From positions 1 to 28,678 of IMG/VR virus record IMGVR_UViG_3300044644_002590: a stretch of DNA of 28,678 nucleotides. The stretch is one strand, 5' to 3'. Of this stretch, positions 1 to 28,678 are shown piece by piece (position 1 is the first letter of the stretch; every line of letters starts with the position of its first letter). The notes under the pieces are model-generated. The model was not told the DNA's origin. It was given only the letters and a program-made list of their open reading frames with translations, and did no database searches. This DNA is from a virus. The translations under genes and the position numbers were made by a program.

Positions 1-2
1 TA

Positions 3-287
3 TACGAGCGTTTAATAAATGATTACGACTGTGCATTCATTTGTTATGATGAACATCAGTATAAAGCATTCCCGTTTAATTCAAAAATTCCTATGATTAA
101 AGTTAGTACACTGGAAGATTTTTATGTTAAATTAAACAGTTGTAAACATTATTGTGGTAATTTAAGTGCTCCTTCTGCTATGGCTACCTCTATAAACAAG
201 TCTCGACTCATAGAACTGCATCCAGGAGACGGAGCTCATTATTTATCAGACGAGCTCTATTACTCAAAATTTAAATGGTTTGGCTAA
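3..287 (+). CDS. C-terminal part of a probable glycosyltransferase (5' end outside window)
   Basis: The frame is open from the first bases of the window to the TAA at 285-287, so this is the last 94 codons of a longer gene; an internal ATG at 93 is unlikely to be the real start. The visible part ends in a segment (CGNLSAPSAMATSINKSRLI) that resembles the nucleotide-sugar side of GT9/GT-B-like glycosyltransferases, where a conserved Gly-Asn-x-Ser-x-Pro stretch precedes an Ala-rich helix. The following residues (IELHPGDGAHY) fit the end of such a domain. It lies just upstream of gp46, and a second glycosyltransferase follows gp46, so the phage may carry a small sugar-modification set here. The family call is inference from a short C-terminal piece; other Rossmann-like proteins are possible. 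Confidence 0.5.
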   Translation, partial: YERLINDYDCAFICYDEHQYKAFPFNSKIPMIKVSTLEDFYVKLNSCKHYCGNLSAPSAMATSINKSRLIELHPGDGAHYLSDELYYSKFKWFG

Positions 288-288
288 G

Positions 289-316
289 TTGTCTTTTTTG
301 TTTCAAAAGCTATACT
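289..316 (+). promoter_or_regulatory. Sigma70-like promoter for gp46
   Basis: TTGTCT (289-294), a 16-base spacer and TATACT (311-316) lie in the 41-base gap before gp46. The predicted transcription start, about 7 bases after the -10 box, is near 323, only about 6 bases before the ATG at 329. No Shine-Dalgarno sequence is present. The -10 and following bases (TATACTAGA) resemble those upstream of the polymerase (TAAAGTAGA). Confidence 0.5.
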
Positions 317-328
317 AGACTTGGCTAA

Positions 329-2125
329 ATGAAATTCATTACTTTTAAATTGCTTGAAGGAAAAAATTTTCTTTCTTTCGGCAATCAAACCAACTCTATT
401 GATTTAAGACCTGGAGTAAACGCTATAATTGGAACAAATCACGACAAAGAAGATTCCAAGAACGGAGCAGGCAAATCCAGTATAACGGAGTTACTTTATT
501 ACGCTTTATATGGAACAACTCTCCGAGAAATTTCTAAAGATTACGTTCAAAACAGCTTAACTAAACAGAGGTGTGAAGTACGCTTAGAATTTTCTGTTAA
601 CTCTAATAACACGACAGATTCTTATACAATTATAAGAAAATTAAATCCCACTCAATGTAAGCTTATTAAAAACGATGAAGACATAACACGGTCAACTTTA
701 GCTAAAACAAACTTATTAATCCAACAGTTAATACACACCCCAGCTACAGTTTTTCAAAACTCTGTTATTATGTCTGCTAATAATGCATCGCCTTTTATGG
801 CTTTACCAAAAACAGACAAGCGCAAATTTGTTGAAAGTGTTTTAGGTCTTGAAGTTTTTACTCAAATGGTCTTAAGGGTTAGAGACGATTACAGCATTTT
901 TAAAAAGGATTACGAATTAACGTATGCAAAATTAGAACAAACCCAAGCAGAGCTTTCTTTTAATCAAACCCAATTAGAAAATTATGAACAGTTAAAAACG
1001 GAGCGTTTTAGCAAGCTAAATGAAAAGAAAAAAACGATTACTTCGGACATACAAACATTAGAAAACAAAATTGTTAAATTGGATGCGCCAACCACCGAAA
1101 AAGACACAGAACAATTGAATCGTATTGAAACTCTGTTAGTATCTTGGAATGAAAAAAAGCAAAAACTCCAATCAAAAATTAACACTATACAAGCAGAAGT
1201 TAATTCCGAAAACAAGCAAATAAAACAACTTCAAACGAACAAAGACAAATGTCCAACATGTTCTAGAGAATATTCAGAAGAGCACATAGATCATGTATCC
1301 AAACTTATTACAAAGCACAAAGCAACAATAAATCAATTTACTCAAGCAGAAGATAAAATTAAAAAAAGTTTAGATGAAATTGACCAACAGATAGTTAGCT
1401 TACAAGCTGCAAAAAAAGTTTGCATTGAAAATGTAACTCTTGTTACAAAAACAATAAACGATAACAATTCATTTACTCTTAGTATTAATCATTTAAAATT
1501 AAATTTAAAAGACATTGAAGAAGAAGTTTTAATCGTAAACAAAGAACAAAATAACGAACTTAAAGGAAAAGTAGCTCTACTTCAAAAGCAAATGATTGAA
1601 GTAAAAGAAAAGGTAAATCAATTAAACAACGAATTAAATGTATTAGAAACTGTTAAATTTGTGATTTCAGAAGAGGGAATTAAATCATTTATCGTAAAAA
1701 AAATTCTCAAAGTATTAAATTCTCGTCTAGCTTTTTATCTCAAAAAACTCGAAGCAAATTGTCTGTGCCAATTTAATGAATTTTTTGACGAAGAAATAGT
1801 AGATGAGAGTTCCAACCAAAAGTCTTATTTTAACTTTTCTGGAGGAGAAAGAAAAAGAATTGATCTAGCATGTTTATTTGCTTTTGCTGATATACGGAGA
1901 CTCCAAGGAGATGTTAATTTTAGCACGGTATTTTACGATGAATTATTAGATTCGTCGCTTGATGATAGAGGGGTGTATCTAACACTTAGGTTGTTAAGAG
2001 AGCGCTTTAACGAAAGCGGGGAATCCTGTTACATTATTACACACAGAGGACCAGAAGTAACAACAAAAGCAGAACACACAATACACGTAATAAAAAAGAA
2101 TGGGATTTCTTCAATTCAATCCTAG
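329..2125 (+). CDS. 46: Recombination nuclease SMC-like ATPase subunit (T4 gp46 / Rad50 / SbcC type)
   Basis: This is the ATPase subunit of the gp46/gp47 complex that resects DNA ends for recombination-dependent replication. Residues 1-60 form the N-terminal ATPase half, with a P-loop stretched by an insert between the first Gly and NGAGKSS (about 35-51). Long charged coiled coils run from about 190 to 470, broken by a zinc-hook CPTC (Cys308 and Cys311). The C-terminal half has the ABC signature FSGGERKRIDLA and a Walker B-like FYDELLDSS, followed by the ITHR switch region. The length (598 aa) is close to T4 gp46 (560 aa). The ATG at 329 follows a good promoter match. The nuclease partner gp47 is not the immediate neighbour on either side within this window, unlike in T4. 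Confidence 0.93.
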   Translation: MKFITFKLLEGKNFLSFGNQTNSIDLRPGVNAIIGTNHDKEDSKNGAGKSSITELLYYALYGTTLREISKDYVQNSLTKQRCEVRLEFSVNSNNTTDSYTIIRKLNPTQCKLIKNDEDITRSTLAKTNLLIQQLIHTPATVFQNSVIMSANNASPFMALPKTDKRKFVESVLGLEVFTQMVLRVRDDYSIFKKDYELTYAKLEQTQAELSFNQTQLENYEQLKTERFSKLNEKKKTITSDIQTLENKIVKLDAPTTEKDTEQLNRIETLLVSWNEKKQKLQSKINTIQAEVNSENKQIKQLQTNKDKCPTCSREYSEEHIDHVSKLITKHKATINQFTQAEDKIKKSLDEIDQQIVSLQAAKKVCIENVTLVTKTINDNNSFTLSINHLKLNLKDIEEEVLIVNKEQNNELKGKVALLQKQMIEVKEKVNQLNNELNVLETVKFVISEEGIKSFIVKKILKVLNSRLAFYLKKLEANCLCQFNEFFDEEIVDESSNQKSYFNFSGGERKRIDLACLFAFADIRRLQGDVNFSTVFYDELLDSSLDDRGVYLTLRLLRERFNESGESCYIITHRGPEVTTKAEHTIHVIKKNGISSIQS

Positions 2126-2163
2126 TCTTTTTTATTATACTTTGTAATTAATCTTTATATATT

Positions 2164-3399
2164 ATGATGAATCAAATAGTAGATGTAGGCATTAAAAGTT
2201 TAATTGGAGCGCCGATTGGAACCCCATATGGAGTTCCGACACAAAATTTAGTCACTCGTACTGCACAACCTCCAGTAATTCCTCCACCAGCCATGCCTTC
2301 AACCGGTCTTAAGCGAGCCTTAAACTACTTGGCTGATTACGGTGGTTGTGGGTTTTATCGTTGCATGTCTGCTAATTTTTTGTTAAACATCAACCAAAAA
2401 GCTGTCATAACAGAATCTACAACTATGATTTTAGATGAACGGTTTTATCAAACCGTTGACTCCATTAAAGTACAAAGACAAGCAACAACATACCAAAAGG
2501 ACTTTTTATTTGCTCTTAAACAAATGGGAGAACGCACACAAAAACAAACTAAAATGATTTACGAAGTAGATGATGTAGTTTTTGCGGAAGATATTCCTAT
2601 TTACAATCGAAACAGAGATGCGTTTACTTCACCTGAAATTCAATCGTCCATTAAAGACATTCTTGGTATTATGGACGAAATTGTTGTTACAACCGATTAC
2701 TTTAAAGAATACATGTCATCAAAGATTGACAATAAAAAAATTACAGTAATTCCAAACTATCTTATGAAATGGTGGTTTGATAGATACTACAATCTCAATC
2801 AATTACTAAAAGCTTACGACAAAAACAAGAAAAAACCAATAGTTGCTATTTTTGCTTCAGGCACTCATTGTGATGTGCTTAACAGAACCAATCAACAAGA
2901 CGACTTTGCGTTTGTTGTGGACAATATTATTAAAACCAGAACTGAATTCAATTGGCATTTTTACGGTAGCTATCCATTGACGCTAAAACCCTTTATCGAC
3001 AAAGGAGAAATGAAATTCTTTCCATGGGTCCAGTTATCAGAATTTCCTGAAACTATGGCTAACTCTGGAGCTCAATTGACCTTTGCGTGTTTACAAGACA
3101 ATAATTTTAATCGTTGTAAATCCAACATTAAATTAATTGAAGCGGGTGCACTTGGTTTGCCATGTGTATGTCCAGATATGGTTACATACAAAGATGCTTT
3201 TTTGAAATACAAAAACGGAAATGAGTTTATTGATTGCATTAAAACAGCGTTAAAAAATCAAACAACATATTCAGATATGTGCAAAAAGTCACGAGCTTTT
3301 GCTGAAAAGTTTTGGCTAGATGATGATCACAATTTAATGAAACACTACGAAGTGTACTTTACTCCTTATAAATCTTCTGAAAGAAGATTTATCGTTTGA
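2164..3399 (+). CDS. Glycosyltransferase, GT4-like (GT-B fold)
   Basis: This 411-aa protein has features of phage GT-B glycosyltransferases. After a Pro-rich N-terminal 45 residues comes an N-terminal domain containing IYEVDDVVF (about 132-140) and a predicted domain boundary near TVIPNYL. The C-terminal domain contains NRCKSNIKLIEAGALGLPCV, the usual sugar-nucleotide-binding Glu-Ala-x-Ala-x-Gly-x-Pro region. It would move a sugar from a nucleotide donor to an unknown acceptor. Its place between gp46 and DNA polymerase invites comparison with T4, whose DNA glucosyltransferase gene bgt lies in the same replication neighbourhood. However, no hydroxymethylase for making a modified base is visible in the window, and a capsid or host-glycan target is equally possible. 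The start is ATG ATG at 2164; no Shine-Dalgarno sequence is present. Confidence 0.8.
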   Translation: MMNQIVDVGIKSLIGAPIGTPYGVPTQNLVTRTAQPPVIPPPAMPSTGLKRALNYLADYGGCGFYRCMSANFLLNINQKAVITESTTMILDERFYQTVDSIKVQRQATTYQKDFLFALKQMGERTQKQTKMIYEVDDVVFAEDIPIYNRNRDAFTSPEIQSSIKDILGIMDEIVVTTDYFKEYMSSKIDNKKITVIPNYLMKWWFDRYYNLNQLLKAYDKNKKKPIVAIFASGTHCDVLNRTNQQDDFAFVVDNIIKTRTEFNWHFYGSYPLTLKPFIDKGEMKFFPWVQLSEFPETMANSGAQLTFACLQDNNFNRCKSNIKLIEAGALGLPCVCPDMVTYKDAFLKYKNGNEFIDCIKTALKNQTTYSDMCKKSRAFAEKFWLDDDHNLMKHYEVYFTPYKSSERRFIV

Positions 3400-3423
3400 C
3401 ATTCTTAACATTTCGTCTAAAGT
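3396..3423 (+). promoter_or_regulatory. Sigma70-like promoter for DNA polymerase
   Basis: A consensus -35 TTGACA (3396-3401) overlaps the stop of the glycosyltransferase gene and is followed by a 16-base spacer and TAAAGT (3418-3423). The predicted start near 3430 leaves about 5 bases before the polymerase ATG at 3435. Confidence 0.5.
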
Positions 3424-3434
3424 AGAGAACGAAT

Positions 3435-5975
3435 ATGTATCGTTCAGCTTCTTATAATCCTTTTAATGAATCAGTATTTTTGCGTACGTGGACAGAAGAT
3501 GGGGACAGGATAGATACCGAAATACCGTTTAGACCGTACCTTTTCTTAGAGAAAGAAGGTTCGAGTGATGCAACGTCTATTTTCAAAACGTCGCTTGTAA
3601 AGAAGCAATTCAAAAACAGCATTGAGAGACGCAGATTCGTTGACAACACTGCAAACAAAAGAATATTTCACAATTTAGGTCCAGAGCAACAATTTCTTAT
3701 AGAAATGTATAAGGATCAAAATAATGATCCAGAATTTTCTCAATTTCCTCTTAAAATTTTCTTATTGGATATTGAGGTTGATACTACTTTTGAATCCGGC
3801 TTTCCTACTCCTGAAAAAGCAGCAGTTCCCATTAATTTAATTACTGTGTATGATAGCATTAAAAAAATTACACACACTTGGGGATTAAAAAACGAATACT
3901 CTCCTTCTATAGAGGATTGCGTTTATTATAGATGCAAAGATGAGCAAGACTTAATTTTAAGATTTGTGGATTTTTGGAAGTTGGATTATCCAGATGTTGC
4001 GTCAGGCTGGAATTCTCAAGGGTTCGATTTTCCGTATATTATAAATCGTTTTAGAAAAGTTTTTGGGGAAGATTTTATCAATCAGTTATCTCCGACAGGC
4101 AATGTCAGAGGAAGAAAAGTCTTTACTGATATGGGCAAAGAAACAACCATATGGTCGATCCAAGGCATATCCCTTTTGGATTATATGGACTTGTACAAGA
4201 CGTTTTCTCCAGGAGAAAAGGAATCATTTAGCTTGAATTATATTTCCGAATTAGAACTAGGCGAAGGAAAAATAGCACACAACGCTGTCAGTCTCGGAGA
4301 ATTAGCACAAACGGATTGGAAGACATTTGTAGACTATAATATACAAGACGTTCACTTGCTTGTGAGATTGGAAGAAAAGCTTAAATTTTTGGAAATTGCT
4401 AGAATACTTTCTTATAAAGGATGTACAAATTTCGAGTCAGCTTTAGGTAAAGTAGCAATTGTAACAGGAGCTGTTGCGATACAAGCTTCAAAGCAAGGTT
4501 ATGTCATTCCTACTTTTCCGAACAAAATTGATAGAGAGTCATACGAAGGAGGTTACGTAAGAGATCCAGAAAAAGGCTTGCAAAAAGCAATTGTAAGTTT
4601 TGACGTAAATTCTTTGTATCCAAATACAATTATTACGTTAAACATATCTCCTGAAACCAAACTAGGCAAAGTAATTGATCAAACAGACAAAGAAGTAGCA
4701 CTAGTTTTGTTAAACGGAAAATCTCACACTCTTTCTATTGATAAATTTCACACCTTTTTGAAAACCGAAAAAGTAGCACTTTCAAAAGCTGGTGTTTTAT
4801 ATTCTCAAAAAACAAAAGGGGTAATTCCGAACCTTATTGATCAAATTTACAAAGAGCGAGTAAATACCAAAAACGAATTAACTTTACTTAAAAAATTAAA
4901 AAAGTCAGACAAGCAAACCTTGCTTAAAATAACTTATTTAGACACGCTTCAATATACTTTTAAAATTTTATTGAATTCAATTTACGGTACATTTGCGAAC
5001 AAACATTCTTCGTTGATGGATATTGATAACGCAACATCAATTACGGTCACTGGCCAAAACGTGGCGAAAGCTGGAGCTGAAATTATTGATTGCTATCTAA
5101 AACAAAAATACAATATCGATAAGTCTTGCACCCTATATCAAGATACAGATTCGATTTATATTACAGTAAATCCATTTCTTGAAAAATTCCAAATTGATTT
5201 GCTTAACGGCAACGAAATTTCAGAAAAAGCCCACAAATTTGTTAACGAGCTTGACGAGATAGTAAATAAAGAAATTCTTGAGTGGGCAAAAAAAGAATTA
5301 TTTTCTGTAGATCCTCGCTACGTTTTTAAAAGAGAAGTTATTTCAGACGTAGGTATTTTTCTTCAAAAGAAAAGATATATACTCCACGTTTTAGATGTCG
5401 AGGGTGTACCGACCGATAAATTTAAATATACAGGAGTAGAACTTGTTCGTTCTACGACTCCAAAAAAAGTTAAAAAATTAATTGAGGATATAACAAAAAC
5501 AGCTTTGCTTACTCAATGTCGCAAAAAATCAAACGAGGTATATCAAAATTGCCACACATCATTTCAGGCACTAGACCCCAACGACATTGCAGCTAGAACT
5601 TCCATTAACAATTTAGAAAAATATGCAAATGGAGCATCTTTATACAAATTTAATAACGCTACTCCATCTCACGTAAAAGGGGCAATTGCGTACAATATTC
5701 TTATTAAAGAATTGAAACTAGACGATAAATTTGAAGCTATTCAAGCCGGTCAAAAAGTAAAAAAACTATATTGTGCTAAAAACAAATACGGATTGGATGC
5801 TATAACATACACCTCTATCTTACCGGAAGAATTTGGCATTAAGGTGGATTGGGATAAAATGTTTGCTAAGTTAGTGACTCAACCTATAGAAAGGTTATAT
5901 CAAGCAATTGGTTGGTCTTTGCCAGAGATAGGGAAAGAAATACAAACTGATCTGTTTGATTTATTTGCGAAATAA
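3435..5975 (+). CDS. 43: Family B replicative DNA polymerase (T4 gp43 type)
   Basis: Replicative polymerase with 3'-5' proofreading exonuclease; 846 aa against 898 in T4. The exonuclease motifs are all present: Exo I LLDIEVD (around residue 112), Exo II GWNSQGFDFPYI (around 195) and Exo III YNIQDVHLL (around 297). The polymerase motifs follow: motif A SFDVNSLYPNTI (around 390), motif B KILLNSIYGTFAN (around 513), motif C YQDTDSIYI (around 570) and the KKRY element after it. All catalytic Asp and Glu residues expected in these motifs are intact. The last residues, QTDLFDLFAK, look like a sliding-clamp-binding tail, which fits the gp45-like clamp encoded at 13368. It has its own promoter match and a start at ATG 3435. 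Confidence 0.97.
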   Translation: MYRSASYNPFNESVFLRTWTEDGDRIDTEIPFRPYLFLEKEGSSDATSIFKTSLVKKQFKNSIERRRFVDNTANKRIFHNLGPEQQFLIEMYKDQNNDPEFSQFPLKIFLLDIEVDTTFESGFPTPEKAAVPINLITVYDSIKKITHTWGLKNEYSPSIEDCVYYRCKDEQDLILRFVDFWKLDYPDVASGWNSQGFDFPYIINRFRKVFGEDFINQLSPTGNVRGRKVFTDMGKETTIWSIQGISLLDYMDLYKTFSPGEKESFSLNYISELELGEGKIAHNAVSLGELAQTDWKTFVDYNIQDVHLLVRLEEKLKFLEIARILSYKGCTNFESALGKVAIVTGAVAIQASKQGYVIPTFPNKIDRESYEGGYVRDPEKGLQKAIVSFDVNSLYPNTIITLNISPETKLGKVIDQTDKEVALVLLNGKSHTLSIDKFHTFLKTEKVALSKAGVLYSQKTKGVIPNLIDQIYKERVNTKNELTLLKKLKKSDKQTLLKITYLDTLQYTFKILLNSIYGTFANKHSSLMDIDNATSITVTGQNVAKAGAEIIDCYLKQKYNIDKSCTLYQDTDSIYITVNPFLEKFQIDLLNGNEISEKAHKFVNELDEIVNKEILEWAKKELFSVDPRYVFKREVISDVGIFLQKKRYILHVLDVEGVPTDKFKYTGVELVRSTTPKKVKKLIEDITKTALLTQCRKKSNEVYQNCHTSFQALDPNDIAARTSINNLEKYANGASLYKFNNATPSHVKGAIAYNILIKELKLDDKFEAIQAGQKVKKLYCAKNKYGLDAITYTSILPEEFGIKVDWDKMFAKLVTQPIERLYQAIGWSLPEIGKEIQTDLFDLFAK

Positions 5976-5988
5976 CATAAATTAATTT

Positions 5989-6255
5989 GTGAGTAAAAAT
6001 ACACATTTAGATGCACTAACTAGCCATGAATTGTATTACACTCTTATTTCGATTTCCCAAGAAGATTACTATTTACAGGAATTTTTAGAAACCAATTTGA
6101 TGGAAGATTTGCTATACACGCTGGATGTATACGATATTATTTACATTGCTTCAGATGATCGAATTTTATTGACATCAAAAGGAGAAAAATTATTACAATA
6201 TTTATATTTCGATGTTGAAATTGAAAAATCTAATGTTAAATTATATAAACTATGA
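5989..6255 (+). CDS. Small protein with possible winged-helix fold
   Basis: An 88-aa acidic protein read from a GTG at 5989; the only codon between it and an in-frame TAA is TTT, so GTG is the first usable start. The C-terminal half (LLYTLDVYDIIYIASDDRIL then LTSKGEKLLQYL) has the helix-hairpin-helix pattern of a winged-helix domain, with TSKGEKLL resembling the helix after the wing. It lies 13 bases after the polymerase gene and shares an ATGA overlap with the next gene, so it is probably translated from the polymerase transcript. Function is unknown; the fold is inference. Confidence 0.7.
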   Translation: MSKNTHLDALTSHELYYTLISISQEDYYLQEFLETNLMEDLLYTLDVYDIIYIASDDRILLTSKGEKLLQYLYFDVEIEKSNVKLYKL

Positions 6256-6632
6256 ACCAAACAAACAATAAACCACTAACGGTGTTTTTGGACACCATCG
6301 GCAGAACAATTATCGGTAAAGTCGTTGCAGAAACAGACGAAGCCGTTTCAATTGAAAATCCAGCAGTTGTGCATGTACAACCAAATCCACAAACAAACCA
6401 ATTACAATTACAAATTCTACCTTTGTTCTTTAGAGAATTTCAAGCTGATCGGAACGAACCAACTGTTTGGAATTATCGCAAATCAAACATTACTCTTTCT
6501 GACGATGTTACGTTTGCAGTACAATTTATTTCTCAATACGAGCAAATGTTTCGTCAAGTAGAAGCCACTCCTCAAACTCAGCCAGAGCCTCAATTAGTTA
6601 AGCTTTTTGACGAAGAAGAGGAAGCGAAATAA
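6252..6632 (+). CDS. Conserved T4-like phage protein of unknown function, Sm-like beta fold suspected
   Basis: A 126-aa protein with an N-terminal beta-rich part (TVFLDTIGRTIIGKVVAETD, then SIENPAVVHVQPN) and a C-terminal part ending FAVQFISQYEQMF before an acidic tail. This pattern matches my memory of a small conserved protein of T4-like marine phages with the same GRTIIGKVV and ENPAVVxVQPN style of sequence. The strand pattern suggests a small barrel such as an Sm-like fold. It overlaps the previous gene by ATGA and is the last gene before a strong terminator at 6658, so it ends the polymerase transcription unit. No specific function can be given. Confidence 0.75.
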   Translation: MNQTNNKPLTVFLDTIGRTIIGKVVAETDEAVSIENPAVVHVQPNPQTNQLQLQILPLFFREFQADRNEPTVWNYRKSNITLSDDVTFAVQFISQYEQMFRQVEATPQTQPEPQLVKLFDEEEEAK

Positions 6633-6657
6633 TTTAGTCTTGTATATTGTATATCAT

Positions 6658-6689
6658 AATCCCACTCTTCGGAGTGGGATTTTTTTTTT
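6658..6689 (+). terminator. Rho-independent terminator with TTCG tetraloop
   Basis: A perfect 10-bp stem (AATCCCACTC paired with GAGTGGGATT) closes a TTCG loop (6668-6671) and runs into ten T residues (6680-6689). It lies in the 94-base gap between 6632 and uvsX and ends the polymerase unit. A promoter match follows directly. Confidence 0.93.
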
Positions 6690-6691
6690 AG

Positions 6692-6719
6692 TTGAAATTG
6701 AGTTTAATTGTCGTATGCT
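6692..6719 (+). promoter_or_regulatory. Sigma70-like promoter for uvsX
   Basis: TTGAAA (6692-6697), a 16-base spacer and TATGCT (6714-6719) follow immediately after the terminator. The predicted start near 6726 abuts the uvsX ATG at 6727, so the transcript would be leaderless. The boxes are not perfect, but a new promoter is needed after so strong a terminator. Confidence 0.5.
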
Positions 6720-6726
6720 TTTTTAG

Positions 6727-7815
6727 ATGAGTAATTCACTTAAAGATATTTTTGGCTCCGTTGACAAGCTTAATCCTGACGGAGGAATGATGGACGAAAC
6801 TTCGATATCAACGCCTTCAGATTGGATCGATACAGGTTCTAAAGCACTAAATGCTATTATTTCAGGTTCCTTATATAAAGGAGTTCCTGTCGGAAGAATT
6901 ACAGGTTTTGCTGGGCCATCAGGTGCAGGAAAAACGCTTATTATTAACAAAATTATGGCCAACGCTCAAAAGAAAGGCTATATTTCAGTTATTTGGGATT
7001 CAGAGGTCGCTGTTGATAAAGATAGCGCTAAAAATGTTGGTTTAGATTTAAAAAAGACAAAATACTACCCAGTCGAAACAATCGAGGAATGCAGAAACCA
7101 AATAAGTGCGTTTTTGGATAATGTTATTGCAGCAAATGACCCAAAGCTCAAATTTATCGTATCTATAGACTCTCTTGGAAACCTCGCGTCATCAAAAGAA
7201 ATTGAGGATGCCCGTAAAGGTAAAGATGCAGCAGATGTAGGACAAAGAGCTAAAGCAACAAAGAGTATGATGAGATCAATTACTTACAAAGCTGCTAAAG
7301 CCGGAGTTCCGATTCTTTTTTCAAATCACATTTATGAAGGAATGGAAATGTTTCCAAGCTTGATTAAAAATCAAGCTGGAGGAAAAGGTCCAATTTATTT
7401 GGCCTCTGTGTTGGTACAACTTGCTATACGTAATGAAAAAATTTCCGAAAATCCAGATGAAAAATCAATTGCAATTTCTAACAACGTTTCCGGCGTAACC
7501 ATGTCAGCAATGACAGTTAAAAATCGTATTGTGCCTCCCTTTCTTAAAACGGAGTTGTATTTGAATTTTAAAACAGGACTCGATGAAAATACAGGCCTGT
7601 TTGATATTGCTTTGGCTTTAGGTATTATTGAACAGTCTGGTAAGACATATCAATTTCAAGGAGAGAGTGTAGGATACCGAAAGAACCTTGAAAAGGATGT
7701 CGACTTTTGGAAGAAGGTGTGTCCAATTTTAGAACAAAAACTCCGAGAAGAATTATGTTATGGTTCAACTGATACATCCAATCAAGAAGATCAACTAGTT
7801 GATGATGACGAATAA
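6727..7815 (+). CDS. uvsX: Recombinase UvsX (RecA/Rad51 family)
   Basis: Strand-exchange ATPase that pairs ssDNA with homologous duplex in T4-type recombination-dependent replication and repair. At 362 aa it is slightly shorter than T4 UvsX (391 aa). The Walker A is GPSGAGKT (residues 63-70) and Walker B is FIVSIDSLGNL (from about 143). A Glu in IWDSEVAVD, on the strand after the first helix, fits the catalytic position of the family. The C-terminus is acidic (EDQLVDDDE). The gene starts 38 bases after a strong terminator, almost on the predicted transcription start, and its end overlaps the helicase gene by 14 bases. UvsX, helicase and DHH genes form one overlapping unit. Confidence 0.95.
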   Translation: MSNSLKDIFGSVDKLNPDGGMMDETSISTPSDWIDTGSKALNAIISGSLYKGVPVGRITGFAGPSGAGKTLIINKIMANAQKKGYISVIWDSEVAVDKDSAKNVGLDLKKTKYYPVETIEECRNQISAFLDNVIAANDPKLKFIVSIDSLGNLASSKEIEDARKGKDAADVGQRAKATKSMMRSITYKAAKAGVPILFSNHIYEGMEMFPSLIKNQAGGKGPIYLASVLVQLAIRNEKISENPDEKSIAISNNVSGVTMSAMTVKNRIVPPFLKTELYLNFKTGLDENTGLFDIALALGIIEQSGKTYQFQGESVGYRKNLEKDVDFWKKVCPILEQKLREELCYGSTDTSNQEDQLVDDDE

Positions 7816-9172
7816 TAAAACTCAATCCAAATTAGATTTAGATTATTTTGAGTCAGTATTATTATATAATGCTTTAACTGATTCTGAATATTTAAGTTCC
7901 ATTATATCATATACAGATCCTTCGTTTTTTGTAGACAAAAATATCGGCAAAGTAATTGATTGTATATCCCTTTTTTTTACAGAAAGAGGTACAGTACCGT
8001 CATTGACGGAAATAAAAGCAAGATTTGTCAGCGAAGAAGACAAAAAAGCGCTTGCTGAAATTAAAACTAAATTGAGTGGTTTGCAGGGACCGTTTAACAA
8101 AGAAGAACTAATTTCAAATACAGAAAAATTCTTAAAAGAACGATTGGTCTACAAGACAGTTTTAAACGTTGCAGAAAACTTTTCGAATCAAACATCAGCT
8201 TTAGATTCTATTTTGTTAGACTTCGAAAAGGCTTACAATATTTCTTTGAAGGAAAACTTAGGACATTGGTATTTCGAAGACATCGACAAGCACATTAAAG
8301 ATCTAACCACCGTTTACAATCCACTTCCAACTAGTTGGAAGTTTTTTGATGAAAAGACCGAAGGCGGCCTTTTTCCTAAAACACTCACAGTTTTTGCTGG
8401 CCAAGTCAATGTAGGAAAATCTATAGTTTTAGGAAATTTAGCAACAAACATGCTTTTGGCTGACAAAAACGTACTTCTTATCTCCTTAGAGATGTCTGAG
8501 TTTATGTATTCAAAACGCATATCCACTCAATTAACGCAAATTCCACACAACGATTTAAAAACTTACACTGACGAACTCTCAGAACAAATATCTCATATTA
8601 AAAACCGAGTAAACAGCCGTCTAGTAATTAAAGAATATCCACCAAGAAGTGTTACCATACGTCATATTGATTCATTTATCACCAAACTTAAACATAAAGG
8701 ATTTTGCCCTGATATAATAGTAGTCGATTATATTAATTTGATTCACCCGATAGCTAAAAACCTTAATTCTTACGAATCAATTAAAGAAATCGCAGAACAT
8801 TTGAGAGGGTTGTCATTCAAATATAATTTGCCCATTGTAAGCGCAACACAACTTAATAGAGGTAGTTTCAATACATCTTCTCCTGGAATGGAAGGAATTG
8901 CTGAATCAATTGGGTTAGCGGCAACGTGCGATGTAATATGCTCATTGTGGCAAGAAGAGGAAGACCGAGAGTTAGGAATTATTAATATGGGTATGCAAAA
9001 AAATCGTTTCGGTCCCAATTTCGGTCATTCTGCTTTTAAGTGCAATTACAACACTCTAACACTAAAAGAAACATCTACTGATTATTTTGCCCAAGATGGG
9101 GACTCCACAGAAGATGTTGTAAACAATACCTCTACAGCATTAAATATGTTACAAGTTAACGCAAATGAATAA
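7802..9172 (+). CDS. 41: Replicative DnaB-type helicase (T4 gp41)
   Basis: Hexameric 5'-3' helicase that opens the fork and binds primase. The first 150 residues are the helical N-terminal domain. The RecA-like motor follows with Walker A AGQVNVGKS (around residue 200), the linker LLISLEMSE, and Walker B IIVVDYINLI, then an ATQLNRGS sensor typical of DnaB. I chose ATG at 7802; a TTG just before it is also in frame but is less likely, and 7805 is a second ATG. The gene overlaps the end of uvsX by 14 bases and the start of the DHH gene by 8 bases (ATGAATAA), so translation is probably coupled. Length (456 aa) is close to T4 gp41 (475 aa). Confidence 0.94.
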   Translation: MMTNNKTQSKLDLDYFESVLLYNALTDSEYLSSIISYTDPSFFVDKNIGKVIDCISLFFTERGTVPSLTEIKARFVSEEDKKALAEIKTKLSGLQGPFNKEELISNTEKFLKERLVYKTVLNVAENFSNQTSALDSILLDFEKAYNISLKENLGHWYFEDIDKHIKDLTTVYNPLPTSWKFFDEKTEGGLFPKTLTVFAGQVNVGKSIVLGNLATNMLLADKNVLLISLEMSEFMYSKRISTQLTQIPHNDLKTYTDELSEQISHIKNRVNSRLVIKEYPPRSVTIRHIDSFITKLKHKGFCPDIIVVDYINLIHPIAKNLNSYESIKEIAEHLRGLSFKYNLPIVSATQLNRGSFNTSSPGMEGIAESIGLAATCDVICSLWQEEEDRELGIINMGMQKNRFGPNFGHSAFKCNYNTLTLKETSTDYFAQDGDSTEDVVNNTSTALNMLQVNANE

Positions 9173-10052
9173 TGAACAAACAATACAAGTTGTTACACAT
9201 TCAGACTTAGATGGAGTAGTAAGTTATTTAGTTCTTTGTTGGTTGTATGGAAAAAAATTAAATGTTCTTCCAACCACTCCCGCAAAATTAGAACAAGATT
9301 ATAACTCTTTAATTTCCTCAGGAAAAGTTTGGGATAAACTTTATTTTTTAGATCTTGATGTTTCCAAATTAGGAGAATCTATAGATAAACAAAATACAGT
9401 AATATTAGATCACCACAAAACAAACATATTTCCATTTAAGCATGCCTTGGTTAGAATATACAATGAAACCTCTTGTGCAAAATTAATATACGACACGTTT
9501 TTTAAAAACACCAATAAATCAGTATCAAGCGCTCAAAAAACATTAATAGCTTTAGCTGATGATTGGGATTCTTCTGCTAAACAAACTCCTTTATCAGAAG
9601 AATTAAACATAGTCTATCATTCTTTATCAAATAAATTTAATTCTTTTGTTGAAGATTATTACAATGGGTTTGTTCGTTTTGATAAATTTAAAACGAACGC
9701 AATTTTGTTGTACAAAAAACACTGCAGAGAATATTTAAACGAATTAAATCCTTTTATAGGAAATATTGATTTTGAAAACAACAAGAATGTTAAAGTTGGA
9801 GCAGTTTTTTGTAAAAAATTTGTACAAGAATCGTGTGATTGGTTATTTAAAAACCACGGAGTCGACGTTGCAATTGCAGTCATTATTGATCAAAAGAGAA
9901 TTGCAGTAAGACGAAGTTCAAACAACAATACAATTGATGTATCAAAATTTGTTCAAAGAATTGCTTCTGGAGGCGGCCATGAAGCAGCAGCTGGAGGTAA
10001 TTTAACAGAAGAATTTGTTGAGTTCACAAAAATGTTGAAACCTTTAAGTTAA
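9165..10052 (+). CDS. DHH-family phosphoesterase
   Basis: A 295-aa protein with the DHH-DHHA1 architecture of RecJ, NrnA and related metal-dependent phosphodiesterases. Motif I is HSDLDG (residues 12-17), motif II includes LDLDVS (62-67), motif III is LDHHKT (81-86) and a further Asp pair is in ADDWD. The C-terminal DHHA1 signature is GGGHEAAAGG. All expected metal ligands are present, so it should be active, probably on short oligonucleotides or ssDNA ends. Its 8-base overlap with the helicase gene suggests a role in DNA replication or nucleotide recycling. NrnA-like nano-RNase and RecJ-like exonuclease remain alternatives; the short length favours the NrnA type. Confidence 0.88.
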   Translation: MNNEQTIQVVTHSDLDGVVSYLVLCWLYGKKLNVLPTTPAKLEQDYNSLISSGKVWDKLYFLDLDVSKLGESIDKQNTVILDHHKTNIFPFKHALVRIYNETSCAKLIYDTFFKNTNKSVSSAQKTLIALADDWDSSAKQTPLSEELNIVYHSLSNKFNSFVEDYYNGFVRFDKFKTNAILLYKKHCREYLNELNPFIGNIDFENNKNVKVGAVFCKKFVQESCDWLFKNHGVDVAIAVIIDQKRIAVRRSSNNNTIDVSKFVQRIASGGGHEAAAGGNLTEEFVEFTKMLKPLS

Positions 10053-10062
10053 ACTCTAAGTA
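10035..10062 (+). promoter_or_regulatory. Possible sigma70-like promoter before 10070
   Basis: TTGAAA (10035-10040), 16 bases, TAAGTA (10057-10062), then ATG at 10070. The spacing repeats that at uvsX. The -10 is weak, so this could be chance in AT-rich DNA. Confidence 0.35.
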
Positions 10063-10069
10063 GATCAAA

Positions 10070-10447
10070 ATGATAGACCAGTATTTTGATGATTTGGATA
10101 CTTCTGAAGCTAACCCTCTCGATAAAATTCACTCAAAAGAATTTGCTGAAGGCCTTATGAAGGCTGGTTCATTTATTTCTATGCTGGAAAACAAAAGAAT
10201 AAATGTTACAGGATTATTTGCCTTGCTCCTAGAAAAAAAAGATTACCAAGACTTTTTTGTTGAAATTACAGCTTCTGAAACTTTCAAACGCGCAATACTA
10301 TCTTTGTTGTATTTTTATCCTTCTCTAGTAAAATCTAAAATTACAAAAGCAGTAATTCGAAAAGTAAATGCAAAATCTTCAGCTAACAGAATTCGAAAAA
10401 TATCTCTACAACAAACATCTAGCGATATCAAGAATATCAAAAAATAA
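10070..10447 (+). CDS. Unknown protein in the gene 33 position
   Basis: A 125-aa protein, acidic at the N-terminus (DQYFDDLDTSEAN) and strongly basic at the C-terminus (SKITKAVIRKVNAKSSANRI), with predicted helices between. I do not recognise it by sequence. T4 has the order 33, 59, 32, with gp33 a 112-aa late-transcription coactivator; here two unknown genes of about the right size (125 and 223 aa) sit directly upstream of gp32. The synteny makes a gp33-like role a reasonable hypothesis but nothing in the residues proves it. Its last 80 bases overlap the next gene. Confidence 0.7.
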   Translation: MIDQYFDDLDTSEANPLDKIHSKEFAEGLMKAGSFISMLENKRINVTGLFALLLEKKDYQDFFVEITASETFKRAILSLLYFYPSLVKSKITKAVIRKVNAKSSANRIRKISLQQTSSDIKNIKK

Positions 10448-11039
10448 ACCATTCCGCCCAAAAGGTGATTTTTCTGACGTTAAGGACACAGACAAACACA
10501 AATTTTTAAAACGGATTTCTATTTTTTTACAAAAACACCCAGATGTTGATCACGAAACTTATTTCGTTTCTCCTTATAAACTTTATCCTGACGTTTCTTA
10601 TTTTGGGCTAGATTACTTTGCATCGATGAGAGCAATTAAATCCTACACTCTGTATAAGAAGCAGCAATTATTAGAAAATCCAGACAAACAAATTGATGAT
10701 GTAAACAAGTCTTTGAGATTTATTGCTAATTTTTGTATACAAAACAAAATGCATTTTCACAGATACCCTTTTCATAAGACAGCTGACTTGTACACATGGA
10801 TGCTGCACTATAAACAAAACAAAATAAACATTTATAGCTTATTCGAGTTTACTGACGTCCACTCGTCTTTGTCTGAAATTTCAGATGACACAAAAAGTTT
10901 TTTTGTGCATGATTTTATAACCCAATTTCACAACCTAAAAATGAAATACAATAACTCAAATCAAATTAAATCTTACGTAAAAGCGGCTTTTCCTGTACTA
11001 TCAAATTTTGTACAAAAAACGCTTGCCAAATCAAAATAA
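10368..11039 (+). CDS. Unknown helical protein in the gene 59 (helicase loader) position
   Basis: A 223-aa basic protein rich in Phe, Tyr, His and Lys, all-helical in appearance. T4 gp59, the helicase loader encoded just before gp32, is 217 aa and also helical, so position and size fit, but I see no clear sequence match. The only ATG before the middle of the protein is at 10368, giving an unusually long 80-base overlap with the previous gene. There is no in-frame GTG or TTG near the end of the overlap to offer a shorter version. Calling it a helicase loader is inference from synteny. Confidence 0.7.
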   Translation: MQNLQLTEFEKYLYNKHLAISRISKNKPFRPKGDFSDVKDTDKHKFLKRISIFLQKHPDVDHETYFVSPYKLYPDVSYFGLDYFASMRAIKSYTLYKKQQLLENPDKQIDDVNKSLRFIANFCIQNKMHFHRYPFHKTADLYTWMLHYKQNKINIYSLFEFTDVHSSLSEISDDTKSFFVHDFITQFHNLKMKYNNSNQIKSYVKAAFPVLSNFVQKTLAKSK

Positions 11040-11050
11040 TCAACTAAAAT
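11023..11050 (+). promoter_or_regulatory. Sigma70-like promoter for gp32
   Basis: TTGCCA (11023-11028), a 16-base spacer and TAAAAT (11045-11050) precede the gp32 ATG at 11060. The predicted start near 11057 would leave a leader of about 3 bases. A dedicated promoter makes sense for an abundant protein. Confidence 0.42.
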
Positions 11051-11059
11051 TAAAACTGT

Positions 11060-11977
11060 ATGAGCAATATCAATATTAAATCCATGTTCGATCAAATTAA
11101 ACAATCACTCTCTTCCGATAAAAAAGATGGAGGAGGTAACGGTCTTTATAAAGAAATTCTTAAATTTACTGCAGGTAACACATATCAAGTTCGTTTGGTG
11201 CCTAATGCGAATTCTCCAAAAGAGACAATCTTCCATTATTACAATCACGGTTGGAATTCAAATGCTACAGGAAAATACGTGACAGCTCTATGTCCAACTA
11301 CCTTTGGTGAAAGTTGTCCTATTGATGCTTACTATTTGAAAACATACCGTACAGGCACTCAATCTGAAAAGGATAATTCTCGAGTGTTGTCTCGGAAAGA
11401 AGGTTGGATGGTAAACGTATATGTTGTGTCTGATCCAGAAAATCCCGAAAATGAAGGTAAAGTAAAAATTCTTCGTTATGGCAAAGAGCTAGCTAAAATA
11501 ATTGAATCTGCTCTTGAAGGAGACGATTCTCAAGAGTTCGGTGTAGAAAAGGTGTTCGACGTGACGAACGGTTCTAGCTTGAGGATCAAGGTTGAAAATC
11601 GTTCAGGAAAGGATCGAGGTGGCAAACAAATGATTACGTATGCAGCTTCGAAGTTTTTGTCTCCTTCTAAGCTCGATGTTACAGAGGAACAATTAGATTC
11701 AATTTATAATGCAGCTCACGACTTGAAAGCTGTAAATAAGCCTACTACTCCAGCCGAAATGCAACGATTGCTTGACGAGCACTTTTTTAACTTGACGACC
11801 GGTTCAGTTGAAGAAGAAACTAATGACGATGAATATTCTTCTATTCGTAATGAAGCACCGACTTCAACAAAGCGAACCGAAACTTCTATAGAAACTTCGT
11901 TTGAATCCAAAACTGATATTAATGAAACAGACGAAACTACAGACGAGGCTTTGAAAAAGCTTTTGGCTGATCTTTAA
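11060..11977 (+). CDS. 32: Single-stranded DNA-binding protein (T4 gp32)
   Basis: Coats ssDNA at the fork and during recombination. The 305-aa protein is close to T4 gp32 (301 aa) and shares its core: the basic N-terminal segment, FHYYNHGWN near residue 60, and VVSDPENPENEGKVKILRYG, which matches the T4 DPAAPENEGKV segment. The C-terminus is long and acidic (ending EALKKLLADL), as expected for the protein-interaction tail. T4 binds zinc with His64, Cys77, Cys87 and Cys90; the aligned positions here are His63, Cys78, Cys86 and Asp89, so one Cys ligand is replaced. The gene has a promoter match just upstream. Confidence 0.92.
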   Translation: MSNINIKSMFDQIKQSLSSDKKDGGGNGLYKEILKFTAGNTYQVRLVPNANSPKETIFHYYNHGWNSNATGKYVTALCPTTFGESCPIDAYYLKTYRTGTQSEKDNSRVLSRKEGWMVNVYVVSDPENPENEGKVKILRYGKELAKIIESALEGDDSQEFGVEKVFDVTNGSSLRIKVENRSGKDRGGKQMITYAASKFLSPSKLDVTEEQLDSIYNAAHDLKAVNKPTTPAEMQRLLDEHFFNLTTGSVEEETNDDEYSSIRNEAPTSTKRTETSIETSFESKTDINETDETTDEALKKLLADL

Positions 11978-12034
11978 TAACAAACATAGTTGAAACATTC
12001 ACAAAAACACCTAAAATAAACACAAATAAAATAT

Positions 12035-12880
12035 ATGCCTAGAATCAAAACAAACGCGGACATCCCTGACATTCAAAACACAATTGACGGTTTTCCGAAA
12101 CTTTATATTCCCAAAGTAGGGTCTCGTAACATTATCGTTCCAATGGAAATCGTTAAACGTGACGGGACGGTAAATCCAACAAAAGCTACTATCAGTTTGT
12201 ATACCGATCTTACACCCGAAGTAAAAGGTACTAATATGAGTCGCTACAGGATCCTTGTCGAGGAAGCGATTGCTAACAAAACTCACAGAATTGATGAACT
12301 TATTTCGATTCTCCTTGACGAATGTAAAGATCGCCTAAAATCAGATAATGCATACATTAAGATTAAATTCGACTATTTCATGGTAAAAGAAGCTCCGGTT
12401 TCTAAAATTAAATCTCATATGTCTTACAAAGGAGCTTTTGAGGGTCGTCTGATTAACGGAGAAAAGCGTTATTATTTGAGTGCTAATGTTTTGTACGCTT
12501 CTCTATGCCCGTGTTCAAAGGAGATCAGCGATTACGGTGCACACAATCAACAATCATATGCTGACGTGACAGTAGAACTCAACAAAGAAAACTTACACAA
12601 CGGAAATAAATTCTGGTTTGAGGAGCTCATTGAAGCTGTAGAAAAGAGCGCATCAGCTCCAATGGTAAATGCTCTTAAGCGAGTAGATGAAGCATATCAA
12701 ACAGAACTCATGTATGAGAATCCCGTTTTTGTAGAAGACATGGTACGTCGAGTTGCTGAAAAACTTGAAGTTGATTTGGATAAACGAATTAATGATTACC
12801 TGGTTATAGTTAACCACTACGAAAGCATTCACGAAAGCGTTGCTGTAAGTGTTATTAACCCAGGGAGGGAACTTAGGTGA
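12035..12880 (+). CDS. folE2: GTP cyclohydrolase IB (FolE2)
   Basis: Converts GTP to 7,8-dihydroneopterin triphosphate, the first step of folate and of 7-deazaguanine (queuosine, preQ0) synthesis. The 281-aa length is normal for FolE2. The diagnostic segment SLCPCSKEISDYGAHNQQS (157-175) carries the metal/catalytic Cys and the conserved His170. The C-terminal ENPVFVEDMVRR (about 228-239) and HYESIHESVAVS segments also match the family. The usual second His of the ESIHxH stretch is Glu here. It is unrelated in sequence to FolE (type IA). It sits between gp32 and the clamp, inside the replication block, with no queC, queD or queE in the window. The TGA overlaps the next GTG. Confidence 0.92.
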   Translation: MPRIKTNADIPDIQNTIDGFPKLYIPKVGSRNIIVPMEIVKRDGTVNPTKATISLYTDLTPEVKGTNMSRYRILVEEAIANKTHRIDELISILLDECKDRLKSDNAYIKIKFDYFMVKEAPVSKIKSHMSYKGAFEGRLINGEKRYYLSANVLYASLCPCSKEISDYGAHNQQSYADVTVELNKENLHNGNKFWFEELIEAVEKSASAPMVNALKRVDEAYQTELMYENPVFVEDMVRRVAEKLEVDLDKRINDYLVIVNHYESIHESVAVSVINPGRELR

Positions 12881-13371
12881 TAACTGAAGACGGTATTGCC
12901 ACAGCAACAATAGCTCAGATCTTCGGGTCTGAGCTATTGCAGATTCAATCCAAAGCTCAAACTGATGCTGGAACTACACCTCAGTTAGTTACAATGGATC
13001 CTAAACAATTCTTGTTTACTGGCGGACAAAACAATCCACTAAATCAACAAAGACAACTTCAAGAACAGCGACTTCTGCAGTCTCTGCAGAGAGAAGCTGA
13101 AGCAGCTTATCCAATCCAACAACCCGAACCTCTTCCTTTACCACCACAACACTCTTTATCAGAACAAACAACCGTTGTTCCCATAGTTGCAGCTCCACAG
13201 CCTCGACGTCTATCATCTGATGTTCCGGCATTTTCTTTACCACAAAATGTTAAGCTGGATGTTTGGGAACGCATAGCTATGAGTTTGGAAACAATAGCTT
13301 ATTCTCTTCAAAACAATAAAGTTAGTAAAATTACTCCTAACAAAAGAAAAAAGATTAATAATTCTAAATGA
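12877..13371 (+). CDS. Gln/Pro-rich protein of unknown function
   Basis: A 164-aa protein read from a GTG at 12877 that overlaps the folE2 stop as GTGA. The middle (about 50-125) is low-complexity Gln, Leu and Pro with no clear domain; a short helix VWERIAMSLETIAYSLQ near 128-144 and a Lys-rich end follow. A purine-rich GGGAGGG at 12863-12869 lies 7 bases before the GTG and is one of the few Shine-Dalgarno-like signals in the window. A very strong hairpin (12908-12939) falls in codons 11-21, so the real start could instead be the in-frame ATG at 12994. The end overlaps the clamp start as ATGA. A disordered adaptor is possible, but nothing shows it. Confidence 0.65.
   Translation: MITEDGIATATIAQIFGSELLQIQSKAQTDAGTTPQLVTMDPKQFLFTGGQNNPLNQQRQLQEQRLLQSLQREAEAAYPIQQPEPLPLPPQHSLSEQTTVVPIVAAPQPRRLSSDVPAFSLPQNVKLDVWERIAMSLETIAYSLQNNKVSKITPNKRKKINNSK
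12908..12939 (+). other. Strong C(UUCG)G hairpin just downstream of folE2
   Basis: Bases 12908-12921 pair with 12926-12939 over 14 positions (13 Watson-Crick, one T-G) around a TTCG loop at 12922-12925. No T-tract follows, so it is not a standard terminator. It starts 28 bases after the folE2 stop and lies inside the first codons of the next reading frame. T4 mRNAs are known to use C(UUCG)G hairpins between genes; a role in mRNA stability or in limiting translation of 12877-13371 is inference. Confidence 0.85.
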
Positions 13372-14096
13372 AAGTAACTCTCAATAGGCAGCAAATTGTA
13401 GACAGTATTTTAACTCCCGCTTCGAAAATTGCTGATAACCTACAACTAGAATTTGTCACAGAAAACAACAAACAATTTTGCAAAACTATTACACATTCTA
13501 GTGATAATTCGGTAATATTTTTAGCCAAAATACCTTGCGTTTTTGATAGTGAGTTTTCAGCAATTATTCCTGAATGCAAGACGTTTTTACGTTTGTTTTC
13601 AAACGTTGAAGAAGAGGAAATTACTTTATTTTTAAATATCAATTCGATTGTCTATCAAACACAAAAAATATCATTTAAGTACCATTTGTTAGATGAATCA
13701 TATATTATTCACAAAAAACCATTTTCGGAAAGCAAGCTGAACAGCTTAGAATTTGATACGACATTTAGAGTAAACAAACAAAAAATAAACGAAATAGTAA
13801 AATACAATTCGATTATTCCTGAAGCCGAAAAAGTCTATTTCTTTACAGAAGAAGAAGGAAACGTTTTTGCTAAAATTGGTGATGAACAAAAAGCAAACAC
13901 GAATGAGTTAACTTTAAACGTAACAGATAGATTTACAGGCACTGCAATAAACACTAATTTTCCTCTTAATGTACAACATGTACTACTATTTTCATTCTCT
14001 GAAAATGAAATAATGATTTCTGTGAATCAACAACTTAAAATTTTTAAGTTTGAAACTAGTTATTCTAAATACATCATTTCTGGTTTAATCAAGTAG
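13368..14096 (+). CDS. 45: Sliding clamp (T4 gp45-like)
   Basis: A 242-aa protein close in size to T4 gp45 (228 aa), the trimeric processivity ring that also activates late transcription. The repeated pattern of helix (RQQIVDSILTPASKIADNLQ) followed by strands (FCKTITHSSDNSVIFLAKI), repeated in the second half (VNKQKINEIVKYNSI then FFTEEEGNVFAKIG), fits two clamp domains. The end of the DNA polymerase (QTDLFDLF) provides a matching clamp-binding tail. It overlaps the previous gene by ATGA. The clamp loader genes 44 and 62 are not in the window. The call rests on fold pattern, size and context. Confidence 0.75.
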   Translation: MKVTLNRQQIVDSILTPASKIADNLQLEFVTENNKQFCKTITHSSDNSVIFLAKIPCVFDSEFSAIIPECKTFLRLFSNVEEEEITLFLNINSIVYQTQKISFKYHLLDESYIIHKKPFSESKLNSLEFDTTFRVNKQKINEIVKYNSIIPEAEKVYFFTEEEGNVFAKIGDEQKANTNELTLNVTDRFTGTAINTNFPLNVQHVLLFSFSENEIMISVNQQLKIFKFETSYSKYIISGLIK

Positions 14097-14127
14097 ATTT
14101 AATTTATTAGCTACGTAAGTAGTTTGC

Positions 14128-14445
14128 ATGGCTAATAAATTAACAACATTAGGATATACCCTTAAGCGTTTAAGGGATTCAGGATACACAGCGAATAAGT
14201 TGTTTGCAGATTATTCTGAAGTAGATCCTCGCTCATGGACAATTATAATCGATCCTGGAGTTGCGTCAGTAATTTGTACGTGTTATATTAACGATCCTTT
14301 TATTGGAGATTCGTTTTTTGAATTATTTGACGGCAATCAATATATTCCTGGTAAGCTTAATCTCAAAACTTCTTCTTTTGAGGTGTTGGTAGAACACTTA
14401 GTTAAAAACGGAATTACAGGCAATGGAGTTAAAACCCTTTCGTAA
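14128..14445 (+). CDS. Conserved-looking T4-like phage protein of unknown function
   Basis: A 105-aa protein with an N-terminal TLKRLRDSGYTANKLFADYS, a central strand-rich WTIIIDPGVASVICTCYIND and FFELFDGNQYIPGKL, and a C-terminal helix VLVEHLVKNGI. I recall similar small proteins (KRLRDSGY... WTVLINPG... then FELxDG) in marine T4-like phages near the terminase, but no function is known to me. It stands alone between clamp and packaging genes with short gaps on both sides. ATG at 14128 is the natural start. Confidence 0.75.
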   Translation: MANKLTTLGYTLKRLRDSGYTANKLFADYSEVDPRSWTIIIDPGVASVICTCYINDPFIGDSFFELFDGNQYIPGKLNLKTSSFEVLVEHLVKNGITGNGVKTLS

Positions 14446-14446
14446 A

Positions 14447-14453
14447 TTAAATA
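14447..14453 (+). promoter_or_regulatory. Possible T4-type late promoter (TTAAATA)
   Basis: TTAAATA lies 10 bases before the ATG at 14464 and resembles the T4 late -10 TATAAATA. Similar boxes precede gp18 and gp19. In AT-rich DNA the match alone is weak. Confidence 0.3.
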
Positions 14454-14463
14454 TTTTAATAAT

Positions 14464-14829
14464 ATGCCCGAACGAAAAAAATCCACCAAAAAAACTTCCA
14501 AATCAACTACTGTAGCAAAAGTCGAGGCAGAAAATTCACTTAACGATACTCTACTATCAAAAGCAGAACAAATCAACATCAATCAATTGATATCCCAAGC
14601 TTTGATTAGATATAAACATGAGCAATTTTACGACAAAAAACAAAAATTTAAAGAAATCGGTCACTTAGCAGGCATATGTGAGGAATATCTTTCATCGTTT
14701 GCTTTAATTGGTTATACTTTAGAAGGAGAAAAAGTAGTTGTTTTTAATCACCCCACTCCTAAAGACGAAGCCGCTTTAGTTGACTTGTTAAGATTAACTT
14801 TTATAGAGCTAGCAAACAATCAGTCTTAA
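14464..14829 (+). CDS. Unknown protein upstream of terminase
   Basis: A 121-aa protein with a Lys/Ser/Thr-rich first 20 residues, then helices (INQLISQALIRYKHEQFY, FKEIGHLAGICEEYLSSF), and an end reading ALIGYTLEGEKVVVFNHPTP plus a final helix. The gene lies immediately upstream of the large terminase, where T4 has the small terminase gene 16. The length is shorter than T4 gp16 (164 aa) and the central coiled coil expected for a small terminase is not obvious. The ending resembles a family of short phage proteins (LIGYDLDG...TPKD) of unknown role. Unassigned; small terminase is only a positional guess. Confidence 0.7.
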   Translation: MPERKKSTKKTSKSTTVAKVEAENSLNDTLLSKAEQININQLISQALIRYKHEQFYDKKQKFKEIGHLAGICEEYLSSFALIGYTLEGEKVVVFNHPTPKDEAALVDLLRLTFIELANNQS

Positions 14830-14830
14830 C

Positions 14831-16852
14831 ATGGAAGAAGAACTTGAAAATAAAACGAATTCTTCGCCTTATTTCAAAAAAGGAAGACCTAAAGGCTCTA
14901 AAAATAAACCAAAAAGAGGAAGACCTAAAGGTTTTAAAAAACAACAAACGAAAAAAAACAACAATTTAAGTAATTTTCCAAAAGACCGAATTAATAAAAA
15001 AGCAACTAAATTTTCGTCCGAAGATGAAGCTCTTAATTCTGTTTTAGATGAAAATAATTTAACAGACATCGGATATAATATATCCACTGATAAAATAATC
15101 AATCAAGAACCTATTGATTCCTCTTACTATTACAGAGGATCAAAAAACGTTCCTGTTGCTGGAGCTCAATACGAGTTTACAGCAGACATGATTGAGGAGT
15201 TAAAACACTGTAAAAATGACATTGTTTATTTTGCTGAAACTTTTTTTTATATTGTTAGCATAGACAACGGAAAACAAAAAATAAAATTATACGAAGCTCA
15301 AAAAAACATGCTAAAAAACATGGTAAATAATAGATTTACAGTAAATCTAGCTTCCAGACAATCAGGTAAATCCACACTTCTTACTATTTTCGTCCTTTGG
15401 ATGGCTTGCTTTAACGAGGATCACAGATCTGCAATTGTAGCGAACAAAGAATCGACAGCTATTAATATTTTTAAAAGAGTAAGAATGGCCTATGAGCAAC
15501 TTCCCAACTATATTAAGCCTGGCGTAAAAGATTACGGCAAAACAGGCATGACTTTAGGTAACGATTCAAGCATTTTAGTTTCTACTACAACAGCTACTTC
15601 AATTAGAGGTGATTCTTTGTCGACTTTAGCTATCGACGAAGTGGCGTTCATTGAACCTCATTTAATTGAAGAGTTTTGGTCATCAGTTATTCCGTCTGTG
15701 TCGTCCGGTAAAAAATCAAAAATTTTATTAGTAAGTACTCCAAACGGCGTAGGTAATAAATTTTACGAAATTTACTCAGGAGCAGAAAACGGAGCTTTAC
15801 CAAGCTGGAAGCCAGCAAAAATTAACTGGTGGGACATGCCCGGAAGAGACGAAAAATGGAAGAGCGATCAAATTCAACTTTTTGGTTCTGAAGAAAAATT
15901 TTTACAAGAGTTTGGCAACACTTTTTTAGACGACGGAGCAGCAGCCGTAGGAGCATTCGTAATCGAGCGATTTAAAAACGAAAAAAAAGACCCTATTTGG
16001 GTTTCCGAAGACGGAGAATATACAGTATTCCAATATCCCCAAAAAAATAAACTCTATGTTGTCGGAGTCGACGTTAGTGAAGGTATAGGTAGAGCTTCTT
16101 CTGTTGCGCAAATTTTAGATGTAACAAATTTAAATCACATCGAACAAGTTGCTGTATATGCATCTTCCCGTATTGAGCCTTATCATTTTGCTAATAAATT
16201 ATCAACAATAGGACAATCTTGGGGAATTCCTCCAATTCTTATTGAGAGAAATAACTGCGGAGCTCAAGTTATCGATGCTTTATTTCACAATAACAATTAC
16301 GAAAAGATAGTCTCATATTCAAAAATTTCTGAACAAGACAAATACAATCGCACTAGAAATATGGGAGTGTTGTCTCACACCAACATCCGTTTTGATGGCA
16401 TTCAAAATATGAGATATTGGATTAATCATTTGCAAGTTGTGCACATAAATGACATGCCTACAATTTCTGAATTTGAAACATTTGTTCGGTTTCCTAACGG
16501 CACTTTTAGAAAGAAAGGAGACAATTTTTATGACGATCGAGTAATGGCGTTAGTTTGGGCTTTGTTTGTTTTAGAATCTGAAATATGTCAGCAATATTTT
16601 GAAATTATTGACTACGACATGCAACATAAACCTCAGCAAATAAAAGATAATGGGTTTTGGGAAAAATTTGAGGAGTTTTATGAGTTAAAAGAATTAAACA
16701 AAAACGCCACATTAATTCCTAGACCTTTTAATGCTAACTCCGATGAAGTTATATTAAAAACATTAAATGTTACCGAAAAAGATTTTTTTGAAACCAATAA
16801 ATACGAAGAAGATCTTGATGATTTATTAGCTCAAGGTTACGAATTTATATAA
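14831..16852 (+). CDS. 17: Large terminase subunit with N-terminal AT-hooks (T4 gp17 type)
   Basis: DNA-packaging motor: ATPase plus headful nuclease. At 673 aa it is longer than T4 gp17 (610 aa), and the extra length is at the N-terminus, where two AT-hook motifs occur: KGRPKGSKNK (17-26) and RGRPKG (29-34), in a very basic stretch. The ATPase follows: an adenine-binding Gln in LYEAQKNML, Walker A ASRQSGKST (174-182) and Walker B TLAIDEVAFI, then a STPNG coupling motif. The nuclease domain has VVGVDVSEG (first Asp), a conserved IERNNCG, and YDDRVMALVWAL near the end, all acidic residues intact. It starts one base after the previous stop and is followed directly by tail genes. Confidence 0.95.
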   Translation: MEEELENKTNSSPYFKKGRPKGSKNKPKRGRPKGFKKQQTKKNNNLSNFPKDRINKKATKFSSEDEALNSVLDENNLTDIGYNISTDKIINQEPIDSSYYYRGSKNVPVAGAQYEFTADMIEELKHCKNDIVYFAETFFYIVSIDNGKQKIKLYEAQKNMLKNMVNNRFTVNLASRQSGKSTLLTIFVLWMACFNEDHRSAIVANKESTAINIFKRVRMAYEQLPNYIKPGVKDYGKTGMTLGNDSSILVSTTTATSIRGDSLSTLAIDEVAFIEPHLIEEFWSSVIPSVSSGKKSKILLVSTPNGVGNKFYEIYSGAENGALPSWKPAKINWWDMPGRDEKWKSDQIQLFGSEEKFLQEFGNTFLDDGAAAVGAFVIERFKNEKKDPIWVSEDGEYTVFQYPQKNKLYVVGVDVSEGIGRASSVAQILDVTNLNHIEQVAVYASSRIEPYHFANKLSTIGQSWGIPPILIERNNCGAQVIDALFHNNNYEKIVSYSKISEQDKYNRTRNMGVLSHTNIRFDGIQNMRYWINHLQVVHINDMPTISEFETFVRFPNGTFRKKGDNFYDDRVMALVWALFVLESEICQQYFEIIDYDMQHKPQQIKDNGFWEKFEEFYELKELNKNATLIPRPFNANSDEVILKTLNVTEKDFFETNKYEEDLDDLLAQGYEFI

Positions 16853-16854
16853 AA

Positions 16855-17466
16855 ATGCCACCTACCACTTGCACAAACCCCGAAATTAATTCTATACTAA
16901 ACTTTTCTGCAGGGGATAAGTTTATAATGACGCTTACTCTTCCCAGCATACTAAATCAGCATGCCGAACACGATCCCAGATTAAACATCGATTCGTTGCA
17001 AATGAGTGTATATGGAACAGTTGTTCCTCAAATTAGCATTCCTCCAATAGAAGCTAGATATGGAGGACAATCGACTAATTTTTCTTCTCACTCTCGACCC
17101 AACTACGAACCTCTTACAATAAATTTTTTAATTGATAATCAATATACAAATTATTATGTTCTTTGGAGATGGCTAGATTTATTAAATTCTGCAACGCATA
17201 GTAGATACAAAGGCTCTCAGTTAAACGCCAGAGAGTCTCAAATTTTAGGAATAATTAATGAATACCAAACAACCATAAATATAATTGCACTAGACGAATA
17301 CAATATCCCCACAATAACATTCCGTTATACAAACGCGTTTATAACAACTTTAGGATCAATAATGTATTCCTATAGAGAAGGACAAATTATAGAAGCGTCA
17401 GCCCAATTTGCTTTTGGTCAACTTGATGTTACTCTAGAAAAAAATATGTCGATTTTAGATAAATAA
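16855..17466 (+). CDS. Tail-tube-like virion protein
   Basis: A 203-aa protein between terminase and sheath. Features recall the gp19/gp54 tail-tube fold: an N-terminal strand FIMTLTLPS, VVPQISIPPIEARYGGQST (the loop-strand of tube proteins), PLTINFLIDNQYTNYYVLWRWLDLLN (the helix after a beta strand) and a final strand-rich AQFAFGQLDVTLE. T4 has gp18 directly after gp17, so this gene is an insertion relative to T4. It could be a baseplate-tube adaptor, a tube terminator or a second tube protein. It starts 2 bases after the terminase stop. The structural role is well supported by context; the exact one is not. Confidence 0.7.
   Translation: MPPTTCTNPEINSILNFSAGDKFIMTLTLPSILNQHAEHDPRLNIDSLQMSVYGTVVPQISIPPIEARYGGQSTNFSSHSRPNYEPLTINFLIDNQYTNYYVLWRWLDLLNSATHSRYKGSQLNARESQILGIINEYQTTINIIALDEYNIPTITFRYTNAFITTLGSIMYSYREGQIIEASAQFAFGQLDVTLEKNMSILDK
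17459..17465 (+). promoter_or_regulatory. Possible T4-type late promoter (ATAAATA) for sheath
   Basis: ATAAATA overlaps the stop codon of the previous gene and ends 7 bases before the sheath ATG at 17473. It is the best match to T4 TATAAATA among the tail genes. A transcript from it would be leaderless or nearly so. Confidence 0.4.
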
Positions 17467-17472
17467 ATTTAT

Positions 17473-19605
17473 ATGGCAAGACTAATTCAATCACCCGGCA
17501 TTCAAATAACAGAAATTGATCTTTCACTAAACGAGCAAACTCCAACAGGAACAATTGTATGTGTTCCAGGCTTTGCAACACAAGGACCAGTAGATGAACC
17601 TTTAGCGATTACATCGGTTTCCGAATTAGAACAAATTTACGGATCTCCTACTACTCCTGCTGAAAAATATTTTCACTACTCATGTAGAGAAATTTTGAAA
17701 TCTCCAGGCCGTCTTACTACTTTACGCCTTGGTTACGGAGAAGGGTTAGGTTCCGCGTACACTAACGGTTATAGCGCTTTAGTGTACCCGATGCTCTCTT
17801 CATTGGTTGGCACTCCTTCAACAGAATTTGATTGGGAAATTGGAGCTCCAATACACGTACCTCTTTCTAGAACTGAATACGAAAAACTTCTTGCTGGCGA
17901 TGTAGTTTGGTCTGATACAAGCTTAGCTGGTGTAGCTACCTACGGCGCAGCTGGTACCTCTATAGATGTTAAGGCCGGGTTTATTGTTCTCAATGATTTG
18001 CAATCAACAATTAATGAAATCGGAGAAGGTTATTATATAGGTATTGCTGATAATAGCGCTGTTGGTGCCGGTTCCCCTAACTTTGTTTCGATTAGTGAGT
18101 TATATACTTTAACTACAGCTACAGGTCCGTTCGTTCCGGTTCCGCTTACCAGACTGGATTTTTCTCTAACAGCGACAGATATTGACTCATTAAATGGTGT
18201 GTATTCTGTGTCTGAAGTGTTAGAAAAAGTCGGATTTGTTGCTTTTGAACAAGACATTTATCAAGACAACTTATCATTTGGCTTGTTTAGAGTTCGTAGA
18301 TCGGTCAGCGATCACACAAAGCTTATTATTGCTTCAAGCGAAAAATATCTCGCCTCGTTGGATTCAACTCGCAAAAAAGTAAGCCCAATGGGTGGAGCAC
18401 TAACAACTGCTTTCTTTGAAGAGCTTGTTAATAACAATTCTCCGGTAATTAAATGCATAGTCAATCCATTCCTTTCCCAGAGCTTTGACTGGACAACTGG
18501 AAGCACGTCTCCAACTTCAAGAGTTACTGTCAGCACCTTAGGTCAAGGCTTATTTCCTTTAGGAACATACACTCCTGATTCGAGAAATGCTGATTTGTCA
18601 AAAATCATTGGCGATGTTCCAGGAAAACTTACTAAGGCGTTAAAACAACTAGAAAACATCGAAAATAACGAAATTGACGTTTTAATTGACTCTGGATTGT
18701 CAACCGTGTATTCCACAACTCAATATGCAGCAACAAGTGCATACAATGATTATACGTTTATTCCTACAGCCATGGCTGTAATTCCTAAATGGTCCGAAGT
18801 GGCAGATGTGTTAGTAAATTTTTCTCAAAATACAAGAAAAGATTGCTTTACTATTCTCGATTCTCCTCGTATTGTTTTTATTTCAGGTAAAGACAGCAAA
18901 GTAGGAGACATGGAGTCTAAATCTTTTACGACGGATATTTACAATCCGCTAAAAGTTTGTGCTTCTTATGAAACTACATATGCTTCGATATATGCAAACT
19001 GGATAAAAATTGAAGACAACTATTCAGGCCGCCGTTTTTGGCAGCCAATATCAGGAGCAATGGGAGGTGTATTTGCAGGCAGCGACAAAAAAGCGTATCC
19101 TTGGTATGCTCCAGCTGGAGTCACGAGAGGTAAATTTAGTGCTGTAGATATAGCGTTTAATCCTTCTCAAAAACAAAAAGACAGGTTATATGAAATCTCA
19201 ATTAATCCTGTAGTGTATTTCCAAGGCGAAGGCTATGTTGTAATGGGCCAAAAAACACTTCAAAGTAAGCCTACAGCCTTCGACAGAATTAACGTAAGAA
19301 GACTCTTCTTGTCTCTAGAACGTGCCGTTAGTAGAGCTCTTAGACCATTTGTGTTTGAACCAAACACCCAATTTACTAGAACCAAGGTAAGGACTTCCAT
19401 CCTCCCCATAATGGATCTAGCAAAAACTACACAAGGGTTATATGATTACATGGTCGTAGCAGATGAACGCAACAATACAATGGAAAATGTCGACAACAAT
19501 GAAATGATAGTAGACATTTATATCAAACCAGTAAAAGCAGCAGAGTTTATTTTAGTTAACTTTATTGCAACAAGAACTGGTCAAAATTTCAGCGAAATTA
19601 TCTAA
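17473..19605 (+). CDS. 18: Contractile tail sheath (T4 gp18)
   Basis: Forms the contractile outer tube around the gp19 tail tube. The 710-aa protein is a little longer than T4 gp18 (659 aa). The N-terminal segment IQSPGIQITEIDLS matches the conserved start of sheath proteins (SPGVxxxExD). The C-terminal conserved domain contains KIEDNYSGRRFWQPISGA, AGVTRGKFSAVDIAFNP, INPVVYFQGEGYVVMGQKTL and NVRRLFLSLERAVSRALRPFVFEPN, all typical of the sheath core including the ending N-V-R-R-L. The end has the strands that donate to neighbouring subunits. The tail tube gene follows 20 bases later. Confidence 0.96.
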   Translation: MARLIQSPGIQITEIDLSLNEQTPTGTIVCVPGFATQGPVDEPLAITSVSELEQIYGSPTTPAEKYFHYSCREILKSPGRLTTLRLGYGEGLGSAYTNGYSALVYPMLSSLVGTPSTEFDWEIGAPIHVPLSRTEYEKLLAGDVVWSDTSLAGVATYGAAGTSIDVKAGFIVLNDLQSTINEIGEGYYIGIADNSAVGAGSPNFVSISELYTLTTATGPFVPVPLTRLDFSLTATDIDSLNGVYSVSEVLEKVGFVAFEQDIYQDNLSFGLFRVRRSVSDHTKLIIASSEKYLASLDSTRKKVSPMGGALTTAFFEELVNNNSPVIKCIVNPFLSQSFDWTTGSTSPTSRVTVSTLGQGLFPLGTYTPDSRNADLSKIIGDVPGKLTKALKQLENIENNEIDVLIDSGLSTVYSTTQYAATSAYNDYTFIPTAMAVIPKWSEVADVLVNFSQNTRKDCFTILDSPRIVFISGKDSKVGDMESKSFTTDIYNPLKVCASYETTYASIYANWIKIEDNYSGRRFWQPISGAMGGVFAGSDKKAYPWYAPAGVTRGKFSAVDIAFNPSQKQKDRLYEISINPVVYFQGEGYVVMGQKTLQSKPTAFDRINVRRLFLSLERAVSRALRPFVFEPNTQFTRTKVRTSILPIMDLAKTTQGLYDYMVVADERNNTMENVDNNEMIVDIYIKPVKAAEFILVNFIATRTGQNFSEII

Positions 19606-19613
19606 CAATTTAA

Positions 19614-19620
19614 TTAAATA
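19614..19620 (+). promoter_or_regulatory. Possible T4-type late promoter (TTAAATA) for tail tube
   Basis: TTAAATA ends 5 bases before the tube ATG at 19626, in the 20-base gap after the sheath. Abundance of the tube protein makes a separate late promoter plausible. Confidence 0.33.
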
Positions 19621-19625
19621 ATATT

Positions 19626-20228
19626 ATGGCATACACAATTCAAGACTTCTACAGAGTAGCTTCTAATAAAGATTTTGCGAGACTATTTCAGTTTCGATTA
19701 ACCAAATTTGGAAGCATTAAATTCAGCAACGATCAATTAACTTACGTTGAAACAGCAAGCTTGCCTGGAAGAACAATTAACAACGTTCAAGTTCCTTATA
19801 TGGGACTTAATTTCAATCTTCCCGGAACTGTTTCTTACCCTGGCTCTACCGGATATCAAGTTACTTTCCGTTGTGATGAATCATATGATATCAGATCTGC
19901 TTTGGAAGCAGAAATGTTTTCTACTTTTGATGAAAAAACTTCTGCTGGAGATTATTCTCTTCCGAAAAGTGATCGTATTTTAGTATTGGAACTTTTTGAT
20001 AAAAATTTCCAAGTAGCTCGTCAATATACTCTCTTCGGAGTTTATATTCAATCACTCGGAGATCTTCAATACGACATTAAAGATAATGGTGCTTTAGCTT
20101 CCGTGCAAGCTACATTAGCTTATCAGTTCTGGAGATCTGGAGTTGCTGGAACTCAAGGTTCTATCGATACAAAATACGATCGTTGGGATGTAGAAAAACC
20201 TTGGTCCGCTAATTTTGCCAATCAATAA
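19626..20228 (+). CDS. 19: Tail tube protein (T4 gp19)
   Basis: Builds the inner tube through which DNA passes. 200 aa against 163 in T4. The sequence shows the tube pattern: FARLFQFRLTKFGSIKF, LTYVETASLPGRTINNVQVPYMGLNFNLPG (the conserved loop P-G-R-x-I-x-N-V-x-V-P-Y), YQVTFRCDESYDIRSALE, then LPKSDRILVLELFD and QYTLFGVYIQSLGDLQYD and a last strand ASVQATLAYQFWR. It directly follows the sheath, the T4 order. Upstream has a TTAAATA box but no Shine-Dalgarno sequence. Confidence 0.92.
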   Translation: MAYTIQDFYRVASNKDFARLFQFRLTKFGSIKFSNDQLTYVETASLPGRTINNVQVPYMGLNFNLPGTVSYPGSTGYQVTFRCDESYDIRSALEAEMFSTFDEKTSAGDYSLPKSDRILVLELFDKNFQVARQYTLFGVYIQSLGDLQYDIKDNGALASVQATLAYQFWRSGVAGTQGSIDTKYDRWDVEKPWSANFANQ

Positions 20229-20243
20229 TTAAAATTTGCTTTA

Positions 20244-20630
20244 ATGAAAGGTAGCTTGTTAAAACCTTTTGTTATTTGTATCTTTTTGACAAGCTGCTCT
20301 TATTTACCCCGAAATCCCGAATCGTGGATGGAGAGAAAAATAAATGCTTGTTTACCGACAGCAATAGCGTTTAAACAAGGGTTGAATAGACAAGATGTAT
20401 GGGCCGAAGTCCTTATATATCACTTTAATCACACAAAAACAAAAAAGCAATCCGGACACGCCATCGTGGTTTATATGTATCCTTCTGGAAAAAACCAACT
20501 TTGGACGTATGATCTTTGGGGTTCTTATAGAACAAGAGCATTTAAAACCGATGCTTTAGACATAGCCAAAAAAGCAGTATCTGCAAGAAACGAAGACAAA
20601 GACGTAACATTTGCATATTTTTTGCGTTAA
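20244..20630 (+). CDS. Lipoprotein with papain-like Cys-His-Asp arrangement
   Basis: A 128-aa protein starting with a signal peptide (MKGSLLKPFVICIF) and lipobox LTSC, with Cys18 as the lipidated residue. The mature part has ACLPTA (Cys36), GHAIVVYMY (His72) and a YDLWGS Asp90, the order and spacing of a papain/transglutaminase-like (C39 or NlpC-like) fold. Such domains cleave peptides, amides or peptidoglycan cross-links. It would sit on the membrane of the infected cell. Roles worth considering are superinfection exclusion, envelope processing or lysis; none is shown by the sequence. It follows the tail tube gene by 15 bases, but its neighbours downstream are accessory genes. Two short proteins around it give no further hint. 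Confidence 0.75.
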   Translation: MKGSLLKPFVICIFLTSCSYLPRNPESWMERKINACLPTAIAFKQGLNRQDVWAEVLIYHFNHTKTKKQSGHAIVVYMYPSGKNQLWTYDLWGSYRTRAFKTDALDIAKKAVSARNEDKDVTFAYFLR

Positions 20631-20635
20631 TTTAG

Positions 20636-20665
20636 TTGTAATTTCACAAATCAAGAAGATAATAT
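20636..20665 (+). promoter_or_regulatory. Sigma70-like promoter for the deaminase unit
   Basis: TTGTAA (20636-20641), 18 bases, TAATAT (20660-20665), then 6 bases to the ATG at 20672, so the predicted start is at the ATG. It lies in the 41-base gap after the lipoprotein gene. Confidence 0.42.
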
Positions 20666-20671
20666 AACTTT

Positions 20672-20863
20672 ATGGAAACTCTGCATGTGTTTGAAATTGT
20701 AAACAAAAACCAAAATTTTAAATCAATTGAACTAAAATCTAAAATTACTATTGAAAGCGAAGCAACGTTAAGTGATGTTCTATACGCGTTTGAGCGTTTT
20801 TTGCAAGCTGCTGGATATCGTTTGCCTGAAAATAGTCATTTAGATTTCACTGTTGATGAATAA
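20672..20863 (+). CDS. Small acidic protein of unknown function
   Basis: A 63-aa protein with a strand-rich first half (HVFEIVNKN, IELKSKITIESEATL) and a helix DVLYAFERFLQAAGY before the end LPENSHLDFTVDE. Proteins ending in this pattern (AFERFLxAAGY...L) are frequent small phage proteins, but I know no function. It shares the 8-base overlap ATGAATAA with the dCMP deaminase gene, so the two are probably translated together. Confidence 0.75.
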   Translation: METLHVFEIVNKNQNFKSIELKSKITIESEATLSDVLYAFERFLQAAGYRLPENSHLDFTVDE

Positions 20864-21272
20864 ACGAATTTCGTGGGAAGAATATGCGCTAAGAATAGCC
20901 CAAGCAGCTGCTCTCCGATCTGAAGATCGGTATGTTCAAGTCGGAGCTACGGCTTTAGATTACTCAAATAGAGTAATTGGAGTGGCTTATAACGGATTAG
21001 GCTCCGGAATAACAGCACCTGAGTCGTTTTGGGAGGACAGAGACAAAAGACGTCCGTACATGATTCATGCTGAAATTAATTTACTTTCTTTAATTAAGAG
21101 AGATGAATGCAAGCTTTTAGCTTGTACTCTTTTGCCATGTTCTTGCTGTGCAGCAGCCATAGTTGCAAATGGTATTAAAAAAGTAGTCTATAAAGACGAA
21201 TACTTTAGAGATAACCAATCACTTGAAATATTTAAGTTTAACGGAATTGAATGCCAACAAATCACATTTTAA
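20856..21272 (+). CDS. cd: dCMP deaminase
   Basis: Zinc-dependent deaminase that turns dCMP into dUMP for thymidylate synthesis, as T4 gpcd does. The 138-aa protein has the N-terminal ALRSEDRYVQVGA typical of dCMP deaminases, the catalytic HAEIN (His71, Glu73) and the zinc motif PCSCC (Cys95 and Cys98). ATG at 20856 is chosen over the upstream TTG because it overlaps the previous stop as ATGAATAA, a junction seen four more times in the window. A short hairpin (20915-20930) lies in the coding sequence. T4 gpcd is longer (193 aa). A second deaminase-like gene follows immediately. Confidence 0.92.
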   Translation: MNKRISWEEYALRIAQAAALRSEDRYVQVGATALDYSNRVIGVAYNGLGSGITAPESFWEDRDKRRPYMIHAEINLLSLIKRDECKLLACTLLPCSCCAAAIVANGIKKVVYKDEYFRDNQSLEIFKFNGIECQQITF

Positions 21273-21672
21273 GCGTTTAACTGAAGTAGCAGAATCTTTA
21301 ATAGATTGGAACGACGGAACACGTTGTAGGCATTTTTCTTTCATTGTCTACAAAAAACGTATTATAGCAATTGGTACCAATAAACCAAAAACTCATCCTA
21401 CTAATCTCATTAATAGAAAAATTTCAGTACGTACTGGAGAGGATTTTTCGGATCAAAAGCATGTGTGTAGCGAATTTAACGCAATTACAAAACTAAAGCG
21501 ATTAACTAATATAAACACAAAAAAATGCACATTGGTTAATCTTCGATACGATAGAAATCAAAAACTCAATTTATCTTGTCCGTGCATGAGTTGTAAAAAT
21601 TTGCTTCGGTATTTTGAATTCAAAAACGTCTTTTATTCTGACGCAAAAGGCAATTTTCAGATGTTAAAATAA
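21223..21672 (+). CDS. Second cytidine-deaminase-fold protein
   Basis: A 149-aa reading frame with a deaminase zinc site in a different form from its neighbour: HVCSEFNAI supplies Cys82 and Glu84 (Cys where dCMP deaminases have His), and SCPCMSC supplies Cys121 and Cys124. The CxE form is the one used by cytidine deaminases, although the rest of the sequence is unlike the standard cytidine deaminase. Upstream parts (CRHFSFIVYKKRIIAIGTNKPKTHP) fit the first strands of the fold. No in-frame ATG exists; TTG at 21223 or 21247 must start it, both inside the dCMP deaminase gene. Substrate unknown: free nucleoside, nucleotide, or a nucleic acid base are possible. Confidence 0.78.
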   Translation: MKYLSLTELNANKSHFKRLTEVAESLIDWNDGTRCRHFSFIVYKKRIIAIGTNKPKTHPTNLINRKISVRTGEDFSDQKHVCSEFNAITKLKRLTNINTKKCTLVNLRYDRNQKLNLSCPCMSCKNLLRYFEFKNVFYSDAKGNFQMLK

Positions 21673-21675
21673 CTC

Positions 21676-21705
21676 TTGACTTATTTTACTTTTAAAGGAT
21701 AATTT
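21676..21705 (+). promoter_or_regulatory. Sigma70-like promoter for the phosphoesterase/RNA ligase unit
   Basis: TTGACT (21676-21681), 18 bases, TAATTT (21700-21705), ATG at 21710. The -10 ends only 4 bases before the ATG, so the start of transcription would be at or just inside the codon. AAAGGA at 21694-21699 could also act as a distant ribosome site. Confidence 0.42.
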
Positions 21706-21709
21706 AATA

Positions 21710-22417
21710 ATGATTTTGTTAGATGACGATAAGCCTATTTTGTTTTTAGGAGACCACCATGGCAATTGGAATGAACTTTTCTATATTTTAGATAGAAAAA
21801 ATGTAGAAAATTGCAATATAATTTCTGTTGGAGATTTAGGAATTGGATTCAAATACAAAAAAGAATACGAATATTCCCTTTGTGAAAAGCTTAATGAAGA
21901 GTTTAAGAAAAAAAACGTTAAATTTTACGGTATTAGAGGAAATCACGATAATCCTTATTTTTTTAACGGAAGCAATAAAATCCGTTTCGATAACTTCGAA
22001 TTAATCGAAGATTATGCTATTGCGAAACATAAAGAACAAACAATACAATTTATTGGCGGAGCAATCTCTATTGATCGGACGGGTAGAAAGGAAGGAATTT
22101 CTTATTGGGAAAACGAAGGTGTAAATTTTGATAAAAACAAGTGCAAACAGGTCGATATTTTAGTAACTCACACTGCTCCAACTTGGTGTTTTCCTCAGCA
22201 ATTTAATGAAATCGTTTACGGATGGGCTAGAGAAGATGCCTATTTGATTGAAGATTTAACAGACGAAAGGTCGGTTATGAACGAAATATTTAGATTATGT
22301 GAACCTAAACTTCACATATACGGTCATTTTCATAGCTCTTGGTCTGAAGAGATTAATAAATGCAAACACAGACTTTTAAATATTAATGAAATATGGGAGA
22401 ACGTATATGAGCAATAA
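21710..22417 (+). CDS. Calcineurin-like metallophosphoesterase
   Basis: A 235-aa two-metal phosphoesterase with every motif of the family: GDHHGNW (13-20), SVGDLGIG, RGNHDNP, a THTAP His and YGHFHS near the end. Enzymes of this superfamily remove phosphates from proteins, nucleotides or nucleic acid ends, so the motif set does not fix the substrate. The stop overlaps a 26-residue membrane peptide, which in turn overlaps an RNA ligase gene, making a three-gene unit with its own promoter match. Removal of a 2',3'-cyclic or 3'-phosphate before ligation is an attractive hypothesis from context, not from residues. T4 uses gp pseT, of a different family, for this. Confidence 0.9.
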   Translation: MILLDDDKPILFLGDHHGNWNELFYILDRKNVENCNIISVGDLGIGFKYKKEYEYSLCEKLNEEFKKKNVKFYGIRGNHDNPYFFNGSNKIRFDNFELIEDYAIAKHKEQTIQFIGGAISIDRTGRKEGISYWENEGVNFDKNKCKQVDILVTHTAPTWCFPQQFNEIVYGWAREDAYLIEDLTDERSVMNEIFRLCEPKLHIYGHFHSSWSEEINKCKHRLLNINEIWENVYEQ

Positions 22418-22487
22418 GCAACGCTTAATTCTTGCAATTGCAATTATTATATTATTTCTTATTGCAGGAACATACATTTTTATATGA
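22407..22487 (+). CDS. 26-residue single-span membrane peptide
   Basis: A tiny frame, ATG 22407 to TGA 22487, coding MSNKQR followed by about 20 strongly hydrophobic residues (LILAIAIIILFLIAGTYIFI). It overlaps the phosphoesterase end by 11 bases and the RNA ligase start by 4 (ATGA), and it fills exactly the gap between them. That tight fit and the clean transmembrane composition argue it is translated. Function unknown; it could anchor or regulate a partner, or act as a small toxin-like peptide. Confidence 0.65.
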   Translation: MSNKQRLILAIAIIILFLIAGTYIFI

Positions 22488-23587
22488 AAATAGTTTTACC
22501 GAACATCAAAAACGGTTTTCGTCACAATTTGTGCAGCTTTTGCGGAAAGGATGCAATTTTAGTCACTCCGGAGATGGATGCAAAGTGGAGTGATAATAAT
22601 TTATTGTTTCGTTCCTTAATAGTATCTAAAGACGGAGAAGTTCTTTCTTCTGGCTGGCCAAAATTTTTCAACTACAACGAAAAACCTGAATGTTATCCAA
22701 ATCCCCAAAACTACAAAGATTGGACTTTTTCTGACAAAATAGATGGTTCATTAGTTATTTGTGATTATGTGAACGGCCAGTTTTCTATGAGAACTAGAGG
22801 TACTGCAAGCTACATTACACAAGACAACGCAAAAGATTTTGAGTTATTATTTAAAAAATACCCTAAAATTATACAAACTTTAAAAGAATCCCCTCATATT
22901 AGCTTATTAGTCGAAATTGTTACTCCGAACAACATTATTGTTGTGAGATCAAACGAAATAGAATTTTATCTGATCGGAGCTATTAACAAAAACGACTTAA
23001 CTGTCATTTCTACATCTGAGTTAACGGATTTGTGGAGAAAAATTGGGCCAATGCCAACTCCCCAAACGTATTATTACAGCAGTGTTGCAGACTTATTGAA
23101 AATAGCACAAGACATTAAAAACTGGAAGGGTAAAGAAGGTATTGTCATCTCTTATAACGACAATCAAAACAGAATTAAGTTAAAATCAGATTGGTACTTG
23201 TTTTTACATAGAGTTAAATCTGAGTTAAGCTCCTTTAACAATCTTATTAATTTTTATCTCGATGAAGACATGCCGTCTTTGGATAAATTTTACGAAATAA
23301 TTCAAACTAAATTTGATTACGAAATAGCAGAACAGCTAAAGTTAGAAATTGCAAATATATGCAAACTCGGTGATCAAACCAAACAAATTATTAAAAAAAG
23401 TAGAGAATTTGCATCAAGTATAAAACGTTTTGATAACAGAAAGCAACAAGCAGAGTACATATTTACAACTTACGGTAAATCTTTTTTGTCATCGATTGTG
23501 TTTTGTATGTTAGATAACAAACCATTAACGAAACAACAACTTTTTAAGCTCATGGAACTTCAGCGAGAAACAACCAGTCATGAATAA
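22484..23587 (+). CDS. rnlA: RNA ligase (T4 Rnl1-like)
   Basis: ATP-dependent RNA ligase that seals 3'-OH and 5'-phosphate ends; in T4 it repairs tRNA cut by host anticodon nucleases. Length 367 aa is near T4 RnlA (374 aa). The nucleotidyl-transfer motif I is KIDGS with Lys85 as the AMP-binding residue, followed by SMRTRG, then LLVEIV (motif IIIa region), EGIVISY (motif IV) and KLKSDWY (motif V). The helical C-terminal half would be the tRNA-contacting domain of the Rnl1 type. It starts in an ATGA overlap with the 26-residue peptide and ends in an ATGAATAA overlap with the next gene. Confidence 0.9.
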   Translation: MKIVLPNIKNGFRHNLCSFCGKDAILVTPEMDAKWSDNNLLFRSLIVSKDGEVLSSGWPKFFNYNEKPECYPNPQNYKDWTFSDKIDGSLVICDYVNGQFSMRTRGTASYITQDNAKDFELLFKKYPKIIQTLKESPHISLLVEIVTPNNIIVVRSNEIEFYLIGAINKNDLTVISTSELTDLWRKIGPMPTPQTYYYSSVADLLKIAQDIKNWKGKEGIVISYNDNQNRIKLKSDWYLFLHRVKSELSSFNNLINFYLDEDMPSLDKFYEIIQTKFDYEIAEQLKLEIANICKLGDQTKQIIKKSREFASSIKRFDNRKQQAEYIFTTYGKSFLSSIVFCMLDNKPLTKQQLFKLMELQRETTSHE

Positions 23588-23732
23588 GACAGCGGTATTT
23601 TTGTTATGTTTGTCTGTTTTAACGACAGCTATTTTCGAAACGTGCAAAAAAACTAAAACCGTTTTTTGCGAAATTAAAAAAGCGTATAAAACTAAAACGA
23701 ACACTAAAACACCTAATGAACCCCAAAAATAA
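23580..23732 (+). CDS. Small protein with N-terminal hydrophobic signal
   Basis: A 50-aa frame starting in the ATGAATAA overlap with the RNA ligase stop. It has a signal-like start (MNKTAVFLLCLSVLTTAIF) and a Lys/Thr-rich tail. It ends 17 bases inside the next gene. It is either exported or anchored in the membrane with a basic tail inside or outside; there is no convincing lipobox. Unknown function. Confidence 0.6.
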   Translation: MNKTAVFLLCLSVLTTAIFETCKKTKTVFCEIKKAYKTKTNTKTPNEPQK

Positions 23733-23925
23733 TCCAATACAAGTAAAAGCAGCAAGACCAATTGTAACAGCAATTGTTGATGATGTGGTTGAAGAAGTAC
23801 AACAACCTCAATTTAATATTGTTGACGTTTCTGTTGAGAAACAATATACTGATCCTCTATCATGGAAGATGTTTCTAGTTGATGACCAAGGACGAAATTA
23901 CGAATACGACTTATACTTTTCCTAA
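23716..23925 (+). CDS. Small unknown protein
   Basis: A 69-aa protein, Pro/Val rich at the start (NNPIQVKAARPIVTAIVDDVV) with an acidic strand-rich second half ending NYEYDLYFS. It overlaps the previous small gene by 17 bases, and its stop forms a TAATG junction that begins the duplicated 15-base sequence described at 23923. No domain recognised. Confidence 0.6.
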   Translation: MNPKNNPIQVKAARPIVTAIVDDVVEEVQQPQFNIVDVSVEKQYTDPLSWKMFLVDDQGRNYEYDLYFS

Positions 23926-23937
23926 TGAAAGCTGAAA
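23923..23937 (+). repeat. Direct repeat copy 1 (15 bases, around a start codon)
   Basis: TAATGAAAGCTGAAA here is identical to 24140-24154, where it is the stop/start junction and first codons of the gene at 24142. In this copy the frame ATG AAA GCT GAA ATA TGA closes after five codons, so it looks like a leftover of that gene's start placed directly before the next gene (ATG 23939). Confidence 0.7.
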
Positions 23938-23938
23938 T

Positions 23939-24139
23939 ATGAAAACACTTAAATGGATTAAACAATTAAGAGAACTTTCAAAAAACGAAGCAATAAAAGA
24001 AAGCGAAATTCTTTCTATAATACCTTCTGATATTCATCCGCATTGGGATATTTTTATGAGAGGGAAAACATGTCCTATGATAGAAAAGGGTGATCGCGGG
24101 GTATATGGCTGGGATTTAAAACAATTTTTAAATGATTAA
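23939..24139 (+). CDS. Small unknown protein
   Basis: A 66-aa protein with helices (LKWIKQLRELSKNEAIKESE) and a compact end (HPHWDIFMRGKTCPMI then GVYGWDLKQFL). Length and pattern resemble small phage proteins without known function. It starts after the duplicated TAATGAAAGCTGAAA element and is followed by the complete copy of that element two bases later. Confidence 0.65.
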   Translation: MKTLKWIKQLRELSKNEAIKESEILSIIPSDIHPHWDIFMRGKTCPMIEKGDRGVYGWDLKQFLND

Positions 24140-24154
24140 TAATGAAAGCTGAAA
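24140..24154 (+). repeat. Direct repeat copy 2 (15 bases)
   Basis: Second copy of the 23923-23937 sequence, at its functional position as the start of the next gene. The distance between the copies is about the length of the single gene in between. Confidence 0.7.
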
Positions 24155-24543
24155 CGATTAGACTGTTCAACAAAGCAGAAAAGATTCAAGAGCAACTCCG
24201 AGAATTTAATTTTCATCACTTTGAATACATGTGGTATACTGATGGAAGGTATTCTGGATGCTGGAAGGATTTGTCTGTATCTATGGATGAACCAGAACAA
24301 GACTCTTATTGTTATTGGCAATTTTGCTTCAGAAGCAAATGGTCAACTAATAGGAGACTACATCTAGAAGCAATTGTTCCTGTCTTTGAGGATCATTTCA
24401 CTTTTGATTTGAGATACTATAAAGATATTGAACTCCATAACAGAAAAGGATATAGCGGAGCAGTTGCTGTTTCTTCAGTTGAAGGAATTTTGGAAGAAGA
24501 CTTGGTGAACTTGCAGAAGTATATAGACTATTTAGTGAAATAA
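24142..24543 (+). CDS. Unknown protein, aromatic-rich
   Basis: A 133-aa protein: an N-terminal helix (RLFNKAEKIQEQLREFNF), an aromatic central part (FEYMWYTDGRYSGCWKDL, SYCYWQFCFRSKW), an acidic FDLRYYKDIE and a final helix (LEEDLVNLQKYIDYLV). I do not recognise the family. It is the largest of the small-gene cluster before 25153. The start codon lies in the complete copy of a 15-base repeat. Confidence 0.7.
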   Translation: MKAETIRLFNKAEKIQEQLREFNFHHFEYMWYTDGRYSGCWKDLSVSMDEPEQDSYCYWQFCFRSKWSTNRRLHLEAIVPVFEDHFTFDLRYYKDIELHNRKGYSGAVAVSSVEGILEEDLVNLQKYIDYLVK

Positions 24544-24547
24544 ATAT

Positions 24548-24751
24548 ATGTTGCAGTTTTGTACACCTATTCCAGTAATTACTCCACTAGGAGATGGATA
24601 TGCAATATATGTCACTAATGCTGGCACATTTGAAAATGATATTTGGACTATTGTTTTAGAAAAAGGAGGCAACATATTTCATTTTCGTTCAGATCAAATA
24701 AAAATACACAAAAATGCAACATTCGATATAACAGATGAGAGCAGACTATAA
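24548..24751 (+). CDS. Small unknown beta-rich protein
   Basis: A 67-aa protein reading FCTPIPVITPLGDGYAIYVT and then FENDIWTIVLEKGGNIFHFR, a strand-rich pattern found in small phage proteins of unknown role that I recall as a recurrent family. It overlaps the next gene by 17 bases. Confidence 0.7.
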   Translation: MLQFCTPIPVITPLGDGYAIYVTNAGTFENDIWTIVLEKGGNIFHFRSDQIKIHKNATFDITDESRL

Positions 24752-24956
24752 AAATACAAAACACGGAGATACAATTATCTTCAAGAAGGCTGGGGAATGG
24801 CATTACTTTAGAGATAGAATAGAGAACGCCAAGAAGCTAGAAGAGGGTAAAACTTATACAGTAAAAGAAATATCAGTTGCTTCTTCTTCAACTGGTGTTA
24901 CTCTAGAAGAAACTGAAGAGTTAGTATACGAACTTGGTTGGTTTGATAAATTATGA
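24735..24956 (+). CDS. Small unknown protein, SH3-like barrel suspected
   Basis: A 73-aa protein with short strands alternating with turns (HGDTIIFKKAG, LEEGKTYTVKEISVASSSTG, VYELGWFDKL), the look of a small SH3-like barrel. Similar proteins occur in other T4-like phages, function unknown. It overlaps both neighbours: 17 bases with the previous gene and ATGA with the next. Confidence 0.7.
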   Translation: MRADYKNTKHGDTIIFKKAGEWHYFRDRIENAKKLEEGKTYTVKEISVASSSTGVTLEETEELVYELGWFDKL

Positions 24957-25156
24957 ATTCTAATATTGAAAAAGTAATATGCGTTTGCTTTACTGCTTTA
25001 ATGATTGTGATATTTTCGTGCATGTCTTACGAAGCTCATACAAAATTTTTGTTAAACAAGCAAACGAATGACATCATAAAAGAAGCAATTAGTAAAGATT
25101 ACTCATCTGATCAAATCAAGGGTCTTTTAAACTATCAAAAAGAGTACGTCAAATGA
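24953..25156 (+). CDS. Small single-span membrane protein
   Basis: A 67-aa protein with one predicted membrane helix (residues about 8-25, VICVCFTALMIVIFSCM) and a charged C-terminal tail with a helix (NDIIKEAISKDYSSDQIKGL). Three Cys residues lie in or near the membrane segment. Starts and ends in ATGA overlaps, so it is co-translated with its neighbours. Unknown function. Confidence 0.68.
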   Translation: MNSNIEKVICVCFTALMIVIFSCMSYEAHTKFLLNKQTNDIIKEAISKDYSSDQIKGLLNYQKEYVK

Positions 25157-25488
25157 GCGACTATGTTCCTGATAAATGGGTAGTTGTTAAGATTGAAGGA
25201 AAGGAATTTCCATTGACCTACAAAGTATTTGGATGCTGGTATGGTGGTTATCTTGGTTCTAATACTTGGAAGCTGAATAGTGGTATTAGAAAAGTATCAA
25301 AGGGAGAAAATTCTTGGTTGTTTGAAGGATTTTCTGGTTCTATATATAAAGGTTTTAATAGTAACTACGGAATGCATATGTATGGTTCTGGTGTTCTTAA
25401 TGACATCATCAACAAATCAGAAGAAGTTGGTGTTAAGGTGGAAATAATGCCAGAGCATACGAATTGGCTTGACTTGAAATATGAATAA
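25153..25488 (+). CDS. Conserved-looking phage protein of unknown function
   Basis: A 111-aa protein rich in Gly, Trp and Tyr, with VPDKWVVVKIEGK, VFGCWYGGYLGSNTWKLNSG and SWLFEGFSGSIYKG. This reads like a family of small phage proteins that I recall as widespread but uncharacterised (WVV-KI, then WYGGYLG-WKLNSGI). Its C-terminus TNWLDLKYE is the source of a sequence repeated twice in degraded form downstream, and its stop overlaps the next gene as ATGAATAA. Confidence 0.75.
   Translation: MSDYVPDKWVVVKIEGKEFPLTYKVFGCWYGGYLGSNTWKLNSGIRKVSKGENSWLFEGFSGSIYKGFNSNYGMHMYGSGVLNDIINKSEEVGVKVEIMPEHTNWLDLKYE
25450..25484 (+). repeat. Gene-junction repeat copy 1 (35 bases)
   Basis: End of the 25153 gene plus the start codon of the next one. 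It matches 25911-25945 at 32 of 35 positions and shares the 18 bases TTGACTTGAAATATGAAT (25469-25486) with 25651-25668. Confidence 0.75.
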
Positions 25489-25654
25489 TTGTTTAAGAAA
25501 ACCTATAGTTTTTAACTACATGGGTAAAGAAGTTGAGGCTCTATTAAATTTAGCAGATGGCTCTGTAGATGTGTTCACAGTTGAAGAAGGAAGCATAATA
25601 GAATACTTTCCAAGAATTAAAAAATATTTGAAAGATGAAGGATTTTTTGATTGA
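25481..25654 (+). CDS. Small acidic unknown protein
   Basis: A 57-aa frame from ATG 25481 to TGA 25654: a start CLRKPIVFNYMGKEVEALLN, a strand DVFTVEEGSIIEYF and a C-terminal helix (RIKKYLKDEGF). The start is in the ATGAATAA overlap with the previous gene and it fills what would otherwise be a 174-base gap. No family recognised. Confidence 0.6.
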   Translation: MNNCLRKPIVFNYMGKEVEALLNLADGSVDVFTVEEGSIIEYFPRIKKYLKDEGFFD

Positions 25655-25668
25655 CTTGAAATATGAAT
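25651..25668 (+). repeat. Gene-junction repeat copy 3 (18 bases)
   Basis: TTGACTTGAAATATGAAT, identical to 25469-25486. It sits at the start of the next gene (ATG 25663). In the frame of copy 1 it reads IDLKYE then TGA, a mini frame starting at ATG 25635. Confidence 0.7.
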
Positions 25669-25905
25669 GATGATAATTTTGACTATGAAGATGTTGCATC
25701 TTTTTTTAAAAATAAAAAATTGAGTTTTTTTGAAAGAACAGAATTTTTTCATGCAACAAATGGAATATCCTCAGCAACTGACGTTTTTCAAGATATCGAA
25801 ACTAAAGAGCTTTTTGAAATTTCTTGGTTTAAAGAATTTGAAAATCAAAATTTAGTTAAAAAATATTTACCAATCAAAAAAACACAATACGATTATCAAG
25901 TATGA
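25663..25905 (+). CDS. Small unknown protein
   Basis: An 80-aa protein with acidic start (MNDDNFDYEDVASFFKN), a Phe-rich middle and a Lys/Tyr-rich end (VKKYLPIKKTQYDYQV). Starts exactly at the gene-junction repeat and overlaps a 17-codon mini frame at 25902. No domain recognised. Confidence 0.65.
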   Translation: MNDDNFDYEDVASFFKNKKLSFFERTEFFHATNGISSATDVFQDIETKELFEISWFKEFENQNLVKKYLPIKKTQYDYQV

Positions 25906-25955
25906 GGAATCCAGAAGATACGAATTGGCTTGACTTAAAATATGACGAAGAATAG
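25902..25955 (+). pseudogene. 17-codon mini frame, probable remnant of the 25153 gene end
   Basis: ATG 25902 to TAG 25955 codes MRNPEDTNWLDLKYDEE. The TNWLDLKY part repeats the C-terminus of the protein at 25153-25488 (EHTNWLDLKYE). It overlaps the preceding gene by 4 bases (ATGA) and the following by 14. It may be translated for coupling, or be only a leftover from a duplication. Confidence 0.5.
25911..25945 (+). repeat. Gene-junction repeat copy 2 (35 bases)
   Basis: Matches 25450-25484 with three mismatches and also ends on the start codon of the next gene (ATG 25942). Confidence 0.75.
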
Positions 25956-26214
25956 TTTAGGAGGAAAGAACAACCATGGACGCATGAGTGGCGCACGTTC
26001 GAGTCGTGCTTCTTCGACCAATTTTAAAAAATTGCAAAGGTTAGATAGAGAGATTGGAGAACTACAAAAACGCAATGCATTTTTAGGTATAGCTGCAAGT
26101 TATATTAATACAATAGGAAGTGAATACAAAAACCATTTAAAGAAAATTAAAAAACTTGACTTGAAGAGAAAAGAAGTTAGACTTGAAAGAAAGAAATATG
26201 CAAAGACAACTTAA
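25942..26214 (+). CDS. Small basic coiled-coil protein
   Basis: A 90-aa very basic protein: a Gly/Ser/Arg-rich N-terminal 26 residues (SLGGKNNHGRMSGARSSRAS), then charged helices with heptad-like Leu (KLQRLDREIGELQKR, LKKIKKLDLKRKEVRLERKK). Binding to nucleic acid or a partner phosphate-rich surface is likely by charge alone. It begins in the gene-junction repeat and overlaps the next gene by 17 bases. Unknown function. Confidence 0.65.
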   Translation: MTKNSLGGKNNHGRMSGARSSRASSTNFKKLQRLDREIGELQKRNAFLGIAASYINTIGSEYKNHLKKIKKLDLKRKEVRLERKKYAKTT

Positions 26215-26644
26215 ATTCAGAGCATGGGATAAACTAGCAAAACAATTCATCTATGCAGACAAAGGTTATCAAGGACATTATGTTCTGGATTTGAATGGAC
26301 AATTTCAAAACCTTCAGAATGGTTCTGGTGGTGATGAATATGTTGTTCAGCAATTTACTGGAGAATATGATAAGAACAAAAAGGAGATTTACGAAGGCGA
26401 TATTATTAGATCGTATTCCGAAGAGTTTATTAATGAAAGCTTTGAGGCTGAAGTAGTTTTTCTAGATGCTAGTTTTCATTCAAAAGTTAACGAAAAAGAT
26501 TATAGAGGTATATGGAGTGGGGATGATATTGAAGTAATGGGAAATATTTTTCAATTGCCTTGTAATCCAGATCATAATGGAGAATGTTTGGTTTGTGATG
26601 CTTGGTTGAGTGATTGTCCTTTTAATAAAGAAAAAAATGAATAA
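26198..26644 (+). CDS. YopX-family phage protein
   Basis: A 148-aa protein of the YopX type found in many phages, with unknown function: it opens QLKFRAWDKLAKQFIYAD, then FTGEYDKNKKEIYEGDIIR and an ending VMGNIFQLP. The last 22 residues carry Cys pairs (CNPDHNGECLVCDAWLSDC) that could bind metal. I chose ATG 26198 since MQRQLKFRAWD matches the family start; a TTG 15 bases earlier is in frame but unlikely. A second YopX protein is at 27147. Confidence 0.85.
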   Translation: MQRQLKFRAWDKLAKQFIYADKGYQGHYVLDLNGQFQNLQNGSGGDEYVVQQFTGEYDKNKKEIYEGDIIRSYSEEFINESFEAEVVFLDASFHSKVNEKDYRGIWSGDDIEVMGNIFQLPCNPDHNGECLVCDAWLSDCPFNKEKNE

Positions 26645-26861
26645 ATTCGCATGTTACCACAAGCCAACTAAGTGTTGGGTGTTCTTCAGAGAAGATAAGC
26701 AAGGCATTCCAATGATTTGTTTGTGTCTAAAACCATCTGCAACAACATTTGAAAATAAAAAAGAGGCAGAAGAACTTTTAAAAAAATCTTCATTCAATGA
26801 CTCAGAAAATTATGGAGCAGAAAATTTTCTTGAATTTCAAATAAAAACTGCTAAACTTTAA
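26637..26861 (+). CDS. Small unknown protein
   Basis: A 74-aa protein with Cys and aromatic residues at the start (MNKFACYHKPTKCWVFFRED) and a charged helical end (NKKEAEELLKKSSF, FLEFQIKTAKL). ATG 26637 gives an ATGAATAA overlap with the previous stop. No family recognised. Confidence 0.65.
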   Translation: MNKFACYHKPTKCWVFFREDKQGIPMICLCLKPSATTFENKKEAEELLKKSSFNDSENYGAENFLEFQIKTAKL

Positions 26862-26864
26862 CAC

Positions 26865-27137
26865 ATGGCCAACGACACAACCAAACCAGTTTTAAAAGAA
26901 CTAGAAATTAGTATTTTAGAAACGTCTACAAATTTTACAAAGCAGCAATTAAATGAGTTGGAAATGAAGCTCAAACAAAACGATATGCTTATTGCTTACG
27001 ATGTCGAAAGATTGAAAAAAGAGTTTATAGAGTTTAAAAAATGCGTAAAGAATTTCAAACGACATTTGGTAGAAGCAATTCTATTAATGACTGCATCTAT
27101 TGTTTTTATATATGCTCTCTTTTTCTTTTATAAGTGA
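26865..27137 (+). CDS. Tail-anchored coiled-coil membrane protein
   Basis: A 90-aa protein: helical coiled-coil-like residues 10-65 (ELEMKLKQNDMLIAYDVERL) and a C-terminal membrane helix (about 68-89, VEAILLMTASIVFIYALFFFY). The arrangement, cytoplasmic helix plus terminal anchor, suits a host-membrane interaction protein. A holin-like role is possible but there is only one span. Unknown function; begins 3 bases after the previous stop. Confidence 0.65.
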   Translation: MANDTTKPVLKELEISILETSTNFTKQQLNELEMKLKQNDMLIAYDVERLKKEFIEFKKCVKNFKRHLVEAILLMTASIVFIYALFFFYK

Positions 27138-27146
27138 ACTGATAAT

Positions 27147-27518
27147 ATGAACAAAAACAAATTTAAATTTTGGAACCCACAAGCTAAAAGTTTTGTAGAA
27201 AACTACACATACAAAGGATTGGTCGACGAATTGTTCGAACCTGATGAATTTCTTAAACCTAAACAGTTTCTAGGCATTTATGACAAGAACATGAAAGAAG
27301 TCTATGAGGATGACGTCGTAAAGTTTGTATACTCTTCTAATGAATGCAAATTAGGAGTAATTGAATATATGGACAGTTACTGTGCTTACGTTATTCAATA
27401 TGATAATAGCTTTGTGCCTATTATGAGTGTTGCGATGGACTCTTTAGAAATTGTTGGTAATATTATGAAAGATTATATTTGGAATGAAAAAGGAGAGCTT
27501 GTTAAACAAATTCCTTGA
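27147..27518 (+). CDS. YopX-family phage protein, second copy
   Basis: A 123-aa protein with the YopX layout: FKFWNPQAKSFV at the start, FLGIYDKNMKEVYEDDVVKF in the middle, and SLEIVGNIMKDYI near the end. It is shorter than the first copy and lacks the Cys-rich end. Its last residues, KGELVKQIP, are inside a 39-base sequence that is repeated exactly at 28170-28208. No function is known for the family beyond its frequency in phages. Confidence 0.82.
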   Translation: MNKNKFKFWNPQAKSFVENYTYKGLVDELFEPDEFLKPKQFLGIYDKNMKEVYEDDVVKFVYSSNECKLGVIEYMDSYCAYVIQYDNSFVPIMSVAMDSLEIVGNIMKDYIWNEKGELVKQIP

Positions 27519-27525
27519 CTTGTCC
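27487..27525 (+). repeat. 39-base direct repeat, copy A, with promoter -35 box
   Basis: Perfect repeat of 28170-28208. It contains the end of the YopX gene at 27147 and finishes in CTTGACTTGTCC, which includes the -35 box of the promoter for the next gene. The two copies are 683 bases apart. Confidence 0.9.
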
Positions 27526-27541
27526 AAACCTTGATTATAAT
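27515..27541 (+). promoter_or_regulatory. Sigma70-like promoter at copy A
   Basis: TTGACT (27515-27520) in the repeat, then a perfect TATAAT (27536-27541) outside it with a 15-base spacer; TAATCT two bases later gives the more usual 17. ATG 27550 lies 8 bases after TATAAT, so the transcript would be nearly leaderless. Confidence 0.55.
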
Positions 27542-27549
27542 CTGTATAT

Positions 27550-28170
27550 ATGCCTGTTAAAACTAAACCCCGTAAAAAGGTAGCTATTCAATTTGACGAA
27601 GAGCACTTGCATACTATTGTGACCGCCATGGAGGTTTATAGTCGCTTGCGTTCAGGTCAAATTAAGTCCGCTTTTGATGCAACTTTTTGTGATAAGAATT
27701 TGACTTATGAGGACGGAGAAACCATTGAAAGCTTTGTGAGGACTCTTGTGTTTCGTAACGACGAGCATATAATCAACAATCGCAATGCTTATTACGGAGT
27801 TGGTCAGGAACAAATGAAAGACGGTACACAAGCTTGGGAGATTAAAAAGACTGTTGAACAATATCTACATTACGAAAGAAACGATGGATATAGAAATATA
27901 ATGGATGTTTCTGGAGATGGTCCATTGCAGTGTAGTAAAGTTCCTGTTCCAAAAATACTAAACTTTGAACCATCCAAGACGTTTCCGGTTCCTAAAAAAG
28001 CATACGACATTTTAAATAAAGCATTCGAAAAAAACGACTGGGAGACAATGTGGGCTACTGTAGAGTTAGCTTTCAAGAATAAACCACTGCCTAAGGGCAA
28101 ATCAACCAAAATTGAAAAAGTAGATAACCAATGGGTCGTTATAGTGAACGAGCCTTATATTAACAAATAA
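27550..28170 (+). CDS. Unknown 206-aa protein
   Basis: A largely helical protein with a basic start (MPVKTKPRKKVAIQFDEEHL), a Tyr/Asn-rich middle (IINNRNAYYGVGQEQMKDG) and a C-terminal part (AYDILNKAFEKNDWETMWA then QWVVIVNEPYINK). I cannot assign a family. It is the first gene behind a strong promoter match in the repeat copy A. The stop TAA at 28168 is itself next to the second copy of the 39-base repeat. Confidence 0.75.
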   Translation: MPVKTKPRKKVAIQFDEEHLHTIVTAMEVYSRLRSGQIKSAFDATFCDKNLTYEDGETIESFVRTLVFRNDEHIINNRNAYYGVGQEQMKDGTQAWEIKKTVEQYLHYERNDGYRNIMDVSGDGPLQCSKVPVPKILNFEPSKTFPVPKKAYDILNKAFEKNDWETMWATVELAFKNKPLPKGKSTKIEKVDNQWVVIVNEPYINK

Positions 28171-28208
28171 AAAAGGAGAGCTTGTTAAACAAATTCCTTG
28201 ACTTGTCC
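28170..28208 (+). repeat. 39-base direct repeat, copy B, with promoter -35 box
   Basis: Identical to 27487-27525. Here the leftover KGELVKQIP codons are not attached to any gene; only the promoter end is used. It starts at the stop codon of the previous gene and fills most of the 62-base gap. Confidence 0.9.
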
Positions 28209-28226
28209 TAGTAATTTCACTATTAT
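28198..28226 (+). promoter_or_regulatory. Sigma70-like promoter at copy B
   Basis: TTGACT (28198-28203), a 17-base spacer, TATTAT (28221-28226), then 6 bases to ATG 28233. The predicted start coincides with the ATG. Confidence 0.6.
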
Positions 28227-28232
28227 TAACAA

Positions 28233-28532
28233 ATGAAGAATCCTACTCTTAAAGAGAAAGTAGCACAATACGAGTCCTACTTGCACAAGATCAATTCGTT
28301 TATAGTATCTTGTAACAATGATGGTATTGCTGAGTTGGTTCGGAATGCAGATGTTTGGTCATATGCTCACCGAGTTGGTAACGGAGAGCTTTCAGATAAA
28401 CAACAACAGCAAGCAATCAATAATGCATTCTGTAAACTTTTAGATACACCAGAAGCGGATAAAGTGTCTACAGAGAGACAACAAAAATACACAGAATCGT
28501 TAAAAAAAGAAGGAAAGAAAAAGCTGTTTTAA
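28233..28532 (+). CDS. Unknown helical protein
   Basis: A 99-aa helical protein (LKEKVAQYESYLHKINSFIV, ELVRNADVWSYAHR, DKQQQQAINNAFCKLL) with a Lys-rich end (KEGKKKLF). The pattern resembles small phage proteins of unknown role. It has its own promoter match in repeat copy B. Confidence 0.72.
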   Translation: MKNPTLKEKVAQYESYLHKINSFIVSCNNDGIAELVRNADVWSYAHRVGNGELSDKQQQQAINNAFCKLLDTPEADKVSTERQQKYTESLKKEGKKKLF

Positions 28533-28536
28533 TAAT

Positions 28537-28678
28537 ATGAAAAAATTAATTTGGAAAAAAAAGCATCTTGAAGATAAGAGTGGTTGCTGGCACGAAGCAA
28601 AAGTTAAAGCTATTGGTTGGACTTATGTTGTAGATGCAGACTACGACAACGGTTTATATGGTTGCTTTTTATTTGTAA
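28537..28678 (+). CDS. Start of an unknown gene cut by the window end
   Basis: ATG 28537 opens a frame that stays open to the last base, about 47 codons. The start is basic (MKKLIWKKKHLEDKSGCWHE), followed by AKVKAIGWTYVVDADYDNGL, a strand-rich piece. The gene begins 4 bases after the previous stop. Nothing more can be said. Confidence 0.5.
   Translation, partial: MKKLIWKKKHLEDKSGCWHEAKVKAIGWTYVVDADYDNGLYGCFLFV

Follow-up and report, generated by a model that had tools for sequence, protein, structure and literature searches.

Modification of DNA with 7-deazaguanine derivatives is already known in phages, T4-like phages included (PMC6884629; PMC12028318), and through this pathway the DNA of phages is protected against restriction (PMC6884629). 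In phage 9g, which makes deoxyarchaeosine, a glutamine amidotransferase, QueC and a transglycosylase are found together with the preQ0 genes (PMC6884629). The T4-like Schizotequatroviruses (Vibrio phage nt-1, ValKK3) harbor FolE, QueD, QueE, QueC and a DpdA (PMC12028318), the latter being DpdA2 in nt-1 (PMC6884629). Campylobacter phages are highly modified by dADG and were described in 2019 by Hutinet et al. as lacking DpdA (PMC6884629).

The DNA analyzed here, called the window, comes from a T4-like phage sampled in environmental DNA; its 28,678 bases make up one complete IMG/VR fragment. Its folE2 gene encodes GTP cyclohydrolase IB, the type of GTP cyclohydrolase that does not need zinc, whereas FolE is the usual zinc-dependent type. 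We propose, with a probability of roughly 0.86, that FolE2 takes over from FolE the first step of a post-replicative 7-deazaguanine modification of the phage DNA that would guard it against restriction, all activities being predicted from sequence. The closest systems are those of Campylobacter phage CP220 and Flavobacterium phage immuto, which share with the window's clade QueD, QueE, a transglycosylase of the tRNA-guanine transglycosylase (TGT) fold that is 32-37% identical, a nearby kinase and a large genome. However, immuto has FolE instead of FolE2, and QueF without an amidotransferase match where the present clade has QueC and, encoded apart from it, a class-II amidotransferase; CP220 and immuto gave no match to this amidotransferase in a search run without a positive control. 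Phage 9g differs by a fused amidotransferase-QueC, which is two adjacent genes in the present clade, by FolE, and by a transglycosylase of another subfamily, and the Schizotequatroviruses differ by their canonical FolE and, in nt-1, by DpdA2. No publication linking FolE2 to a viral 7-deazaguanine pathway was found in the open-licence literature.

FolE2 and its place among the replication genes

The folE2 ORF (12035-12880, plus strand) starts with ATG and encodes 281 amino acids. The protein matches PF02649 ("Type I GTP cyclohydrolase folE2") with E=6e-67 and 226 bits for a cut-off of 25, and passes the NCBIfam equivalog NF010200 barely (217 bits for a cut-off of 215). Its nearest solved structures are the FolE2 proteins 2r5r, 8g6c and 3d2o. 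Residues C158, H170, E219, E234 and H266, which are invariant across 15 close viral sequences, align with Cys147, His159, Glu201, Glu216 and His246 of Neisseria gonorrhoeae FolE2 (3d2o), which we take to be the active-site and metal residues of that enzyme. The identification as GTP cyclohydrolase IB made in an earlier, sequence-only reading of the window is confirmed by these comparisons; the gene is a real one, and a zinc-independent activity is predicted for its product. Contamination by a cellular contig can be discarded, given the T4-like replication, terminase and tail genes found throughout.

The bacterial enzymes (GCYH-IB of Neisseria and Betaproteobacteria) are alike in family, length and active-site residues, but identity is at most 43% over the best 80 bacterial matches and the phage sequences form a branch of their own. 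The sequence-only reading expected a phylogeny to reveal the source of the gene; in a quick tree with long branches, whose deep part is unsure, the window FolE2 falls in an all-viral clade. A recent transfer from a host is not supported by this placement, nor by a best bacterial identity of 43% (among the best 80 of more matches). The tree suggests that FolE2 may have entered viruses at least three separate times. A separate viral FolE2 clade (L244, L247, L250-L261 and L264) is 34-38% identical and has no que genes within 10 kb of FolE2, and 10 viral sequences of the dereplicated FolE2 set carry Asn where the last active-site His would be expected. Annotated phage records searched for FolE2 gave three matches only, namely one faecal contig and two Staphylococcus records.

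As in the sequence-only reading, folE2 lies between a gp32 gene and a clamp-like gene, with a small ORF intervening on the downstream side. The upstream border of this cyclohydrolase slot is the gp32 single-stranded DNA binding protein (11060-11977, plus strand; PF08804 3e-18, phrog_224 6e-40). The small ORF (12877-13371, plus strand), for which the PHROGs search gave no match and which has no named function, has a GTG start overlapping the FolE2 stop, so that translational coupling is possible. The downstream border is the sliding-clamp-like gene (13368-14096, plus strand), which has no match in PHROGs; its clamp name comes from the sequence-only reading and from synteny, its family following FolE2 or FolE in relatives. 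Further upstream, all on the plus strand, are a gp46-like recombination nuclease subunit (329-2125; AAA_23 2e-6, SMC_N 8e-9 and synteny), a family-B DNA polymerase (3435-5975) and the UvsX recombinase (6727-7815), both assigned from the synteny map, and a DnaB-type replicative helicase of the replication block (7799-9172; PF03796 3e-26). On the other side, a dCMP deaminase (20853-21272; phrog_174) is followed by an overlapping second deaminase-like ORF, whose PF00383 match is barely above cut-off; the pair spans 20853-21672. A metallophosphatase (21710-22417) adjoins a T4-type RNA ligase 1 (22484-23587; PF09511), and a 43-base repeat of 98% identity (27483-27525 and 28166-28208) lies close to the right end of the window.

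Que genes of the same phage and of its relatives

The sequence-only reading took FolE2 to be without partner genes. Absence of partners inside the window means little, because the window is a 28.7-kb fragment, and the view of a lone FolE2 is ruled out by overlapping contigs. A scan of 2.9 million viral contigs collected 36 relatives. Two overlapping contigs belong to the window's own phage: G017 (30,634 bp) is 99.99% identical to window positions 1-12890 over 12,890 bp, and for G020 (40,800 bp) the identity is 100% across an overlap of 11,861 bp. Together they add 28.9 kb upstream, so that the phage is known over 57.6 kb in total. On both contigs, about 15 kb upstream of the window, QueD (phrog_2389, 7e-31; 28175-28645 in G017) adjoins QueE (phrog_2076, 1e-41); both were identified via phage families, since neither QueE against the bacterial QueE models nor QueD against the QueD model reaches the curated cut-offs. 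A P-loop kinase is found side by side with them. The apparent solitude of FolE2 was an effect of the contig end. QueC, the class-II amidotransferase, the transglycosylase and ThyX were not found in the 57.6 kb available for the window's phage; the missing pathway genes would be in its unsequenced part. Of the partners named in the sequence-only reading, queD and queE are present in the same phage, and queC and a TGT-fold transglycosylase in relatives only.

Joined records of relatives span 90-227 kb, those carrying FolE2 reaching 227 kb. Wherever the sequence allows the check, each pathway gene is tucked behind a replication gene, in the order gp46-queE, polymerase-transglycosylase-ThyX, UvsX-queD-helicase and gp32-folE2-clamp. 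QueC is near the primase, where a class-II glutamine amidotransferase is encoded as well, and also a glycosyltransferase. The window's phage departs from this layout: queE and queD have been relocated into one block that includes the kinase, and neither gene lies in the slots behind the polymerase and UvsX. The gap behind its polymerase (5975-6727), where relatives have the transglycosylase gene directly, holds two small ORFs; UvsX is followed directly by the helicase, where relatives have queD straight behind UvsX; and it is directly behind the gp46-like gene that relatives have queE. PTPS/QueD was detected in 14 and QueC in 8 of the 20 FolE2 records tested, whereas none of the 20 has a member of the TGT Pfam family (PF01702). 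Neither canonical FolE nor ThyA occurs in the 13 FolE2 records tested for them.

In the QueD of transglycosylase-carrying phages, two of the three usual zinc histidines are gone (SAHR to AFRQ, HGH to HGY), a point against the proposed pathway, although the catalytic Cys, Asp-His and Glu are kept. Considered with the predicted zinc independence of FolE2, this loss might reflect a reduced need for zinc; contrary to such an idea, the zinc motif of QueC is retained. Besides its divergent QueD, the relative G001 encodes another one of canonical type, in which every zinc histidine is present (133267-133815).

A transglycosylase family and the exchange of FolE2 and FolE

The transglycosylase of the relatives escapes the usual profiles, with no match to PF01702 or to phrog_887 and phrog_7068, the PHROGs named queuine tRNA-ribosyltransferase. 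When 107 conserved families were profile-compared with eight phage DpdA proteins, all scores were weak and the best, that of family 26, was an insignificant 9% probability. On inspection, its motifs are TGT-like. Family 26 has no Pfam match and is listed as "unknown" in PHROGs, but shares 37% identity with the immuto protein annotated as DNA guanine transglycosylase and 32% with CP220 gp056. Its isolate relatives are limited to immuto and the CP220-group Campylobacter phages, and Vibrio phage records gave no match. The AlphaFold model (pLDDT 91.9) was compared by Foldseek, and all 50 best matches listed are tRNA-guanine transglycosylases (E from 2e-6, probability 1.00). Model and homology to the immuto and CP220 genes together show that family 26 is to be filed under the predicted TGT fold; its action would be on DNA. 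On these grounds the reading of the clade as DpdA-free, which the silent TGT and DpdA profiles had suggested, is rejected. Family 26 presumably corresponds to the subfamily named DpdA3 by Cui et al. (2023), which reportedly allows complete guanine replacement.

All viral loci that had been retrieved were searched with HMMs built from the pathway families. Among 100 transglycosylase loci, which are not independent counts since some share one contig, FolE2 was found in 34, FolE in 30 and both in none; the remaining 36 have neither cyclohydrolase, partly because the sequence stretches are short. In the same set, QueD was found in 55 loci, QueE in 47, QueC in 31, the amidotransferase in 18 and the kinase in 49. 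Two pairs of loci differ by this one gene inside the que/dpdA cluster: L312 and L340 share 91-92% identity in both flanks, with FolE2 in the former (PF02649, 1e-69) and FolE in the latter (PF01227, 5e-44), and L320 and L310, with flanks 86-87% identical, show the same FolE2-versus-FolE difference. Beside gp32, the T4-like relatives G025 and G022 have FolE, and G023 has a very divergent FolE2. Judged from gene content, this pattern is what an interchange of two enzymes for one reaction would look like, and it ties FolE2 to the 7-deazaguanine pathway more than to folate.

Proposed role of the pathway, end product and likely host

In the proposed pathway, FolE2 would convert GTP to dihydroneopterin triphosphate, from which QueD would form carboxytetrahydropterin and QueE then 7-carboxy-7-deazaguanine. 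QueC, helped by the split class-II amidotransferase that is beside it in relatives, would yield preQ0 or the amidated archaeosine base. The TGT-fold DNA guanine transglycosylase would put that base in the place of guanine once the phage DNA has been replicated, and the DNA so altered would be shielded from host restriction enzymes. With queD and queE in the same phage and FolE2 in the slot of FolE, the DNA-modification role put forward in the sequence-only reading has probably been the right one.

That reading also named folate and host queuosine, both of which have been weakened by the lack of a TGT-family protein and by the FolE2/FolE interchange. FolE2 could produce dihydroneopterin triphosphate mainly for tetrahydrofolate and hence for thymidylate during replication, dCMP deaminase supplying dUMP to ThyX. 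Several relatives do carry ThyX, which also uses folate, next to replication genes, the window has the dCMP deaminase at 20853-21272, and a 2026 virome paper places viral folE2 under folate metabolism (PMC13288924). Yet ThyA is absent from all 13 records (the folate-linked genes covered being ThyA and ThyX), no ThyX was seen in some FolE2 records (G012 and the window), and FolE2 and FolE replace each other inside que/transglycosylase clusters, which makes a mainly folate-directed role improbable; FolE2 may still contribute to folate on the side, because relatives carry ThyX. It is even less probable that the pathway raises preQ0 or queuosine in host tRNA, aiding translation instead of modifying DNA. 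FolE2, QueD, QueE and QueC are all common to queuosine synthesis, and a 2019 survey proposes this function for phages having preQ0 genes without DpdA (PMC6884629). Such a function fits poorly with relatives that encode, directly behind the DNA polymerase, a TGT-fold transglycosylase of a kind annotated as DNA-acting, and with 20 FolE2 records devoid of the TGT Pfam family.

The kinase (26731-27375 in G017; 11335-11958 in L291) brings in another route, in which a P-loop kinase would phosphorylate 7-deazaguanine in nucleoside or nucleotide form, ready for insertion by the polymerase of the phage. The predicted fold of the protein is that of a deoxynucleoside/dTMP kinase, its gene adjoins queE in the window's phage and in most loci follows the transglycosylase at a distance of about 0.5 kb, and CP220 and immuto have homologs beside their transglycosylases. 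The same kinase family is, however, present in Streptomyces phage Coruscant with no que gene in the 40 kb read, and the transglycosylase of the cluster makes insertion at the nucleotide level unnecessary; among the explanations weighed here, this one is the least probable.

Under the preferred reading, post-replicative exchange of the base, the genes around QueC bear on the end product. The amidotransferase of the relatives (GATase_6/7 barely above cut-off, with an invariant Met-Cys start) is a separate protein encoded next to QueC or one gene off, and by its likeness to Gat-QueC of phage 9g it points to the archaeosine base (PMC6884629). A GT-A glycosyltransferase (PF13712; L060:14770-15480, equal to G001 54770-55480, and G023 34652-35326) is encoded next to QueC and the amidotransferase, or close by, in all eight QueC records, and is absent from FolE-type clusters. 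Guanine might be replaced, perhaps nearly completely, by an amidated 7-deazaguanine from the split amidotransferase-QueC pair and then glycosylated by the GT-A enzyme beside QueC, although this outcome is rather unlikely. Nearly complete guanine replacement has reportedly been found with related transglycosylases. In G023 (125 kb), a close relative by QueE, no QueC was found over the 125 kb and the only TGT-like gene, directly adjoined by the glycosyltransferase, is very divergent; the end product may therefore differ in the sub-clade of the window.

Shine-Dalgarno motifs are scarce upstream of the genes of the window and its relatives (4-13% of genes versus a background of 8-17%). Phages of Flavobacterium and Cellulophaga show the same scarcity, which those of Vibrio, Campylobacter and Streptomyces do not. 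From this sequence feature, a Bacteroidota host is likely for the clade.

With regard to phage biology, these loci indicate that the enzyme at the entry to 7-deazaguanine synthesis is exchangeable in phages, FolE giving way to FolE2 while the rest of the pathway is kept, and a lone folE2 in a virome is not to be filed as folate metabolism. They also expose a widespread transglycosylase family that is unnamed in Pfam and unknown in PHROGs. A glycosylated 7-deazaguanine, if true, would parallel the glucosylated hydroxymethylcytosine of T4. A large T4-like group, as yet uncultivated and with Bacteroidota as its probable hosts, thereby joins the phages that likely carry replaced guanine.
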